Assembly: GCA_020073565.1 (NCBI GenBank)
Contig: JAIQEY010000005.1
Span: forward strand, 1 to 64,000
From: Terriglobia bacterium
Lineage (GTDB): Bacteria; Acidobacteriota; Terriglobia; Terriglobales; Acidobacteriaceae
DNA: 64,000 bases
Direction: 5' to 3'
Every line of letters begins with the position of its first letter. The first letter of the stretch is position 1. A program made the translations under genes and the position numbers. The notes under the pieces were generated by a model. It worked only from the letters and a program-made list of their open reading frames with translations, made no database searches and was not told the origin of the DNA. Of the stretch, positions 1-64,000 are shown piece by piece.

Positions 1-1
1 T

Positions 2-391
2 ACCAACATTACTTTCTGCGATCTGAAGGGCACGCTCGATCACGCCATGAAGGCGCTGTTTGGGTCGAGCGTGAAGACGCGGTTTTATCCGTCATTCTTT
101 CCGTTCACCGAGCCGAGCGCTGACGTGCAGATCAGCTGCATTTTCTGCAGCGGCAAAGGCACGCGCGACGGTGGTCCGTGCCGCAACTGCAAGGCAAGCG
201 GGTGGATTGAGTTGCTGGGCTGTGGCATGGTCGATCCGAATGTGTACGGGTTCGTGGATTACGATCCAGCGAAAGTTTCGGGATTTGCGTTTGGCATGGG
301 CGTGGAGCGCATCGCGATTTTGAAGTATGGCGTGGATGATATTCAGCTGTTCTTTAACGGGGATGTGCGGTTTCTGGAGCAGTTTGGGTAG
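2..391 (+). CDS. pheS: Phenylalanyl-tRNA synthetase alpha subunit, C-terminal part
   Basis: This is the 3' end of pheS; the reading frame is open from base 2 and the start lies upstream of the window. PheS is the catalytic subunit of the heterotetrameric enzyme that charges tRNA-Phe. Visible family signatures are the class II motif region [13 protein letters not shown], then GCGMVDPNV, and the motif 3 region [18 protein letters not shown] followed by the usual [17 protein letters not shown] end. Between motif 2 and GCGMV there is a short insert with two CxxC pairs (CIFC and CRNC), which looks like a small zinc ribbon and is absent from the E. coli protein. pheT follows 41 bp downstream, the usual order. 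Confidence 0.95.
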
Positions 392-394
392 AGC

Positions 395-415
395 GGCTAC
401 TAGCTACTGGCTAGC
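395..415. repeat. Heptanucleotide repeat array behind pheS
   Basis: Three imperfect 7-bp units (GGCTACT, AGCTACT, GGCTAGC) begin three bases after the pheS stop codon and fill most of the short pheS-pheT gap. This is the first member of a family of 7-bp arrays found in the gaps of the first 13 kb. Confidence 0.6.
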
Positions 416-432
416 TAGAAGCCGACAGAATA

Positions 433-2478
433 ATGAAAATTAGCCCCCATTGGCTGCGCGACTTTGTTGACTTTCCGGTCGACTACCGTCGTCTTGCGGA
501 TGAGCTCACACTAGCGGGCGTAGCCGTCGAAGGCATTTCGGGCGAAGGTGAGTCGATCGTCTATGAGATGGAGATCACCACCAACCGGCCGGACGCCATG
601 AATCACTACGGCGTGGCGCGCGAGGCGTCGGCGCTTTACGATTTGCCGCTGAAGGCGATTGAGCCGAAACTGCCTCCTGCGCAAGGTAAGTCCGACGTCA
701 TGATTGACATTCAGGAGCCGGAACTTTGCCCGCGCTTCACTGCGCGGGAGATTCGCAACGCTACCATCAAGCCTTCGCCCGCGAATATTGCCAGCCGTCT
801 GCAATTGATCGAGCAGCGGCCGATTAGCAATGCGGTGGATGCGACTAACTATGTTCTGTGGGAATCGGGCAAGCCCACCCACGTGTTTGATCTTGATCTG
901 CTGGAAGGCCGGCGACTGGTCATTCGCAAGGCTCGGGCGGGCGAGACTCTGAAGACTCTGGATGGCGTGGAGCGGAAACTTACTCCCGAAGATCTGGTTG
1001 TCGCGGATGCGGTGAGGGCGGTCGGGCTCGCCGGTGTCATGGGTGGCTTCGACACCATGATCACCGAGAAGACGCGGAACATCCTGATCGAGTCGGCGTG
1101 GTGGGACCCGGTGACGGTGCGCCGCATGTCGAAGCGGCATGGGCTGCACACGGATGCTTCGCACCGCTTCGAGCGTGGGGCGGATTTTGAGTCGACCGTG
1201 CTTTCGACGAATCGTGTGGCGGAGTTAATTCTCAATTCAGGCGGCGGAACTCTGGTTGGGGATGTGATCGACGTGATCGCGCGCAGGCTCGATCTGGCTC
1301 CGGTGGAGCTTGACCTGCACGAAGTGCACCGCATTCTGGGCGAGAAGCTGAGCGCGCTTGAGATCAACCGCATTCTGACTCGGCTTGGGTTCACGCTTAC
1401 GGCGGGCGGCGAAGATACCTACCTGGTTCATATCCCCAGCTGGCGGCTGGATGTGGAGCGCGAGATCGACATTATTGAAGAAATCGCGCGGCTGCACGGC
1501 TATGACAAATTTGCCAATACACTTCCGGCTTACAGCGGAGCGGTGGTAGAGCGGCCGGATGCACAGAAGGATGGGCGGCTGCGCTCTTCCCTGCTGGCAC
1601 TTGGCTACAGCGAGGCTATTTCGCTGACGTTTATTTCCAAGGACGATGCCAAGCGGTTCTCAGCGGCGGCGGAACTCGATCTGGAGAATCCGATCAGCGA
1701 TGAGGCTTCGGTGATGCGCACCTCCATGGTGCCGGGCATGCTCAACATGCTGGCCTACAACCTGAATCGCGGAACGGACAACGTACGCCTGTTTGAGGCC
1801 GGGAAGGTGTTTGAAGCTGCGGGCGAAAAATCAGTCGAGCTGAAACGCATTGCGATGGGCGGTACGGGGAACGTGGACTCGGAGGTGGTGAGCGGACTGG
1901 CTCCCGGGGCGGCGGCGCGGCCGCTGTCGTTCTTCGACGTGAAGGGAGATGTCGAGCAACTGCTGGCTCCGTTCGCGCAGTGGACGATTTATTTCGACTC
2001 GCAGACTGCCGATTACTATCATCCCGGGCGCTCGGCGCGGGCGGTGATGGATGGAGCGACGGTCGCGCAGTTTGGGCAGATCCATCCGGAAGTGGCGGCG
2101 GCGCGCAAGCTCAAGCAGGATGTGTTCGTCGCGGAAGTCTATCTCGACCGGCTCTACCAGCACGATCTGGAGGCGGTGCGGTATGAGGCGCTGCCGCGCT
2201 TTCCGGCGGTGGAGCGCGACTTCTCGTTTGTGTTTGATGATGCAGTGGCCTTCGACAAAATTCGCCAGGCGGTCGACGATTTGGAGATCGAAGAATTGCG
2301 GAGCTTTGTGCCGGTGGAGATCTACCGGGGCGACAAGGTGGGCGCGGGGAAGTACTCGATCCTGTTGCGCGCGAAGTTGCAGTCGCGCGAGCGCACCCTG
2401 CGGGATGACGAAGTGGCTGGGTGGTCTGCTCAGATCACGAAGGCGCTGGAAGGACTGGGCGGCGTCCAGCGGGCGTAG
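433..2478 (+). CDS. pheT: Phenylalanyl-tRNA synthetase beta subunit (short form)
   Basis: Beta subunit of phenylalanyl-tRNA synthetase, 681 residues. The start MKISPHWLRDFVDFPVDYRR matches the family N-terminus. Order of domains: B1 segment, B3/B4 editing domain (about 85-290, with RPISNAVDATNYVL), B5 domain (about 295-370), the pseudo-catalytic core, and the C-terminal FDX-ACB tRNA-binding domain from about residue 590 (RFPAVERDFSFVFDD). Compared with the roughly 800-residue E. coli protein, the OB-fold (EMAP-like tRNA_bind) domain that normally splits the B1 segment is missing: AGVAVEGISGEGES runs straight into EITTNRPDAMNHYGVARE. The frame is continuous, so this is a natural short form and not a broken gene. 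It is probably co-transcribed with pheS. Confidence 0.95.
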   Translation: MKISPHWLRDFVDFPVDYRRLADELTLAGVAVEGISGEGESIVYEMEITTNRPDAMNHYGVAREASALYDLPLKAIEPKLPPAQGKSDVMIDIQEPELCPRFTAREIRNATIKPSPANIASRLQLIEQRPISNAVDATNYVLWESGKPTHVFDLDLLEGRRLVIRKARAGETLKTLDGVERKLTPEDLVVADAVRAVGLAGVMGGFDTMITEKTRNILIESAWWDPVTVRRMSKRHGLHTDASHRFERGADFESTVLSTNRVAELILNSGGGTLVGDVIDVIARRLDLAPVELDLHEVHRILGEKLSALEINRILTRLGFTLTAGGEDTYLVHIPSWRLDVEREIDIIEEIARLHGYDKFANTLPAYSGAVVERPDAQKDGRLRSSLLALGYSEAISLTFISKDDAKRFSAAAELDLENPISDEASVMRTSMVPGMLNMLAYNLNRGTDNVRLFEAGKVFEAAGEKSVELKRIAMGGTGNVDSEVVSGLAPGAAARPLSFFDVKGDVEQLLAPFAQWTIYFDSQTADYYHPGRSARAVMDGATVAQFGQIHPEVAAARKLKQDVFVAEVYLDRLYQHDLEAVRYEALPRFPAVERDFSFVFDDAVAFDKIRQAVDDLEIEELRSFVPVEIYRGDKVGAGKYSILLRAKLQSRERTLRDDEVAGWSAQITKALEGLGGVQRA

Positions 2479-2590
2479 GGTTAGGTAGCCGTTTCGCTAT
2501 AGTTGGTGTGGCGTCTCCTTACATCTATTCGCACGCTGCTCGTTTCCTAAGGTCGCTGATTCCCGACCACAACCTCTAAGCTGGATACTC

Positions 2591-3226
2591 ATGGCACATA
2601 TCGTTCTACTTGGTGATTCGATTTTCGACAATGCCCGCTACACCGAGGGCGGGCCAGACGTCATCTCGCAGGTCCGCAAACTCCTGCCTACGGGTTGGCG
2701 AGCGTCCTTGCTTGCCCTAGATGGCGCGACGGCCGAGCATGTTCCTTCTCAGTTACAGAATTTGCCACCCGACGCTTCGCACCTGGTGCTCAGTGTGGGA
2801 GGAAATGACGCCCTGATGAATTCCAGTATTCTCTACAAGCCCGCTGATTCGATGTCCCAGGCTCTGGCATCATTGGCAGATCTTTCGCAGGGTTTTGAGG
2901 AAAAGTATCGTCGCGCGGTTGGAGTGTGCAGGCAACTGCGCTTGCCGCTGGCCCTTTGCACGATTTATAACGGCTGCTTTCCTGACGGCGATTTCCAGCG
3001 ACTAGTCTCGACTGCTCTCATGGTCTTCAATGACGTTATCTTGAGGGTCGGGATAGAGTTCGGTCTTGCGATTATTGATTTGCGATTTGTTTGTTCTTCG
3101 ACTGCTGACTACGCAAATCCGATCGAGCCTTCCTCCATTGGAGGCGCCAAAATTGCCCGTGCAATTGTTGATTTGGTGTCGGAAGGACACGCTGGGAATG
3201 TCGGTGCGAGAGTCGTTATCACCTGA
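2591..3226 (+). CDS. SGNH/GDSL-family hydrolase
   Basis: A 211-residue protein with the GDSL/SGNH esterase fold. Block I is HIVLLGDSIFDN with the predicted nucleophile Ser10, and block III is LSVGGNDALMN (residues 68-77). The block V region near the C-terminus reads ANPIEPSSIGG, so the usual DxxH pair is not obvious. I see no signal peptide, so a cytoplasmic esterase or acyl-hydrolase is inferred; the substrate cannot be read from sequence. It starts 112 bp after pheT, on the same strand as the following aminotransferase. Confidence 0.75.
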   Translation: MAHIVLLGDSIFDNARYTEGGPDVISQVRKLLPTGWRASLLALDGATAEHVPSQLQNLPPDASHLVLSVGGNDALMNSSILYKPADSMSQALASLADLSQGFEEKYRRAVGVCRQLRLPLALCTIYNGCFPDGDFQRLVSTALMVFNDVILRVGIEFGLAIIDLRFVCSSTADYANPIEPSSIGGAKIARAIVDLVSEGHAGNVGARVVIT

Positions 3227-3301
3227 AACGAATCGAGTCGTGCCGGACAGCCGAGGGCGGCGGTCCCTACGTGAGCATTTCCTGTGCTAGCCTTACTCTC
3301 C

Positions 3302-4501
3302 ATGGCACAGGTTCCTGCGCTTCCCAAGCACTACCTCAGCGACAAGGTTGAGCATTTTACCGAGTCGGTCATCCGCGAGATGACTCGGCAGGCGATGCAG
3401 TATGGGGCGATCAATCTGGCGCAGGGGTTCCCGGATTTTTCGGCTCCGGCGGAGATCAAGCGCGCGGCGCAGCAGGCCATCGCCGAGGACGTGAACCAGT
3501 ACGCCATCACCTGGGGCGCTAAGAATCTGCGCAATGCGATTGCGCGGCAGATGCAGGAGTGGCAGGGAATCCACGTCGATCCCGAAAAGGAGATTGTGGT
3601 GTGCTGCGGCTCGACCGAGGCGATGATTGCCACGCTGCTGGCGGTCTGCAACAAGGGCGACGAGGTGGTGGTATTTGAGCCGTTTTATGAGAACTACGGG
3701 CCGGATTCGATTCTGAGCGGCGCGAAGCCCCGGTTCGTCAGCCTACGGCCTCCGCAGGCGGCGGGTGGCGAGTGGACGTTCGATGAGCAGGAATTGCGCG
3801 AGGCGTTCCAGCATCATACGAAGGCCATCATCCTGAACACGCCCAACAACCCTACGGGCAAGGTGTTCTCGCGGAAGGAACTGGAGCTGATTCGCGACTT
3901 GTGCGTCGAGTACAACGTGCTCGCCATCACGGACGAGATTTACGAGCACATTCTGTACGACGGCGCGGCGCACATTTCGATTGCCCGGCTGGAGGGCATG
4001 CGTGAGCGGACCATCACCATCAACGGGCTCTCGAAAAGCTACAGCGTTACGGGATGGCGGGTGGGCTGGGCGGTGGCTCCTTCGGCGATCACGAACGCCA
4101 TCCGCAAGGTGCACGACTTTCTTACCGTTGGGGCGCCGGCTCCTTTGCAGGAAGCGGGGGCGGCGGCGCTTGGCTTGCCTGCTACCTACTATCGCGATCT
4201 GGCGGATAAGTATCGCGCGCGGCGCGACCACCTGATTCCGGCACTCGAAAGGACAGGGTTCCGGTGCTATCGCCCGCAGGGAGCTTATTACGTGATGACC
4301 GACATCAGCGGGTTTGGGTACAAGAACGATATCGAGTTTGCCGGGTATCTGGTCAGGGAGATTGGGATCGCGTGTGTGCCGGGATCTAGTTTTTACAAGC
4401 ATCCGAAGGACGGATCCCAACAGGTGCGTTTCGCGTTCTGCAAACGGCCTGAGACACTGGATGAGGCGTCGCAGCGGTTGGAGAAGCTGACGCGGACGTA
4501 G
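3302..4501 (+). CDS. Class I/II PLP-dependent aminotransferase
   Basis: A 399-residue fold-type I aminotransferase. It shows INLAQGFPDF near the N-terminus, NTPNNPTGKVFSRKEL, the ITDEIYEH segment, and the PLP lysine in NGLSKSYSVTGWRVGW (Lys245). Overall it most resembles the methionine / kynurenine-oxoglutarate aminotransferase group (YbdL, KAT-like), which transaminates hydrophobic or aromatic amino acids in the cytoplasm; the exact substrate is inferred. A GTG six codons upstream (3284) would extend the frame, but the ATG at 3302 gives the family-like N-terminus, so I prefer it. Confidence 0.9.
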   Translation: MAQVPALPKHYLSDKVEHFTESVIREMTRQAMQYGAINLAQGFPDFSAPAEIKRAAQQAIAEDVNQYAITWGAKNLRNAIARQMQEWQGIHVDPEKEIVVCCGSTEAMIATLLAVCNKGDEVVVFEPFYENYGPDSILSGAKPRFVSLRPPQAAGGEWTFDEQELREAFQHHTKAIILNTPNNPTGKVFSRKELELIRDLCVEYNVLAITDEIYEHILYDGAAHISIARLEGMRERTITINGLSKSYSVTGWRVGWAVAPSAITNAIRKVHDFLTVGAPAPLQEAGAAALGLPATYYRDLADKYRARRDHLIPALERTGFRCYRPQGAYYVMTDISGFGYKNDIEFAGYLVREIGIACVPGSSFYKHPKDGSQQVRFAFCKRPETLDEASQRLEKLTRT

Positions 4502-4537
4502 GAACGCTTGAGAGGGAACGGGTGACCTGCAGAAACA

Positions 4538-4623
4538 CAAGGTCCCCTTCGGCAAGCTCAGGGCAGGATCTCGACTTATGCTTGGTCGCTTCGCTCCTGC
4601 GCCCTGCGCTCGGGATGACAGAT
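4538..4623. repeat. REP-like intergenic element
   Basis: The gap between the aminotransferase and zapB contains CCCTTCGGCAAGCTCAGGG near 4544, followed by more CCCTG/CGCTC-rich sequence ending in GGGATGACA. The core is a weak palindrome (CCCT...AGGG). Its antisense translation gives the PALSLPKG string often seen where this kind of dispersed element interrupts annotations. I see no second full copy in this window. Confidence 0.4.
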
Positions 4624-4696
4624 TAAGGGAATCGGCCAACCTTTCGCGCGAACCATTTGGGACATGTCTTCTGGTAAATTCCACAGCAAACTGCGC

Positions 4697-4702
4697 TATA
4701 CT
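4697..4702 (+). promoter_or_regulatory. Possible -10 box in front of zapB
   Basis: TATACT lies 44 bp upstream of the zapB start. No convincing -35 hexamer is present at the expected spacing, so this is only a candidate. Confidence 0.25.
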
Positions 4703-4745
4703 CGGCTCACACCCGAGCATATTCTGCTGAAAGCGAGCCGAGTTC

Positions 4746-5042
4746 ATGTCCGTTAAAGAGGTGGAAGAGGTAACAGGGCAGGTTCCTGCTGAAGATTTTG
4801 AGGCGCTGGAAGAGAAAGTTTATCGCACCATTGAGTTATACAAGGCCGCCAAGGAGGCGCGGGCTGCCTCGGAGCGCGATTTGAAGCGGCTGCGCGAGCA
4901 ACTGGAAGAACGCGAGGAAGAGAACGCCGCCATGCGCCGCGAACTGCTGCAACTGCGCAAGGAGCGGCAGGACATCCGCGGGCGCGTGGAAAAGATGCTG
5001 GGGCAGATGGACGTCCTGGCTCACGAGCAAGCGGCAAGCTGA
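4746..5042 (+). CDS. zapB: ZapB-like coiled-coil cell-division protein
   Basis: A 98-residue, charged, almost wholly helical protein. Residues about 18-90 form a long coiled coil with heptad-spaced leucines and valines (ALEEKVYRTIELYKAAKE, then LKRLREQLEEREEENAAMRREL). This is the usual look of ZapB-type or FtsB-like septal proteins, and zapA follows 21 bp downstream on the same strand. From that pairing I infer a cytoplasmic partner of the Z-ring. Coiled coils alone are weak evidence, so the name rests mainly on context. The stop codon overlaps a 7-bp repeat array. Confidence 0.65.
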   Translation: MSVKEVEEVTGQVPAEDFEALEEKVYRTIELYKAAKEARAASERDLKRLREQLEEREEENAAMRRELLQLRKERQDIRGRVEKMLGQMDVLAHEQAAS

Positions 5043-5056
5043 GAGCTGAGGGCTAG
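5036..5056. repeat. Heptanucleotide repeat array between zapB and zapA
   Basis: Three 7-bp units (AAGCTGA, GAGCTGA, GGGCTAG). The zapB stop codon TGA is the end of the first unit, and the array fills the zapB-zapA gap up to the ribosome-binding region. Confidence 0.55.
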
Positions 5057-5063
5057 GAGTGAC

Positions 5064-5399
5064 ATGGCAACGGCCACCAAACAACCGCCGACCAAAGACG
5101 CTGCCAACGGCAACGTGCGGGTTGAGATCTTCGACCAGGTCTATAACCTGCGCGGTTCTGACGCCGATTACATTCTGAAGCTGGCGGAATACGTGGACGG
5201 AAAGATGCGGGCGGTTTCCGAACAGACCGCAACCGTCGACTCCGTGCGGCTGGCGGTGCTGGCGGCTCTGAATATTGCGGATGAGTATCATCTGCTGAAG
5301 CGGCGGCTGGAAAGTCCGCGGCCGGAACTCACGCAGCGCGCACACCAGTTGGCGAGCGCGCTCGACGAGGTTTTGCAAGATACCCGGCGCACGGGCTGA
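5064..5399 (+). CDS. zapA: Cell-division protein ZapA
   Basis: A 111-residue ZapA-family protein. After a short polar N-terminus the family pattern is clear: VRVEIFDQVYNLRGSDADYILKLAEYVDGKM, then the dimerisation helix region SVRLAVLAALNIADEYHLLKRRLE. ZapA binds FtsZ and bundles its protofilaments in the cytoplasm. It is translated just after zapB (21-bp gap). The position directly upstream of a structured-RNA-like region fits the zapA-ssrS order known from many proteobacteria. Confidence 0.9.
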   Translation: MATATKQPPTKDAANGNVRVEIFDQVYNLRGSDADYILKLAEYVDGKMRAVSEQTATVDSVRLAVLAALNIADEYHLLKRRLESPRPELTQRAHQLASALDEVLQDTRRTG

Positions 5400-5439
5400 A
5401 GTCGTTCGTAACCTGCCGTTCAACATTCCGCTGCCACCT

Positions 5440-5706
5440 GGTAGCAAAAGCCCTGCCAACTATTTTGTGCTTCCCTCTTGCGAATCTGTTCCGCGTTTCC
5501 TAGCATCAGAGGTGGAAAGCCGGCCTGCCGGGTTGGTGATGGTGGTCACCGATTTTTGAACCAACACCGAATGAACGGGGGCTCGACTCGGGATCTTGTG
5601 AGCCATGTTCCGCCACGCGGAAAGGCCTAATGGGTCACGGCGGGTTCCCAACGTCTTACGACGGGTTCATTCTCGGCCCACCACACGGCCAAGTGGGTCG
5701 GCTTTT
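5440..5706 (+). ncRNA. ssrS: Structured RNA candidate, probably 6S RNA
   Basis: The roughly 300 bases after zapA contain no convincing coding frame but much complementary structure. There is CCGGC-CT-GCCGG (about 5520-5531), GGTGA...TCACC (5535-5550) inside a longer GGTT/AACC pairing, CCGC-CAC-GCGG near 5610, and GAATGAAC (5569-5576) pairing with GTTCATTC (5665-5672). It ends in a terminator-like hairpin. zapA is commonly followed by the 6S RNA gene, a regulator that binds housekeeping RNA polymerase. Segments such as GGGTTGGTGA resemble proteobacterial 6S. I cannot fold it into a full 6S consensus, so boundaries and identity are tentative. Confidence 0.42.
5674..5706 (+). terminator. Rho-independent terminator of the 6S-like RNA
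   Basis: GGCCCAC (5675-5681) pairs with GTGGGTC (5693-5699, one G-U pair) across an 11-base loop and is followed by GGCTTTT. It would end a transcript running from zapA or from the RNA candidate. Confidence 0.5.
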
Positions 5707-5712
5707 GCAGTT

Positions 5713-5792
5713 CAGGTCTCAGGTGTCAGGTCTTAGGTCTCAGAAAGGCAGACACGATTTTGCTTTTCCCGAGACCTGACACCTGAGACCTG
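5713..5792. repeat. Inverted pair of heptanucleotide arrays before lgt
   Basis: Units AGGTCTC, AGGTGTC, AGGTCTT, AGGTCTC (5714-5741) are followed 30 bp later by GAGACCT, GACACCT, GAGACCT (5771-5791). Bases 5713-5733 and 5772-5792 are a perfect 21-bp inverted repeat with a 38-base loop, so the region can form one long hairpin. It lies between the RNA terminator and the lgt start. Confidence 0.8.
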
Positions 5793-5848
5793 CCTTCCTG
5801 CTAGACTCTTCTCGTGACTTCGCTTTCAATTGGAGCATCTAAACTAAC

Positions 5849-6664
5849 GTGTTTCCACGCCTTTTTCACATTGGCAGTTTCTACCTGCCTACCTACGGAT
5901 TTCTGGTTGCTTCGGGGGTGCTGATCGGACTCTGGATCAGCGTGCGCAACTCCGAAAAGCAAGGCGTTAACGGCGACGATGCCTGGAACCTGGGCATCCT
6001 GGTGGTGCTGGCTGGCATTGTGGGCGCCAAGGTTCTGCTGGTCATCAACGACTGGAACACCTACGCGAATTGGCGGGAGATTTTCAGTCTGAACACGCTG
6101 CAGGCGGGCGGGGTCTTTTCGGGCGGGCTGATTGCTGCGTTCATCATGGCCGTCTGGTACGTGCGCCGGCACCATATGCCCCCTTTGCGCACGGTCGATG
6201 GGTTCGCGCCTGGGCTGGCGTTCGGACACGTCCTAGGCCGCTTCGGTTGTTTTTCGGCGGGATGCTGCTATGGCAAACCTACCAATCATTTCTGGGGCGT
6301 GACGTTTACCGATCCGCTGGCGCACGAGGTGAGCCTGACGCCGCTCGGCATACGGCTCGAGCCGACGCAGTTGATCGAAGCGGCTGCGGAGTTTTTCAAC
6401 TTTCTCCTTCTGACCTGGTTGCTGGGCCGCAAGAGGTTCGATGGGCAGGTCTTCGGCAGCTTTATGGTGTTGTATGGAATAGAGCGCTTCTTTATCGAGT
6501 TCCTGCGCGGCGATCCGGGACGCGGCGAGGTGTTTGGCGGGCTGATGACAGGAACGCAGCTGATTTCGATTTTGCTAGTGATTGGTGGCGGGCTGATCTG
6601 GTATGTGAAGAGCGGCACTCAGCACTCAGCACTCAGCACTCAGAAATCGGGCTCTCGGCTTTAG
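5849..6664 (+). CDS. lgt: Prolipoprotein diacylglyceryl transferase
   Basis: Lgt transfers diacylglyceryl from phosphatidylglycerol to the lipobox cysteine of prolipoproteins in the inner membrane. The 271-residue protein has about seven hydrophobic segments. Recognisable are the N-terminal FHIGSFYLPTYGF, the QAGGVFSGGLIAA segment, the Lgt signature around GLAFGHVLGRFGCFSAGCCYG, and ERFFIEFLRGDPGRG near the C-terminus. The start is a GTG giving the family-typical MFPRLFHIG. The last 15 or so residues (GTQHSALSTQKSGSRL) are read from a 7-bp repeat array and are not part of the conserved enzyme, so the original stop was probably lost or moved. Confidence 0.92.
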   Translation: MFPRLFHIGSFYLPTYGFLVASGVLIGLWISVRNSEKQGVNGDDAWNLGILVVLAGIVGAKVLLVINDWNTYANWREIFSLNTLQAGGVFSGGLIAAFIMAVWYVRRHHMPPLRTVDGFAPGLAFGHVLGRFGCFSAGCCYGKPTNHFWGVTFTDPLAHEVSLTPLGIRLEPTQLIEAAAEFFNFLLLTWLLGRKRFDGQVFGSFMVLYGIERFFIEFLRGDPGRGEVFGGLMTGTQLISILLVIGGGLIWYVKSGTQHSALSTQKSGSRL

Positions 6665-6704
6665 GCTCTCGGCTTTCGGCTTTGGGCTCTGGGCTTTCGG
6701 CTCC
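6616..6704. repeat. Two heptanucleotide arrays at the lgt 3' end
   Basis: Four exact CACTCAG units (6616-6643) are followed by nearly eight GGCTCTC-type units (6650-6704, variants GGCTTTA, GGCTTTC, GGCTTTG, GGCTCTG). The first array and part of the second are translated as the end of Lgt; the lgt stop TAG lies in the second array. Confidence 0.85.
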
Positions 6705-6741
6705 AAGGTTCCGTAGTAATTCTCTCCTTGCACTTTACTGG

Positions 6742-6778
6742 CTGAATGCTGAATGCTGAATGCTGAGTGCTGAATGCT
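6742..6778. repeat. Heptanucleotide array containing the rluD-like start codon
   Basis: Five units CTGAATG (one CTGAGTG) end exactly at the ATG of the pseudouridine synthase gene. The array is complementary, with G-U tolerance, to the CACTCAG array 100 bp upstream, so the two could pair in RNA across the lgt-rluD gap. Confidence 0.8.
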
Positions 6779-7793
6779 CCACTTCCCCCTGACTCTTGCT
6801 GTCTCTTCTGACGACTCCGGCCAGCGACTTGACCAGTATCTTGCCGCGAACTTGACCGACGTCAGCCGCTCGCGCCTTCAACAACTGATCGCGAGGGGCG
6901 AAGTGTTGGTGAACGACGCGACGGCTAAAGCGTCGTTACGGTTGCAGGGCGGCGAGCAGATCACCGTCACCGGGCCTCCGCAGGCTCCGCCGCTGCGCGC
7001 TATGGCGGAGGAGATTCCGCTCGATATTGTCTACGAAGACGACGATCTGGCCATCGTCAACAAGCCGGCGGGCATGATGGTGCACGCGGGAGCGGGAGCG
7101 ACCGACGACGCGCGCAATCGGGGCACGCTGGTGAATGCTCTGCTGCATCACTTCGGCGCGCTGTCAGGCGTGGGCGGCGAGTTGCGGCCGGGGATTGTGC
7201 ATCGGCTGGATCGGGCGACGAGCGGGCTGATGGTGGTGGCGAAGAATGACGAGTCGCACCGGCGGCTGGCGCGGCAGTTTTCCGGTCGCGAGGTGCATAA
7301 GACTTATTTGGCGCTGGTGCACGGCTGGCCAAGAAAAGATCGGGGCACAATTCAAAGCGCCATCAGCCGTCACGCGCAGCGGCGTACGCGCATGACGACG
7401 CGAGGTGCGGGCGGGCGCGACGCGGTCACACACTATGTAGTGACGCGGAAGATTGATTCTCCTTATGGCAAGTTTGCCTTGCTCGAGGTCAAGATTGAAA
7501 CCGGGCGAACCCACCAGATTCGCGTACACATGTCGTCCCTCGGTCATCCGGTGGTGGGAGACGCGTTGTACGGCGCGCCGGGTGAACTTCGGACGGAATC
7601 GGGCAAGCGGCGGGCAGCGGGCGCGCCGGCCACGCTTGCGCTCGACAGGAATTTCCTGCATTCGGCGAAGCTGGAGTTGGCGCATCCGCGGACGGGAGAG
7701 CAGTTGAGTTTCTCGCGGGAGTTGCCGGGGGAACTGAAGACTTTGCTGAGCAAGCTTGAGGATGCGAGCCCGGATCGTCCCTGCCGGACCTAG
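6774..7793 (+). CDS. rluD: RluD-family 23S rRNA pseudouridine synthase
   Basis: A 339-residue protein with an N-terminal S4 RNA-binding domain (about 15-75, SGQRLDQYLAANLTDVSRSRLQQLI) and an RluA/RluD catalytic domain (about 90-320). The catalytic aspartate is Asp146 in PGIVHRLDRATSG. Other family marks are DDDLAIVNKPAGMMVHAG and the later KIETGRTHQIRVHMSSLGHPVVGD. By similarity it modifies uridines in helix 69 of 23S rRNA (RluD type); the exact sites are inferred. The ATG at 6774 sits in the last unit of a 7-bp repeat array, and no clear Shine-Dalgarno sequence is present there. Confidence 0.85.
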   Translation: MLHFPLTLAVSSDDSGQRLDQYLAANLTDVSRSRLQQLIARGEVLVNDATAKASLRLQGGEQITVTGPPQAPPLRAMAEEIPLDIVYEDDDLAIVNKPAGMMVHAGAGATDDARNRGTLVNALLHHFGALSGVGGELRPGIVHRLDRATSGLMVVAKNDESHRRLARQFSGREVHKTYLALVHGWPRKDRGTIQSAISRHAQRRTRMTTRGAGGRDAVTHYVVTRKIDSPYGKFALLEVKIETGRTHQIRVHMSSLGHPVVGDALYGAPGELRTESGKRRAAGAPATLALDRNFLHSAKLELAHPRTGEQLSFSRELPGELKTLLSKLEDASPDRPCRT

Positions 7794-7877
7794 ACGAGTT
7801 GGGTCGACGGTTCCGGGGGCATCCTGGAACTGCCGGGTTACGATGGAGACTCTGCGGCGGAGCGCGCTGCGGATATA

Positions 7878-9053
7878 ATGAAATCAATCCTGATGAGATC
7901 CCGCGTTTTTCTTATATTCGTTGGCTGGCTGGTGAGTCTGTCAGCCGCTGGGTTCGGCCAGACTGCCGATCCCAGTTCGCTCCCGCCGGCACCCTCGGCG
8001 AGCGCGCGGCAGAATGCGCCTGCCCAGCAACCGGCTCCGAGCGAAACCAAGCCCGCTTCGGCACCGGATTCGAAGTCGCCTGGCACGGAGAATTCGCAGG
8101 CAGCCGCACCCGGCACGACTCCGGCAACGCCTCCGGAGCAGTCCACTCCGGTGGCGACACCGCCCGCGCCGCGTTTGGAAGTTCCAGCGAAAGAACAATC
8201 CGACGCCGACGAGGCCGTCACCACCATCAGGAAACGGGTGGACGAAGTCCGCGTGATCTTCACGGTCACCGACAAGCACGGCCGCTACATCAAGGACCTG
8301 AAAAGGAACGACTTCAATGTCATCGACGATCGCAAGCCGGCCGAGCAGATTCGCAGCTTCCGCAGTGAGACCGATCTTCCCCTGCAGGTCGGGCTTCTGG
8401 TGGATGCGAGCAATTCGGTGCGCGACCGGTTCAAGTTTGAGCAGGAAGCCGCGATCGAGTTTCTGAATTCCATCGTCCGGCCGCGTTACGACCAGGCGTT
8501 TGTGGTGGGCTTCGATGCCACGCCGGAAGTAACGCAGGATTTCACCGATCGCACCGAAGACCTGTCGAAGGGCGTGCGGGCGTTGCGGGCGGGCGGCGGC
8601 ACGGCCATGTACGACGCGCTCTACTTTGCTTGTCGCGACAAACTGGTCAAGCAGGAGCAGGTGGGATCGGTGCGTCGGGCGATCATCTTGCTCAGCGATG
8701 GCGACGACAACCTGAGCCACGTGACCCGCGAGGAAGCCATCGAAATGGCGCAGCGCGCGGACGTGATCGTTTACACCATCAGCACCAATATCAGCGGCAT
8801 GAAGGGCAAGGGCGACAAGGTGCTGGAGCGCATCGCGGATGCCACCGGCGGGCGCGCGTTTTTCCCGTTCCAGATTCGGGACGTGTCCGATGCGTTCACC
8901 TCGATCCAGGACGAATTGCGCAGCCAGTATGCGATGGCCTACAAGCCCGCTGACTTTGCAACCGACGGCCGCTTCCGCACCATTGAAATCTCGACGCAGG
9001 CAAAGGGTCTGCGCGTGCGGACCCGCAAGGGGTACTACGCTCCCAAGCAGTAG
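7878..9053 (+). CDS. Exported acidobacterial VWA-domain protein 1
   Basis: A 391-residue protein with a Sec-type signal peptide (ends about SAAGFGQ), a proline/alanine-rich linker to about residue 100, and a VWA domain of the acidobacterial type (TIGR03436-like) to the end. It shows the pre-VWA strand VRVIFTVTDKHGRYIKDLKRNDFNVIDD. The MIDAS is LLVDASNSV (Asp176) with GGTAMYDALY and LLSDGDDN, and the end is LRSQYAMAY...RKGYYAPKQ. The MIDAS looks intact, so metal-dependent protein binding outside the cytoplasm is plausible; the ligand is unknown. Two more family members follow within 3 kb. Confidence 0.8.
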   Translation: MKSILMRSRVFLIFVGWLVSLSAAGFGQTADPSSLPPAPSASARQNAPAQQPAPSETKPASAPDSKSPGTENSQAAAPGTTPATPPEQSTPVATPPAPRLEVPAKEQSDADEAVTTIRKRVDEVRVIFTVTDKHGRYIKDLKRNDFNVIDDRKPAEQIRSFRSETDLPLQVGLLVDASNSVRDRFKFEQEAAIEFLNSIVRPRYDQAFVVGFDATPEVTQDFTDRTEDLSKGVRALRAGGGTAMYDALYFACRDKLVKQEQVGSVRRAIILLSDGDDNLSHVTREEAIEMAQRADVIVYTISTNISGMKGKGDKVLERIADATGGRAFFPFQIRDVSDAFTSIQDELRSQYAMAYKPADFATDGRFRTIEISTQAKGLRVRTRKGYYAPKQ

Positions 9054-9080
9054 AGCTGCGAGCTACGAGCCGCGAGTTTA
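9053..9080. repeat. Heptanucleotide array behind VWA protein 1
   Basis: Units GAGCTGC, GAGCTAC, GAGCCGC, GAGTTTA start at the last base of the VWA stop codon and end 23 bp before the next start. Confidence 0.65.
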
Positions 9081-9103
9081 AAGCAGCCACGACTTCTTCC
9101 CTA

Positions 9104-9532
9104 ATGACGGACTCTATGGCTGGATACTCAGGCACTCCGCTCGCGAAGAAGCTGGGCATCAAGGACGATTTCCGCGTTGCCCTGCTGGGTGTGCCTAATG
9201 AGGTCCAAAGCGAGCTTCACGATGCGCTCGCCAAATGCCGGATTGTTAAGCACACCAGTGGCTCGCTTAACTTCATCTTCCTTTTCGCTGAATCGGGTTC
9301 GGAACTGAACCGCCACTTGACGCCAGCTGCGAAGGCATTGGCTCCGGCGGGGATGCTTTGGGTTTCCTGGCCGAAGAAGAGTTCCGGCGTCGCCACGGAC
9401 CTCACCGAAGAATTGATTCGTCAGAGCGGAATCGCGGCTGGCCTGGTGGATGTGAAAGTCTGCGCTGTCACTGACATTTGGTCGGGATTGAAGTTCGTCA
9501 TCCCGGTCAAGAATCGAAAGGGAAAGAACTGA
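9104..9532 (+). CDS. DUF3052-like small protein
   Basis: A 142-residue soluble protein. The segment AGYSGTPLAKKLGIKDDFRVAL near the N-terminus and the later LWVSWPKKSSGVATDLTEE match the DUF3052 family as I know it; no biochemical function is established. No signal peptide or membrane segment is visible. The ATG at 9104 or the in-frame ATG at 9116 (giving MAGYSGT, the family-like start) could be used. It lies in a cluster of VWA genes but nothing ties it to them functionally. Confidence 0.65.
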   Translation: MTDSMAGYSGTPLAKKLGIKDDFRVALLGVPNEVQSELHDALAKCRIVKHTSGSLNFIFLFAESGSELNRHLTPAAKALAPAGMLWVSWPKKSSGVATDLTEELIRQSGIAAGLVDVKVCAVTDIWSGLKFVIPVKNRKGKN

Positions 9533-9581
9533 TTATCTACGATCTCCGCTCTGAGTCCACCACAAGCTGCAGACAGCTAGT

Positions 9582-10637
9582 CTACTGATCGTCTTTGCGC
9601 GGCATGGCGTAGTAGCCGCTGCGCGCCTGGATTTTGTATTCGGCTTGTTTCGGCTTGATTTCGACCTTGCGGAAGGAGCCGTCGCGCGTCGAGTTGGTGG
9701 GCGTGTAGCCGATGTTGTACTGGCTGCGGAGTTCCTGGGAGATCTGTTCGAAGGCCTGCCGGAGTTTCTCGATCTTGTTGCCGACTTCGATGACGCGGCC
9801 GCCGGTCTCGTGGCTGAGCTTTTTCATTTCCGAATCCCCGCTGTAGCCACCAAAGCCGTAGAAGCCTCGATCGGCGATCAGGAGCACGTAGCAGATGGCG
9901 TCGGCCTTTTGAGCGGCTTCAATTGCTTCTTTAATCTTGTAGCGGCTGCCCTGGTCTTCGCCGTCGGTCAGCAGGATCATGGCCTTGCGGCCGACTTCGT
10001 GGCTGAGTTCATCGTGCGACGCCAGGTACACGGCGTCGTAGAGCGCCGTTCCACGCGGTCCGCTCGAGGAGCATGGAATCGGCCCTTGCGGTCCAATCGG
10101 GCCCTGGGCACAGCCGACGCCGCCTCCAGCATTAATGGTGGCGGAATTGAGCGCTTTGCGCAGGCGGCTGACCGAGTTCGTGAAGTCCTGCAACAGATTG
10201 ATGTCGACGTCGAAGCTGATGACGAAGGCCTCGTCTTTGGGCCGCAAGATGTTTTCCAGGAACGAGGCGCCCACTTCCTTCTCCATCTGCAGGACGCGCT
10301 GCTGGCTGCCGCTCGAATCGATCATAATGCCGAGCGTCAGGGGCAGGTCGGATTCTGCCTTGAAATACTTGATGGTCTGCGGCTTGCCGTCTTCGAAGAC
10401 ATCAAAGTCGGTTTTGGTCAGGCTCGGGATCAGAGCGCCGTGCTTGTCTTTCACGTTGAAGAACAGTTGCACCACGTCCACGTTGACCTTGAGCGTCTCC
10501 AGGGGCTCCTGTCCTTGTGACTGGTCGCCAGAAGGCGGTTGGCTGGGGGGATTCTGCGCGGCGGTGGAAAGCGTCAGACCGAGGGTCACGACGAGCAAAC
10601 AGGCGGCCTGTCGCGGCGTTAGCTGTAGTTTGGGCAT
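9582..10637 (-). CDS. Exported acidobacterial VWA-domain protein 2
   Basis: A 351-residue member of the same family as the 7.9 kb VWA protein. It has a signal peptide ending about TLSTAAQ, a short PSQPPSGDQ linker, then VDVVQLFFNVKDKHGALIPSLTKTDFDVFEDG. The VWA MIDAS is IMIDSSGSQ, with GTALYDAVYLA and LLTDGEDQG, and the protein ends LRSQYNIGYTP...RSGYYAMP. A loop of about 15 residues rich in Gly, Pro and Cys (GGGVGCAQGPIGPQGPIPC) sits before the second metal motif. The gene is convergent with the DUF3052-like gene and divergent from VWA protein 3, sharing a 146-bp upstream region with it. Confidence 0.8.
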   Translation of the reverse strand: MPKLQLTPRQAACLLVVTLGLTLSTAAQNPPSQPPSGDQSQGQEPLETLKVNVDVVQLFFNVKDKHGALIPSLTKTDFDVFEDGKPQTIKYFKAESDLPLTLGIMIDSSGSQQRVLQMEKEVGASFLENILRPKDEAFVISFDVDINLLQDFTNSVSRLRKALNSATINAGGGVGCAQGPIGPQGPIPCSSSGPRGTALYDAVYLASHDELSHEVGRKAMILLTDGEDQGSRYKIKEAIEAAQKADAICYVLLIADRGFYGFGGYSGDSEMKKLSHETGGRVIEVGNKIEKLRQAFEQISQELRSQYNIGYTPTNSTRDGSFRKVEIKPKQAEYKIQARSGYYAMPRKDDQ

Positions 10638-10783
10638 GAGGGTTTTTATCCGGAACTTTGCTAGTCTATCCTGTAGGGGTTAGATGCACCAAAGGTGGCA
10701 GAACGGGCATCTCAATTAGTAGCGGGTCATCGTTTTGCGGCTTGTCGGCCCGCTTTCGGGAACGAAAGGCAAGGGATTCCGGA

Positions 10784-12118
10784 ATGGCCAAGAAAACCAG
10801 CGGGTTGATGGCTTTGGGGTTGGCGCTCGTGCTGGTGGCAGCGGGATGGGCTCAGCAGAAGCCGGAGGATATTCCCGATGCACCCTCGGCCACCCGGCCC
10901 GTGCCACCTCCCGCGCCACCCAGTCCACGGCCTGGAGCTCAAGACTCAACGCCCGAGACGCAGCCGGATGAGTCGAGTTCGGTTCCCGCTTCGCAGCCGG
11001 TGCCGTCCTCGAGCGAACGTCCGCGCGACACAACCGACCAGGCGACTATACCTCCGAAGATGCCGCCGGTTGTGACCGTGCCCGCGGGCAGTGTGCCGCG
11101 GGATCTGGAAACCCACGAGGAGCTCTACAAGATTCCGGTCTACGTGAACCTGGTGCTGCTGCCGGTGAGCGTAAAAGACAGCAATGGCCGTCCGATCAAT
11201 GGATTGCTGCCCAAGGACTTTTCGGTGCTGGAGAATGGCAAGAAACAGGAGTTGAAATTCTTTACCAGCGATCCTTTCTCGCTTTCGGCGGCGGTCATCT
11301 TTGACCTGGGTATGCCCGATATTGGCGTGAAGCGCGTCCAGGAAACTTTGCCGGCTTTGCAGGGGGCGTTCAGCCAGTACGATGAAGTCTCGATCTACAC
11401 CTACAGCAGTACAGTGAGCCAGGTCGCCGATTTCGGATCCGTGGGGCAAAGACTCACCGCAGTCCTCAACCAGATCAAAGGCTACAACGGCGCCAACAAT
11501 GGTGTGCCGGTCACCGACGGCCCGCTCGGCCCGCAGGGGCCAATCATCAATGGCCGTCCGATTGACTCTCCGGTGACGCCGGTGAGCACCCCGCCCAAGC
11601 AGGCCCGGGTGATCAACGACGCCATCCTCCAGGCCGCTCGTGACCTTTCCAAGCGCGACCGCACCCGGCGGAAGATCATCGTCGTAATCAGCGACGGACG
11701 GGAGCGCGCCAGTATCGCCAGCTACGCCGACACGCTGAAAGTCCTGTTGACCCAGAACATCATTGTGTATGCCGTGGGGGTAGACGGTGCCGCACTCCCG
11801 GGATATGGGAAGCTGCAGAAGATCCACCTGCCCAATCTGGGACTGGACAAGATCGGGTTCGAGCCGATTGGTACTGGCAACATCCTCTCCAAGTATGTGA
11901 ACGCCACCGGGGGTGGGACGGTTTATGCCGAGTCCGCCAGGGCCGGAATTGAGCAGGCTTACAGCCGAACCATGGGCGACGCTCGCAACCAGTACACGCT
12001 GGGATACACACCCAAGTCGGGCATCGGAGGGTACCGCGAGATCGAAGTGGTGGTCAAGCGTCAGGATGTGAAGGTCTATGCCAAGCATGGTTACTACCCG
12101 CTGCCGACGGCGCGATAG
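10784..12118 (+). CDS. Exported acidobacterial VWA-like protein 3, MIDAS degenerate
   Basis: A 444-residue exported relative of the two preceding VWA proteins. The start at 10784 gives a proper signal peptide (MAKKTSGLMALGL...AAGWAQ) and has AAGGGA-like sequence upstream; a longer frame to 10658 lacks one. A proline-rich linker runs to about residue 110, then NLVLLPVSVKDSNGRPINGLLPKDFSVLENG. The VWA metal motif is degraded: where DxSxS is expected it reads VIFDLGMPDIG, while VVISDGRERAS is retained. It contains a GPLGPQGPII loop like that in VWA protein 2, and ends RNQYTLGYTP...KHGYYPLP. Metal-dependent binding is doubtful; a structural role is possible. Confidence 0.75.
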   Translation: MAKKTSGLMALGLALVLVAAGWAQQKPEDIPDAPSATRPVPPPAPPSPRPGAQDSTPETQPDESSSVPASQPVPSSSERPRDTTDQATIPPKMPPVVTVPAGSVPRDLETHEELYKIPVYVNLVLLPVSVKDSNGRPINGLLPKDFSVLENGKKQELKFFTSDPFSLSAAVIFDLGMPDIGVKRVQETLPALQGAFSQYDEVSIYTYSSTVSQVADFGSVGQRLTAVLNQIKGYNGANNGVPVTDGPLGPQGPIINGRPIDSPVTPVSTPPKQARVINDAILQAARDLSKRDRTRRKIIVVISDGRERASIASYADTLKVLLTQNIIVYAVGVDGAALPGYGKLQKIHLPNLGLDKIGFEPIGTGNILSKYVNATGGGTVYAESARAGIEQAYSRTMGDARNQYTLGYTPKSGIGGYREIEVVVKRQDVKVYAKHGYYPLPTAR

Positions 12119-12147
12119 CAGTTCCCGGTTCTCAGATCTCAGGTTTC
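12119..12147. repeat. Heptanucleotide array behind VWA protein 3
   Basis: Directly after the stop codon the sequence runs CAGTTCCCGGTTCTCAG and on as 7-bp units (GGTTCTC, AGATCTC, AGGTTTC). Bases 12119-12135 are inversely repeated, with three mismatches, at 12201-12217. Confidence 0.55.
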
Positions 12148-12200
12148 CCGATCCACGCTCCCTGGCATGGCTGTGGTCCCCTTTTTTCTCGAACCCAAAA

Positions 12201-12218
12201 CTAGGAACTGGGAACTGA
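12201..12218. repeat. Short heptanucleotide array before mglA
   Basis: CTAGGAA, CTGGGAA and a partial CTGA unit. It is the inverted partner of the array just behind VWA protein 3. Confidence 0.45.
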
Positions 12219-12374
12219 TTGAGCCCGTGGCCCTTTAGTAACCTGGGTAACCTGCGGCCAGTCCCCCCGGTGTGGTATAAAAATTGGTTGGATCCGGTAG
12301 TGCAGAATTGTGCACTCGTGCGAGATGGTCCCGCGCAGGGGAAGTAGTCTGCGTAATTTTCTTGAGGAAGCCTT

Positions 12375-12962
12375 TTGAGTTTCATCAACTTCGCAGCACG
12401 CGAGATTAACTGCAAGATCGTCTATTACGGCGCCGGGTTGGGCGGGAAGACGACGAATTTGCAGTTCATTTTCCAGAAAACGGCGGAACAGCAGAAGGGC
12501 AAGATGATCTCGCTCGCCACCGAGACGGATCGAACCCTGTTCTTCGACTTCCTGCCGCTGGACCTGGGCACGGTGCGCGGTTTCAAGACTCGAATTCACC
12601 TCTACACCGTCCCGGGACAGGTGTTCTACGACGCCAGCCGCAAGCTGATCCTGCGCGGGGTGGACGGCATCGTGTTTGTCGCCGATTCGCAGCAGGAGCG
12701 CATGGACGCCAACGTCGAAGCGCTCGACAACCTGATGGCCAACCTGAAAGAGCATGGGTACGACTTCCACAAGATTCCTTACGTCCTGCAGCTGAATAAG
12801 CGCGACTTGCCGAATATCCTGCCGGTGGACGCGCTTTCTACGGAATTGCGTCGGAAAGAAGAACCGGTGGTTGAGGCGGTGGCGTTCCAGGGCGTGGGCG
12901 TATTCGAAACGCTGAAGGAAATTGCCCGGCAGGTGCTGACGGAGTTGAAGGCGGGCGGGTAG
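12375..12962 (+). CDS. mglA: MglA-family small Ras-like GTPase
   Basis: A 195-residue small GTPase very close to Myxococcus MglA. It has [12 protein letters not shown]-like start residues, P-loop GAGLGGKTT (Gly19-Lys25-Thr26), the switch 1 region [14 protein letters not shown], the MglA-type switch 2 [13 protein letters not shown], and NKRD for guanine specificity. MglA-type GTPases set cell polarity, usually with the GAP MglB and the RomR system. No mglB or motility gene is near, so this is an orphan here. The start is a TTG that gives the family N-terminus [13 protein letters not shown]; a TATAAA box at 12276-12281 lacks a good -35. Confidence 0.9.
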
Positions 12963-12967
12963 AGCAG

Positions 12968-12990
12968 TTCTCAGCTGTCAGCTCTCAGTA
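12968..12990. repeat. Heptanucleotide array behind mglA
   Basis: Units GTTCTCA, GCTGTCA, GCTCTCA begin six bases after the mglA stop codon. This is the last array of the family I can see in the window. Confidence 0.6.
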
Positions 12991-13044
12991 AAGGCTCCAA
13001 CGCAAGTATCATCTTGCAGAGACGCGGCTTGCTGTGTCTAGATG

Positions 13045-13091
13045 GTGTGGGGACGGGCGCCCTCGCGCGTCCAAGCCGAGCGCAGCTCGGC
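13045..13091. repeat. REP-like palindromic element, copy 1
   Basis: GTGTGGGGACGGGCGCCCTC (from 13045) runs into GCGCGTCC, a G/C-rich imperfect hairpin. It is followed at 13075-13091 by a perfect GCCGAGC-GCA-GCTCGGC hairpin. The first part is matched in opposite orientation at 19944-19972. No T-run follows, so it does not look like a terminator. Confidence 0.5.
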
Positions 13092-13213
13092 AGGGTGCTG
13101 ATAACCACAGGACCTTTGGATTTGTTATAAGCAGAAGCATTCTTCGCCCTTATGCCAAAACCGCATGACGATGTCGCAGATGAGCAGGCCCCGGAAACGA
13201 TAGACGATGCCGG

Positions 13214-15193
<1,980 letters not shown>

Positions 15194-15288
15194 GTGTGTC
15201 TCTATTCAACTATAAAGGAGGAATCTGTGGTCTGGAGGCACTCTTGGCAAGCTGCTGCTTGCTGGGACGAGGAAGGTAGGATAGCGTC

Positions 15289-15807
15289 ATGACCCGCCGA
15301 TTCTTCCTCGGATTGGTTTTATCGTGCACGGGAGCATTGTTCGGCCAGCAAGCTCAATACGGCAAGAGTGGGCCGGCGCTGTTGCCCGACCCGTCCGTGA
15401 CGAAGGGTGCCGTGCGCATCCGCAGCAAGGCCATAGTGTGTTCGATTAAATGGGGCAAGGACGAGCGCCACGTCACGCAGAAAATGAAAGACGCCGCCTA
15501 TGCCGCCTACGGCACTGCTCGTGGACAGGGCGTCTGTGCCTTTGCGACTCACATGGGCGAGAACGGAAAGCCTGTAACGGAAGGTTGCGAGATCGACCAT
15601 CTCATCAGCCGCGAGCTTGGCGGTGATGATAAGCTCGAAAATCTTTGGCCGCAGCCTTACACACAACCCGGCGCACACGAAAAGGATTGGCTGGAGAATC
15701 GACTGCACAAAGAGGTTTGTGCGGGAATTATTTCATTGACGGCCGCGCGGAAAGAAATCAAAGCCGACTGGTACGCGGCATACTTGAAGCGGAGACCAGG
15801 CCCCTGA
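15289..15807 (+). CDS. Exported HNH-nuclease-like protein
   Basis: A 172-residue protein with a signal peptide (MTRRFFLGLVLSCTGALFGQ) and a compact HNH-like core: EIDHLISRELGGDD (Asp103-His104) followed by NLWPQPY (Asn118) and, about 12 residues on, KDWLENRLHKEVC. The pattern DHxxxxxxGG...NLWPQ is common in small HNH-like proteins. Four cysteines (51, 83, 100 and in KEVCAG) could form disulphides. Nuclease activity is inferred, and the location would be periplasmic or extracellular. No immunity or secretion gene is adjacent. Confidence 0.6.
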   Translation: MTRRFFLGLVLSCTGALFGQQAQYGKSGPALLPDPSVTKGAVRIRSKAIVCSIKWGKDERHVTQKMKDAAYAAYGTARGQGVCAFATHMGENGKPVTEGCEIDHLISRELGGDDKLENLWPQPYTQPGAHEKDWLENRLHKEVCAGIISLTAARKEIKADWYAAYLKRRPGP

Positions 15808-15901
15808 TGCAGCACCAGCAAAGATCCGGAGAAGAGGAGTAGCAAAGCTTAGCACCATTGCTCTCCTCTTCCCGGGGTCGACGATCGATTTGAGGACAGA
15901 C

Positions 15902-17020
15902 CTAAGGCGCCGGAACCGCAACCCGGTTGGCCGGAACGATCTGGGACTGGTACGAAAAAACCTCGCGGGAGCGGGGGTCGACCAGTACCTTCACCCAATG
16001 CACGTTGTTGTTGTCCCACTCCGGGTTGTTCTTGAAAGCATTGTCGCCGAAGGTTTCGACGCGCGTGAAGTTCTCGAGGCGCCTTCCTTGTGCATCGAGG
16101 AACGGCTTGTCGACTCGGGGATAGTGCGAGTCGCCATGCACGAAGGCTACGGGCTTCTTGAAGGCAATTACCTGATCGCGCAACGCGAGCAGGAACGCCT
16201 GGAAACCATCGGGTAGGCCGTCGGTCTCGGCGAGCGTCTGGGGATCGCGTACCGGTCCGCGCGTCGCATCGGTCGCATCGAAGCCGGGGTCCGCCTGGGA
16301 GATTAACATCACAGCTGCCGAGTGGTGTGCGATTGCCTCCGCGAACGTATCCTGCATCCAGACGATATCCGCCTGGTTGCGAGCGGCGTACTCGTTGGCA
16401 TCGGGTGCAGTGTCACACAGATTGTTGCAGGAGCCCTGGATGTTGAGGGTCGCGTAGGTCACGCCGTGGTAGGTCCAGCGACGGTTCTCTACGCAGGGTA
16501 CGCTGCCACTGATACCGAGACACAGCGGCGAGGACTGAACCTCCTGGTGTAATGGATGCTTGCCGAGCGAACGCGCTGTGGAGAAAAAGAGCGCACGCTC
16601 TTTATCGAGTTGCGCCAGCGAGTTGTACCCGGCCGTCCGGTCGCAGTCGGTCCAGTCGTTATCGCCGGGCGTGAAGATGGCCGCCGAATTCAGCGAACTG
16701 AAATACCCGAGGGCCTGCGTGTATACGGCGTCCGTGCACTCGCTGGAGCCCGCCTTCAAATCGCCGTCGTGGGCGGTGAAGGCAAGTCTCTGACTGTTCA
16801 TATCAGCGATGAGGTTTGGCACGCCGGCTGCCTGCACCGCCGAGTAAGGTAGATCACCCCAGAGCCCAATGGCATAAGGCTCGCGGTCATCTCCGGCGGC
16901 AACGGTCACTCGCGCCGCAGTTCCCGCCACAATCGCGGCAGCCATCGCCAGCAGAAAGAGAGTACGCAATGCCTGCGACCTTCTTTCCGGTTGACCCAAG
17001 AGATACTCCTTAACCTTCAT
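15902..17020 (-). CDS. Exported calcineurin-like phosphoesterase homologue
   Basis: A 372-residue protein. The start at 17020 is chosen because GGAGG lies nine bases upstream; a longer frame to 17068 has no such site. A hydrophobic N-terminal segment (LFLLAMAAAIVAGTAA) suggests export. Metallophosphoesterase-like motifs are IGLWGDLPY, HDGDLKAGSSEC, FTPGDNDWTDC and, late, FVHGDSHYPRVD, which resemble the metal-binding blocks D-x-H / GD / GDND / GH of that superfamily. Several canonical positions are altered (GDLPY instead of DxH), so activity is uncertain. Paired cysteines fit an extracytoplasmic protein. It has no obvious operon partner. Confidence 0.55.
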   Translation of the reverse strand: MKVKEYLLGQPERRSQALRTLFLLAMAAAIVAGTAARVTVAAGDDREPYAIGLWGDLPYSAVQAAGVPNLIADMNSQRLAFTAHDGDLKAGSSECTDAVYTQALGYFSSLNSAAIFTPGDNDWTDCDRTAGYNSLAQLDKERALFFSTARSLGKHPLHQEVQSSPLCLGISGSVPCVENRRWTYHGVTYATLNIQGSCNNLCDTAPDANEYAARNQADIVWMQDTFAEAIAHHSAAVMLISQADPGFDATDATRGPVRDPQTLAETDGLPDGFQAFLLALRDQVIAFKKPVAFVHGDSHYPRVDKPFLDAQGRRLENFTRVETFGDNAFKNNPEWDNNNVHWVKVLVDPRSREVFSYQSQIVPANRVAVPAP

Positions 17021-17173
17021 TCGGATTTCCTCCAGAGAATATTGGTCCCACCCCTCTTGAGCAGGCAAAAGTCGAGGATTACGTGTGACCTCGACGCAAA
17101 CTATAGGAATGCGGTTACGGGGACTTTACAGAAATATGAACGGGAGGTTAATTCTGCAGTTGAGGAAGATCGG

Positions 17174-17659
17174 TCAACGGGCAACCGCGGCCCGAGCGGC
17201 TCCAATCTGCTCCAATGCGCGGTCAATCACGGTTTGAAGTTCCTGGGCGTATTTCACTTCACGGCCCTTGGCCAGGGTGACGCGGGCCTGTTCGGCATCG
17301 AACCAGGTTGGATTACGGAAAGTTTCCTCGGGGCGGCGAGTTTGGTGCACGTCCATGAGGAAAGCTTTGACCACGTATTCCTGCACGCCACCGGGCTGCC
17401 AGAAGACGCCCTTCGAGTGGATGTAAACGTGGAAATGGCGCGGTTCGACGATGCCCACGGCGCCAGCTTCTTCGCGGGCTTCGCGTTCGGCGGCCTGGCT
17501 GTGCGAGAGACGAGTGTCGGGGGCTCCCTTGGGAAACGTCCACTTGCTGCCGCCGTTGGTATTGACGAGCAGAAATTCCGCGTGCGAATTGACGCGGCGG
17601 TAGCAGATGGCTGCCACTTGCAACGGCAACGCAAAGCGGGATGTGCGCGCGGAACCCAT
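17174..17659 (-). CDS. Nudix hydrolase
   Basis: A 161-residue Nudix-fold protein. The Nudix box region reads GAPDTRLSHSQAAEREAREEAGAVGI and carries the catalytic REAREEAG helix, preceded by KWTFPKG as in diadenosine-polyphosphate-type members. The first glutamate of the GX5E part is not present at its usual place. Such enzymes cleave nucleoside diphosphate-linked substrates; the substrate here is unknown. It lies 124 bp downstream of the midA-like gene on the same strand, with its own start. Confidence 0.8.
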   Translation of the reverse strand: MGSARTSRFALPLQVAAICYRRVNSHAEFLLVNTNGGSKWTFPKGAPDTRLSHSQAAEREAREEAGAVGIVEPRHFHVYIHSKGVFWQPGGVQEYVVKAFLMDVHQTRRPEETFRNPTWFDAEQARVTLAKGREVKYAQELQTVIDRALEQIGAARAAVAR

Positions 17660-17783
17660 ATCCTTCTATGGATGAGTTTACTGCAGAGATATTTCAGGAA
17701 TGTTAAATAGCAACGAAAATGGTGCACAAGAGTAACGGGGTCGGCGGTCCTTTGCGGGTACCGGTAAGGCCTCTGAGTCTGCA

Positions 17784-18935
17784 TTACATCCGGCTGGCGA
17801 GCAGGACCTGAAAATTCTCGCCCATGCCGGCGGGACTGACGAGGTGCTTGAGTTGCAGCGCGACCTTGGCGCGCTCCTGGGGCAGTCGGCAGTCTTCGAA
17901 GACGTCCGCAAACTGGTTGGCTTCTCCGATCCGCATCAGGAACTGGGATTGGGTGAGCAGTTCCTGGATCTGCAAGCCGGCTTGCACGGTCGCAGCGGCG
18001 AGGGCAGTGAAGTTGACGTGCGCCGTCAGATCCTGCTCGCCGGGTGCCTGGTACGGGTTGGCGCTGGCCGAGTGCTGGCGATAGGCCATCAGGGTTCCGC
18101 GGTGGTGTCCGGCCAGTTGTTGGTTGCGAGTGTAGCCGTAGTCGATGATGAGCAGAAAGCCGCGCTCGATGGTGTGCGCAATTTGCGTGATCCAGCGCTG
18201 TGCAGGGAGTGAGATTTCGATGCGCTCTCCCGGTTCGGGATGGACGCTGTAGCGATCGAGGAATTCGAGTTCTTCCGCGGAGGGAGGGAGGAAGATTTCG
18301 TGGAGATGGTTGTTTTCGAGGGCGAGGTGGAGTTTGCCTTGCGCGCCGAGGATTTCGACGGGGCGGGCGTCGAAGAATTCGTTGGAGAAAACGATGAGGG
18401 GAGTTTTGGGGGCTAGGGTGCGGCACGGCCTGGCGGGTCGTCCCTCCGCGACTTGATCACCTTCGGCACGACTCCCGGCGCTGAACCGCTGGGCTAAGCT
18501 GGGCCGTTCCTCCGGAACTACGGCTGTGCCGGAATGAAGATGCTCGCGCAGGGTCTGTTGAAGTCTGGCTCGTAATGCGGGCGAACTCTCTTGCAACGTG
18601 TAGGTGAGTCTGGCGAAGAAGTCGGGAAACTTCTTTTTGGACCAGTCGAGGACGTCACGGGCAAAGAGGCCGCGGCCGGGGCCGAGTTCCAGGATTTCGA
18701 GTTGTGGAGGGCGGTCGAGTGCTCGCCACATTTCTTCGAATTGGCGGGCCAGGAGGCGACCGAAAACAGCGTGTATGTCGCTCGAAGTGTAGAAGTCTCC
18801 GGCTTTGCCGAACTGCTCGGCGTGGCGTGCATAGTAACCCTGGTCAGCGTCGTACAGGCAGATCTCCATGTAGCGCGAAAACGGGATAGGGCCGCGCTCG
18901 CGGATTTCCTGCTCGATTGTTGCGCGGAGAGACAT
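17784..18935 (-). CDS. MidA-family SAM-dependent methyltransferase with an in-frame insertion
   Basis: A 383-residue MidA/NDUFAF7-family methyltransferase (DUF185). Typical are the N-terminal GPIPFSRYMEICLYDADQGYY, FYTSSDIHAVFGRLLARQFEEMW, the SAM motif LEILELGPGRGLFARDVL (about 78-95), VFSNEFFDARPVEI and LLIIDYGYTRNQQ. Relatives methylate an arginine of a complex I subunit during assembly. Between LREHLHSGTAVV and LAPKTPLIVFSNEF there is a stretch of about 35 residues of low-complexity, Arg/Ala/Pro-rich sequence encoded by G/C-rich DNA (about 18420-18525). It looks like a repeat insertion that kept the frame. The gene ending at 18955 is 19 bp upstream on the same strand, so the two may be co-transcribed. 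Confidence 0.85.
   Translation of the reverse strand: MSLRATIEQEIRERGPIPFSRYMEICLYDADQGYYARHAEQFGKAGDFYTSSDIHAVFGRLLARQFEEMWRALDRPPQLEILELGPGRGLFARDVLDWSKKKFPDFFARLTYTLQESSPALRARLQQTLREHLHSGTAVVPEERPSLAQRFSAGSRAEGDQVAEGRPARPCRTLAPKTPLIVFSNEFFDARPVEILGAQGKLHLALENNHLHEIFLPPSAEELEFLDRYSVHPEPGERIEISLPAQRWITQIAHTIERGFLLIIDYGYTRNQQLAGHHRGTLMAYRQHSASANPYQAPGEQDLTAHVNFTALAAATVQAGLQIQELLTQSQFLMRIGEANQFADVFEDCRLPQERAKVALQLKHLVSPAGMGENFQVLLASRM
18420..18525. repeat. Probable repeat element inserted in the midA-like gene
   Basis: G/C-rich stretch containing TCCCGGCGCTGAACCGCTGG and several CCTCCGCG/CGGAGG-like segments. It encodes the unconserved Arg/Ala-rich loop of the methyltransferase. The assignment as a mobile repeat is an inference from composition and from its position in an otherwise conserved protein. 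Confidence 0.35.
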
Positions 18936-18954
18936 GACGTGGTGGCACCAGTCG

Positions 18955-19275
18955 CTACTTGGGATTCTCGCTTCGCTGGGGCGACTCTGGATCGGGAGGC
19001 ACTGTCCGGTCCTGCGGGGTGCGCGTGAACATTTCGATGAAGTAGTCGTGCAGAGCGTCGTAGAGCTGGCGCTGAAAGTTCCATGCGAACTGGGGACGAT
19101 CCAGATCGCGCGGATGAATTTGAAACTGGTAAGTATGAACAGGGACGGTCGAATTTTTCAGGTCGATCAGGACTTCAATCGTCCCGTGGTTCTCACGCGC
19201 GGAAAAGGCGAGCAAGGGATGCTCGTAAAGAAGCAGGTGCTCCCGGACTTTCCCCAGTTTGTCGGAATCGAGCAC
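18955..19275 (-). CDS. Small protein of unknown function upstream of midA
   Basis: A 106-residue soluble protein that I do not recognise. It starts MLDSDKLGKVREHLLLYEHP, has a beta-rich middle (LLAFSARENHGTIEVLIDL, then VHTYQFQIHPRDLDRPQFAW) and a helical end (FQRQLYDALHDYFIEMFTR), followed by a disordered proline-rich tail. No signal peptide or metal motif is seen. It ends 19 bp before the midA-like gene on the same strand, so co-expression is likely, but a functional link is not shown. Confidence 0.6.
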   Translation of the reverse strand: MLDSDKLGKVREHLLLYEHPLLAFSARENHGTIEVLIDLKNSTVPVHTYQFQIHPRDLDRPQFAWNFQRQLYDALHDYFIEMFTRTPQDRTVPPDPESPQRSENPK

Positions 19276-19367
19276 TGCCTCATTCTACTCAAGGGCGCAA
19301 GAAAAGCCTCACCAGGGACACTTTGGACTAGGGAACGATATGGGCTGCCAACAATTTTAGAACCGGA

Positions 19368-19799
19368 CTAGGCTGCCACCCGGAGCGATGAGTGTTGTTC
19401 GTGAAAGGCGCGCTTGACCGCCGGCGTGGCGAGGTAAAAAATGATGGCGGCGTTGATGATCCCGAAAATCAGTGGAATTCCGTGCACCACAACCATGACC
19501 GGCAGTAGCAAGGCGAGTCCGAACGCCGAAAAAAACAGGGTGAGCAGACGGCCCCAATTCTGCATTCTTAGAACACCATAGCCGGCAACCAGGTGAAGGG
19601 CTGCAAACAAAATAATCACCAGGCCGGCTATGTGCCCGAACCCGCCAAAAAAGCGCCCCGTCGCATTACCTTCAGCGGCCAGAGAAGCGAGTTTAGCGGC
19701 TAGTCCGGTGAACAGCATCAGTGACAACCCAAACAGTATCCCGACCACACCGCGCAGAATCTGATAGCAACCGATCAAAGTGACACCAAGTGGGCGCAT
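19368..19799 (-). CDS. Small integral membrane protein, function unknown
   Basis: A 143-residue membrane protein. The start at 19799 is preceded by GGAGGACC, an excellent ribosome-binding site; the longer frame to 19970 would add a poorly hydrophobic, non-conserved stretch and is rejected. Four hydrophobic segments are visible: about residues 4-30, 52-75 (GLVIILFAALHLVAGYGVL), 82-100 and 104-125. The arrangement resembles small DUF2127/DoxX-like membrane proteins found in many soil bacteria, but no diagnostic motif is seen. It stands alone. Confidence 0.65.
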   Translation of the reverse strand: MRPLGVTLIGCYQILRGVVGILFGLSLMLFTGLAAKLASLAAEGNATGRFFGGFGHIAGLVIILFAALHLVAGYGVLRMQNWGRLLTLFFSAFGLALLLPVMVVVHGIPLIFGIINAAIIFYLATPAVKRAFHEQHSSLRVAA

Positions 19800-19943
19800 A
19801 GGTCCTCCGAAATTTCGAGCAATATAACACAACAGAAGCAGGGTGTAATTGTCGTGGGTCAGGTTGGCTCGGGGGCTGCGGCCTTGTTCCGGCCATGCGA
19901 TCGGACATGCGCACTGCGGGAACGAGACCGTCCAGTGCGAAAA

Positions 19944-19972
19944 GCTCGCGGGCGGAGGCGCCCGCGCCACAC
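19944..19972. repeat. REP-like palindromic element, copy 2
   Basis: GCGGGCG-GAGG-CGCCCGC hairpin followed by GCCACAC. Read on the minus strand it begins GTGTGGCGCGGGCGCC, which aligns with copy 1 at 13045 (GTGTGGGGACGGGCGCC). It sits between the end of the ABC permease pair and the small membrane protein gene. Confidence 0.5.
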
Positions 19973-19977
19973 AAATC

Positions 19978-21216
19978 TTATTCGTAGCGGAGGGCTTCGA
20001 TTGGATCCAGGCGCGACGCTTTGATGGCTGGGAGCATGCCGCTGACTACGCCTACAAAGCCGAGGATCATGGTGCTGGCGATCAGGTTGGTCGAATCGAT
20101 GGTCAGGTGGATGTCGCCTTCGCTGGCGTTTTCCAGGAAAGCGCTCCAGAGGGTGAGCGATCCGACGGTCCAGGAAACGATGTAGGCCAGCACGATGCCG
20201 GCCAGGCCGCCGATCAGCGTGATGACCAGGGCCTCAGCGAGGAATTGGAACAGGATATGCCAACTGCGCGCGCCCAGGGCTTTCTCGACGCCGATTTCGC
20301 GGGTGCGCTGGGTGACCGAGACCAGCATGATGTTCATCAGTCCGACGCCGCCGATGCCGAGCGTGAGCAGGCCGATGAAGCCGAGCAGAATTTTGATGCC
20401 GGTGGTGATGACGCGCAGGTCGAGCAGGTCGGCGAACACGTCGAAAACGAAGACGGCGCGCTTGTCTTTGGGATCGAACTCGTGATGGAACGCCATGGAA
20501 CGGCGCACGGCGTCCGTGACTTTTTGATGGTCGCCTTCATATTCGATGGCAACGGCGTTCAGATAGTAGGTGTTCTTCAGGTCACTCATGACGCTGAACG
20601 GGACGTAGACCGAGCCGTTCAGGTTGCTGTCCCCGTTCTGGATGACGTGCTTGAGTACGCCAATGACCTCATAAGAGATGCCATCGATGCGGACTTTCTC
20701 ACCCAAGGCGTTCTGGCCGGAGAATAGCTTCTTCTTGACGTCGGCGCCCAGGACTGCGACGCGGCTGCGCGAGTTCTCGTCTTCGTCGGTGAAGAAGGTG
20801 CCGTTTTCAACCTCCATGCGCCGCATTCGCGAATAGTAGGGATACACGCCGCTCACACTGTAATTACTGCTTCGAATTCCCCAGGCCACGGCGCAATCCT
20901 TGGAGGTCTCAGGAGAGAGGCGCTTCAGCAACGGGACTTCGGCTTGCAGGTAGTCGAGATCGTTGACGGTGAGTTTGATTTCGTTGCCGGCCTTAGTGCC
21001 ACCGGCTTGCATGGAAGTCCGCCCCGGAAAAATGAAAACCAGGTTCGTCCCCCAGGAGCGGAATGCGACCCAGAGGCCGCGCTCGAAACCGGCGCCATAG
21101 GCAAGCAGCAGTACAACCGTGGCAATGCCCCAGGCCATGCCGAGCATGGTGAGGACGCTGCGGCGGCGATTGTGTTTGAGCGCGTTGTAGGCCTGGCGGG
21201 CAAGTTCGACGACCAT
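19978..21216 (-). CDS. MacB/FtsX-type ABC transporter permease B
   Basis: A 412-residue permease of the MacB-like family. It has an N-terminal membrane segment (LTMLGMAWGIATVVLLLAYG), a periplasmic MacB_PCD domain (about 45-250) and a C-terminal FtsX domain with three membrane helices. The FtsX signature is LMNIMLVSVTQRTREIGVEKALGA, and the usual end is IKASRLDPIEALRYE. The start at 21216 follows the stop of the upstream permease after two bases, which indicates translational coupling. MacB-like permeases are mechanotransmission proteins needing a separate ATPase, which is not encoded nearby. Confidence 0.88.
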   Translation of the reverse strand: MVVELARQAYNALKHNRRRSVLTMLGMAWGIATVVLLLAYGAGFERGLWVAFRSWGTNLVFIFPGRTSMQAGGTKAGNEIKLTVNDLDYLQAEVPLLKRLSPETSKDCAVAWGIRSSNYSVSGVYPYYSRMRRMEVENGTFFTDEDENSRSRVAVLGADVKKKLFSGQNALGEKVRIDGISYEVIGVLKHVIQNGDSNLNGSVYVPFSVMSDLKNTYYLNAVAIEYEGDHQKVTDAVRRSMAFHHEFDPKDKRAVFVFDVFADLLDLRVITTGIKILLGFIGLLTLGIGGVGLMNIMLVSVTQRTREIGVEKALGARSWHILFQFLAEALVITLIGGLAGIVLAYIVSWTVGSLTLWSAFLENASEGDIHLTIDSTNLIASTMILGFVGVVSGMLPAIKASRLDPIEALRYE

Positions 21217-21218
21217 GT

Positions 21219-22466
21219 CTACTCCTGGCGTAGCGCCTCGACGGGCGGCAAGAGCGCGGCTTGGCGCGCGGGATACAGGCCGGCGACGATGCCTGCGGCT
21301 GCGAGCGAGAGAATGGCAATGACGGCCGACGACGGAACGATGCGGGGCGTGTCGAATCCTTCGGGTGCGGGCAAGGCGGCGAGCAGCGTGACCAGTGCGG
21401 TGGTTATCGCCAAACCAATCCCTCCGCTCAACGCGGTCAGGAATGCACCCTCCACGAAGAATTGCGTGAGGATGGCGCGATGCGTCGCTCCCAGCGCCTT
21501 GCGCAATCCGATCTCGCGCGTGCGCTCGGTGACCGACACTAGCATGATGTTGATGATGCCGATAGCGCCGAGGGCCAGCGTGATTACGCCAACCACGCCT
21601 AGGAACCAGTCCATGGCGTCGAAAATCTTGCTCACGCGCTTGTTGTCCTCGATGGTGTCCCAATCTCCAAAAGCGTCTTCCAGCTTCGGATTGAAGCCAT
21701 GGCGGCGTCCGACGACTTCATGAACCTCGAGCTTCGCCTGCAGGTGCTGCGCTGGCGTGAGCGGGCGGTAGTTCAGGAATGAGACGGCGTCTTCGGTGTT
21801 CTGTTCTTTCAGCGGAAACAAGTTGCGCATGGTTTCGAGCGGAATGAAGATGCGCGCGTTGGTGCCATTGTTGCCGTCCTGGCCGACTTTGCTGACTACG
21901 CCGATCACATCGAAGCGGTAGCCGTTGAGCAGGATGGTCGAGCCGACAGCCGGACGGTCGGGAAACATGTTCTTGAGCAGTTCCCATCCGACGACCGCGA
22001 CGCGCCGAGTTTCGCTGCTGTCCTGATCGTTGAACCAGCGACCGGGACCGACGGGAACGTTGCGAATCTTGTTGTACTCCGGGGCCACGCCGAACACCTG
22101 GCCATTGGTGGAACCGTAGTCGCTGACAGCGCGGATATCCTCGCGGTTCAGGACCGGGGAGATGTACTTGATAAAGTGGGCCTGGCTGCGAATGGCGAGG
22201 TAGTCTTGGTAGGTGAAGTGGTAGGTGCGCCCGGATTGCGTGCTGCCTTCGACGGCCGGAATGCGGCCGGGGAAGCTGAACATGATGTCCTGACCGAGGT
22301 TGGCGAGTTGTTTGTTCTGGCCGCTGCGGAAACCTTCGCCCAGACCGACCAGCAGGAGCAGCGATCCGACGCCCCAGGCAATGCCGAACATGGTCAGGAA
22401 CGAGCGGAGCTTGTGCGCCCAGAGAGTTGCCAGCGACTGGCGCACGATATCAGTCAGCATCCGCAT
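21219..22466 (-). CDS. MacB/FtsX-type ABC transporter permease A
   Basis: A 415-residue sister of the permease that follows it. It has an N-terminal helix around FLTMFGIAWGVGSLLLLVG, a periplasmic MacB_PCD domain with GVAPEYNKIRNVPVGPGRWF and RRVAVVGWELLKNMFPDRP, and an FtsX domain with IINIMLVSVTERTREIGLRKALGA. It ends ARQAALLPPVEALRQE. The two permeases form a two-gene unit, probably a heterodimer. Neither an ATP-binding subunit nor a HlyD-type adaptor is adjacent, so the ATPase must be encoded elsewhere. The substrate cannot be inferred. Confidence 0.88.
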   Translation of the reverse strand: MRMLTDIVRQSLATLWAHKLRSFLTMFGIAWGVGSLLLLVGLGEGFRSGQNKQLANLGQDIMFSFPGRIPAVEGSTQSGRTYHFTYQDYLAIRSQAHFIKYISPVLNREDIRAVSDYGSTNGQVFGVAPEYNKIRNVPVGPGRWFNDQDSSETRRVAVVGWELLKNMFPDRPAVGSTILLNGYRFDVIGVVSKVGQDGNNGTNARIFIPLETMRNLFPLKEQNTEDAVSFLNYRPLTPAQHLQAKLEVHEVVGRRHGFNPKLEDAFGDWDTIEDNKRVSKIFDAMDWFLGVVGVITLALGAIGIINIMLVSVTERTREIGLRKALGATHRAILTQFFVEGAFLTALSGGIGLAITTALVTLLAALPAPEGFDTPRIVPSSAVIAILSLAAAGIVAGLYPARQAALLPPVEALRQE

Positions 22467-22628
22467 AGTAGTGGCTTGGGCCTACTCATGAATGAGAAGC
22501 CGCGGCCTTGCCATCTGTTGTATGGTACGGTGGGAAGAGGGGGCTGGTTCCCTGAAAAACTGCCATTGCCCTCTAAGCTAGATACAACAAACGACCTTCT
22601 CACTTCGCAAATGCTGCTTAGCGCGCAA

Positions 22629-22657
22629 TTGCTTCACCCGATCGAAGCCGGTACAAT
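22629..22657 (+). promoter_or_regulatory. Promoter of tRNA-Val
   Basis: TTGCTT (22629-22634) and TACAAT (22652-22657) are separated by 17 bp and lie 13 bp upstream of the first base of the tRNA, a good sigma-70-type arrangement. Confidence 0.55.
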
Positions 22658-22670
22658 TAAGTTCTCACGT

Positions 22671-22747
22671 AGGCGCGTAGCTCAGTTGGTTAGAGCGCTA
22701 CCTTGACACGGTAGAGGTCTGGGGTTCGAGTCCCCACGTGCCTACCA
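22671..22747 (+). tRNA. tRNA-Val (GAC)
   Basis: A complete 77-base cloverleaf with encoded CCA. The acceptor stem AGGCGCG pairs with CGTGCCT (one G-U), discriminator A. The D arm is GCTC...GAGC. The anticodon arm is CTACC-TTGACAC-GGTAG with anticodon GAC (22705-22707). The T arm GGGGTTCGAGTCCCC contains the TTCGA loop. No intron or neighbouring tRNA is seen. Confidence 0.97.
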
Positions 22748-23029
22748 TATTTTCCAGGGACATACAGCGTTTCCACAGACTGCAATTTGGCGGTACTTGC
22801 TACCAAATCCGCGATGGACAAGCCGTCCCTGAGTGATACTGCAACAGATACGGAACAAGAAAGCTGACGACTGCTACCCGGAACCTGAAGGTGGCCATCG
22901 TCGGTTACGATTCGGCCGTGGTTCTCTCGCCACAACCTACACATGAGGAACTGCGGGCTGGCGAATCTTGAAGCCTCGGCTCGTTCCCAGCGGCGAGGTG
23001 CTCATCATTGTGCATAGAACTGTGTGCAC

Positions 23030-24409
23030 CTAGGGCAGGGCGAGCCGATAGAGGGCGCAACCGTGCGAGGGTACCAGAAGATCAATCTCTTTCGCTGTTC
23101 CCATATCTTTGCGCTGCCACAGATCTCGAGCTTTGTATTCTGCTGATGTAAGGCCCAACTCCTTCCACTGATAGTGGACTTTCTGGGCATGATCGGAAAT
23201 ATTGAACGCTGCCAAGTAATAACCGCTTCCTGCGGACGGCTGCGAAAGCCAGACGACTGTCCGATCCGTCGAAATCACGGGGTGACTGTTGGTTGACTGC
23301 TGATCGACTGCGATGACCTCGGGGTTCGTCAGCAACGAGATGGTCCAGTCGTCGGCAGCAGGCAGTTCACCACCGATCATCAATGGGGAGCGAAACATCG
23401 ACCACAACGTGAGCAAAGTTCGTTGCTCGTCATGCGTGAGTCGCGTGTCCCGTGGCTTTCCCCAGCCAGGCGCTGGACCCAGGCGGCCGATGGGCAACAT
23501 GTCCGCATCCGGCCAATGCCCTGCTTCCGAGAATTGTGCCCATTTTGCCGCGTTTGCAAACTGGTCTCCCACACCTTGCGGATATGGGCTGTCGCTGTGC
23601 CAAACATCCCAGATGTCATCGGAGATGCGCCACATTTGGGCATACTGCCGCAACTCCTCCGCCTTTTCGACCGGAGAAGGACCAGGCGAAAGGCTCAAAA
23701 CAATCGGTCTACCCGTTTTCCGCAGCGCCGTGCTCAAAAGCCGAATCTCTTCGCCCTTGTACGGATGACTGCTGATGCAGTCTGCTTTAACCAGATCGAC
23801 ACCCCAGTTCGCATAAAGCTGGGCAATGGAGTCGTAGTAGGCCTGGCCCGCGGGCTTGCTGGTCGCAACGCCGTAGTTGTCATAGTTCCAGGGGCAGGTG
23901 TCCGACGTGTCCGCGGCTTCGGCTGCGTGATATTGCGATCCCGCAATCGCCAGATTCCTTTCCACCGCTTGCTTGGGAATACCCCGGAGAATATGAATCC
24001 CTAACTTCAAGCCGAGACTGTGGACATAGTCGGCCAAGGGCTTAAATCCCGCGTCGCTGGCCGCTGAGGGAAATCGGTTCAAAGCAGGCAGGTAGCGGCC
24101 AAAACTGTCCATCACAAAGTGAAAGGTCTTTGAGTTTCCTTCCGGTACGGGATCAGTCACGTACCATTCGGCATCAATGACCACGTATTGCCAGCCGAAG
24201 GGCTGCAAATGCGTCGCGAACCAGTCTGCATTGGCCTTGAAATCAGCTTCGTTTATGGTGACGCCGTAACCGTCGTAGCTGTTCCACCCCATGGGCGGCG
24301 TCAAGGCAGGCGGATCGTCCGGGGCTTTCTGAGCAAGAGCACTCATCGCGGTTGTGATCGTCAGGAACAAAATACAGTAACTTGATACCAGCTTACGGTC
24401 GTGGTACAT
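23030..24409 (-). CDS. Exported GH27-family glycosidase (alpha-galactosidase or beta-L-arabinopyranosidase)
   Basis: A 459-residue protein with a signal peptide ending about MSALAQ and a GH27 (beta/alpha)8 domain. The start of the domain is LTPPMGWNSYDGYGVTINEAD, and later YVVIDAEWYV and LGLKLGIHI are seen. The predicted nucleophile is Asp210 (VDLVKADC, where most members have KYD), and the acid/base lies in MWRISDDIWD (Asp264/265). The C-terminal third is a beta-sandwich. GH27 contains alpha-galactosidases and beta-L-arabinopyranosidases; beside GH51, GH43 and araA the latter or a side-chain galactosidase is likely. It is divergent from the GH51 pair, with a perfect LacI-type palindrome between them. 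Confidence 0.88.
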   Translation of the reverse strand: MYHDRKLVSSYCILFLTITTAMSALAQKAPDDPPALTPPMGWNSYDGYGVTINEADFKANADWFATHLQPFGWQYVVIDAEWYVTDPVPEGNSKTFHFVMDSFGRYLPALNRFPSAASDAGFKPLADYVHSLGLKLGIHILRGIPKQAVERNLAIAGSQYHAAEAADTSDTCPWNYDNYGVATSKPAGQAYYDSIAQLYANWGVDLVKADCISSHPYKGEEIRLLSTALRKTGRPIVLSLSPGPSPVEKAEELRQYAQMWRISDDIWDVWHSDSPYPQGVGDQFANAAKWAQFSEAGHWPDADMLPIGRLGPAPGWGKPRDTRLTHDEQRTLLTLWSMFRSPLMIGGELPAADDWTISLLTNPEVIAVDQQSTNSHPVISTDRTVVWLSQPSAGSGYYLAAFNISDHAQKVHYQWKELGLTSAEYKARDLWQRKDMGTAKEIDLLVPSHGCALYRLALP

Positions 24410-24502
24410 CGATTCTCCTGGAGCACGATAACATTCGGGCGACGCCTGTTCGCCTGGCTAACAAGGATCGGAGATCTACAAATTTTTTTCTAGTGCTTTT
24501 TG

Positions 24503-24520
24503 ATAGTAAACGTTTACTAT
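24503..24520. promoter_or_regulatory. LacI-type operator between GH27 and the GH51 pair
   Basis: Perfect 18-bp palindrome ATAGTAAACGTTTACTAT with the central CG typical of LacI/GalR operators. It is 94 bp from the GH27 start and 138 bp from the GH51 start and can control both. It is the best member of the seven-site family in this locus. Confidence 0.8.
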
Positions 24521-24657
24521 GGCGGCCAAAACTGACTCGCTGAAACCCTCCCGGTGCGGCCCTGCGAACCATGGTTCCCGACGATGGTTTCGCCGAGGTC
24601 TTGGATTTTCGTTGCGCGGTTTTAGTTTCGTCTAGAGATTGCCAGGAGAATATCAAT

Positions 24658-26286
24658 ATGTTTTCCCAGAATAGACGCCGCTTCTTGCGCCAAGCAACCA
24701 GTGCAGGTGTGGCATTCTCCGCGAGTACTTTCCTTGAAGGCTTTGTCTGGGCGCAGACCCCGCCCCTGAATGCGCGGGATGTGGTTCGCGTTTACGTGGA
24801 TTCCCGTCGCAGGATCGCGCCGCTGGACCGCAATCTATTTGGTTCCTTTCTGGAGCACTTGGGCCGGGCGATCTACGAAGGTATCTACGACCCCGGCTCG
24901 AAGTTATCGAATGCCAACGGGTTTCGCAAAGACGTGATGGACGAGGTACGGCAGCTTGGAGTTCCCATCATTCGCTATCCCGGTGGCAACTTTGTTTCAG
25001 GCTACAACTGGCTCGACGGAGTGGGGCCAAAGCAGGATCGCCCGCGAGTGCTCGACAAAGCATGGAACGCGCTTAATACCAACCAGGTTGGTACCAATGA
25101 ATTCATGACCTGGTGCAAGGCGGTCGGCACGGAGCCGTTGATGGGGCTCAACCTGGGGACGGGGACAGCCGAAGAGGCTGCCGCGCTGGTGGAGTACTGC
25201 AATCTCGAGAAGGGCACGAAATGGAGTGACTTGCGGCGCAAGCACGGCGTTGCCGAACCCTACAAGGTTAAGCGTTGGTGTCTGGGAAATGAGATGGACG
25301 GCCCCTGGCAAATCGGGCACATGACAGCTACCGAGTATGGCCTGAAGGCTCAGGATGCGGCGCGGCAGATGCATGCGATTGACCCCACTCTTCAGCTGAT
25401 TGCCTGCGGGTCCAGCGGTCCGGGTATGCCGACTTATCTGGAGTGGGATCGGGAAGTACTGGAGCAGTGTTACGACTATGTCGATGCGCTCTCGTTGCAT
25501 CGCTACATTGGGAACACGCAGGAAGAAACGGGGGCTGACAGTGCAAAGTTTGTAGCCATGAACTTGAGCATGGAGCAACAGATCAAAGAGACTCTTGCGG
25601 TCTGCGATCTGGTTCAGGGACACAAGCGGTCGCCGAAAAAGTTGTGGCTCTCATTCGATGAGTGGAACGTGTGGTATCGAGCCCGCAGCGGGGATGCGCT
25701 GAGGGGCCATGGCGAAGAAGCTCCTCATCTTCTGGAAGAGGTCTACAACCTGGAAGACGCACTCCTGGTGGGCGGCTTTCTGAACACGCTGATGCGCAAT
25801 GCCGATCGCGTCAAGCTCGCTTGCCTAGCCCAGTTGATCAACGTCATTGCTCCCATCATGACCAACGCGAACGGAATCCTGAAGCAGACGATTTACTATC
25901 CGTACAGTTGGGCGCTTCAGTATGCGCACGGTTCGGTGCTCGACCTGTTGGTGGAGTCACCGACATACGAGGTTTCCAAGATGGGGCAGGTTCCATATCT
26001 GGACGCGGTGGCAACGGCGAATCCGGACAGCGGAGGGACTTCGCTCTTCGTCCTCAATCGCGATTTGTCAAAGGCCCATGCTGTCGAGGTGAACTGGCAA
26101 GACAAGGCGCCGGGCAAGGTACTGGCGTCGACCACGATTACGGGCAGCGATCTCAAGGATTTCAACACTTTTGAAGCGCCCCAGCGCGTTGCACCGCAAG
26201 CCTTCGAGAAACCCGCGACCGCGGGAGGACGCACCAAGTTCGAAGTGCCGGCACGGTCTTACACCGTCATTCAATGGGGAGCATGA
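24658..26286 (+). CDS. Tat-exported GH51 alpha-L-arabinofuranosidase 1
   Basis: A 542-residue GH51 enzyme that removes terminal alpha-L-arabinofuranosyl residues. The ATG at 24658 is preceded by AGGAGA and opens a twin-arginine signal (RRRFLRQA, then a hydrophobic stretch). Catalytic residues are the acid/base Glu212 in WCLGNEMDG and the nucleophile Glu335 in LSFDEWNVWY. PIIRYPGGNFVSGYNWLDG and LNTNQVGTNEFMTWC are GH51 marks. The C-terminal beta-domain ends FEVPARSYTVIQWG. GH51 enzymes are often cytoplasmic, so export by Tat is notable. The second GH51 gene follows after 46 bp, probably in one operon under the palindrome at 24503. Confidence 0.93.
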   Translation: MFSQNRRRFLRQATSAGVAFSASTFLEGFVWAQTPPLNARDVVRVYVDSRRRIAPLDRNLFGSFLEHLGRAIYEGIYDPGSKLSNANGFRKDVMDEVRQLGVPIIRYPGGNFVSGYNWLDGVGPKQDRPRVLDKAWNALNTNQVGTNEFMTWCKAVGTEPLMGLNLGTGTAEEAAALVEYCNLEKGTKWSDLRRKHGVAEPYKVKRWCLGNEMDGPWQIGHMTATEYGLKAQDAARQMHAIDPTLQLIACGSSGPGMPTYLEWDREVLEQCYDYVDALSLHRYIGNTQEETGADSAKFVAMNLSMEQQIKETLAVCDLVQGHKRSPKKLWLSFDEWNVWYRARSGDALRGHGEEAPHLLEEVYNLEDALLVGGFLNTLMRNADRVKLACLAQLINVIAPIMTNANGILKQTIYYPYSWALQYAHGSVLDLLVESPTYEVSKMGQVPYLDAVATANPDSGGTSLFVLNRDLSKAHAVEVNWQDKAPGKVLASTTITGSDLKDFNTFEAPQRVAPQAFEKPATAGGRTKFEVPARSYTVIQWGA

Positions 26287-26332
26287 GGCCGTCGAGTTCC
26301 TTCGGAATAGGATCGCGCGCGGAGGGTGATTC

Positions 26333-28000
26333 ATGATGGTCGGACGCAGACAGTTTATCCGCGACAGTGTAGTCGGAGCCGGAGCACTACTTCTTAGTCG
26401 CAGCACACCTTTTGCGCGCGCGTCGGACTCCAGTGGTGTCGACTCCCGGATTGAAATTCTGCTGGGCGAGCCGCTGGGAACCATCTCGCCCGACATCTAC
26501 GGGCATTTCACTGAGCACCTCGGCGGAGTGATCTACGACGGCATTTGGGTGGGGCCGAACTCCAAGGTTCCTAATGTGGACGGCGTTCGCAAGGAACTGG
26601 TTGAACACATGCGCAAGATCAAGGCCCCGGTGGTGCGATATCCGGGGGGCTGCTTTGCGGATAGCTACGATTGGAAAGACGGAGTGGGTCCGGCCGACAA
26701 GCGTCCGCGGCGGAGTAATTTCTGGGGAGACATTGAACACCCCTCTTCTCCGGCCAGCCATAAGTACGAACCGAATCAATTTGGTACCAACGAATTCGTG
26801 CATTTCTGCAAGCTGATTGGAAGTCAGCCCTACCTGGCCGCCAATGTGCGCAGTCTGTCTGCGGAAGACTTCTACCGCTGGGTGGAGTACTGCAATTCGC
26901 CAGCGGGCACCACGACACTGGCGGAGATGCGAGCTGCGGCGGGCTACTCGGAACCGTACCATGTCCGGTTCTGGGGCGTGGGCAACGAGTCGTGGGGGTG
27001 CGGGGGCAATTTCACCGCGCAGGAATACGCAGTCGAGTTCCGCCGCTTCACGACCTGGGTGCCCCGCTTCGGAGAGAATCTGGCCTTCATCGCTTCCGGG
27101 CCGAACGACGACAGCTGGGACTGGACACGCGGCTTTCTGGAAGAAATCGTCCGCAAAGGTCCCGGCCAACTGAGATCAGTGTACGGCTTGGCTCTCCACT
27201 ACTACGCCTGGAACCTCAGCCGCGGGCGCACGCGGGACTGGATCGAAGGTAAAGGAGACGCATTAAAGTTTGACGTAGTGGACTGGTACGAACTGATGCG
27301 CGAAGGTCAGGTGATGGAGTCATTGATCAACGGCCACTGGCATGTCATGGGAGAAATTGACCGGCTGCATCAAATCAAGCTGGTGATCGACGAATGGGGC
27401 CCGTGGTACCGTCCCGGCAGCGAGCAGACTCCCGGGAATATTCTGGAACAGACTCCGACGCTACGCGATGCCGTGTTTAGCGGGATCACGCTGGACATCT
27501 TCCATCAGCACCCCGAAAAAATCGCCATGGCAAACTGTGCCCAGTTGATCAACTGCCTCAATAGTCTGTACCTGGCGCACGAAGACAAATTTTGTATCAC
27601 GCCTGTCGGCCATGTCTTCGACATGTATTCCGCACACCAGGGAGGGCTGTCATTGCGCTCGATCTTTTCAGCGCCCGCCGTCCACTACGATCGCGACGGC
27701 AAGCCAGCATCGTTTTGGGGCCTGCAAGGGTCCGCTTCGCTTCACGACAAAGATCTTGTGCTCACGGTCGTGAACCCGCACGTGAACGAACCGCGCGAAG
27801 CAGAAGTTGTCATACGGGGCGCCAGTGTGCAGTCCGGATTCGTCACGGTGCTCACGCATTCCGACATTCACGCGCACAATTCATTGGACCAAAAAGACAT
27901 GATCCAACCACAAACGAAGGCACTGGAGATCCATGAACGAAGCGTAACACATACCTTTTCGCCCGCCTCGGTTACGAAGTTGGCACTCAGGTTGGCCTAG
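26333..28000 (+). CDS. Tat-exported GH51 alpha-L-arabinofuranosidase 2
   Basis: A 555-residue GH51 enzyme, only distantly similar to its neighbour. It also starts with a twin-arginine signal (GRRQFIRDSVVGAGALLL). It shows YGHFTEHLGGVIYDGIWVG, VVRYPGGCFADSYDWKDGVG, acid/base Glu219 in WGVGNESWGCGGN, and nucleophile Glu354 in LVIDEWGPWYRPG. Two adjacent ATGs could be the start; GGAGGG lies just upstream. The two exported GH51 enzymes probably attack different linkages or chain contexts of arabinan or arabinoxylan. It ends 15 bp before the convergent LacI-family gene. Confidence 0.93.
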   Translation: MMVGRRQFIRDSVVGAGALLLSRSTPFARASDSSGVDSRIEILLGEPLGTISPDIYGHFTEHLGGVIYDGIWVGPNSKVPNVDGVRKELVEHMRKIKAPVVRYPGGCFADSYDWKDGVGPADKRPRRSNFWGDIEHPSSPASHKYEPNQFGTNEFVHFCKLIGSQPYLAANVRSLSAEDFYRWVEYCNSPAGTTTLAEMRAAAGYSEPYHVRFWGVGNESWGCGGNFTAQEYAVEFRRFTTWVPRFGENLAFIASGPNDDSWDWTRGFLEEIVRKGPGQLRSVYGLALHYYAWNLSRGRTRDWIEGKGDALKFDVVDWYELMREGQVMESLINGHWHVMGEIDRLHQIKLVIDEWGPWYRPGSEQTPGNILEQTPTLRDAVFSGITLDIFHQHPEKIAMANCAQLINCLNSLYLAHEDKFCITPVGHVFDMYSAHQGGLSLRSIFSAPAVHYDRDGKPASFWGLQGSASLHDKDLVLTVVNPHVNEPREAEVVIRGASVQSGFVTVLTHSDIHAHNSLDQKDMIQPQTKALEIHERSVTHTFSPASVTKLALRLA

Positions 28001-28015
28001 TTTGGGAACCGCGAC

Positions 28016-29053
28016 TTAACTCTTCCTGCCGGGTGGCCGCCGGGTGTTCCCGGAAACCAGGTGCGTCGACTCCCGAAGCACGAGATGAGTCGTGAGCACG
28101 TATTCCGTTCCCGTGGTCGAGGAGGTCTCGCGCTGCACTTCGGTCAGAAGGGCATTAAAAGCCAGGCGTGCAAGCTCGGCCTGCGACATCTGTACGGTAG
28201 TAAGCGCCGGCAAAACAAACTGGGCAAGATGGATGTCATCAAAACCGATGACCGACAAGTCCTGGGGAATGTTGATTCCATCTTCGTAACTCTTGCGCAT
28301 GACGCCAAGCGCGGTCATATCATTCGAGCACAGCACTGCGGTTGGCCTCGTGGGCAGGCTGAGCAACTGACCCAAAGCGGCGATGCCACCCTCAATGGTA
28401 TGGGTCCCTTCGACCAGGAGGTGCTTGTCGACCGGCAGACCAATTTCCTCCATGGAGCGGATAAATGCCTGCCTGCGAGCCTCTGCTGATTTCAAACGGA
28501 GGGGCCCCGAGATAAAGCCAATTTTCTGGTGACGGAGTGCTGCCAGATGTTGCACGGCTTGGCGAATGCCGTGCAGATAGTCAATACGAATGTTGCTGAC
28601 GTGGGGACCGGATAACCCGACGTCGGCGAAGACCAATGGCACTTTGCGCAACTTCAAGTCTTCGAGCAACGCCTCCTCCATGCCGAAGGTCATCACCGCA
28701 ACCCCTTCCACGCGGCGTTCGATCATTCGCCGCACGGCAGTTTCCACGCGCTTGGGATCGTTACCGGTGGAGGTCAGAAGAATTTCGTATTGGTGCTGGA
28801 CGGCGATTCTTTCGAAGACCTGGACAATTTCCGGGAAAAACGGATTGGTGATCTCGGAGATGATGAGACCAAAGATGCGACTCCTTCCCGAGACTAAAGC
28901 CCGCGCCTGAGTATTGGGATAGTAACCAAGTTCCTCGATCACATTCCAGACACGCTTGGCGAGTTGTGGCTTAACCGTGGGAACGCGGTTGATGGCACGG
29001 GAAGCGGTAGCGGTCGAAACCTTGGCCCGTTTGGCAATTTCTCGGATATCCAT
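28016..29053 (-). CDS. LacI-family transcriptional regulator of the arabinan locus
   Basis: A 345-residue LacI/GalR regulator. The N-terminal helix-turn-helix is DIREIAKRAKVSTATASRAIN and the hinge region is LGYYPNTQARALVSGRS. The periplasmic-binding-protein-like effector domain shows FGLIISEITNPFFPEI, AVLCSNDMTALGVM and LSVIGFDDIHLAQFVLPALTT. Its recognition helix residues (STATASRAIN) fit operators with a central CG, and seven such palindromes lie in front of genes within 20 kb. One is at 29148-29161 in its own upstream region, so autoregulation is likely. The inducer is probably arabinose or an arabino-oligosaccharide (inference). Confidence 0.92.
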   Translation of the reverse strand: MDIREIAKRAKVSTATASRAINRVPTVKPQLAKRVWNVIEELGYYPNTQARALVSGRSRIFGLIISEITNPFFPEIVQVFERIAVQHQYEILLTSTGNDPKRVETAVRRMIERRVEGVAVMTFGMEEALLEDLKLRKVPLVFADVGLSGPHVSNIRIDYLHGIRQAVQHLAALRHQKIGFISGPLRLKSAEARRQAFIRSMEEIGLPVDKHLLVEGTHTIEGGIAALGQLLSLPTRPTAVLCSNDMTALGVMRKSYEDGINIPQDLSVIGFDDIHLAQFVLPALTTVQMSQAELARLAFNALLTEVQRETSSTTGTEYVLTTHLVLRESTHLVSGNTRRPPGRKS

Positions 29054-29147
29054 GAGGGTTAGTCGTTCGGCGCTGCGGCTAACAGCCGGGCTTCGCGATC
29101 AGCGTGTCGCAGAACACGCAGAAATGATACTGTTTTGGACGAAACTA

Positions 29148-29161
29148 AGAAAGCGCTTACC
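29148..29161. promoter_or_regulatory. LacI-type operator between lacI and the GH5-like gene
   Basis: AGAAAGCGCTTACC, matching the locus consensus AG(T/A)AAnCGnTTnC(T/C). It lies 11 bp before the GH5-like start codon, next to its ribosome-binding site AAAGGAG, and 94 bp upstream of the regulator start. Confidence 0.65.
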
Positions 29162-29172
29162 CAAAGGAGACC

Positions 29173-30291
29173 ATGCGAAGAAGCTGTGTTCTGGTTCTGA
29201 TTGTTTTCGTTGTCGCGCCAAACCTCCTCTGGGCAGGCTCGACAGGGCGGTGGTCCCCGGAGCGCGCGCGGGCTTGGTACGCAAAGCAACCGTGGCCCGT
29301 AGGCAGCAATTTTGTTCCCAGCACAGCGATCAACGAACTGGAGATGTGGCAGGCCGATACATTCGATCTGCCCACGATTGATCGTGAGTTGGGATGGGCC
29401 GAATCCCTGGGCATGAACAGTATGCGCGTTTTCTTGCATAACCTGCTGTGGGTGCAAGACTCCAAGGGCTTCTTGGTACGAATGGAAAGGTTCCTCGAAG
29501 TCGCTGACAAGCACCATATTCGAATTACTTTCGTCCTGCTCGACTCGGTTTGGGACCCCTACCCAAAGATCGGGAAACAGCGCGAACCGCGTCCGCATGT
29601 GCACAACTCAGGCTGGGTACAGGCGCCCGGAGCGGAGATGCTGCGCGACCGCTCGCGCTGGAACGACTTGAAGGGATATGTCGTGGGCGTAGTAGGCCAT
29701 TTCCGGAGTGACCACAGAATCCTCCTGTGGGATCTGATGAATGAGCCAGACAATGACAACCCCGCATACCAGGCTGTGGAACTTCCGAACAAGGAGGGGG
29801 TGGCGCTGCAACTGCTGCGACAGGAGTGGACTTGGGCGCGTTCCGCCAGGCCGTCGCAACCTCTGACCAGCGGCGTGTGGAGGGGAAACTGGTCGGCCGA
29901 CGCCAACCTAAGCGAGATACAACGCTTTCAACTCGAGAATTCGGACGTCATTACGTTCCACAGCTACGAACCTCCTGACGTGTTGAAACAACGCATTGAC
30001 TCGCTGCGGCAGTTTCACCGCCCGATCCTGTGCACTGAGTACATGGCTCGCCCTCTGGGCAGCACCTTTGCAGCAAATCTACCGCTGCTAAAGGAGGCGA
30101 ACGTTGCCGCGTACAACTGGGGATTCGTCAGCGGAAAATCGCAGACGATCTACCCATGGGACTCGTGGGAGAAAGTTTACTCGGCAGAGCCTGCGGTGTG
30201 GTTCCACGATATCTTCCGGCAAAACGGAGAACCGTACGACCCCAAGGAAGTCCTGCTGATCAGGCAACTCACTAAGCGAACCCCCAGTTAG
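29173..30291 (+). CDS. Exported GH5-like clan A glycoside hydrolase
   Basis: A 372-residue protein with a signal peptide (MRRSCVLVLIVFVVAPNLL, cleavage about WAGS) and a (beta/alpha)8 clan A hydrolase domain. It shows MWQADTFDLPTIDRELGWAE and LGMNSMRVFLHNLLW. The acid/base is Glu191 in LWDLMNEPDNDN and the nucleophile Glu289 in ILCTEYMARP. Proteins of this kind are usually called cellulase-family or 1,4-beta-xylanase-like (GH5); the true substrate is unknown, but a backbone or side chain of arabinose-containing polysaccharide is likely from context. AAAGGAG precedes the start, and a LacI operator overlaps the leader. Confidence 0.8.
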   Translation: MRRSCVLVLIVFVVAPNLLWAGSTGRWSPERARAWYAKQPWPVGSNFVPSTAINELEMWQADTFDLPTIDRELGWAESLGMNSMRVFLHNLLWVQDSKGFLVRMERFLEVADKHHIRITFVLLDSVWDPYPKIGKQREPRPHVHNSGWVQAPGAEMLRDRSRWNDLKGYVVGVVGHFRSDHRILLWDLMNEPDNDNPAYQAVELPNKEGVALQLLRQEWTWARSARPSQPLTSGVWRGNWSADANLSEIQRFQLENSDVITFHSYEPPDVLKQRIDSLRQFHRPILCTEYMARPLGSTFAANLPLLKEANVAAYNWGFVSGKSQTIYPWDSWEKVYSAEPAVWFHDIFRQNGEPYDPKEVLLIRQLTKRTPS

Positions 30292-30325
30292 CGTGCTGCG
30301 AGTGCGGTAGTGTTCTGCTCTAGCC

Positions 30326-30339
30326 AGAAATCGTTTACC
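30326..30339. promoter_or_regulatory. LacI-type operator upstream of FG-GAP protein 1
   Basis: AGAAATCGTTTACC, a weaker member of the operator family. It lies 35 bp behind the GH5-like stop codon and 170 bp upstream of the FG-GAP gene, which would therefore be a separate transcription unit in the same regulon. Confidence 0.5.
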
Positions 30340-30508
30340 ATAAAACTCAGTCCGCAGAATACGAGAATCCCGAATTGGCACGTTAGGGCGGATCGATTAC
30401 ACCGAAGCGGGTTCAGAGAACCCGGGCTGTAATCTAAGATTACTTCACCCTGCGAGTCCAGCGCCTCGAACGTTGGCGAGCTTCGCACTGAGGAAAACCA
30501 AGGATCAC

Positions 30509-32521
30509 ATGCCATTGGGAAGCCGTTCCGTCCTGATTTCAATCATCACCCATGCTAGCGATTTCCGAAGAACCATAGCGAAGCCAGCGCGGGATAGCCG
30601 CGTTCAGCTGAGAGCGGCCGCGCGCTCGAGGCTGTTGTTCGCCACCGTCCTTATGGGACTTTTGGTATCGACGGTGATGGCGCGTGCCGTGGCACAGACC
30701 AACGATTCGAAAGGTGCGCAGCCGGCAACGGCGCAATCGGCAGTGTCATCCGGTGGGGTTCATGCTGCGGTACTCGATAAAGAAAATCGTCCAATCACGG
30801 CGGGGGGATTCGTCGACAGTGGCCCCATGGTATTTCAGGAGATCGCGGAAAAAGCTGGATTGGCTGGCTGGCATCACGTCATGGGTACCCACGAGAAAAC
30901 CTTCATCATAGAAACGGACGGCTCTGGCGTGGGTTTGCTCGATTACGACAATGATGGTTGGCTCGATATCTATCTTGTCAATGGCTCGACCTACGAAGCG
31001 ATGGCAGGGAAGGCGAGTCCGCCGCACGCGGCTTTGTTTCATAACAACCACGACGGTACATTTACGGATGTGGCTGCCCGAGCCGGTGTGACCAACGATC
31101 GTTGGGGGTTCGGAGTGGTGGTGGGCGACTACGACAACGACGGCTGGCCCGATCTGTACGTCACAAACTTCGGCAAGAACCGCCTCTACAACAACAATCA
31201 TGACGGTACATTCACCGACGTTGCAGAGAAGACGGGCGTTGCCCTGGGCAATTGGTCCACGGCTGCGACGTTCGGTGATTACGATGGCGACGGACGGCTC
31301 GATCTTTTTGTGGCTGGATATGTCCACTACGATCTTGCCCATCCTCCGATTCCTGGATCCGCGATGGTGGCCTTTCCGACTTGCCAGTTTCGCGGCCTCA
31401 ACGTGATGTGCGGCCCTCGAGGGTTGAAAGGCGAGCGTGACCATCTTTTTCACAACAATGGCGACGGAACTTTCAGTGATGTGAGCGACAAAGCCGGCGT
31501 GGGTGATTCGAAAGAGTACTACGGGCTCGCCGCCGTGTTCGCGGATGTCAACAACGACGGGAAGGTAGATTTGATGGTGGCTAACGACTCCTGTCCAAAC
31601 TACCTCTACCTGAATAAAGGCAACGGAACTTTTGAGGATGTCAGCTACGCCTCCGGCTATGCGCTCAACGAGAACGGCCGGGAGACAGCCTCCATGGGAA
31701 TTGCCGTCGGCGACTATTTGAACAATGGCTTTCTGGATCTCTACAACACCGACTTTTCCGACGACTACAAACCACTCTACCGTAACGACGGCGACGCCAA
31801 CTTCGACGAAGTCAGCTACCAGGCCGGCGTTGCTGAAGTGACTATCCCCTTTCTTGCCTGGGGAACGGGCTTTCTCGACTACGACAATGACGGCTGGGAG
31901 GACCTCCTGATCGCCAATGGACACGTGTATCCGGGTGTGGACACCAGCGGATGGGGGACGACCTTTGCACAACGACCGTTGCTTTTCCATAACCAGAAAA
32001 ACGGGAGGTTCGAAGTGGTTCCCGCAGTGAAAGGGACCGGATTGGCGGAACTCTTTACCGCTCGCGGAGCCGCCTTGGGAGATCTTTTCAACGATGGAAA
32101 GGTGGATGTGGTGATCAACCAGATCGACAGAAAGCCGGCGATCCTGCGGAATGTGAGCTCGGACAAGAATCACTGGCTCGGGCTGAAACTCGTTGGTGGG
32201 CCCAAGAGTCCGCGAGACGCGGTCGGGGCGGCCGTCTATATTACGGCAGGGGGACTACGTCAGCGCGTCGACGTATTTGCTGGTGGTAGCTATTCCTCAT
32301 CGAATGATCCGCGTCCGCATTTCGGTTTAGGGTCAGCCAGCATACTCGACAAAGTGGAGATCCACTGGCCTAGCGGGGCAATCGAACGAGTGGCGGTGCC
32401 GGGTGTGGATCGTTTCTATACCATCGAGGAGGGCAAGGGGGTTGTCCCCAGTGTCTACGATGAACTTAGGCAAAAACCGGCGAAACCGGCCCAGGCAATT
32501 TCCATCGGAAAAACCGAATAA
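30509..32521 (+). CDS. Exported FG-GAP repeat protein with ASPIC/UnbV domain 1 (CRTAC1-like)
   Basis: A 670-residue extracytoplasmic protein. After a basic N-terminus a hydrophobic segment (LLFATVLMGLLVSTVMA) ending about AVAQ acts as signal. Residues about 100-540 hold six or seven FG-GAP/VCBS-type repeats with calcium-binding loops: DYDNDGWLD, DYDNDGWPDLYV, DYDGDGRLDLFV, DVNNDGKVDLMV, DYLNNGFLDLY, DYDNDGWEDLLI. The C-terminal 110 residues are an ASPIC/UnbV domain (HWLGLKLVGG to VEIHWPSGAIERV). Such proteins form surface beta-propellers; a role in binding carbohydrate near the TonB receptor is inferred. The ATG at 30509 is preferred over a TTG at 30473. A TPR gene follows. Confidence 0.82.
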   Translation: MPLGSRSVLISIITHASDFRRTIAKPARDSRVQLRAAARSRLLFATVLMGLLVSTVMARAVAQTNDSKGAQPATAQSAVSSGGVHAAVLDKENRPITAGGFVDSGPMVFQEIAEKAGLAGWHHVMGTHEKTFIIETDGSGVGLLDYDNDGWLDIYLVNGSTYEAMAGKASPPHAALFHNNHDGTFTDVAARAGVTNDRWGFGVVVGDYDNDGWPDLYVTNFGKNRLYNNNHDGTFTDVAEKTGVALGNWSTAATFGDYDGDGRLDLFVAGYVHYDLAHPPIPGSAMVAFPTCQFRGLNVMCGPRGLKGERDHLFHNNGDGTFSDVSDKAGVGDSKEYYGLAAVFADVNNDGKVDLMVANDSCPNYLYLNKGNGTFEDVSYASGYALNENGRETASMGIAVGDYLNNGFLDLYNTDFSDDYKPLYRNDGDANFDEVSYQAGVAEVTIPFLAWGTGFLDYDNDGWEDLLIANGHVYPGVDTSGWGTTFAQRPLLFHNQKNGRFEVVPAVKGTGLAELFTARGAALGDLFNDGKVDVVINQIDRKPAILRNVSSDKNHWLGLKLVGGPKSPRDAVGAAVYITAGGLRQRVDVFAGGSYSSSNDPRPHFGLGSASILDKVEIHWPSGAIERVAVPGVDRFYTIEEGKGVVPSVYDELRQKPAKPAQAISIGKTE

Positions 32522-32591
32522 ACCCGCGGATTCTCACGCCTGAAGGAGCGCAGGCTGAGATGCGATATGAAAAAGCATAGCAAAGTATATG

Positions 32592-32605
32592 AGTAAGCGT
32601 TTTCT
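32592..32605. promoter_or_regulatory. LacI-type operator upstream of TPR protein 1
   Basis: AGTAAGCGTTTTCT, identical over 14 bp to the site in front of the TonB receptor gene. It lies 29 bp upstream of the -35 box of the next promoter. Confidence 0.65.
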
Positions 32606-32634
32606 AGATAGGCTCACTGCGACGCATAATTTGC

Positions 32635-32663
32635 TTGACAGTCTAGTACTTAAATACTAGATT
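32635..32663 (+). promoter_or_regulatory. Sigma-70 promoter of TPR protein 1 with an overlapping palindrome
   Basis: TTGACA (32635-32640), a 17-bp spacer and TAGATT (32658-32663) form the best housekeeping promoter in the window. The spacer and -10 box contain the palindrome TCTAGTA-CTTAAA-TACTAGA (32642-32661), a second possible operator of unknown regulator. The start codon is 22 bp downstream of the -10 box. Confidence 0.65.
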
Positions 32664-32684
32664 TTCTCCGTTTTGGAAATCAAG

Positions 32685-33869
32685 ATGCAATTCGTGTCTC
32701 TGCGCCGCGGCCCTGTGCTCGCGCTCTGCTTGATGGTTCTCCTCGCCGTCGCTTCCCTTGCGGCCCAGGAAGGACAGCTTGAGAAAACGTTTCGCTCAGG
32801 AACTGAGGCACTGCGCAACGGCCAATTGGATGAAGCGGCGGAGAACTTTTCGAAGGCGGTAGCGATGTCGCCGGCTTTTGCCCAGGCTCATTACAACCTC
32901 GGATTGGTGCGGTTCCAGCAGGGCCAGTTTGACGAAGCAATTGCCTCGCTGAACAGGAGTCTTACACTGCAGCCGCGCCTCCGCGGAGCCAACTTGTTTC
33001 TGGGCATCGCGCATTACCGGAACAACGATTTTGACAAGGCATCGATCGCATTCACCCGTGAGACTCAACTCGACCCCAAGAGTGCAGACGCGTACATGTG
33101 GCTTGGCGTGGTCCAATTGACGCAGGGCAACGCCACCGGGGCAGTGGTCAGCTTGGATAAGGCATCCGCATTGCGGCCCAAAGATCCGGACATCCTGTAC
33201 CATCGCGGCCGAGCGCACATGCTCGTCTCCATGGACACCTACGAGGAGATGTATGCGGTCGCTCCGGATTCATGGCGTGTGCACCAGGTACTTTCCCAGT
33301 CCTATGTCGAGGCGGGGCGATTGGATGAGGCGGTGACCGAGTGTCAAAAGGCAATCGCGGCAAAGCCAAAAGAAACCGGCCTGCATCAGGCGCTCGCTGA
33401 TGTTTATTTAAAGAAGAATGATCTGGCCCAGGCCGAGATCGAGTACCAGAAAGAACTCGAAATGAATCCTCGCAGCTTGGCGACCATCTACGGGTTGGCG
33501 GTGGTGAGCATCGATCGCTCGAAGCCCGAGGTTGCGGCGGAGCTATTAAGCCAGGTGTTGCAGCGGGAACCCGGTTCGGCCAATGTGCACTATCAATTGG
33601 GCAGAGCCGAAGCACAACTGGGAAACACCAACGACGCCATCCGGAATTTCTCCGCGGCGGTGTCGGAATCCGGCGAGGCGGATAGTGAGACGCTGCGCCA
33701 GTCTTACTTTCAGCTGTCGCAGTTGTATCGCCGGGCACGCAAGCCGGAGGAGTCCAAGGCTGCCTTGGATTCGTTTCTGCGGTTGAAGGAACAGGCCGAT
33801 GCCCGCGGGCAACAGAAACTTCAGGACAAACTTAAGCGCGCACCTGAGGCGCAAGAGAACGCGCCCTGA
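32685..33869 (+). CDS. Exported TPR-repeat protein 1
   Basis: A 394-residue protein with a signal peptide (MQFVSLRRGPVLALCLMVLL, cleavage about LAAQ) and about nine tetratricopeptide repeats to residue 380, for example LDEAAENFSKAVAMSPAFAQAHYNLG and AYMWLGVVQLTQGNATGAV. TPR solenoids mediate protein-protein contacts, so this is probably a periplasmic scaffold. Its place between an FG-GAP protein and a TonB receptor, with the same operator as the receptor, suggests it assembles or feeds the uptake complex; this is inference. An upstream TTG at 32673 is a less likely start. Confidence 0.82.
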   Translation: MQFVSLRRGPVLALCLMVLLAVASLAAQEGQLEKTFRSGTEALRNGQLDEAAENFSKAVAMSPAFAQAHYNLGLVRFQQGQFDEAIASLNRSLTLQPRLRGANLFLGIAHYRNNDFDKASIAFTRETQLDPKSADAYMWLGVVQLTQGNATGAVVSLDKASALRPKDPDILYHRGRAHMLVSMDTYEEMYAVAPDSWRVHQVLSQSYVEAGRLDEAVTECQKAIAAKPKETGLHQALADVYLKKNDLAQAEIEYQKELEMNPRSLATIYGLAVVSIDRSKPEVAAELLSQVLQREPGSANVHYQLGRAEAQLGNTNDAIRNFSAAVSESGEADSETLRQSYFQLSQLYRRARKPEESKAALDSFLRLKEQADARGQQKLQDKLKRAPEAQENAP

Positions 33870-33929
33870 AAGGTGGGTCATGCTTGGCTGCAACTTGGGG
33901 AGCCAAGGTCGTTTTTTTTCGGGGAGACA

Positions 33930-33943
33930 AGTAAGCGTTTTCT
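33930..33943. promoter_or_regulatory. LacI-type operator upstream of the TonB receptor
   Basis: AGTAAGCGTTTTCT, 23 bp before the receptor start codon and 10 bp before its ribosome-binding site GGAGGA. This position would block transcription or translation initiation when occupied. Confidence 0.65.
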
Positions 33944-33966
33944 CATCTGCTCGGAGGATTTGCACC

Positions 33967-36900
33967 ATGCGACACAAAAGCAAGTGGATTTGCGACCAGG
34001 TTGTTCGCATCCCTCTGGTGACCATGGCCATCGCTGTCCTGCTCACGAGCGCGTCGGGACAGTTGAACCAGGGGTCCATCGCCGGGAATATCCTTGACCC
34101 ATCCGGAGCGATGGTAGCCAGCGTCAAGGTTACGGCGAAAAACGTGGCGACCGGGGCTACCTACGAAACTCAGTCCAGCAGCGCGGGTGCCTATCGTTTC
34201 CCGAACTTGAACATTGGCACTTATGAAGTCACCGCCAGCGCACCGGGCTTCAAGACCACCCATCTGACGGGAGTCGTGGTGCAAGTCGGGACCACGAGTT
34301 CCCTCAACATCACCTTCCAAACGGGTGCGGTCAGCGAGGTGATGACGGTCATTGCGGATGCTCCCACCATCCAGACGGAATCCGCCGAGGTCGGAACCGT
34401 CGTCACCCCGAAGCAGGTGCTGGATTTGCCGCTCGCGCTGGGCAGCGTCGTGCAACCCATGCGTTCCCCGGAGGCCTTCGTTTTCCTCGCCCCGGGTGCG
34501 ATCGGGCCGGGCACGGCTTCCGGCAACGGCGGCACTTTTGAATCCAAGATCAACGGTGGACAAGCCTATTCCACTGAAGTGCTCCTCGATGGCGCAAGTA
34601 TCTACCGTTCCGAGAATGGATCGTCGTTCGACGAAACCGCGCCCTCGGTCGATGCGCTGGCCGAATTCAAGCTGACGACCTCTACCATGCCTCCAGAAAT
34701 GGGTCGTACCACCGGCGGAGTCGAAAGCTTCAGCACGAAAGCTGGGACCAACTCCTATCACGGCAGCGCGTACGATATCTTCCGCAATGAATGGTTGAAT
34801 GCCAACAGTTTTTTCGCGAATCACAACGGTTTTAAACGCTCGTTGGATCGGCAGAACGACTACGGTCTGACTTTGGGCGGCCCGGTTCAAATCCCTTATC
34901 TCTATAACGGCAAAGACAAAACTTTCTTCTTCTTCTCATGGGAGCAATATCGCCATGTAAATGGCGGGATTTCGAACATTACCGTCCCCACCGCCCTCCA
35001 ACGGACCGGTGATTTCTCTGAGACGTTGAACACCTCGAACGTTCTGGGCACCAACCCTTGCGACGATACGCCGATCTACGAAGGGGAGGTTTTTGATCCT
35101 GCTACCACAGATCCCGTTTTGCATTGTCGCACTGCTTTTATGAATGAGCCGGGGAACATTGGCAGAAATGCCTTCCCGGCAGACTACCCGCTTTCCGCTG
35201 CGGGCCAAAACATCATGGCTCTCTACCCAAACCCGCGGAATGGCAACCTGACGCAGAACTTTGCATTCCCCTGGAGCTACCCGGTCCTCGACACCACGAC
35301 GACGGTGCGCATCGACCAGAACTTGAGCACCAGTAACAAGGTGTATTTCACGTATTCTTCGCGCGAGAACCATCGCACTTCAACCACCCCGATTTTTGAC
35401 AATCCCGCCGGAGCCGGTCGAGCTCAAGTCTTCTTTACCCACTACATTCGCGGCGGATGGGACTACTCGATTACTCCGACCATGTTGAACCACTTGAGTG
35501 TTGGCTATAACCGTACCAACAGCTTGAATGTGGGCGCCGGGGTGAAGAGTGGGGTGAACTGGGCGGAACAGCTGGGCATTAGTGGCACTCCTCCGGAAAG
35601 CGGCGGTACTCCATTTCCCAACGTTGGCGTCTTTGAAGGTCCACTGACCGGCATTGGAGACGAGGTTTACGGTGACAACATTGACAATGGGATCCGCTTC
35701 AACGACAGCGTTGAACACCTCACCGGAAAGCACGACTTCAAATTCGGAGTCGATTTCCGTTACCAACAGAACTCGCCTCTGGCTTTCGGGCGAACCACGG
35801 GTCAGTACTACTTTTGGCGCCAACAGACGGCTGGGACAAATCTCACGACCGCCTTGAGCGGCAATGCGATCGCCAGTCTTCTGCTGGGACAAGTCCACGA
35901 CTCAAACCTCTACGACTACAGCGGTCAGCCGCGCTGGCTTTCGAAGTACTATGCCCTGTTCTTTCAAGACAGCTATAAGATCAGGCCCAACTTGACACTG
36001 AGCTACGGGCTGCGATGGGATGTGGATGTGCCGCGGCATGAGGCCCACGGAAATACCTCCAATGTCGACCTGACCGTTCCCAACACAGGGGCCGATGGCT
36101 TTCCGGGAGCCCTGGTTTTCGCGGGCAAAGGGGAGGGCCGCAACGGCAACACGGGTCAGCAGTGGGCCGAGACCTGGTACAAGGACTTTGGCCCCAGAGT
36201 CGGCTTTGCCTGGACGCCCGGTTTCGCTAACAATAAGACCGTGGTTCGCGGTGGTTTTGGCATCGTCTACGGGGCGCTCCTGATGGCTGACTTCGGTGGC
36301 TACAACCGGGTTGGGTTTACCTCAACTCCTGGATTTACCGCGGTCGATGGATTCAATCCGGCCTTCAACCTGGATTCCGGCTTCCCGGCGTATGCGCGCC
36401 CACCGAATCTGAGTTCCACACAGTTGAACTATCAGGGCACCCCGTTAACTTTACCTTCGTTTGGGCGTCCGGCCATGACCAACAACTGGAGCCTGGAAGT
36501 TCAGCACGAACTGGCTTCGGATCTGATCATGGATCTGGCGTACGTCGGGCAACATTCGACGCACTTGCACACCAACTTCGACTCGGTGAACTCGTTGCAT
36601 CCGGAGTTTCTCTCGCTGGGAACTTTGTTGAATGCCACGATCAGTTCTCCGGAAGCGATAGCGGCTGGTATCCACAAACCGTACCCCAGCTTTCCGGACG
36701 GCTTACTGGTGGCGCAGGCCCTGGTGCCTTACCCACAGTATTTCGGGTTCAATACCGACGGTACGTTGGAGAACTGGGGTCAATCCAGCTATAATTCGCT
36801 GCAAGCTTCTCTCCGCCGCCGCTTCCGCAACGGCTTGAACTTGCTGGCCTCGTACTCCTGGACCAAGACTCTAACCGATGCGGATGATGCGCTGCCCTTC

Positions 36901-37578
36901 TTCGCTACTCTTCATGGCGGCGGCAGTGCCCAGAATCCGTTCAACAAGCGGGGGGAGAAGGTCATCAGCAACCAGGATGTCCCCCATACCCTCGTCCTCA
37001 GCTACGTATATGAGCTTCCACTCGGAAAAGGGAAGAAGTTCCTCAACGGTGGGGGCGTGGCGGACAGAATCGTGGGAGGCTGGTCGATCAGCGGTATTCA
37101 CCGCTATCAAAGCGGTCAGCCACTCTCATTTGGAGCCAATGCGACCGGCGCACCCGCCTTTGCCGGCGCATTCCGCTTTAACCGCGTACCGGGGCAGTCC
37201 CTGTACAGTCCGCAATTCTTGAGCGGACACTTCAATCCCGTCACCGATCCTATGTTTAACGCAGCGGCCTTCACCGACCCGAACATCGCGTGTCGCACGA
37301 GTTGTTCGGCTTACGTGTTCGGTGACATGCCGCGTACCACGGGGGAAGTCCGCATGGGACACTATCTGCATGAGGACTTCGATATTTTAAAGAGGACGCG
37401 AATCGCCGAGTCTACAAGTCTTCTCTTCCGAATAAGCTTCCTCAATGCGTTCAACCGGCATGTCTTTAATCGGCCTCCCGATTTAAACCCAAACGACGGC
37501 AGTTTCGGTGTGTTAGACACAAACAATACTCTCGATCCTCCGCGGCAGATCCAGTTGCAGCTGAAGCTCGAGTTCTGA
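33967..37578 (+). CDS. TonB-dependent outer-membrane receptor with N-terminal carboxypeptidase-regulatory-like domain
   Basis: A 1203-residue Oar-like outer-membrane protein. The ATG at 33967 has GGAGGA seven bases upstream and opens a signal peptide ending about TSASGQ. Next comes a CarboxypepD_reg-like beta-sandwich (GSIAGNILDPSGAMVASVKV to about residue 110), then a TonB plug (about 120-250, VLLDGASIYRSENGSS), then a large barrel ending IQLQLKLEF with a terminal aromatic residue. This architecture is very abundant in Acidobacteriota. Situated between FG-GAP and TPR genes inside an arabinan locus and under the same operator, it probably takes up arabino-oligosaccharides. No SusD homologue is present. 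Confidence 0.88.
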   Translation: MRHKSKWICDQVVRIPLVTMAIAVLLTSASGQLNQGSIAGNILDPSGAMVASVKVTAKNVATGATYETQSSSAGAYRFPNLNIGTYEVTASAPGFKTTHLTGVVVQVGTTSSLNITFQTGAVSEVMTVIADAPTIQTESAEVGTVVTPKQVLDLPLALGSVVQPMRSPEAFVFLAPGAIGPGTASGNGGTFESKINGGQAYSTEVLLDGASIYRSENGSSFDETAPSVDALAEFKLTTSTMPPEMGRTTGGVESFSTKAGTNSYHGSAYDIFRNEWLNANSFFANHNGFKRSLDRQNDYGLTLGGPVQIPYLYNGKDKTFFFFSWEQYRHVNGGISNITVPTALQRTGDFSETLNTSNVLGTNPCDDTPIYEGEVFDPATTDPVLHCRTAFMNEPGNIGRNAFPADYPLSAAGQNIMALYPNPRNGNLTQNFAFPWSYPVLDTTTTVRIDQNLSTSNKVYFTYSSRENHRTSTTPIFDNPAGAGRAQVFFTHYIRGGWDYSITPTMLNHLSVGYNRTNSLNVGAGVKSGVNWAEQLGISGTPPESGGTPFPNVGVFEGPLTGIGDEVYGDNIDNGIRFNDSVEHLTGKHDFKFGVDFRYQQNSPLAFGRTTGQYYFWRQQTAGTNLTTALSGNAIASLLLGQVHDSNLYDYSGQPRWLSKYYALFFQDSYKIRPNLTLSYGLRWDVDVPRHEAHGNTSNVDLTVPNTGADGFPGALVFAGKGEGRNGNTGQQWAETWYKDFGPRVGFAWTPGFANNKTVVRGGFGIVYGALLMADFGGYNRVGFTSTPGFTAVDGFNPAFNLDSGFPAYARPPNLSSTQLNYQGTPLTLPSFGRPAMTNNWSLEVQHELASDLIMDLAYVGQHSTHLHTNFDSVNSLHPEFLSLGTLLNATISSPEAIAAGIHKPYPSFPDGLLVAQALVPYPQYFGFNTDGTLENWGQSSYNSLQASLRRRFRNGLNLLASYSWTKTLTDADDALPFFATLHGGGSAQNPFNKRGEKVISNQDVPHTLVLSYVYELPLGKGKKFLNGGGVADRIVGGWSISGIHRYQSGQPLSFGANATGAPAFAGAFRFNRVPGQSLYSPQFLSGHFNPVTDPMFNAAAFTDPNIACRTSCSAYVFGDMPRTTGEVRMGHYLHEDFDILKRTRIAESTSLLFRISFLNAFNRHVFNRPPDLNPNDGSFGVLDTNNTLDPPRQIQLQLKLEF

Positions 37579-37874
37579 CGGGGGACTGTCGTCCAACAAG
37601 AAGCGCCGTCGCCCGCGCGAACGGCCCTGGTATTGTTTAAGGGCCTTGAGGATTTTTCGGCGCCAGGACTGCAGGACGAGTTTCAGCAGCGTTTCAAACC
37701 TAAGCAGGGTGAGGCCTTCCCCGGGAGGCGAGACGGTATACTTGGACCAGCAGTAGCCGGGAGATCTGATTGTCTTCCATGCTCTCCAGTTGCCGAGCGG
37801 GACGCCCTGCTTGTTTGCGAATGAGCTGACGTGGGTGAACGAACGCCGCGCAACATCATGGTACCGCGTTCGTA

Positions 37875-39596
37875 ATGGGCCCAATTCGAGATCATGTCGC
37901 GTGCCTGGCAATTGTGCTGACGGCTCTGCCGTACGCTCGCGCTCAGGCCCCGCCCACAGCCAAGGAGAATCCTCCGGCAATCCATGCTGGACGATTCGTG
38001 GACGTCACCGAAAAACTGGGGATCAGGTTCAAGCACGAAGCCTCGCCCACATCCAAGAAATACCTGCTTGAGACCATGGGAGGCGGCGTTGCCCTGTTCG
38101 ACTATGACAACGACGGGCGCCTCGATGTCTTCCTGTCCAATGGCGCGCGAATTGACGGCCCCATGCCGAAGGGTGCCATGCCGCGGAAAGACGGGCCCAA
38201 GTATTGGAACCGGCTCTACCACCAGAAGCCCGACGGCACCTTCGAAGACGTGACCGAAAAAGCGGGCGTCTCGGGTGCGGGCTATTCCACGGGAGTTGCC
38301 GTGGGCGACTACGACAACGACGGATTTGAAGATCTGTTTGTGGCTGGCTATGGCCGCAGCACTCTGTATCACAACAACGGTAATGGCACGCTTACCGACG
38401 TGACCGACGTTGCCGGAGTCGCAGGTTCAGGCTGGGCGACCAGCGCCGCTTGGGTGGACTATGACAACGACGGCCTGCTGGATCTGGTTGTGGCGCGCTA
38501 TCTGGAGTGGGGATTTGAAGACATCTACTGCGGAGAGCGGCGCGAGGGGTACCGTTCGTTTTGCCATCCTGATCTGTTCAAGCCAGTTCCCATCCTCCTG
38601 TATCACAACGATGGCAGCGGCAAGTTCTCGGAAGTGTCGCACAAGGCGGGCGCCGACAAACCTGTAAAAGGACTCGGAGTGGCGGTCGCCGATTACGATC
38701 ATGACGGCTGGATCGACATTCTGGTGTCCAACGACGCGATCCCAGAGTCGCTTTTCCATAATAAGGGTGACGGCACATTTGAAGAGGTTGCCATGGTGTC
38801 GGCGCTCGCGGTGGACGGTAGCGGCGCCACCTATTCCGGGATGGGCGTGGACTTCGAAGACTACAATAACGATGGCTGGCCTGATGTGATCATCACCGAC
38901 CTCGCCAATCAGAGGTATGCGCTCTATTCGAATTTTGGCGATGGCACATTCGACTATGCAACCAATGTCACGGGGCTCGGCAGCATGACTTTGCTGCATT
39001 CCGGCTGGGGAGTACGGTTCCTGGATTTTGACAACGACGGCTGGAAGGATCTCTTGATCGTTCAGTCGCACGTGATGGATACCATCGAAGTCAATGAGCC
39101 CCATCTGCATTATCGCGAGTCGCCGCTGTTGGCCTGGAACGACAAAGGCAAGAAGTTTGTAGATGTGTCGAAGGATTCGGGAGAGGTATTCCAGCAGAAG
39201 TGGGCAGCCCGCGGGCTGGCAAGCGGCGATATTGACAATGATGGGAGGGTGGACGTTGTCGTCGCCTCGAACGACGGTCCGGCTTGGGTCTTGAAGAATG
39301 AGACCCCTGGTAACGGCCACTGGATCACGTTGAAACTGATTGGCGTCAAAAGCAACCGCGACGGGATTGGCGCTCAAGTCGAGATATTGACCGATTCCGG
39401 CCGGCAGTATGCGACCGTAAGTACAGCAGGAAGTTACCAGTCATCGAGTGATCGACGCGTGCACTTCGGATTGGGGTCGGCCGCAGCCGTAAAGTCGATT
39501 CGCGTGCGCTGGCCTAGCGGGATTGTACAGACCCTTGAGGGCGTGAAGGCGGATCAGATTCTCTCTGTCAGGGAGACGGTACCATCCACCCAATAG
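37875..39596 (+). CDS. Exported FG-GAP repeat protein with ASPIC/UnbV domain 2 (CRTAC1-like)
   Basis: A 573-residue homologue of the FG-GAP protein at 30.5 kb. A signal peptide (CLAIVLTALPYARAQ) is followed by repeats with DYDNDGRLDVFL, DYDNDGFEDLFVAGY, DYDNDGLLDLVVARY, DYDHDGWIDILV, DYNNDGWPDVII and DFDNDGWKDLLIVQ, and a C-terminal ASPIC/UnbV domain (HWITLKLIGVKSNRDGIGAQ to IRVRWPSGIVQTLEGV). It is shorter at both ends than protein 1. No clear LacI operator lies in the 296-bp gap before it; it may be read from the receptor promoter. A second TPR gene follows 13 bp downstream, repeating the FG-GAP/TPR order. Confidence 0.82.
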   Translation: MGPIRDHVACLAIVLTALPYARAQAPPTAKENPPAIHAGRFVDVTEKLGIRFKHEASPTSKKYLLETMGGGVALFDYDNDGRLDVFLSNGARIDGPMPKGAMPRKDGPKYWNRLYHQKPDGTFEDVTEKAGVSGAGYSTGVAVGDYDNDGFEDLFVAGYGRSTLYHNNGNGTLTDVTDVAGVAGSGWATSAAWVDYDNDGLLDLVVARYLEWGFEDIYCGERREGYRSFCHPDLFKPVPILLYHNDGSGKFSEVSHKAGADKPVKGLGVAVADYDHDGWIDILVSNDAIPESLFHNKGDGTFEEVAMVSALAVDGSGATYSGMGVDFEDYNNDGWPDVIITDLANQRYALYSNFGDGTFDYATNVTGLGSMTLLHSGWGVRFLDFDNDGWKDLLIVQSHVMDTIEVNEPHLHYRESPLLAWNDKGKKFVDVSKDSGEVFQQKWAARGLASGDIDNDGRVDVVVASNDGPAWVLKNETPGNGHWITLKLIGVKSNRDGIGAQVEILTDSGRQYATVSTAGSYQSSSDRRVHFGLGSAAAVKSIRVRWPSGIVQTLEGVKADQILSVRETVPSTQ

Positions 39597-39609
39597 CAGA
39601 CCGAAGCCT

Positions 39610-40863
39610 ATGAGTTACAGATCTCTGCGTGCGATCGCGGTGTTGTTTCTTCCCATGACCACACGGAAAGTTCAAACTGCTTTTTTTGTTGGTGCACTGA
39701 TGACCCTGTGCGGCATTCGAGCTGCGGCACAATTCCCAGAGGGAAACTTTTCCCTTATCCAGGATGCAGCGAAGGCCATCGTAGCGGGAGACCTGGGGAG
39801 GGCCGAAACTGAGCTTCAAGTCGTACTCGGCAGAAGTCCTGGGGATTACCGCGCATCGAATCTGCTGGGCGTGATTCGCGCTCAGCAACACCGCGAGCCG
39901 GAAGCAGAGAAACTCTTCAAACAGGTGATCGAGCAAAAGCCGGATTTCGCCGGCGCTCACGTAAATCTCGGCATGCTCTATGCGCAAATGGAGCGTGACG
40001 ATGAGGCTGTGGCGCAGTTCCGTGAGGCTCTGCGACTCGATCCACAGCGAACCGATGCGCTCTCCGCTCTGGTGAACGTATTGCGCGCCCAGGCACGAGC
40101 AGCGGTCAAGGCTGGAAATCTGGAGAAGGGCTTGGCTCTGCTTCTTCAGGCTCGAAAAGATAGTCCCCAGGATGCAGACGTCCTTTTTGAGTTCGGGATG
40201 ATCGCGCTGCAGATGTCATTGCTGCCAGATGCGATCCAGGCGTTTCAGGACGAATTGGCTGTGCGGAAGGATGATCCGGACACCCTCTACGCGCTCGGAC
40301 GTGCGCAGATCGGAATGGCTCAATACCAAGAGGCAAGGACATCCTTTGAGCGCTTCCTGCAGATTCGGCCCGAGGACGCCAGCGGCCAATACGCGCTGGG
40401 CGTGGTCCTGCAGTCGCTCCAGCAGGCTTCAGAGGCGCGCCTGCACTTCGAGAAATCGGTTGCACTCCAGCCTGTGCAGACCGAGTCCTACTTCCAACTT
40501 GGGTTGATCGATCTTGATGAGAAACACCTGGACACTGCTCTGAATCAGTTCAACCGCGTTCTGAAGCGAGATCCGAAACATGCAGGGGCTCTGTTCGGGA
40601 CGGGACGCGTCGCGTTCGAAAGACGAGAGTACCAAAATGCTGCGAACCTTTTCGAGCGTGCGATCGCAGCGGACGCGTCATTGCGGCAGGCGCACTATTA
40701 CTTAGGCCTCGCGTACGCTCGGCTGGGACGGAAGGACGATTCCGAAAAAGAATTGCAGGCCGCCAGCCAGCTTGAACATCAGGAAGTCGAGAAACACAGG
40801 GTTGTGCTGAAAATATTAAATTCGGACAACGCTCCTCCAGCGAACGCGGACCCGGCAAAGTAG
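39610..40863 (+). CDS. Exported TPR-repeat protein 2
   Basis: A 417-residue protein with an N-terminal hydrophobic export segment (TAFFVGALMTLCGIRAAAQ) and about ten tetratricopeptide repeats through residue 390, such as AGAHVNLGMLYAQMERDDEAVAQF and TLYALGRAQIGMAQYQEARTSF. It follows the second FG-GAP gene after 13 bp, so the two are surely co-transcribed. A periplasmic scaffold role with the neighbouring surface proteins is inferred. It ends 16 bp before the convergent GH43 gene. Confidence 0.82.
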   Translation: MSYRSLRAIAVLFLPMTTRKVQTAFFVGALMTLCGIRAAAQFPEGNFSLIQDAAKAIVAGDLGRAETELQVVLGRSPGDYRASNLLGVIRAQQHREPEAEKLFKQVIEQKPDFAGAHVNLGMLYAQMERDDEAVAQFREALRLDPQRTDALSALVNVLRAQARAAVKAGNLEKGLALLLQARKDSPQDADVLFEFGMIALQMSLLPDAIQAFQDELAVRKDDPDTLYALGRAQIGMAQYQEARTSFERFLQIRPEDASGQYALGVVLQSLQQASEARLHFEKSVALQPVQTESYFQLGLIDLDEKHLDTALNQFNRVLKRDPKHAGALFGTGRVAFERREYQNAANLFERAIAADASLRQAHYYLGLAYARLGRKDDSEKELQAASQLEHQEVEKHRVVLKILNSDNAPPANADPAK

Positions 40864-40879
40864 AAGGGTTCTGGCCGGA

Positions 40880-41956
40880 TTACTTGGTGACATTGGCTGG
40901 AACATCTTCGAGCGCCGCGTGTGGCCAGCCATCGGTCCACTGCAGCGACGAGATCTGTAGTGATGCTTCACCCGTTTTCGCGTCGTAGGCGTGAAAAACC
41001 ATGATGTCCCCGTTTGCCTGCAGAAGAACAGATTCTCCTCCAGGCCCGAGCCATCGTCGGTTCCCCACAAGCAGTGGAGTGGCTCCACCTTCCAGCATAG
41101 GCTTCCCATCCGCATCCACATATGGTCCGGTCACGTTCTGCGAGCGGCCCACCATGGTTTTGTAATTGCTTTTCGTGCCGCGGCAGCACAGATCGAACGA
41201 AACAAACAGGTAGTAATACTGGCCGTGATGAACAATAAAAGGCGCTTCGATGGCTTGCCAATCTCCAGGCAAACCCGGGGGCGGCGCCGTCGGACTGTCA
41301 GGACGCTTGCGCCGCGCTAGTGAATAGATAGTTGCGTCCTCTGCAGACAGCAAGCCCGTTTTGGGGTCGATCCGCCGCATCTTGATGCCGCTCCAGAAGC
41401 TGCCGAAGCTTAGCCACGCGTGCCCCGCGCCGTCGAAAACGAGATTGGGGTCTATCGCATTAAAATCGTCCTCGGCGCGGGAACGCAAGACGAGCCCGCG
41501 GTCCACCCAATGAAAGTTTGGGCTGGTCGGATCCAAACTCTTGTTCGTAAGCAGCACGATGCCTGAGGTGTTCTTGCCGAACAGGGAGAACGCATAGTAC
41601 AGGTGATATTCCCCGCCAAAATAAGAGATGTCTGGCGCCCAGAGTTCTTTCGTCCCTGGACTTTCCTTCCTGATCCACTCCGGAATACTCGCTAGTACGT
41701 ACCCGCAGTGTTTCCAGTGCTGCAAATCTCCAGAGCAATGAATGGGAAGTTCACCCTTTCGGTCGGGGCCGTTAGCCGTGCTGAACACATACCATGTGTC
41801 GTTTTCTTTGATAATCGACGGGTCATGAACAAACTTGACATCGCCTTCGACTGTGAGGGCGTGGGAAGGTTGGGTCGCGGAAGTCTGTCCGCCTGCCAAA
41901 CCAGTGGTAAACGTCAGTGCCAGTGTAACTTGTATGGTCGCTAGTATGAGTTTCAT
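40880..41956 (-). CDS. Exported GH43 endo-1,5-alpha-L-arabinanase or arabinosidase
   Basis: A 358-residue GH43 five-bladed propeller enzyme with a signal peptide ending about GLAGGQ. The GH43 triad is visible: general base Asp45 in KFVHDPSII, pKa modulator Asp169 in FNAIDPNLV, and general acid Glu237 in QAIEAPFIV. KELWAPDISYFGGEYHLYYA is typical of the extracellular endo-arabinanase group. It cuts the alpha-1,5 arabinan backbone or liberates arabinobiose outside the cytoplasm. It follows the GH127-like gene after 12 bp, forming an operon under the operator at 43894. Confidence 0.9.
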   Translation of the reverse strand: MKLILATIQVTLALTFTTGLAGGQTSATQPSHALTVEGDVKFVHDPSIIKENDTWYVFSTANGPDRKGELPIHCSGDLQHWKHCGYVLASIPEWIRKESPGTKELWAPDISYFGGEYHLYYAFSLFGKNTSGIVLLTNKSLDPTSPNFHWVDRGLVLRSRAEDDFNAIDPNLVFDGAGHAWLSFGSFWSGIKMRRIDPKTGLLSAEDATIYSLARRKRPDSPTAPPPGLPGDWQAIEAPFIVHHGQYYYLFVSFDLCCRGTKSNYKTMVGRSQNVTGPYVDADGKPMLEGGATPLLVGNRRWLGPGGESVLLQANGDIMVFHAYDAKTGEASLQISSLQWTDGWPHAALEDVPANVTK

Positions 41957-41968
41957 GCGAGCCCCTGT

Positions 41969-43819
41969 CTAAGTCTCTACTTTGTGGTAGAGACGATATG
42001 TTTCATCACCCAGCGCTGAAAAGGGACGCAGGGTCAAAGAGCGGTGATCGCTCTCAACCACCCAGTCTTGCGAAGATTGAGAAGCGGCCGTTGCCGCGAG
42101 CAGTTGGGCTCGAGTCAGCTTGGCGGGGATATCGCCGACCGCGAAGAGCGCTAGAGGGCCGCGCACCAACGCCACTGTATTGGGGTTCTGCGCATCGACT
42201 GCTTCAACCCGCAGCGGCATTCCGATCTCAAACTCTACTCGGTCACCCGCCTTCCAGGTTCGGCTCAGCGCGAGAAACTTTCCAGGCACGACCTCGCCTT
42301 CCATGCGCTTCCCATTGATGGATACACGAGATTTTGCATCCGCCCAGGCTGGGATTCTCAGATGAACAGTGAAATTCTCCGGACGCGTCAGATCGAAGCG
42401 AAGGTCGGTAGTGCTGGAAGTGGGATAACTGGTTTGCTGGGTGATCGTGCACTGAGTTTTGTCTTGCGACCAACTAACCCGTGAAGGAATGAACAAGTTG
42501 ACATAGACACCATCTGCGCTCCGATAGTACGTACTAATACCGTAATCGGCAGTCAATTGGGGGAAGGTTCCGGAGCAGCACGGCCACTTTTCTTTGTAAT
42601 AAACTTTTCTCCCGCTACCGCTGTTGTAATCCGAATAGTAGAAGGTTGTGCCGTCGGCAAGAATTGGTTTGGCGCCGGCGATCGTGTTGTAGAGTATCCG
42701 CTCCATGCTGTCGCCGTAGCGAGAATCGCGTGTTACCCGCAGCAAATACCGGGTGATCTTGAAATGGCCATAGGCGCCGCAGGGTGTTTCGAAGCTGGAA
42801 TGTGTGTTATTCAGGCTGGCCGCCAACAATCCCTTCCCGGGTTCCACGAATCCTTCGTTTGGGCCCCACCCACCAGTCGCATAACTCTGTTCGTGCACCA
42901 TGCGCAAGCCGTTGGCAGCGGCCCGAAGGTAGTGTTCGTCCCCCAAAACCAAATATGCCTGCATGGCTGAACTCAGTGCGTTCACATGGCTGTATGCGTG
43001 TTTGCCAGGCAACGCGTTGTGGTTCTCTGCCAGCGCGTCGTAGTACTCGTGGTAGATGAAACGTTTAGCCAGTTCGAGATAGCGTTCGTCCCGGCTCCGG
43101 CGGTACGCCAGAAATAGATTCTCGGGCAGAGTGTAAGTTTCATCCCAAGTGAAAGCGACGTTTTTGTGCGGACGAGCCTCCTGTTCGGCACGGCTTAAGG
43201 CCTTTTCTGGCAAGTGCGGAAGCACAGCATCGGTGCTGCGTTTGAGTAATTCCAGAGCATTCGGATCAGCGGCAAATTCGTGGGCATCGATCAGACCACA
43301 ACAGGTCTTGTCGAAGGTGTAACCCGGCAGCCGGTAATCTCTGTAGAACTTTCCCGTCGGCTCTATGGTCTCGGCGTAAGCCCGCACCAGGCGATGTATC
43401 TTTCGCTGTGTGAGCTCTGAGCCAGTGACCGCATAAGCTCTCGCCAGGCCGGACATATATTGCCCGAAACTATGGCCGGGAATGAAGCCGTGGAAGTTGT
43501 CTGCGGGATTGAAATCATCACTGTTGTCATACCAGCCGCCGAGGTCTGGGCCTGGAGCGGGCATCCCCTGACGCTGCCGAAACGGCTTCAACAGGCCATC
43601 CTCATCAATGTTCAAGAGGACTTTGTGATTGTTCTCAAACTGCTGGCGTAAGATGCCATCGAGCAGTTGCACTTGCGAATACTCAAACACCGAGAGAGGA
43701 GGCACCACCTCCCCTTCAGCATTCGGAAGCGCCCATGAGGGTAGGGAACGTGCCGCTAGAGTCCCGCTTGCAGCGATCGCCGCGGTTGTTAGAAATTGCC
43801 GCCTGGATGTGGTTGTCAT
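41969..43819 (-). CDS. Tat-exported GH127-like beta-L-arabinofuranosidase (DUF1680)
   Basis: A 616-residue protein of the DUF1680/GH127-GH146 group. The ATG at 43819 opens a twin-arginine signal (TSRRQFLTTAAIAASGTL). The (alpha/alpha)6 barrel contains YVNLF and LILYNT-like segments and the conserved Cys pair in EKWPCCSGTF, one of which is the known nucleophile in HypBA1. The other metal ligands come from an ExC motif; here the sequence is SSFETPCGAYGHFK, so the glutamate is one residue further from the cysteine than usual. GH127 enzymes remove beta-L-arabinofuranose. First gene of a two-gene operon with GH43. Confidence 0.85.
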   Translation of the reverse strand: MTTTSRRQFLTTAAIAASGTLAARSLPSWALPNAEGEVVPPLSVFEYSQVQLLDGILRQQFENNHKVLLNIDEDGLLKPFRQRQGMPAPGPDLGGWYDNSDDFNPADNFHGFIPGHSFGQYMSGLARAYAVTGSELTQRKIHRLVRAYAETIEPTGKFYRDYRLPGYTFDKTCCGLIDAHEFAADPNALELLKRSTDAVLPHLPEKALSRAEQEARPHKNVAFTWDETYTLPENLFLAYRRSRDERYLELAKRFIYHEYYDALAENHNALPGKHAYSHVNALSSAMQAYLVLGDEHYLRAAANGLRMVHEQSYATGGWGPNEGFVEPGKGLLAASLNNTHSSFETPCGAYGHFKITRYLLRVTRDSRYGDSMERILYNTIAGAKPILADGTTFYYSDYNSGSGRKVYYKEKWPCCSGTFPQLTADYGISTYYRSADGVYVNLFIPSRVSWSQDKTQCTITQQTSYPTSSTTDLRFDLTRPENFTVHLRIPAWADAKSRVSINGKRMEGEVVPGKFLALSRTWKAGDRVEFEIGMPLRVEAVDAQNPNTVALVRGPLALFAVGDIPAKLTRAQLLAATAASQSSQDWVVESDHRSLTLRPFSALGDETYRLYHKVET

Positions 43820-43893
43820 GGCAAACCTGAGTCTCGAGTGGAGCACATTGTCCCACGTCAGGGGTGGTAAGAAATCGTGCTTGCAGCATTGAT

Positions 43894-43907
43894 GGAAAAC
43901 GCTTGCT
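43894..43907. promoter_or_regulatory. LacI-type operator upstream of the GH127-GH43 operon
   Basis: GGAAAACGCTTGCT, matching the locus consensus except at the first base, 75 bp upstream of the GH127-like start codon. Confidence 0.55.
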
Positions 43908-44003
43908 GGCGCTTGGTTTGGATCGCCACAGGAGGAGCCGCCCTCAATCCTGTCCGAACGAATGATAATACCAATAAAATCCCTGCAATGCCGATCCTCG
44001 GTG

Positions 44004-44035
44004 TATAATAACCCGGACTAAAGTAAACGTTTGCT
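44004..44035. promoter_or_regulatory. -10 box and LacI-type operator upstream of araA
   Basis: TATAAT (44004-44009) is followed 12 bp later by AGTAAACGTTTGCT (44022-44035), so the operator covers the expected transcription start, a classical repression position. No good -35 hexamer is seen. The araA start is 77 bp downstream. Confidence 0.7.
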
Positions 44036-44112
44036 CAAGTTGCCAAGACTCGAGTCTACGACGGGTTCCCCGCTCGCCAACCCCGGAAGAATGCGCAAGG
44101 ACAGAAGACAGG

Positions 44113-45615
44113 ATGATTGATTTTGCCAACCTGGAAGCTTGGCTCGTGACCGGAAGCCAGCATCTCTACGGGCCCGAAACCCTGCAGAAGGTAGAGGAGC
44201 ACTCCACTGCCATTGCGCGAGCCCTCGCGACCTCTTTGCAGATACCAGTGAAAGTCGTTCCCAAACCGGTGATGACGAATAGCGATTCGATCCACCAGTT
44301 GTGCCTGGATGCCAACACCTCCAAGAACTGCGTTGGCCTGATTACGTGGATGCACACATTCTCGCCGGCTCGGATGTGGATTGCCGGACTCCGGTCACTG
44401 GATCGGCCCATGCTGCACCTGCACACCCAGTTCAATGAGCAGTTGCCCTGGTCCACGATCGATATGGACTTTATGAATCTAAACCAGGCCGCTCATGGCG
44501 ACCGGGAGTTCGGATTCATCGGAGCCCGGATGCGGCTCAAGCGCAAGGTCATCGTCGGTTTCTGGCAGGATCCGGTCGTCCATGCGGAGTTGGGTGCCTG
44601 GCTCCGTGCCGCCTGTGCCTGGCACGATGCCCAGCAACTCGAGGTCGCCCGCCTTGGCGACAACATGCGGAACGTTGCTGTCACCGAAGGCAACAAGGTC
44701 AATGCCGAGATGACGCTGGGCTATTCGGTCAAGGGCTACGGTGTCGGAGATCTGGTCAAACGTGTCCAGCAAGTAACGGACGCCGAGGTCAGCCGCCTCA
44801 CCGCCGAATACGACGAATCCTATACAGTCGCAGAGTCGTTGCGTCCCGGTGGAACGCGGCGCCAGTCGATGTGCGAGGCGGCGAGAATTGAGTTGGGGCT
44901 CCGGGCGTTTCTGGAAGACACCGGCTCGCATGCGTTCACCGATACTTTCGAAGATTTGCATGGTCTGAAGCAACTCCCCGGCATCGCCGTGCAGCGACTG
45001 ATGGCCGATGGGTATGGTTTCGGTGCTGAGGGGGACTGGAAGACCTCTGCTCTTGTACGGGCAGTGAAAGTCATGAGCCATGGCCTCGAAGGTGGTGCGT
45101 CGTTCATGGAGGACTATACCTATCACCTGACTAATGGCGGTCAGGTGCTGGGGGCACACATGCTGGAAGTCTGTCCCTCGATCGCCGAAGGCAGGCCTTC
45201 AGCCGAAGTTCATCCGCTTTCCATTGGGGGAAAAGAAGATCCCGTCCGGTTGGTATTTACGGCGGCTCAGGGAAATGCCATCAATGCCTCAGTCGTTGAT
45301 ATGGGAAACCGCTTCCGGTTGATCGTCAACCAAGTGAACCTCCTGCGTGTCGAGCATCCTCTTCCCAAGCTTCCCGTGGCCCGAGCGGTCTGGGTGCCCG
45401 AACCCAACCTGAAAGTCTCGGCCACGGCCTGGATTTTGGCGGGTGGAGCGCACCACACTGCTCTCAGCCGCGCCCTCACCGCAGAACATTTGGAGAATTT
45501 TGCGCAGATGGCGGGCATGGAGTGTTTGTTGATCAATCGCGACACAAGGATTCGGGATTTTGCGAAAGAGTTGCAGTGGAATGACATGTACTACCATCTG
45601 GCACATGGCCTTTGA
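44113..45615 (+). CDS. araA: L-arabinose isomerase
   Basis: A 500-residue AraA that converts L-arabinose to L-ribulose in the cytoplasm. It starts [19 protein letters not shown] and shows [16 protein letters not shown] and [13 protein letters not shown]. The metal and catalytic region is FMEDYTYHL...[10 protein letters not shown] with [16 protein letters not shown], and near the end SWIL-like [14 protein letters not shown]. Length and motifs match the E. coli enzyme. araB and araD are not in the window, so ribulose phosphorylation and epimerisation must be encoded elsewhere or replaced. An aldose epimerase gene follows after 67 bp. Confidence 0.97.
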
Positions 45616-45682
45616 GGTCCCAAACCAGCCGGCGAAATCCTGAAGACTAAGCTGCGGCGCAAGTTCAAGAGTGGGGAGGCCG

Positions 45683-46804
45683 ATGAATATCCTAAGAATC
45701 ATGATTGCGAGCGCTTTTGCGTTCGTCTTTGTTGCCACAGAGTTGGAGGCAAAGACCAACGTGACTGCTCAGGCGTTTGGAAAAATGCCGGACGGAACTC
45801 CCGTGGAGATTTATACGCTCAGGGACGGTCCGATCGAAGCCAGGATCATGACCTACGGCGGGATCGTAGTTTCGCTGAAAGTTCCCGATAAGGGTGGCAA
45901 GGCCGGGGATGTTGTGCTTGGATTCGACAGCCTCGATGGATACGTGGCGAACAACAATAACAAGGGATCGGCATTTTTCGGCGCACTCATTGGTCGTTAC
46001 GGGAATCGCATCGCACATGCTACGTTCACCCTCGATGGAAAAAAATATGAGGTTCCCAAGAACGATGGAGATAATTCCCTGCATGGCGGCCCGCACGGCT
46101 TCAACAATGTCGTGTGGAAGGGAAAAGTCATACGGAATGGAGTTGAATTGACCTATCTGAGCAAGGATGGAGAGGCGGGTTATCCAGGCAATCTGACCGC
46201 GGTTGTTCGCTATACGCTGGTGGGCGGGGACTTGCGCATCGAATATTCCGCGACCACCGACCGGGATACCGTTTTGAATCTCACGAATCATTCCTACTTC
46301 AACCTTGCTGGGAAGGGCGACATCCTTGGCCATCAACTGACGTTGCATGCCTCCCGGTTCACGCCGGTCGAGGCGACTTTGATTCCGACCGGGGAACTCA
46401 AGGCGGTCGAATCCACACCGTTTGATTTTCGCAAGCCCACTGCAATCGGGGCCCGCATCGATGCGGCCGATGAGCAGATCAGCCGGGGGCACGGCTACGA
46501 CCACAACTGGGTTCTGGATGCACCCAGTGGCAAACTAGCGGAGGCAGCGGAAGTGTATGATGCAAGTTCTGGCCGCTTGATGCGCGTTTTGACTGATCAA
46601 CCCGGAGTCCAGTTCTACAGTGGCAATTTCCTCGACGGGAGCGTCCAAGGAAAAGGAAACACGCCCTATCAGCATCGTGCCGCCCTCTGTCTGGAGACCC
46701 AGCACTTCCCCGATTCTCCGAATCATCGGTCGTTTCCCTCGACTGAGCTGAAGCCAGGCCAGAAATTTCATAGCGTAACGGTATACCGCTTCTCTTCGCG
46801 CTAG
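45683..46804 (+). CDS. galM: Exported aldose 1-epimerase (mutarotase)
   Basis: A 373-residue GalM-family mutarotase that interconverts alpha and beta anomers of free sugars. The ATG at 45683 is preceded by GGGGAGG and opens a signal peptide (MNILRIMIASAFAFVFVATE), so it acts in the periplasm. Catalytic and binding residues fall in LIGRYGNRI, NSLHGGPHGFNNVVWK, LTNHSYFNLAG (His), GHGYDHNWVLD (His) and CLETQHFPDSPNH (Glu base). With araA it forms an operon; periplasmic epimerisation would speed uptake of arabinose released by the retaining and inverting glycosidases of this locus. Confidence 0.9.
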   Translation: MNILRIMIASAFAFVFVATELEAKTNVTAQAFGKMPDGTPVEIYTLRDGPIEARIMTYGGIVVSLKVPDKGGKAGDVVLGFDSLDGYVANNNNKGSAFFGALIGRYGNRIAHATFTLDGKKYEVPKNDGDNSLHGGPHGFNNVVWKGKVIRNGVELTYLSKDGEAGYPGNLTAVVRYTLVGGDLRIEYSATTDRDTVLNLTNHSYFNLAGKGDILGHQLTLHASRFTPVEATLIPTGELKAVESTPFDFRKPTAIGARIDAADEQISRGHGYDHNWVLDAPSGKLAEAAEVYDASSGRLMRVLTDQPGVQFYSGNFLDGSVQGKGNTPYQHRAALCLETQHFPDSPNHRSFPSTELKPGQKFHSVTVYRFSSR

Positions 46805-46977
46805 TCATCTACATGGTTGAGTGCGGGAGGGACATCGGTCCCTGAAATTGCGCGACCGTGAAGGGGCCGACCCCCAAGATTCAGCCTCGAACCGAGAAAA
46901 ATCTTACGTGGCAGCAGCGCCATGCCGTCTGCCACCGGACCGTGCAGCCGACATCGCTTATGACCCTGTGGCTGGAT

Positions 46978-47466
46978 TTACTTCGGAACCACGATCCGCA
47001 CTGTCCCGAGTCCATTGCAAAAGCGGCAGCGTTCGCCTTCAATGAGCTTTCCCGAGCCCCCGCACTCAACGCATTTGGCTGTGAGGTGGAATTCGGCGGT
47101 GGTAGTGTCACGCACTGAGCCCGGAGTTGCCTTTACGACCTCGGCCCGGTGATGCTTTCGCAACCACGTTGCCAGTTTGCCTTCAATCCGTTCTCGGTCT
47201 GTTATACCGAGTCGCATCGACTGCGAAGACCACCAATCTGGAATGCAGCCGTAACAAACGAGGTGGCCGCCGTCGAAGAGCGCGCCGGGGTCGGCGCTGC
47301 GGAAGAATTTCCTGCACTGCGAGCAGCGCTTGACACCGAGCAAAGCCAAGGCGTCAATCAAATCATTCAGATCGTGCTCGACTCGTGTCAGCGCCCCAAA
47401 CAAAGAGTCTTCCGCCAGATCAGGCGTTCCTACCTCTGAAAGTCCATTCCCCAGATCTTGCTGCAT
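46978..47466 (-). CDS. Zinc-ribbon protein of unknown function
   Basis: A 162-residue protein with two cysteine clusters: a mid-protein CSQCRKFF...VCYGC (about residues 48-72) and a C-terminal DnaJ-type pair CVECGGSG...CRFCNGLG. Both look like zinc ribbons. The start at 47466 is chosen because AGAAGGAGG stands just upstream; a longer frame to 47496 has no such site. I do not recognise a family. It lies between galM and the KDPG-aldolase gene without an obvious operon link. A nucleic-acid or chaperone-like adaptor role is only a guess. Confidence 0.65.
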   Translation of the reverse strand: MQQDLGNGLSEVGTPDLAEDSLFGALTRVEHDLNDLIDALALLGVKRCSQCRKFFRSADPGALFDGGHLVCYGCIPDWWSSQSMRLGITDRERIEGKLATWLRKHHRAEVVKATPGSVRDTTTAEFHLTAKCVECGGSGKLIEGERCRFCNGLGTVRIVVPK

Positions 47467-47547
47467 GTGATCCTCCTTCTGACGTTTTCTCGCCATTTAA
47501 GCTGCCTCGATCGGCTTCCAACCTCTCACTCACTCGTAGCGAAGTTT

Positions 47548-48210
47548 CTAAGACCTGCCCGGTGACTGCCGGCGGGCGCTGCTCACAAAGCCGGTAAACC
47601 TGCGCGCCAACTCGGCGATGCGATCTGGTTGCCGCATCCGGATCGCCTCTCTAGGGATTAACTCCGCGCCGATGCCGAGCGCCATGGCACCCGCAGAAAT
47701 GAAGCTCGACGCGGTGTGTTGATTTACTCCGCCTGCGGCGATCAGGGGCACCTTTGGAAACATGGCCTTCAAAGCCCGGATGTAACTGTCACCGCCCACC
47801 TGTGCGCAGGGAACAACCTTGACGAAGTCGGGACCCAGCTTCCACGCTCTCATGACCTCGCTCGGAGTAAGTGTTCCCGGGATCATGACTGCACCTTCCT
47901 TCGTCGCGAAGTTCACGATTTCAGGATCAAGCCCGTCGCTGGCCAAAAACAGGGCCCCGGCTTCCAAACAGCGGCGTGCCGTTTCCACATCCGAGACGCC
48001 ACCTGCCCCGACAATCACTTCGGGAGCATTCTGTACAAGGTGCGAGATCACTTTGTGCGCTTCGGGCACGGTTAACGTGACTTCCACGATGGGAATCCCG
48101 CCTCGGGACACTGCCTCCGCGGCGAAAAGAGCGTCCTCGGCCGAAGACACACGAACGGCCGGAATAATTCCAACTTCCTCGATCCGGGCCCGTACCTCTT
48201 GCTTGTTCAC
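47548..48210 (-). CDS. eda: KDPG/KHG aldolase-family protein
   Basis: A 220-residue class I aldolase of the Eda family, which splits 2-keto-3-deoxy-6-phosphogluconate (or 4-hydroxy-2-oxoglutarate) to pyruvate and an aldehyde in the cytoplasm. Family marks are GIIPAVRV, IPIVEVTLTVPEA (catalytic Glu), VIVGAGGVSDVETARRCLEAGA and the Schiff-base lysine Lys131 in GPDFVKVVPCAQVGG. It then has VPLIAAGGVNQHT. The lysine context VKVVP replaces the common FKFFP, so the substrate may differ from KDPG. It stands beside the arabinose locus but no 2-keto-3-deoxy-arabinonate pathway gene is visible. Confidence 0.85.
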   Translation of the reverse strand: MNKQEVRARIEEVGIIPAVRVSSAEDALFAAEAVSRGGIPIVEVTLTVPEAHKVISHLVQNAPEVIVGAGGVSDVETARRCLEAGALFLASDGLDPEIVNFATKEGAVMIPGTLTPSEVMRAWKLGPDFVKVVPCAQVGGDSYIRALKAMFPKVPLIAAGGVNQHTASSFISAGAMALGIGAELIPREAIRMRQPDRIAELARRFTGFVSSARRQSPGRS

Positions 48211-48267
48211 GAATGCAACTCCTTCGGCGAATCGTTATCCCTACCCTGGTTAACCAAGTTGACCCAA

Positions 48268-49560
48268 TTACTGCAGATCTCTCACGCCCACGGCTTCTCG
48301 AAGCTGTTCGAGCGCAAGTAAGTACGAGGCCAGCGCCTGCCGGTAGGCAATCTGCGTGGCTCGATAGCTGCGCTCGGCGTCGAGAAAATCCAGCAAGCTG
48401 GCGGCGCCGCGCTGGTACGCATACTGGCTGATGTCCCGGTCCTTCTGGGCGACTTCGAGATAGCCTGAGCGATAAAGCGTTATGACCTTGTCGTTCGTCC
48501 GCAGCCCCTCATAGGCGTCGCGCACATCGGTGAGCGTTTGACCGTTTGTCGCTTTCTCCTGTTCTTGCGCTTGAGTGATGGCGAAGCGTGCCCGCGCGAT
48601 TTCACCCTGGTTGCGGTCGAAGATGGGCAGTGGGACGCTCCCGGAAACAGTGGCCGTGTTGATTCCACTGACGTGCGAGTAGTTGGCGGATACGGTTACA
48701 TCCTGCTTGCGGATCGCCCGTTGTAGCTCGTACTGGCTTCTCGCCGCTGTCACCCCTTGCTGAGCCGCGCGCAGATCAGGCCGGTTCTGCAAGGCCTTGA
48801 GCTGGAAGTCTTCGACGTTGCCCTTTACGGGTTGGTATTCGAACGGTCCGGTGACATCGTAGCCGGGAGCAACGGATTCGTATCCGAGCAATTGCCGTAA
48901 GTCGGAGAGGGCCTGGACTCTGGCGAGCTGCGCTTGTTGCAGGTCGGTCTCGAACTGCAGCAGTTGCAGCTTGATCTTTAAGTAGTCGTCCTCGCTGATG
49001 GCGCCCGCCTTGTAGCGCATCTCACCGAGATCTACGGTCTTCTGGAAGCTCTCCAAGTCCTGCTGGGCCAGTTCCAGCGTTGACTCGGCAAGCTGGACGT
49101 TGACGAACAGCGAGGCAACGCTGAAGGTGAGGCTGCGCTCGTTATCAGCCACGAGCGAGCGCGTCTGCGCCGTGATGTCTCTCGCGGCTTGCAAGCGGTG
49201 CTGCCGCTTCTTGCCCCGTTCGAGCAGGTAGCTGAGGCCCAGATCGCCTTCCGTCCCACTTTGCAGATAGTCTGAGTTCTGATTGGAGGGCGAAAAAAAC
49301 GGTAGGTATGCCCAGGTCGCGAAGAGCGAAGGATTGGGACGCAAGTTCGCCGTCGTCTCGGCAGCCTGGCTCTGCTGAATCGTGGTGCGTGACGCCAGAA
49401 GATTGTGGTTGTGCTGCAGGGCCAACTGAATCGCTTCGTCAAGCGTGATCCGTACCGGCCCCTGCGCGAGTGCAGCACCTGGCAGTATGGCGAACACCGC
49501 GCATCCGAGTAGACACGCCGTCAGTTTCCGTCGCTGCGAATTTGCGGATTTAGCCTTCAA
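48268..49560 (-). CDS. TolC-family outer-membrane efflux protein (CzcC/CusC type)
   Basis: A 430-residue outer-membrane efflux component. I choose the TTG at 49560: it has GGAGGAG just upstream and gives MKAKSANSQRRK followed by a signal peptide (LTACLLGCAVFAILPGAALAQ). The mature part is the TolC fold of two OEP repeats with long helices (ITLDEAIQLALQHNHNLLASR; then LDFLDAERSYRATQIAYRQALASYLLALEQLREAVG). The start overlaps the stop codon of the upstream RND gene by 11 bp, so translation is coupled. It completes the tripartite metal pump. Confidence 0.9.
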   Translation of the reverse strand: MKAKSANSQRRKLTACLLGCAVFAILPGAALAQGPVRITLDEAIQLALQHNHNLLASRTTIQQSQAAETTANLRPNPSLFATWAYLPFFSPSNQNSDYLQSGTEGDLGLSYLLERGKKRQHRLQAARDITAQTRSLVADNERSLTFSVASLFVNVQLAESTLELAQQDLESFQKTVDLGEMRYKAGAISEDDYLKIKLQLLQFETDLQQAQLARVQALSDLRQLLGYESVAPGYDVTGPFEYQPVKGNVEDFQLKALQNRPDLRAAQQGVTAARSQYELQRAIRKQDVTVSANYSHVSGINTATVSGSVPLPIFDRNQGEIARARFAITQAQEQEKATNGQTLTDVRDAYEGLRTNDKVITLYRSGYLEVAQKDRDISQYAYQRGAASLLDFLDAERSYRATQIAYRQALASYLLALEQLREAVGVRDLQ

Positions 49561-52500
49561 CCGACTCCTCCGTTTCCGGGAGCTTGTCGTTATCCCTGGC
49601 GATCCACACATAAAGGGTCGGCAGCAAAACCAGGCTCATCGCCAGCGCAGCAACCAGGCCGCCCACAATGACAATGGCAAAGGGACGTTGCGAATCGGAA
49701 CCAATCGCGTGCGAAAGCGCCGCCGGAACCAGTCCGAAGGTTGCCACCAGCATCGTCATCATGATGGGACGAAGCCTGAGCACAGCACCTTCGATGGCCG
49801 CGTCCACGATGGCGTAGCCACGAGCCCGGAGCTGGTTGATGTATTCGAGCATGATGACGCCCGTCTGGACGGACACTCCGAAGAGCGCCAGGAAGCCGAT
49901 GCCGGACGATACGCTGAAGTGCGTTCCCGTCAGCAACAACGCCAGCAATCCGCCAATTGGTGCCATGGTCACAACCGCAAGAATCAGCAGCGCCCACTTT
50001 GCCGAGCGGAACATGGTGTAGAGCAGGATGAAAATGATGAGAATCGTCAGGGGCACAATCATGGCAAGGCGCGCCTGGGCCCGCTTTGCACTCTCGTACT
50101 CTCCCGACCAATCCAGGTGATAGCCCGGCGGAAGTTTGACTTTCTGACCGATCTGAGCCATCGCTTCTTCGACCGAGCTGTTCAGATCCCGCCCACGCAC
50201 GTTAAACGTCACGCTAACGTAACGGCTGTTTCCTTCCCGGTAGATATCGTAAGCACCATCGCGAACATCCATTGTGGTGAGCTGCGCCAGCGAGACCCTC
50301 TCCCCGGAAGGGGAGAGCAGACGAATGTTGCTGATGGCGTGTGGGTCCCTTCGATAAGTCTCCTGGTAACGCACCACCACGTCGTAGCGTTCCGGAGTGC
50401 CTGCCGGCAATACTTGACTAACAGCCTTACCGCCTACTGCAGTTTCGACGACGTCCTGTATATCGGTAACATTGCTTCCGAAACGGGCGGCTTGCTGCCG
50501 GTCGATGGTGAAGTTGAGATTGGGCTGGCCGGTGTCACGATACAGCTTGACGTCAGTGATGCCGGGAACGCGCTGCATGACAGCCGCTATCTCTTCGCCC
50601 GTCTGCTCGAGAGTTCTCAAATCATTCCCGAAAACCTTCAGGGCAAGCTGGCCCTTGGTGCCCGTGAGCGTTTCTCCGACGTTGTCTTCAATGGGCTGAG
50701 AGAAATTCCAGGTCGCCCCCGGGATCTTTGTTATCTCTCGGTTCATGGCGGCGATCAGTTTCTCCTTGTCTTCTCCAAAAACGGGCCGCCATTCCGCCCT
50801 GGGCTTCAGGTCGATGAAGTATTCCGTATTTCCGAACCCGCCGGTATCCGTTCCGTCATCCGGCCGGCCGATTTCGGAGATGACTTGCTTGGCTTCCGGG
50901 AACGACGCAAAAATCAGGCGCGCCTGGCTCATAAAGCGCGTGCCTTCGGTGAGGCTTGTGCTTTGCGCCAACGTGCCGCGAGCCCAGATGGAACCTTCAT
51001 CCAGGTGGGGCAGAAATTCCGAGCCAATGACTCCGCTAAAACCCAGAAACAGTGTCACCAGCAGACAAGCCACACCCACGCCGACGGTAATCGTGCGATG
51101 TCCTACGCACCAGCGCAGGCGCCGACGGTAGCTCTCGGTCAGATAAGCCAGGACCGGGTTGTGCCGCTCCGTGACTCCCTGACGAAGCAGCGCGCTCGCC
51201 AGCACTGGGGCAACCAGGATCGAAAACGTCATCGCGCCAAGCAAGGCAAAGGCAACCGTCCAGGCCATGGGCCGGAACAGTCGTCCTTCCACCCGCTGCA
51301 GGGTGAAGATGGGCATGTAGGCGGTAATGATGATGAGGATGGCGTAGAACACGGGCCGCTGCACCTCATGCGCCGCCTCGCGGATGACTTGGGGAGTGGT
51401 CTTCACAGTTACCGTGATGCGCCCCGAAGTCGGGACACTGGCTTGGCGGCGCCCCATGTGGCGAACGATGTTTTCGATCATGACCACTGCGCCGTCGACT
51501 ACCATTCCGAAATCCAGCGCGCCCAGCGAAAGCAGGTTGACGGGAACTTTCGTCCAGTCGAGCAAGATCGAAGCAAAGAGGAGCGAAAACGGAATCGTCA
51601 GCGACACGATGATGGCGGCACGCGTGTTGAGGAGAAACAGGAAAAGGATGATGCTCACCAGAATCATCCCCTCGCCCAGGTTGTGCAGCACCGTGTCTAA
51701 GGTGAAGGCCAGCAGATCACTGCGGTCGATCATCCGCTCCAGCTTCACGCCCGGAGGAAGCATGCCGTTGTTGAGCTGGTCCACCTTGGCATGAAGTTTC
51801 TCGAGTGTCGGTCCCGAGTCGGCACCCTTGCGCATCATGACCTGCGCGAAGATGACATCGTCGTTGTCCACGATCTTGCCATTGTCGCGGCGGATGGCCC
51901 TGCCTTCGTGTCCCAGGCGGACCTTCGGTCCCTGGCTCACTTCCGCGATGTCCTTGACTCGGAGGGGCGTCCCGGACTTGGTGGTTAGAACAGTCTGCTC
52001 GATGTCGCTCACCTTGCTGAAGAGCCCGAGCGTGCGGACGTTCATCTGCTGTAAGCCGGTCTCCACGAAGTTGCCACCGGCGTTGATGTTGTTGTTCGCG
52101 AGCTGCTGTTCTACCTGGCCAATGCTCAGACCGTACGACACCAGCTTGTTGGGATCCACGCGCACCTGATATTCCCGCGTCGTGCCTCCGAAGGTGCTGA
52201 CGTCAACAATGTCGGGAACGGACTTAAGTTCCTTCACCACGGTCCAATCCTGGATGGACCTCAGATCCATCGTGTCAATCTGAGGGTTGGTACTTCTCAG
52301 CACGTACCAATAGATCTGCCCTGTCGTACTCCAGTCGGTGCCCATGGAGGGCTGAAGGCCCGGGGGCAAATCAGCCTGCGCCATCCGCTCCAGCACCTTC
52401 TGGCGGTTCCAGTCATTGTCCGAGGTGTCGTCGAAGATCAGCAGCACGAACGACAATCCGAAAATCGATTCCGACCGAAGATGCGAGAGATGCGGAATCC

Positions 52501-52723
52501 CATTCATCTGGATTTCGATCGGGATCGTGACCTGTTGTTCAACCTCCTCGGCGGCTCGGCCTGGCCATTGCGTGATGATGGTTGCGTAGTTGTCCGCGAT
52601 ATCGGGATAGGCCTCGACGGGCAGGTTATGAAACGAGATTGCCCCCCAACCGATGGCCAGAATTGCCAGCGATAGCACTACGAACCGGTTGTTTAATGCG
52701 AAATCGACGAGGGCCCGAATCAT
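49550..52723 (-). CDS. HME-family RND heavy-metal efflux pump
   Basis: A 1057-residue RND transporter of the heavy-metal efflux family (CzcA/CusA-like), with twelve membrane helices and two large periplasmic loops. It starts MIRALVDFALNNRFVVLSLAI. Helix 4 carries DFGMVVDGAVVMIEN, the D-D-E proton-relay pattern of CzcA-type pumps for divalent cations. Other marks are GRAAEEVEQQVTIPIE and FGLSFVLLIFDD. Driven by the proton gradient it exports ions such as Zn, Co, Ni or Cd (CzcA type); copper or silver is less likely from the helix 4 motif. It is the middle gene of the adaptor-pump-TolC operon; the adaptor gene ends 43 bp upstream. Confidence 0.93.
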   Translation of the reverse strand: MIRALVDFALNNRFVVLSLAILAIGWGAISFHNLPVEAYPDIADNYATIITQWPGRAAEEVEQQVTIPIEIQMNGIPHLSHLRSESIFGLSFVLLIFDDTSDNDWNRQKVLERMAQADLPPGLQPSMGTDWSTTGQIYWYVLRSTNPQIDTMDLRSIQDWTVVKELKSVPDIVDVSTFGGTTREYQVRVDPNKLVSYGLSIGQVEQQLANNNINAGGNFVETGLQQMNVRTLGLFSKVSDIEQTVLTTKSGTPLRVKDIAEVSQGPKVRLGHEGRAIRRDNGKIVDNDDVIFAQVMMRKGADSGPTLEKLHAKVDQLNNGMLPPGVKLERMIDRSDLLAFTLDTVLHNLGEGMILVSIILFLFLLNTRAAIIVSLTIPFSLLFASILLDWTKVPVNLLSLGALDFGMVVDGAVVMIENIVRHMGRRQASVPTSGRITVTVKTTPQVIREAAHEVQRPVFYAILIIITAYMPIFTLQRVEGRLFRPMAWTVAFALLGAMTFSILVAPVLASALLRQGVTERHNPVLAYLTESYRRRLRWCVGHRTITVGVGVACLLVTLFLGFSGVIGSEFLPHLDEGSIWARGTLAQSTSLTEGTRFMSQARLIFASFPEAKQVISEIGRPDDGTDTGGFGNTEYFIDLKPRAEWRPVFGEDKEKLIAAMNREITKIPGATWNFSQPIEDNVGETLTGTKGQLALKVFGNDLRTLEQTGEEIAAVMQRVPGITDVKLYRDTGQPNLNFTIDRQQAARFGSNVTDIQDVVETAVGGKAVSQVLPAGTPERYDVVVRYQETYRRDPHAISNIRLLSPSGERVSLAQLTTMDVRDGAYDIYREGNSRYVSVTFNVRGRDLNSSVEEAMAQIGQKVKLPPGYHLDWSGEYESAKRAQARLAMIVPLTILIIFILLYTMFRSAKWALLILAVVTMAPIGGLLALLLTGTHFSVSSGIGFLALFGVSVQTGVIMLEYINQLRARGYAIVDAAIEGAVLRLRPIMMTMLVATFGLVPAALSHAIGSDSQRPFAIVIVGGLVAALAMSLVLLPTLYVWIARDNDKLPETEESVEG

Positions 52724-52765
52724 GCGTTATTTGTGCCGCCCAGAACCTGTGGCTACACCTTTCAT

Positions 52766-53902
52766 TTACTGCTCGATCGCGTGCTCCAACACGAGCGGAT
52801 TCGCGACCACTTGCTGACCTGGCGCGATTCCTGACTTGATCTCTTGCATGTGGTTGGGCAAGGCGTCTCCGCCGACCACTTCCAGGCGGCGGAATTTCTG
52901 GTTTGGCGCGGGCACGTACACCCAGTCGCGATCGTGTATGTGCAAGATCGCACTGGCCGGAACTTCGGTGTGCGTCTCCTTCTTCTGTCCGTGGAACGTG
53001 GCCGTGGCGAACATCCCCATGCGGATCATTCCAGGATTGCGCACTTCAATGCGCACCTTGGCCGTCCGAAGGTTGGGATCGAGAATGGCGCCGATGTTAC
53101 CGATCTTGCCCGTGATGATCTTGTCCGGATAGGCATTCAGAGCGACTTCCGCGGTGTCGCCAAGGTGGACGTTCGGCAGATCGTTTTCGTACACATCGCA
53201 GACCACCCAAACGTAGGACAGGTCAGAAATCGTGAATGGGTTCGAGCCCAACGCTTGGACCCCGGCGGCATTGGTAACTTGCTGATCGGTGATCACTCCC
53301 GAGACGGGCGCGTAGACATCCACCACTCCCTTGGGCTTCTGGGGATCGTTGCCGAGCAGGCGGAGATGCTCTTCGGTGGTCTCAAGATCAACCTTGGCCT
53401 TGTCTTCCGTGTCCTGGGCCACTTGAAGATCGTTCATGGCGATTGCGCCGTGCTTGTACAAATCGGTGGCCCGTTCCAGTTGAGCGCGCGCCAGAACTTC
53501 ATCGGCGGCCGCCTTCTTGTAGTCGGAGAAGCCGCTGGCCACATCGTCGCTGCGAATACTCAGCAGTAACTGGCCTTTTTGTACCGTGTCGCCAAGCCGG
53601 GCGTGGATCGCCACGACGCGGCCGGTCGCCAGCGAGATGACGGGAACGTTGCGGGCAATGTCGGGCATCACCGTGCCCGTCACCACTAACTTCGAGGTCG
53701 AAATTCGTTCGGTTGCCGTGGCGATCGGAAAATGTTCCGGATGGTCAACACTGAATAGGCTGACATCTAGATCCGGTACGACGGTGACAGGAGGCGGTGC
53801 CTCAGCCGCTGGATCTCCATGCGCGCTGTTACACCCGCCAAGAAGCAGCAGTGCCAGGATGGAGATCAGAAAACAACCAATTTCCAGACCTTCGTTTTTC
53901 AT
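52766..53902 (-). CDS. Lipoprotein adaptor (membrane fusion protein) of the RND pump
   Basis: A 378-residue HlyD/CzcB-type periplasmic adaptor. The N-terminus is a lipoprotein signal with lipobox LLGGC (Cys24). A half-lipoyl domain (ATGRVVAIHARLGDTVQKGQLLLSI) flanks a helical hairpin (about 125-190), followed by the second lipoyl half (VYAPVSGVITDQQV), a beta-barrel domain (VWVVCDVYENDLPNV...GDTAEVALNAYP) and a C-terminal membrane-proximal domain. It links the RND pump to the TolC-like channel encoded downstream. No histidine-rich metal-binding extension is seen. Confidence 0.92.
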   Translation of the reverse strand: MKNEGLEIGCFLISILALLLLGGCNSAHGDPAAEAPPPVTVVPDLDVSLFSVDHPEHFPIATATERISTSKLVVTGTVMPDIARNVPVISLATGRVVAIHARLGDTVQKGQLLLSIRSDDVASGFSDYKKAAADEVLARAQLERATDLYKHGAIAMNDLQVAQDTEDKAKVDLETTEEHLRLLGNDPQKPKGVVDVYAPVSGVITDQQVTNAAGVQALGSNPFTISDLSYVWVVCDVYENDLPNVHLGDTAEVALNAYPDKIITGKIGNIGAILDPNLRTAKVRIEVRNPGMIRMGMFATATFHGQKKETHTEVPASAILHIHDRDWVYVPAPNQKFRRLEVVGGDALPNHMQEIKSGIAPGQQVVANPLVLEHAIEQ

Positions 53903-54089
53903 GAGTAAGATTCAACTCGCGGCTGCGAACATCTGCACGCCTCCGAGACCGCTGTACTTTCACTGACTGTCAACCGGGGGGACGGTTGTGGAGCAGCGTC
54001 AGGACCCAATCAAAATCCGAAACGCTGCTCCCGTTTCATGTCGCTGGTTGCCATGTCTCTCAACCAGAGAGCCGATGGCTAAACCAGAA

Positions 54090-55883
54090 CTAGAACTTGA
54101 CCATGATGGCCAATCTGAGAGTGCCCTCATCCTTTCGCAGATCTGGGGTCCAAAGACCGCCATGTGAGCCGCAGCCTTCACCCGTCGGGTCGGGAGTGTT
54201 GTCCATGCAAACGAATTGGGCAGGAAAGCCGTTGTTGCCCCCCGGAGGCGTAATTCCCCCGCGACCCGTGAAATACGGCACATTCGCGTGACGATAGCCA
54301 TATTCCCATCGGAATGTGATGTACTGCTTGGGCATGTAGTCGAAAGTGACCGATGTATCCCAAGCTTTGAACGCTGTTCCAGGACTGGCCGGGAGGTACG
54401 GCGACCCCGAGATCGCATCCGCTCCATTGATTGGGGGTAGCAGCATCAGATAGCGCCCCGGATTGTTCATCTGGCCGCCTCCAATCGTCAATCCGTACAG
54501 GTCTTTCTTGAACCAGAAGCGGTTGTAAGCCATCCAACCTAGAAAGGCCTGCTTGTAGGCAGTGATCTCTCCCCCGGACTTCTTATTTCCAAAGCAAGCG
54601 ACTCCTCCGCCGTATTCGCATCCCAAATCACCCGTGAACGAGAACGCCATCTTGTCGAGAGCCTTGGTCGGCTTGTCGTAGTATTTGACTTCGACGCTGT
54701 CGTCGGTGTGTATGCGAGAGCGGCCGATCAGGCCCAGCGTATCTTCGCCCATGCCGTAATTGTTGAACACTAGCGCAAGCCACGGTTTCGGGCGATACAG
54801 AATCTGTCCGCCCAGGCCGGGACGGCTACCAAATCTGCCGTACGACTGCCATCCGTTGATAATCCAGGGCTCAATCTTCAGCTTGTCGGTCGGAAACCAT
54901 TGAATGCGCACTCCATTAAAAAACCACGGTGTGTTAGAAGACACATACGACGGCTGGTAAGCCCAGTTATCGAAGTTGTAGTAACTGAACAGTCCAATGT
55001 AAGACACAAAGATTCCAGCATCCAGATTGAGGCCGTGGTTGACGTTGAAGTGATAGCCGCCGTACGCTTCAGAGAAATATTTGTACGCGCCGCGGAGGTC
55101 CCATTGCCCGCGTCCGGGGCTGGCGTCATTCCTTGGTGTCGTGACGCCGAACATTCCCCCCATGGTCAGGACCCTGCCACGAACGTTTTGGTAGTGGAAG
55201 TCGCCACCGAAGCTGATCTGCTCTACCTGCACTTCGTTGGAGCGAAAGATCTCGCTCGATCCGCCAATCGTGTCGTCTTTGGGATGGTTGAAGCTGCTCA
55301 CAAAGTGAGTGTCAAATCTGATTTCAGGGGTAAAGAACTTCGAATCCCACACCGCGTCTTTGTTGCGCGCAGTGCCGTTCAGCCACGTCCAGTCAGCATA
55401 TGCAAACGGAACCGACGGCTCTGGTTTTTCGGGCTTCGCAGCGGGAGTTGCAGATGCAGACTGGTCCTGCGGCTGCGCCGGTTCAGCCGGTGCCACAACC
55501 AGCGCTGGACCGCTTTCTTTTGCCAGCGTCCCGGCCATGGCCGTGGAAGGCTGTGCTGGCGCCGCATTTGCCTTTAGTTGCAATTCGAGTTGCTCGATGC
55601 GCGCCTTCATAGCCTTGAGTTCATTCGCAACCTCTGCGGGCAGAGCCTGAACGGGCGCGGCCTCGGGCTGAGCCGGCGACACGCTGGCCGTCGGCGCATC
55701 GGTCGAGCTCTCGGACGAGGGCCCTCTTGGTTCGTGCACCTTCGCCATCTTTGTCTGAGTCGGAGCCTGTGGTTGGTCTTGGTCCTGCGCATAACAAAGC
55801 GAGCCTTGCGCGAGCGCCAGGCAGAAAGCAAACGTCGCAAAGAACATTGCACCTGCCGCGGTTGTGCGCAGCAGAAGTCTCAT
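54090..55883 (-). CDS. BBP2-type outer-membrane porin
   Basis: A 597-residue outer-membrane protein. The ATG at 55883 has GGAG upstream and opens a signal peptide (about ALAQGSLCYAQ). Residues to about 145 hold a coiled coil (ELKAMKARIEQLELQLKAN) and a Pro/Ala-rich linker. From about 155 a beta-barrel of the putative porin-2 (BBP2, OmpL-like) type follows, rich in alternating aromatic strands (FAYADWTWLNG, QVEQISFGGDFHYQN, YFSEAYGGYHFNVNHGLNLDAGIFVSYIG), ending LRLAIMVKF with terminal Phe. The substrate is unknown. It lies 187 bp upstream of the metal-pump operon on the same strand. Confidence 0.8.
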   Translation of the reverse strand: MRLLLRTTAAGAMFFATFAFCLALAQGSLCYAQDQDQPQAPTQTKMAKVHEPRGPSSESSTDAPTASVSPAQPEAAPVQALPAEVANELKAMKARIEQLELQLKANAAPAQPSTAMAGTLAKESGPALVVAPAEPAQPQDQSASATPAAKPEKPEPSVPFAYADWTWLNGTARNKDAVWDSKFFTPEIRFDTHFVSSFNHPKDDTIGGSSEIFRSNEVQVEQISFGGDFHYQNVRGRVLTMGGMFGVTTPRNDASPGRGQWDLRGAYKYFSEAYGGYHFNVNHGLNLDAGIFVSYIGLFSYYNFDNWAYQPSYVSSNTPWFFNGVRIQWFPTDKLKIEPWIINGWQSYGRFGSRPGLGGQILYRPKPWLALVFNNYGMGEDTLGLIGRSRIHTDDSVEVKYYDKPTKALDKMAFSFTGDLGCEYGGGVACFGNKKSGGEITAYKQAFLGWMAYNRFWFKKDLYGLTIGGGQMNNPGRYLMLLPPINGADAISGSPYLPASPGTAFKAWDTSVTFDYMPKQYITFRWEYGYRHANVPYFTGRGGITPPGGNNGFPAQFVCMDNTPDPTGEGCGSHGGLWTPDLRKDEGTLRLAIMVKF

Positions 55884-56438
55884 AGTTTTCACGTCTCCAT
55901 CCCTTTCTGGGTCGAAATCACTTTTCGCCGCATGATCGCCGCGTAATGAAAGCATCTTCATTTTGCTCACTGCCCCTCTTGACTCCCTTGTCCACGATGC
56001 CGTTCCGCACCGCGTTCCATCTGCGTACAATTGGCCATCAGAGTGCCCATAAACTAAGCGCCGCCTGGCGCCAGCGTCCAATAGATAATTCTTTTTCAGC
56101 CGATAACTTAATTAGCCGAAAGGTATTGCTAATAGTCACGGCGCTGGTCATAAGCTAAGGCTTGGCCTGCCGGACTGTGGGCCACGCACACCTTCGCTTC
56201 TGACTATCATTGCCGCGTTGTCGTTGGGTCTGAAGCGAATCTCATTGGATACCTAAACGCGCAAAGATCTCGTAAGGAGCACATAAAAAGTTCATTAAGA
56301 ATCGGGGGAGTGCCGATTCGGGAAAATACTCGTTATCGAGAGTCAGCAGGCGGAATACCTGCATGAGTGCACGAAGAGAGCATCACGCACTGTGAGCCTC
56401 GCAACGATGCCGGAAGCAGAGAGATTGGGCACGATAGA
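55884..56438. other. Gene-free region between the porin and the LysR gene
   Basis: 555 bp without a convincing gene. The short frame at 55946-56158 has no ribosome-binding site and no recognisable protein. The region should hold the porin promoter, but I see no clear -35/-10 pair. A/T-rich stretches around 56100-56155 and 56270-56300 are the only notable composition change. Confidence 0.5.
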
Positions 56439-57410
56439 CTAAAGCGGTGCGCCGCCTACCTGCTGCAAGCCCTTGGCGGCCCGAAGAGCGTTCTCCTCGG
56501 ACGGCCACACTTGCGCTTCCGCAGAATGCGCCAGCCGGTTGTGGGTCGCCATTTGGAGCGAAGATGCCAAGGCCGTCTCCATCAGAGCACGAGCTCTGGT
56601 GGCTGCCGTCCGGCTGCGAAACATTCCGAATCGGACCTCGGGAAGCACAGGCAGCCGGGCGTCCCTGACCTCACTGATGCCCGTATTCCGGACTGTTTCC
56701 GGCAGCAGCGCTGACACCCCGAGGCCGGAGTCGAGCGCTGCCAGGGTTGCATCCAAGCTCGCGCTTTCGAACACCACACGCCACTCCCACCCCGCTCTGC
56801 GCAGGGAAGAGAGTATTTTGTCGCGCCACCATCTCGTGCTTTCGCACAGCACGACAGGCAGAATCTTGAACGAATCGATGGAGAAATCTGTGCTGGCAAG
56901 CCAGGCTAGGCGAGATCTCCACTCCAGGACAGGCAGGCCTGCAATCCGCGTGGGATCGCTAATGACAAAGTCCAGCTCTCCCTGCGTGAGCAGGAATTCG
57001 AGCTTAGACGGCGCAGCTACCATAAGCTTCAATTCCACATCAGGATGGGCTCTCTGGAACCGCTTCAGCGCCGGCGTCAGCCCGGCGAGCGCGGTTTGCT
57101 CGCTGACACCCAGGCGTACTGGCCCGGAGGCCGATTCCTCGCGCAGCCGTGCCAGCGCTTCTTCATTGAGATCGATGGCGCGATTGGCGTATGCCACCAA
57201 AAGTTCGCCGTGGCTGGTCAATTTCACGCCACCCCGGCTCCGGTAGAAGAGCTTCCGGCCGATAATCTTTTCCAGCCGCAACATCTGTTGGCTCACGGCC
57301 GGCTGAGTCTTAGCAACGGCTGCTGCGGTCCGGCCCATACTCCCATGCCGAACTACAGCGAGAAACGTTCGCAGGAGGCTGAGTTCCAAATCTTCTCGAT
57401 CAGTCGTCAT
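56439..57410 (-). CDS. LysR-family transcriptional regulator
   Basis: A 323-residue LysR-type regulator. The N-terminal winged helix-turn-helix is LELSLLRTFLAVVRHGSMGRTAAAVAKTQPAVSQQMLRLE, followed by the linker helix and a periplasmic-binding-protein-like effector domain (from VRLGVSEQTALAGLTPAL). A C-terminal extension of about 30 residues (HNRLAHSAEAQVWPSEENAL) is not usual. It is transcribed away from the kdp-like genes and toward the porin; the target could be the porin or something outside the locus. Confidence 0.9.
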   Translation of the reverse strand: MTTDREDLELSLLRTFLAVVRHGSMGRTAAAVAKTQPAVSQQMLRLEKIIGRKLFYRSRGGVKLTSHGELLVAYANRAIDLNEEALARLREESASGPVRLGVSEQTALAGLTPALKRFQRAHPDVELKLMVAAPSKLEFLLTQGELDFVISDPTRIAGLPVLEWRSRLAWLASTDFSIDSFKILPVVLCESTRWWRDKILSSLRRAGWEWRVVFESASLDATLAALDSGLGVSALLPETVRNTGISEVRDARLPVLPEVRFGMFRSRTAATRARALMETALASSLQMATHNRLAHSAEAQVWPSEENALRAAKGLQQVGGAPL

Positions 57411-57591
57411 CGCTTTCTCGGATCCCTTGCTTCACCAGCTGACTGTGCAAATTCTGCTCTCGCAGACTCTCCACGCTTGAACGGTAGAGGGCAAGCCGTG
57501 AAGAATTCGTGAAGGATCTTCATGAAAACTTTAGCTGCATTCAACAAAAGTTTTGATTATCTGAAGGCGCGCTTTGGGGGCCGCCAACCTC

Positions 57592-58335
57592 TCACAAGGA
57601 TTCGCTTTCCGTTGGGGACTGCTGTGGGTCCGAGGGATCGCAGAAACGGTAGCCAACCCAGGGCTCGGTCAGGATGTACTTCGGATGGGTGGCATCGTCT
57701 TCGATTTTCTTACGAAGAGTTCTGACATAGGATCGCAGGTATTCGAGTTCCGTGCCGTACTCTGGCCCCCAGATCGTACGCAATAATTTGGCATGGGTCA
57801 CAGGAACACCCTGGTTGCGCATCAGTAACGCCAGTAACTCGAATTCTGTCGGTGTCAGGTGAATCACATCCCCATCTTTTCGCAAACAATGGCCTTCAAC
57901 ATCCATCTCCAGGGCGGCGACTCGAATCACTGCCGGCTGGGTTGCGTTATCTGCTTCGAGCCTGCGAAGCACGGCTCGCATTCGAGCCACGAGTTCGCGA
58001 AAACGAACGGGTTTGGTGACGTAGTCGTCGGCACCCGCCTCCAAGGCCCGCACCATGTCATTCTCCGCGTCTCGCACAGTGACCATCAGAATTCCAATTT
58101 TCGGTGCCAAGGCGCGAATTTCACGACAGGCTTCCACCCCACCGATTCCCGGCATGTTGATGTCGAGCAGAACTAGATCAAACGTGTGCTGGAGAAGGAT
58201 GTCAACGGCTTCTTCTCCGCTCCGTGCCTCCTCAATCGCAAAGCCGCTGGCAGCCAGCGAAGTTCGCAACACTTTGCGCAGGGCCGGTTCATCATCCACA
58301 ACCAGAACATGAGGTGGGAGCGATGCCATAGTCAT
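57592..58335 (-). CDS. kdpE: OmpR/KdpE-like response regulator
   Basis: A 247-residue response regulator (start at 58335 chosen; further ATGs at 58329 and 58365 are possible). The receiver domain has VLVVDDEPALR, phospho-acceptor Asp58 in LVLLDINMPG, and the lysine in DDYVTKPVRFREL. The C-terminal winged helix shows DVIHLTPTEFELLALLMRNQGVPVTH and YVRTLRKKIEDD...ILTEPWVGYRF, a combination typical of KdpE. It regulates K+ transport operons in most bacteria; kdpFABC is not in the window. It is preceded 179 bp upstream by the matching sensor kinase gene. Confidence 0.85.
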   Translation of the reverse strand: MTMASLPPHVLVVDDEPALRKVLRTSLAASGFAIEEARSGEEAVDILLQHTFDLVLLDINMPGIGGVEACREIRALAPKIGILMVTVRDAENDMVRALEAGADDYVTKPVRFRELVARMRAVLRRLEADNATQPAVIRVAALEMDVEGHCLRKDGDVIHLTPTEFELLALLMRNQGVPVTHAKLLRTIWGPEYGTELEYLRSYVRTLRKKIEDDATHPKYILTEPWVGYRFCDPSDPQQSPTESESL

Positions 58336-58514
58336 GCCCTGCCCTGCCTTTGCCTTTGCCTGCATCGCGGGGAACACAACGGTGTGAGCCTCCTCATCGA
58401 GCCGTTCTGATCGCAAGATAGAGCGGTTGGCATCAAAAACCCGTAAAGAATTACTAAAAAGATTGCGGGGATTGATAGCGAGCGCAGCCCGGCGGCAAGG
58501 CTTGTCGACACAGG

Positions 58515-60005
58515 TCAGGGTTCAGCTGTCGTGCCGAAGTGATCAGAGTCGTTCTTTGCGATTGGGATGGTGAGGCGGAACGAGGTCCCCTCACTATCCC
58601 GCGCATCGCCGCCCTCAAGATCGAGGCTTCCGCCGTGCGCCTGGGCTATTTTCCGCGCAACATATAGGCCGAGACCCGACCCCGGCGCCACCTGGACTGC
58701 TTCCGTGCCACGATAAAAGCGTTCAAAGATCCGGGCGCGTTCATTCGGTGGAATAGCGTTCCCACTGTTCCATACTCGAACCGCCACGGATTCCCGCTGC
58801 GATTCGATGCCGATCTTGATGGCGGAGCCAGAGTGAGAATATTTGCAGGCGTTATCCAGCAATTGAAGCATGACCAGCCGTAGCAACTCAGCGTCGGCGA
58901 GGACCTCACCCGATGTTACGTCTCTGCTCAAAGATAGCTTTCGGTCGGTCCAGCGTTCTGCGTATTCATCAACCAGATGTGTAACCAGTTCGACAATGTC
59001 CGTCAGCTCCAGTTGTGGCTTGACCTCTTCTCTGTCCAGTCGGGCGATTCGGAGCAAGCGCGAGGTTAACCGGCCCAGCCTTGAAGCCTCCAGTTCCGCC
59101 GTCTCGGCCAGTTCTAATTGTTCGGGACGTAGCCCACCCGTTTCGCGGAGACCACCGGCAGCAGTCACGATCGTGGCCAAAGGAGTCTTGAACTCATGGG
59201 CCAGGGCATCGAGGATCGCGCCCCGGAACACCTCTGCCTGAGCGGCCGCGGCGGCGTGGCTGGCATCGCGAAAAACACGCGCTCTTTCCAGCATGGCGGC
59301 CGCCAAAACCGTAAGCGGGCCTACCGTCAGTTCCCCATCACGCAAGCCATCGAATCCAATCGCTCCGATTGTTTCCCCGCCTGCCTGCAGACACCGGATG
59401 AAAACCGCGGACACGTTATCATCGGCGTCCTGGCGCGAGATATACGCTGACCGAGTCCGCTCCCCGAGACCGTCCCGAGGTTCCCCGTCGCTGTAAAGTT
59501 TCGTGTTAGCCCCGTCGTACAGGCAGACGGCCTGAACACGGAAGACTTCACGAAACAGTCCGACCGCCTTGATCATCAACTGGTCGTCCGGATCGAGCGC
59601 GAGCAAGCGTTGCGTCAATTCGTATAACAATTTCATCTCGTGGCGCTGAAGCTCGGATGTCTCCGCCTCCTGGCGCACTTGAGTGATGAGGCGGGTGATG
59701 ACCAACCCCGTGACTAGGAAAGCAATCAATGCCCAAATATCTGAGGAATCGCTGACCCTGAACGAGAAAGTCGGGGGAACAAAGAAGAAGTTCAAGCAGA
59801 GGTCCGCGATGACAGAAACAAGGGCAGAGGCGACGAAATCGCCGAAAAGCGATTGCAATACCACAATAATCAAGTAAAGGAATCCGGTGACCGTGATATT
59901 CAGCCCCAACCCATAGCAGATGAAAGTTACCAGTCCTACCAGGACAGTGCCAGGGATAGCCCGAATGCCGGCACGCCAGAATCGATTGATCTTGGCTCTT
60001 TGCAT
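58515..60005 (-). CDS. KdpD-like sensor kinase lacking the N-terminal KdpD/Usp region
   Basis: A 496-residue histidine kinase equal to the C-terminal half of E. coli KdpD. Residues about 18-110 are the four-helix DUF4118 membrane region (FICYGLGLNITVTGFLYLIIVVLQSLFGDF, FFFVPPTFSFRV). A GAF-like domain (about 125-245) follows, then HisKA with His270 in LDALAHEFKTPLATIVTAAGGL, and HATPase_c with LDNACKYS and GSGLGLYVARKIAQAHGG. The cytoplasmic KdpD and Usp domains found in front of this region in E. coli are absent, but two stand-alone proteins with those domains are encoded 1.5 kb away on the other strand. A two-component pair with the KdpE-like regulator is clear. Confidence 0.88.
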   Translation of the reverse strand: MQRAKINRFWRAGIRAIPGTVLVGLVTFICYGLGLNITVTGFLYLIIVVLQSLFGDFVASALVSVIADLCLNFFFVPPTFSFRVSDSSDIWALIAFLVTGLVITRLITQVRQEAETSELQRHEMKLLYELTQRLLALDPDDQLMIKAVGLFREVFRVQAVCLYDGANTKLYSDGEPRDGLGERTRSAYISRQDADDNVSAVFIRCLQAGGETIGAIGFDGLRDGELTVGPLTVLAAAMLERARVFRDASHAAAAAQAEVFRGAILDALAHEFKTPLATIVTAAGGLRETGGLRPEQLELAETAELEASRLGRLTSRLLRIARLDREEVKPQLELTDIVELVTHLVDEYAERWTDRKLSLSRDVTSGEVLADAELLRLVMLQLLDNACKYSHSGSAIKIGIESQRESVAVRVWNSGNAIPPNERARIFERFYRGTEAVQVAPGSGLGLYVARKIAQAHGGSLDLEGGDARDSEGTSFRLTIPIAKNDSDHFGTTAEP

Positions 60006-60234
60006 ACGGAGTGTTCTCTCGGCCGACTTCAGGCCTCTCCAACACCGCTATAAATCCTACGCCAAGCGTGAAGTAAAACAATTCCTTGAATGTGTCCTCT
60101 GGTGCCACTGGAAGGAAGATTGCGAAGGCGTCATTCAGAGAATTGCCAAGCCGAGAAATGAACGCGGCTCAGACGGTGGAACAAAAGCAGCCGAAACGAG
60201 GCGACTGGTGGCATCTCACAAGGTGCGGAAGAGA

Positions 60235-61278
60235 CTATTCCGTGGGTGCGTAATAGCCCTTCTTGGCATACAGCCGGAAGGATGCTTGAGAGGCCGATCC
60301 TGCAAGGTGAACCTTAAGCCTGCGCCACTTGCCGTCTCGGCTGCCATTGCTGGGGTAGTAACCAAGAACGTACTGATTGCGCAATTCGCGGCTGATCTGG
60401 GTCACAGCGCGCGAAAGTTCTGCCGGGTCATGGGTAGAGAACACTTGGCCCCCGGTAACCGATGTGACTTCATCGAGTTGGAGTGGCCCTTTCTTTTCTT
60501 CGGGCCTGGTTGCGTATCGGTCGAACATCCCGATCGCGTACACCTCTACATCCGCTTCTTTCAGGAGCGATCTGAGTTCCGACTCCGAGTACCGGCTGTG
60601 GTTGTCGCCACCATCGGAAATCACGACCATCGCCTTTCGTTGGTAACGAGAACTCTTCAGTTCCTTGACGCCGAGATACATACCATCCCACAGGGCAGTG
60701 GCGCCGTCCGGCTGAAGTGCATCCACTGTCGCTTGGATTTGGCTTGCGGAGTCATCGAAATGGAGAGCAACGCGCGGTTTATCACTAACGATGATCAGAC
60801 CGAAATCATCTTGTGGGTTCGATGTGTTGACGAGTTCCGTGAAAGCCTTCCGTAATTCTTGAAGTTTCGGGGCCATACTCGCGCTGCCATCGAGAACCAC
60901 CACCAGCGATATGGGTTCGTCAACATTGGAAAGGTACCTGACAACCTGAGGATTCTTGTCATCCAGCACCTCGAAGTTTGCCGGTTCCAGTCCAGTGACG
61001 GCGCGACCCGCATGATCCAGAACCGTCACGTTCACCAGCACCAGGTTGACGTTAGCTCGAAGGACATGCTGCGTGGAACCGGGACGAGCGGGCATTGCGC
61101 GCGGCAGAACGTGTGCTGCATTGATATCCGCCTGTGCGGCCACATAACCGGACGCAGCGAGCGTCACAACCACAGCAAACAAAGAGCGAAGGAGCGCGCC
61201 GGAGCGGACGCCTGCGAATAACCCCAGGGTCCGCGACTGCTGAACGGCAGGTGATGATTTAGCCCAGGCAATGTCCAT
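60235..61278 (-). CDS. Exported acidobacterial VWA-domain protein 4
   Basis: A 347-residue member of the same VWA family as the proteins at 8-12 kb. The start at 61278 gives an N-terminal region with export signal (LLRSLFAVVVTLAASGYVAAQ); a longer frame to 61401 has no support. It shows VNLVLVNVTVLDHAGRAVTGLEPANFEVLDD, MIDAS VVLDGSASMA, GATALWDGMYLG, VISDGGDN and the end LRNQYVLGYYP...KKGYYAPTE. The MIDAS is intact. It is inserted between the kinase gene and the KdpD-N genes and is divergent from the latter; a link to K+ signalling is not shown. Confidence 0.8.
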   Translation of the reverse strand: MDIAWAKSSPAVQQSRTLGLFAGVRSGALLRSLFAVVVTLAASGYVAAQADINAAHVLPRAMPARPGSTQHVLRANVNLVLVNVTVLDHAGRAVTGLEPANFEVLDDKNPQVVRYLSNVDEPISLVVVLDGSASMAPKLQELRKAFTELVNTSNPQDDFGLIIVSDKPRVALHFDDSASQIQATVDALQPDGATALWDGMYLGVKELKSSRYQRKAMVVISDGGDNHSRYSESELRSLLKEADVEVYAIGMFDRYATRPEEKKGPLQLDEVTSVTGGQVFSTHDPAELSRAVTQISRELRNQYVLGYYPSNGSRDGKWRRLKVHLAGSASQASFRLYAKKGYYAPTE

Positions 61279-61477
61279 CTGAACATCTCTGCAGCCAGCG
61301 TATTTGGAAGGAAATGAAAAAGTCCTAAACAGTACATAAAGAGGACGTATAGATCGACGCATTCCGTCGCAAATGAAACGAGTGTATAAAAGGAGGCGCA
61401 ATCAGCCATTATCGTGACCGCCCCCCCCGCTTCGTCACTCAAACGCTGTGGTAGGGAGCGGTACAATCGACAGGAAA

Positions 61478-62500
61478 ATGCCGGATACCGATCCAACCAA
61501 GCTCGATGCCGCACGACCAGACCCTACTCGGGGCCGTCTAAAAGTATTTCTAGGCTACGCCTCGGGTGTCGGCAAGTCGTTCCGCATGTTTGACGAAGCG
61601 CGCCGGCGCAAGGAGCGTGGGCAGGACGTAGTCGTGGGGGCGCTGCAACCGCAAGTCCCGCCAGAGATCGAGCCCATCCTGAGCTTTCTCGAGATTGTCC
61701 CGACCGTCGATATCGAGGGCGCGCCAGTCATCGATGTTCCGGCAATCCTGCGCCGTCGTCCCCAGGTTTGTGTGGTCGATGGGCTGGCTTACGACAGCCC
61801 GTGGGGCCACAACGCACATCGCTGGCAAGATGTCGAGATGTTACTGGCAAACGGAATCAACGTCGTTGGATCCGTGAATCTCCAGCACATCGAAGACCAG
61901 TGCAAGGCCGTAGAAAAGCTGACCGGCATCCCCGTGAAGGAAACGATTCCCCGAAAGTTTCTTAACACAGCGGATGAAATCGTGGTCGTCGATGCCCCCA
62001 CCGAAGGCGCATCGCCAGAGCTAGTGGCGCTCCGGGAGATGGCCCTGGTCCTTGCAGCCGATGTGATTGATGCGGGACTGCAACGTTATTTGCAGGCGCA
62101 TGATATCGAGCCCGCGGGGCGTACTCATGAGCGTTTCCTGGTCTGCCTGACCGCACGCGCCAATGCGGATCGCATGATCGCCAGCGCCCGTCAAAGTGCG
62201 GCACGCTTTCATTGCGATGTCCTGGCCATCTATGTGAGACTCCCGAACTCTTCCGAGGCGGACCATAGAGATATGGAAGAGATCCTGGCGCACGCTCGCG
62301 CGGCAGGCGCCCGAGTGGACGTATTGGAAGCCGAAGACCCGATCGAATCCATCGTGCAATATGCACGGTCCCATGGCGTCACGCAGATTTTTGTCGGGCA
62401 CAGTATGAAGAACGATTGGAGAGCACGCCTCTGGGGAACTCCGGTGAGCCGTCTGATTCGGGCTGCTGAAGGTATGGACGTTCGAGTCTTTCCACACTAG
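61478..62500 (+). CDS. Stand-alone KdpD-N/Usp protein 1, degenerate Walker B
   Basis: A 340-residue cytoplasmic protein made of a KdpD N-terminal domain (about 20-215) and a universal stress protein domain (about 218-340). Walker A is GYASGVGKSF (Lys33). The segment that in KdpD reads VDELAH...RHPKRWQDV is VDGLAYDSPWGHNAHRWQDV here, so the conserved acidic residue after VD is lost. The Usp part (RFLVCLTARANADRMI to the end) has the GHSMKNDW-type phosphate-loop region. A GTG start 30 bp upstream is less likely. It is the missing input module of the split KdpD kinase (inference). The next gene starts 17 bp downstream. Confidence 0.8.
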   Translation: MPDTDPTKLDAARPDPTRGRLKVFLGYASGVGKSFRMFDEARRRKERGQDVVVGALQPQVPPEIEPILSFLEIVPTVDIEGAPVIDVPAILRRRPQVCVVDGLAYDSPWGHNAHRWQDVEMLLANGINVVGSVNLQHIEDQCKAVEKLTGIPVKETIPRKFLNTADEIVVVDAPTEGASPELVALREMALVLAADVIDAGLQRYLQAHDIEPAGRTHERFLVCLTARANADRMIASARQSAARFHCDVLAIYVRLPNSSEADHRDMEEILAHARAAGARVDVLEAEDPIESIVQYARSHGVTQIFVGHSMKNDWRARLWGTPVSRLIRAAEGMDVRVFPH

Positions 62501-62516
62501 GTGAAAGTAAATTGCC

Positions 62517-64000
62517 ATGACTCATATAACCGTTGGAGGCCGTCTCAAAATTTATCTCGGCTATGCTCCAGGGGTCGGGAAGACGTATCAAATGTTGGAA
62601 GACGCGCGCGAGTCGAAGGCCCGTGGAGTGGATCTGGTGGTCGGATTTGCGGAACCGCACGGACGCAGCGAGATTCGCAACCGGATTGAGGGACTGCAAA
62701 CCGTTCCACTCAAGCGGATCATACACCGAGGCGGCGCCACAGAAGAGTTAGACGTGGATGCGGTCATAGAACGCAAGCCACGAGTTTGTGTGGTGGACGA
62801 ACTAGCGCATTCCAATGCTCCCGGCTCGGCGCGACCAAAGCGCTGGCAAGACGTGCAGGTGCTGCTTCATGCCGGAATCGACGTACTCACCACCATGAAT
62901 GTGCAGGACCTGGCGAGCCTGAGCGACCAGATCTGGCAGCTTACAGGGTTGCGCGTTCGCGAGACCGTCCCCGACTGGCTTTTCCAGCAGGCGGACGAGG
63001 TCGTGATCGTAGATGTCACTCCACGCGCGCTCCTTCACCGCCTGGAGCGCGGTGTGATCTATCCGCCGGGCAGCGCGAAGAGCCAGCCCGAGCACGTATT
63101 TGAGGAACCCATTCTGGTTGCCTTGCGGGAATTGGCCATCCGCCAGACTGCACAGGCGCTCGAAGCGCGGCAGACGGGAAAGACGAAGCCGTTTGAATCT
63201 CGAGCCGAAACAATCCTGGTCAACATCACCGCTGACCCGTCAACCGCCATGCTGTTACGTCGAGCGAGACGGGTAGCCGACCATTTGCAGGGCGTTTGCA
63301 TTGCCGTGTACGTCCACTCCAAAGAGGAATCGGCCGCTGTGCATGCGGAAGACCATCCAACGGTAGACCGCCACCTCCGCTTCGCAGAGAATCTGCACAT
63401 TGCTACTGAGATCATTCACGGCAACAACCGCGCGCAAACCCTGGTTGCCTATGCACGCAAGAAGGGCGTCACGCAGCTCTTCCTGAATCGCAGCGCAAAA
63501 TCCCAGAGGCGGTGGTTTCCCAGCTCGGACTTCACCGATCAAGTCCTGCAGCAAGCCAGTCAGATGGAGGTAACAGTTGTTGCCGAACGAAGCCGCCATG
63601 GCCAAGCCGCGTCGCCCTATCCGGAGGATGAAGCGGGCGCGCTAATGCACGCTGGTTACGTCAGTCTCTCGCCGGAGATGACGGTAGAAGAAGCCATCAC
63701 TGCGACCCGGCAACAGGCCGGGCAGGTCGAGATGATTTACTACGCGTACGCGCTGGACGAATCGCAGCATCTGATGGGGGTGGCCTCGTTCCGCGAACTC
63801 CTCTCGGCGGAAAGGTCCCGGAGAGTCCGTGATGTGATGCGTACCGACTACGTTTTTGTGTCAGAAGATGCTGACCAGGAGACCGTCGCACAATTGCTGG
63901 CGAAACGCCGCTTGCTGGCGGTACCCGTACTTGACCAGGAAGGGCGCATGCAGGGAGTTGTCACCAGCGCGGACGTTGCCGGCCTGGTGCAGCAGGAGGC
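62517..64000 (+). CDS. KdpD-N/Usp/CBS fusion protein, C-terminus outside the window
   Basis: The frame runs from ATG 62517 to the window edge, at least 494 residues. Order of domains: KdpD N-terminal domain with intact Walker A GYAPGVGKTY (Lys22) and VDELAHSNAPGSARPKRWQDV; Usp domain from about residue 230 (AETILVNITADPSTAMLLRR); and a tandem CBS pair from about residue 380 (LSPEMTVEEAITATR, then RDVMRTDYVFVSEDADQETVAQLLAKRRLLAVPVLD and GVVTSADVAGLVQ). The CBS part resembles the MgtE regulatory region. A nucleotide- or K+/Mg2+-sensing protein is inferred; a transport or kinase module may follow beyond 64,000. It is co-transcribed with the preceding paralogue. Confidence 0.82.
   Translation, partial: MTHITVGGRLKIYLGYAPGVGKTYQMLEDARESKARGVDLVVGFAEPHGRSEIRNRIEGLQTVPLKRIIHRGGATEELDVDAVIERKPRVCVVDELAHSNAPGSARPKRWQDVQVLLHAGIDVLTTMNVQDLASLSDQIWQLTGLRVRETVPDWLFQQADEVVIVDVTPRALLHRLERGVIYPPGSAKSQPEHVFEEPILVALRELAIRQTAQALEARQTGKTKPFESRAETILVNITADPSTAMLLRRARRVADHLQGVCIAVYVHSKEESAAVHAEDHPTVDRHLRFAENLHIATEIIHGNNRAQTLVAYARKKGVTQLFLNRSAKSQRRWFPSSDFTDQVLQQASQMEVTVVAERSRHGQAASPYPEDEAGALMHAGYVSLSPEMTVEEAITATRQQAGQVEMIYYAYALDESQHLMGVASFRELLSAERSRRVRDVMRTDYVFVSEDADQETVAQLLAKRRLLAVPVLDQEGRMQGVVTSADVAGLVQQE

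Follow-up and report, generated by a model that had tools for sequence, protein, structure and literature searches.

Five genes in an acidobacterial L-arabinan locus as a candidate copy of a modular TonB-dependent nutrient-acquisition cassette

Five genes in a 64,000-nucleotide window of DNA from a soil acidobacterium (the whole stretch analysed) may be one copy of an outer-membrane cassette for nutrient acquisition in Acidobacteriota, modular and mostly LacI-regulated, a reading that, taken with its mechanistic steps, we give an even chance. The cassette would combine a TonB-dependent transporter (TBDT), which we take to be Oar-like, with exported tetratricopeptide repeat (TPR) proteins and calcium-loop FG-GAP/ASPIC propellers, one or two of either kind, and the propellers often represent two clades, alpha and beta, with one member each. 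What the sequence itself shows is the set of parts and its repeated co-location, the pairing of alpha with beta, the operator-like sites shared within the window copy, and the absence of SusD; the best reading is that the cassette is co-regulated and that its propellers have an accessory capture or processing role. Several genomic signals link the ASPIC/UnbV family (annotated as CRTAC1), whose bacterial function is unknown, with TonB receptors as well as exported TPR proteins, and they predict a heteromeric propeller pair and a testable role for this family.

A sequence-only reading of this DNA had described the order ASPIC1-TPR1-TBDT-ASPIC2-TPR2 as a possible SusD-free glycan uptake machine. 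The five genes were found on the plus strand in that order (Table 1), and their Pfam domains agreed with the description, the UnbV_ASPIC domain following the FG-GAP repeats (FG-GAP_3) in ASPIC1 and ASPIC2 with scores of 66 and 84 bits (cut-off, 23.4). As had also been claimed, all five N-termini look like those of exported proteins when judged by eye; no lipobox was seen by eye in ASPIC1, ASPIC2, TPR1, or TPR2. ASPIC1 starts at TTG 30473 or ATG 30509. The longest open reading frame for the TBDT opens at 33799, but the most likely start is 33967, which is favored because an operator-like site (33930-33943) falls within the longer frame. A sequence search of the TBDT against solved structures gave no match at E 0.01, and an NCBIfam scan gave it no SusC-type name. 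The AlphaFold model of TPR1 is a plain TPR solenoid (pLDDT 88.5, pTM 0.55).

Table 1. Features of the arabinan locus in the window, in order of position.
Feature	Position	Strand	Description
Operator-like site	24505-24518		AGTAAACGTTTACT, perfect palindrome; upstream of first GH51-type gene
Two alpha-L-arabinofuranosidase genes	24571-28000 (24571-26286, 26333-28000)	+	GH51-type
LacI-family regulator	28016-29053	-	Candidate owner of the operator sites
Operator-like site	29148-29161		1 mismatch; between LacI gene and gene at 29173
Operator-like site	30326-30339		2 mismatches; upstream of ASPIC1
ASPIC1 (alpha clade)	30509-32521	+	Exported-looking; FG-GAP_3/VCBS propeller, UnbV_ASPIC at C-terminus (Pfam)
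Operator-like site	32592-32605		Upstream of TPR1
TPR1	32673-33869	+	Exported-looking; tetratricopeptide repeats (Pfam TPR array)
Operator-like site	33930-33943		Upstream of TBDT; 14-mer identical to that at 32592
TBDT (TonB-dependent receptor)	33967-37578	+	CarboxypepD_reg and OMP_b-brl_4 (Pfam, 627 bits); most likely start
ASPIC2 (beta clade)	37875-39596	+	Exported-looking; FG-GAP/VCBS propeller, 7 DxDxDG-type loops, UnbV_ASPIC domain
TPR2	39610-40863	+	Exported-looking; tetratricopeptide repeats (Pfam TPR array)
GH43; GH127 beta-L-arabinofuranosidase	40880-43846 (40880-41956; 41969-43846)	-	
Operator-like site	43894-43907		2 mismatches; GH127/araA divergent intergenic region
Operator-like site	44022-44035		1 mismatch; GH127/araA intergenic, upstream of L-arabinose isomerase (araA)
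L-arabinose isomerase and aldose 1-epimerase	44113-46804	+	

Judged from its predicted enzymes, the locus that holds the five genes is one for L-arabinan: a GH27-type enzyme, two of GH51-type, GH43, GH127, L-arabinose isomerase, and an aldose epimerase are encoded there, and the earlier placement of the set inside a glycan locus is borne out by the co-located GH27-, GH51-, GH43-, and GH127-type genes. The whole window was scanned for the pattern AGWAARCGYTTWCT with up to two mismatches allowed, and seven sites were found versus 1.2 expected; none of 100 shuffles reached seven, in a test that is not independent because the pattern was built after some of the sites had been read. The proposal that the set is partly under the same operator as the enzymes was strengthened, with sites before ASPIC1, TPR1, the TBDT, and several enzyme genes. 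A matching site lies at 6016 of a related locus (L082), again upstream of the TBDT. A palindrome scan of five other modules of the genome revealed no recurring site, which is weak evidence because the thresholds were strict and only two of the seven window sites were grouped by the scan. The window copy would serve L-arabinan, with the TBDT importing arabino-oligosaccharides.

The opposite direction of transport was weighed as well. The receptor in the window consists of CarboxypepD_reg and OMP_b-brl_4, probably the build of Oar as well. It could be a secretion channel with the folded ASPIC and TPR proteins as cargo, in the manner of Oar, which in passages of PMC11658791 secretes PopC in Myxococcus xanthus. 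We consider this highly improbable: the TBDT has an operator-like site in common with catabolic genes, sugar-sensing regulators and catabolic genes suit uptake better, and the 29 control TBDT regions of the genome have no ASPIC gene (by definition) and mostly no TPR gene, so this type of receptor needs no such cargo.

The kit recurs within the genome. Of its 17 ASPIC genes, ten have a TBDT no more than 5 kb away versus 1.5 expected (7 of 11 clusters), and 11 have one within 8 kb versus 2.2 expected (8 of 11 clusters, giving eight modules). The cluster test relied on an ad hoc factor of 1.3, and some of its TBDT pieces are fragments; for the other six ASPIC genes the 8-kb range contains no TBDT. 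Contamination of the assembly was estimated at 6%. A TPR gene is present within 7 kb in all eight modules compared to about 8 of the 29 control regions (P 3e-4), which were defined by the absence of ASPIC-domain genes; the control count assumes one TPR protein per region, since the tallies give the 25 commonest families but no region, and may err in either direction (11/29 would yield P 0.003). Within two genes of the TBDT, the corresponding values are 6/8 and 4/29 (P 0.002). Regulators with a LacI-type sensor occur in six of the eight modules and in one of the 29 controls (P 8e-5). The control neighborhoods had been rescanned with Pfam because in-house TPR profiles missed some TPR genes. This rescan took in 227 genes lying up to 7 kb from the control TBDTs: a first subset of 95, made up of most of the neighbors within two genes, yielded 4 TPR proteins, and a second of 132, which included 20 genes left out of the first (18 longer than 700 amino acids and two at ends), yielded at least 2 + 2. 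Sugar genes are present among the controls as well, since some of the neighbors are glycoside hydrolases (GH42, GH3, and GH77).

The neighbors of the modules vary, including genes for arabinan, alpha-glucan/trehalose, beta-glucosides, nucleosides, and others. One module is situated among nucleoside hydrolases and two more adjoin non-glycan enzymes; a glycan machine is therefore too narrow a description, and of the proposed glycan uptake it is nutrient acquisition that stands. In a tree of 38 TBDTs of the genome the ASPIC-linked receptors did not form a single clade, and the association therefore does not reflect one block passed on by descent; the window TBDT groups with those of loci L021 and L028.

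Outside this genome, the exact five-gene order was found in 1 of 80 named loci and was rejected as a diagnostic feature; besides it there is one set in which the five orthologues are all present but rearranged. L082 retains the order with one extra TPR gene (75, 54, 61, 75, and 53% identity for the five orthologues), and in L033 the five are rearranged (76, 53, 58, 65, and 35%). The same order near other TonB receptors, as looked for after the earlier reading, is thus rare, and it is the kit that recurs in the genome and the phylum. The density of TBDTs around ASPIC genes, calculated for 79 of the 80 loci (no ASPIC was called in L076), was 8.6-9.6 per 100 kb at 0-2.5 kb versus 0.85-0.9 at 7.5-10 kb. 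Of the 59 loci that measure 13 kb or more, a TBDT is present in 44, a TPR gene in 47, and both in 40; 30 of the 80 have no TBDT, for some because of their short length. Genes of unannotated loci were called by an in-house script. Cultured Granulicella tundricola and Acidisarcina polymorpha carry CRTAC1, TPR, and TonB-type receptor genes beside sugar genes; in G. tundricola MP5ACTX9, plasmid pACIX901 has the series TBDT-TPR-CRTAC1-CRTAC1 next to trehalase and alpha-glucosidase. In two further loci, of Spirosoma oryzicola and of Acidisarcina pACPOL4, no TonB receptor is listed in the stretch around the CRTAC1 gene. Relatives of ASPIC also occur in Streptomyces and the archaeon Halocatena, so an outer membrane is not a requirement of the family.

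The clades of ASPIC1 and ASPIC2 tend to co-occur. They were delineated by hand, after midpoint rooting, on a tree whose deep nodes are weak; the wide beta clade takes in 84 of 121 entries and exceeds the strict one, of 31. Of 33 close ASPIC pairs, 20 are alpha plus beta versus 11 expected (3 of 20,000 permutations, with loci taken as independent), and their distances are correlated (Mantel r 0.42; 18 of 5000). These results bear on a neighborhood effect, by which expanded ASPIC, TPR, and TBDT families would gather in adaptive islands without working jointly. All three are indeed multi-copy families, gene order among the named loci varies widely, and a TPR protein is within 7 kb of the TBDT in about 8 of the 29 controls. 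The enrichment of TPR genes and regulators nevertheless stands against TBDTs of the same genome, TBDT density decays over 10 kb from ASPIC, the alpha and beta propellers are paired with correlated distances, and TPR-ASPIC fusions exist; we judge such an effect very unlikely. In the cassette reading, alpha and beta propellers would cooperate in the envelope by capturing substrate or presenting it at the transporter, and the TPR solenoids may connect the propellers with the TBDT or with one another.

The ASPIC2 model (pLDDT 93) has the fold of CRTAC1 (PDB 9etn; Z 42.8, rmsd 2.2, 456 residues aligned), followed by LGI1 (Z about 31) and the fungal sugar enzyme aldos-2-ulose dehydratase (Z 28.8, 358 residues aligned). 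This last match underlies the main rival, in which the ASPIC propellers are exported metal-dependent enzymes (a dehydratase, lyase, or similar activity with sugars or oxidized products as substrates) and the TBDT alone accounts for uptake. Aldos-2-ulose dehydratase and the PVL lectins are placed in the VCBS propeller group in parts of PMC8023676. Residues E66, M323, R446, Y209, C219, C230, and P232 show 92-100% conservation in every one of three groups whose neighbors differ, and a Tat-like motif in about 24 of 136 ASPIC proteins is compatible with metal-bound folding before export; this count comes from a regular expression with false positives, an earlier version of which flagged ASPIC1 of the window, probably falsely. 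Identity to the dehydratase, however, is 12-13%, many unrelated propellers reach Z 25-28 in the same list, and it is difficult to conceive of a single activity that loci for nucleosides, arabinan, and glucan would have in common. An enzymatic role is on balance unlikely. For the cassette reading, the invariance of E66, M323, R446, and the others despite differing catabolic neighbors is a point against, as it speaks against a substrate-specific site at these positions.

The absence of SusD from the window, claimed earlier, extends to the entire assembly (PF07980, 0 matches). No SusD was found among the families of the five proteins (for TPR1 and TPR2, among the best 25 of 26-27 families), and in the phylum it was seen in 1 of 60 sampled genomes (G045), on a 9.5-kb contig with SusC-like genes and no ASPIC that is possibly contamination. 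This scarcity and the adjacency of ASPIC genes to TBDTs favor the strict first model, in which FG-GAP/ASPIC proteins form a surface lid on the TBDT in place of SusD. In Hymenobacter (Bacteroidota) and Gemmatirosa (Gemmatimonadota), however, ASPIC lipoproteins come after an intact SusC-SusD pair, so SusD and ASPIC are not alternatives there, and a lipobox was detected heuristically in 4 of 136 acidobacterial ASPIC proteins. Because of both observations ASPIC is probably no SusD stand-in, and with residues invariant across modules as well, the replacement of SusD by the propeller was weakened to a distinctly unlikely option; the Hymenobacter and Gemmatirosa proteins are no more than distant relatives of those in the acidobacterial clades, which makes this an argument by analogy. 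The propellers of the cassette may instead act in an accessory capacity, as ASPIC lipoproteins perhaps do next to SusC-SusD in Bacteroidota and Gemmatimonadota. The SusD fold is a TPR core with a loop-rich subdomain, and the TPR solenoids possibly stand where the TPR-based SusD would; SusD is absent among the 50 entries listed in the structural comparison of TPR1, which excludes nothing.

For the uptake machine as first proposed, then, there is support for the parts belonging together and for nutrient acquisition, while the fixed order is rare, the glycan scope too narrow, and the replacement of SusD weakened. Somewhat short of an even chance, we propose a phylum-wide SusD-less uptake machine in which an Oar-like receptor works with a heteromeric pair of ASPIC calcium propellers, one alpha and one beta, held by exported TPR solenoids, and swaps of receptor and regulator adapt it to the nutrient. 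If true, it would serve arabinan, glucans, nucleosides, and other nutrients, and bacterial CRTAC1-like proteins would gain a function. Acidobacteriota are abundant in soil, and to our knowledge the passage of large substrates through their outer membrane without SusD is poorly known. No description of the TBDT-TPR-ASPIC arrangement was found in the listed titles and abstract openings of the open full-text literature (subscription papers and preprints were outside the scope), nor was VCBS found together with SusD in the open full-text literature. ASPIC and UnbV are mentioned jointly in 5 papers of this literature, and the two families figure in tables of paralogues, as seen in portions of PMC3174227.

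Among known systems, Oar-PopC of M. xanthus probably resembles the cassette in receptor architecture and differs in the direction of transport; we know of no catabolic genes or TPR/ASPIC partners for it. CRTAC1 (cartilage acidic protein 1) shares with ASPIC2 the calcium-loop propeller and the ASPIC domain, but the invariant or nearly invariant bacterial M323 and R446 are R and T in CRTAC1 according to a profile alignment. Psathyrella velutina lectin (PVL), tachylectin-2, and aldos-2-ulose dehydratase are of the same VCBS propeller supercluster. In PVL and tachylectin-2 a GW in the loop that precedes the inner strand helps to build the sugar site, as described in sections of PMC8023676, with counterparts here at G186-W187 and G377-W378; unlike these three, the ASPIC proteins have an additional ASPIC domain, and any ligand of theirs is putative. 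Similar in gene content are plasmid loci of Hymenobacter volaticus and Gemmatirosa kalamazoonensis, which bring together a LacI-type gene, a TonB receptor, and an FG-GAP/ASPIC protein, with GH127-type genes adjoining in H. volaticus; in contrast to the window, SusD is present and the ASPIC protein is a lipoprotein of a distant branch. Like the cassette, the Sus-like polysaccharide utilization loci of Bacteroidota have per locus a TonB-dependent receptor, glycoside hydrolases, a sugar-sensing regulator (a candidate one in the window), and accessory exported proteins. The cassette differs from them in having no SusD, in a receptor that matches OMP_b-brl_4, in soluble-looking propellers and TPR solenoids where their accessories are surface lipoproteins, and in a kit that is found outside glycan loci too.

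The window opens contig C110, one of 123 in a 6.1-Mb assembly with a completeness of 99.97 and an estimated contamination of 6.02. ORFs in the window placed the five genes where, and in the order in which, the sequence-only reading had described them, and a Pfam scan returned the same domains: FG-GAP/VCBS propellers with a UnbV_ASPIC domain (ASPIC1 and ASPIC2), tetratricopeptide repeat proteins (TPR1 and TPR2), and a TonB-dependent receptor (TBDT) with CarboxypepD_reg and OMP_b-brl_4 domains. That observation stands as such; of the proposal built on it, the mechanism is less well established than suggested and the scope turned out to be wider. The TBDT start is probably 33967 because an operator-like site falls within the longer ORF. 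The gene series is GH27-type, two GH51-type, LacI, the 29173 protein, the five genes, GH43, GH127, L-arabinose isomerase, and aldose epimerase, and on the basis of these neighbors we judged the locus to be an L-arabinan locus. At an E cutoff of 0.001, neither Pfam nor NCBIfam gave a match for the 29173 protein.

Coordinates of the five genes and of related features, numbered within the window or the named locus
Feature	Sequence	Position	Observation
ASPIC1	window (+)	30509-32521	start codon TTG 30473 or ATG 30509
TPR1	window (+)	32673-33869	
TBDT	window (+)	33967-37578	operator-like site at 33930
ASPIC2	window (+)	37875-39596	
TPR2	window (+)	39610-40863	
29173 protein	window	29173-30291	372 aa, exported-looking; GH5-type enzyme appearance by eye
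29173 relative	L082	1609-2739	71% identical, corresponding position
Operator-like sites	L082	6016; 15105	upstream of TBDT; at 5' end of GH43 ORF
TPR-ASPIC fusion; TPR protein	L026 (G000:C45:24001-44000)	5313-9266; 11787-13439	1317-aa fusion; N-terminal CarboxypepD_reg domain in TPR protein; among nucleoside hydrolases and TBDT
ASPIC-free group	L121 (G000:C74:30417-47326)	6866-13184	TBDT, LacI-type regulator, TPR-like gene (match to first home-made profile only)
ASPIC tandem	L018 (G000:C98:24001-44000)	9430-16839	three ASPIC genes, TPR-like repeats in middle one; closest TBDT >100 kb off on contig
VCBS/FG-GAP protein	L115 (G000:C69:40415-57051)	12190-15255	1021 aa, adjoining TBDT; matched by whole-protein ASPIC profile
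SusC-like and SusD-like genes	L146 (G045:C60)	3810-8560	9.5-kb contig
SusC-SusD-ASPIC group	L144 (NZ_CP007130.1 856000-885000)	1475-21277	Gemmatirosa kalamazoonensis plasmid 2

The linkage of ASPIC, TPR, and TBDT genes is stronger than the sequence-only reading could show. The window's own genome has 17 ASPIC genes, and merging of its OMP_b-brl_4 hits left 46 genes or gene fragments; 10 of the 17 lie within 5 kb of one of these (1.5 expected) and 11 within 8 kb (2.2 expected), forming eight clusters, or modules. Every module has a TPR gene, the call being Pfam-checked in seven and made by a home-made profile only in L025, and in the L026 module TPR and ASPIC are joined in a single protein. In comparison with 29 control regions around TBDTs that lack an ASPIC-domain gene, the modules were enriched in regulators with a LacI-type sensor domain (6/8 versus 1/29, P 8e-5), TPR proteins within 7 kb (8/8 versus about 8/29, P 3e-4), and TPR genes within two genes of the TBDT (6/8 versus 4/29, P 0.002). 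The module TBDTs formed no single clade in a tree of own-genome TBDTs. L121 is perhaps a reduced module; L115, whose large protein showed no ASPIC domain in the genome scan with PF07593, was scored as a control.

We compared 80 loci, the best of 586 by ASPIC2 similarity, chosen blind to TBDT or TPR; 79 were taken as Acidobacteriota and one, L104, was labelled Betaproteobacteria. The exact order ASPIC, TPR, TBDT, ASPIC, TPR is rare, occurring in one of the 80, but the gene set is common: among the 59 loci that span 13 kb or more, a TBDT was present in 44, a TPR gene in 47, and both in 40. Across 79 of the 80, TBDT density fell from about 9 per 100 kb adjoining the ASPIC gene to <1 at 7.5-10 kb. 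L082, a second acidobacterial locus, has orthologues of all five genes in the window order, with one TPR gene more, GH51/GH43/29173-like genes on one side and a GH43 gene on the other; L033 also has all five, its ASPIC2-TPR2 half being inverted. In cultured strains, the same parts adjoin sugar genes: GH28, GH30, and GH88 (Granulicella tundricola pACIX902), trehalase and alpha-glucosidase (pACIX901), and GH172 and fucP (Acidisarcina polymorpha pACPOL3, with the receptor annotated as a carboxypeptidase-like regulatory domain protein). Counting against conservation, the stretch of Acidisarcina pACPOL4 carries genes for CRTAC1 and TPR proteins with no TonB receptor annotated among them, and on a Spirosoma oryzicola plasmid CRTAC1 occurs with no receptor, SusD, or TPR gene alongside.

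The proposed role in glycan uptake is too narrow for the genes found next to the modules: arabinan genes (window); alpha-amylase, trehalase, and sugar transporters (C52); GH3 and GH16 (C6); GH3, GH39, and PF10091 (C23, first module); GH5, GH3, and a mandelate-racemase-type enzyme (C23, second module); three nucleoside hydrolases (C45); a corrinoid-activation protein (C19); and a thiamine-diphosphate enzyme together with three proteins that match no Pfam family (C64). Given these varied neighbors, the kit seems to be used for acquiring nutrients generally rather than glycans alone.

Predicted regulatory sites strengthened the suggestion of an operator partly shared with the enzymes. The LacI-type palindrome AGWAARCGYTTWCT, at ≤2 mismatches, gave seven sites in 64 kb (1.2 expected; as many in 0/100 shuffles), a count that is not blind because the pattern was composed after some sites had been read. 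Separate sites precede ASPIC1, TPR1, and TBDT; others lie before the first GH51-type gene and araA. At ≤1 mismatch, sites were found in L082 and none in L033 or nine further loci scanned.

ASPIC1 and ASPIC2 are 39% identical and fall in separate clades, alpha and beta. Among 33 ASPIC pairs ≤9 kb apart, 20 were alpha+beta (11 expected; 3/20,000 permutations), seven beta+beta, two alpha+alpha, and four included unassigned sequences. This excess, together with correlated alpha and beta distances (r 0.42, 18/5000), suggests a working pair rather than mere duplication. Regular expressions on self-called gene starts classed 136 acidobacterial ASPIC N-termini as Sec-like (91), Tat-like (24), lipobox (4), or unclassified (17), and 32 TPR N-termini as Sec (27) or unclassified (5).

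The module as a whole likely functions in uptake, and our best guess is that the propellers would capture substrate. The ASPIC2 model (pLDDT 93), a propeller plus ASPIC domain, resembles murine CRTAC1 (Z 42.8); the TPR1 model is a plain TPR solenoid. Catalysis by the propellers is the main rival to capture: lower ASPIC2 matches include LGI1 and, at Z 28.8, the enzyme aldos-2-ulose dehydratase, but Z values of 25-28 are also reached by many unrelated propellers. GW dipeptides at 186-187 and 377-378 are modeled at the entrance to a strand that would be inner, by its position before a DxDxDG loop. According to passages of PMC8023676, GW in the corresponding loop of PVL and tachylectin-2 contributes to the sugar pocket. 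Residues E66, M323, and R446 (immediately before or at the beginning of such strands in the model), Y209, C219, C230, and P232 are 92-100% conserved in each of three groups. Their invariance while module neighbors differ points to a common function and argues against a substrate-specific site there.

The absence of SusD held for the whole assembly in a profile search. The sole match among 60 sampled Acidobacteriota genomes, including this one, was on a doubtful short contig (L146), possibly contamination, with no ASPIC. The idea that the propeller substitutes for SusD is weakened by two loci in which both occur. Hymenobacter volaticus has LacI (opposite strand), a beta-L-arabinofuranosidase-type gene, TonB receptor, SusD, and a VCBS/ASPIC protein whose in-frame upstream sequence resembles a lipoprotein signal; the Gemmatirosa plasmid has a LacI-like gene (recognized by eye), SusC, SusD, an ASPIC lipoprotein, a second ASPIC-profile ORF, SusC, and SusD. 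ASPIC follows SusC-SusD in both and thus stands beside SusD there, unlike in Spirosoma, a third locus from these phyla, where it lacks receptor and SusD. In 17 of the 80 loci, the next gene after the TBDT, read in the same direction, is a TPR gene. Because SusD has a TPR core, according to PMC2954216, we infer that, if any acidobacterial part fills the place of SusD, this TPR gene would be the better candidate.
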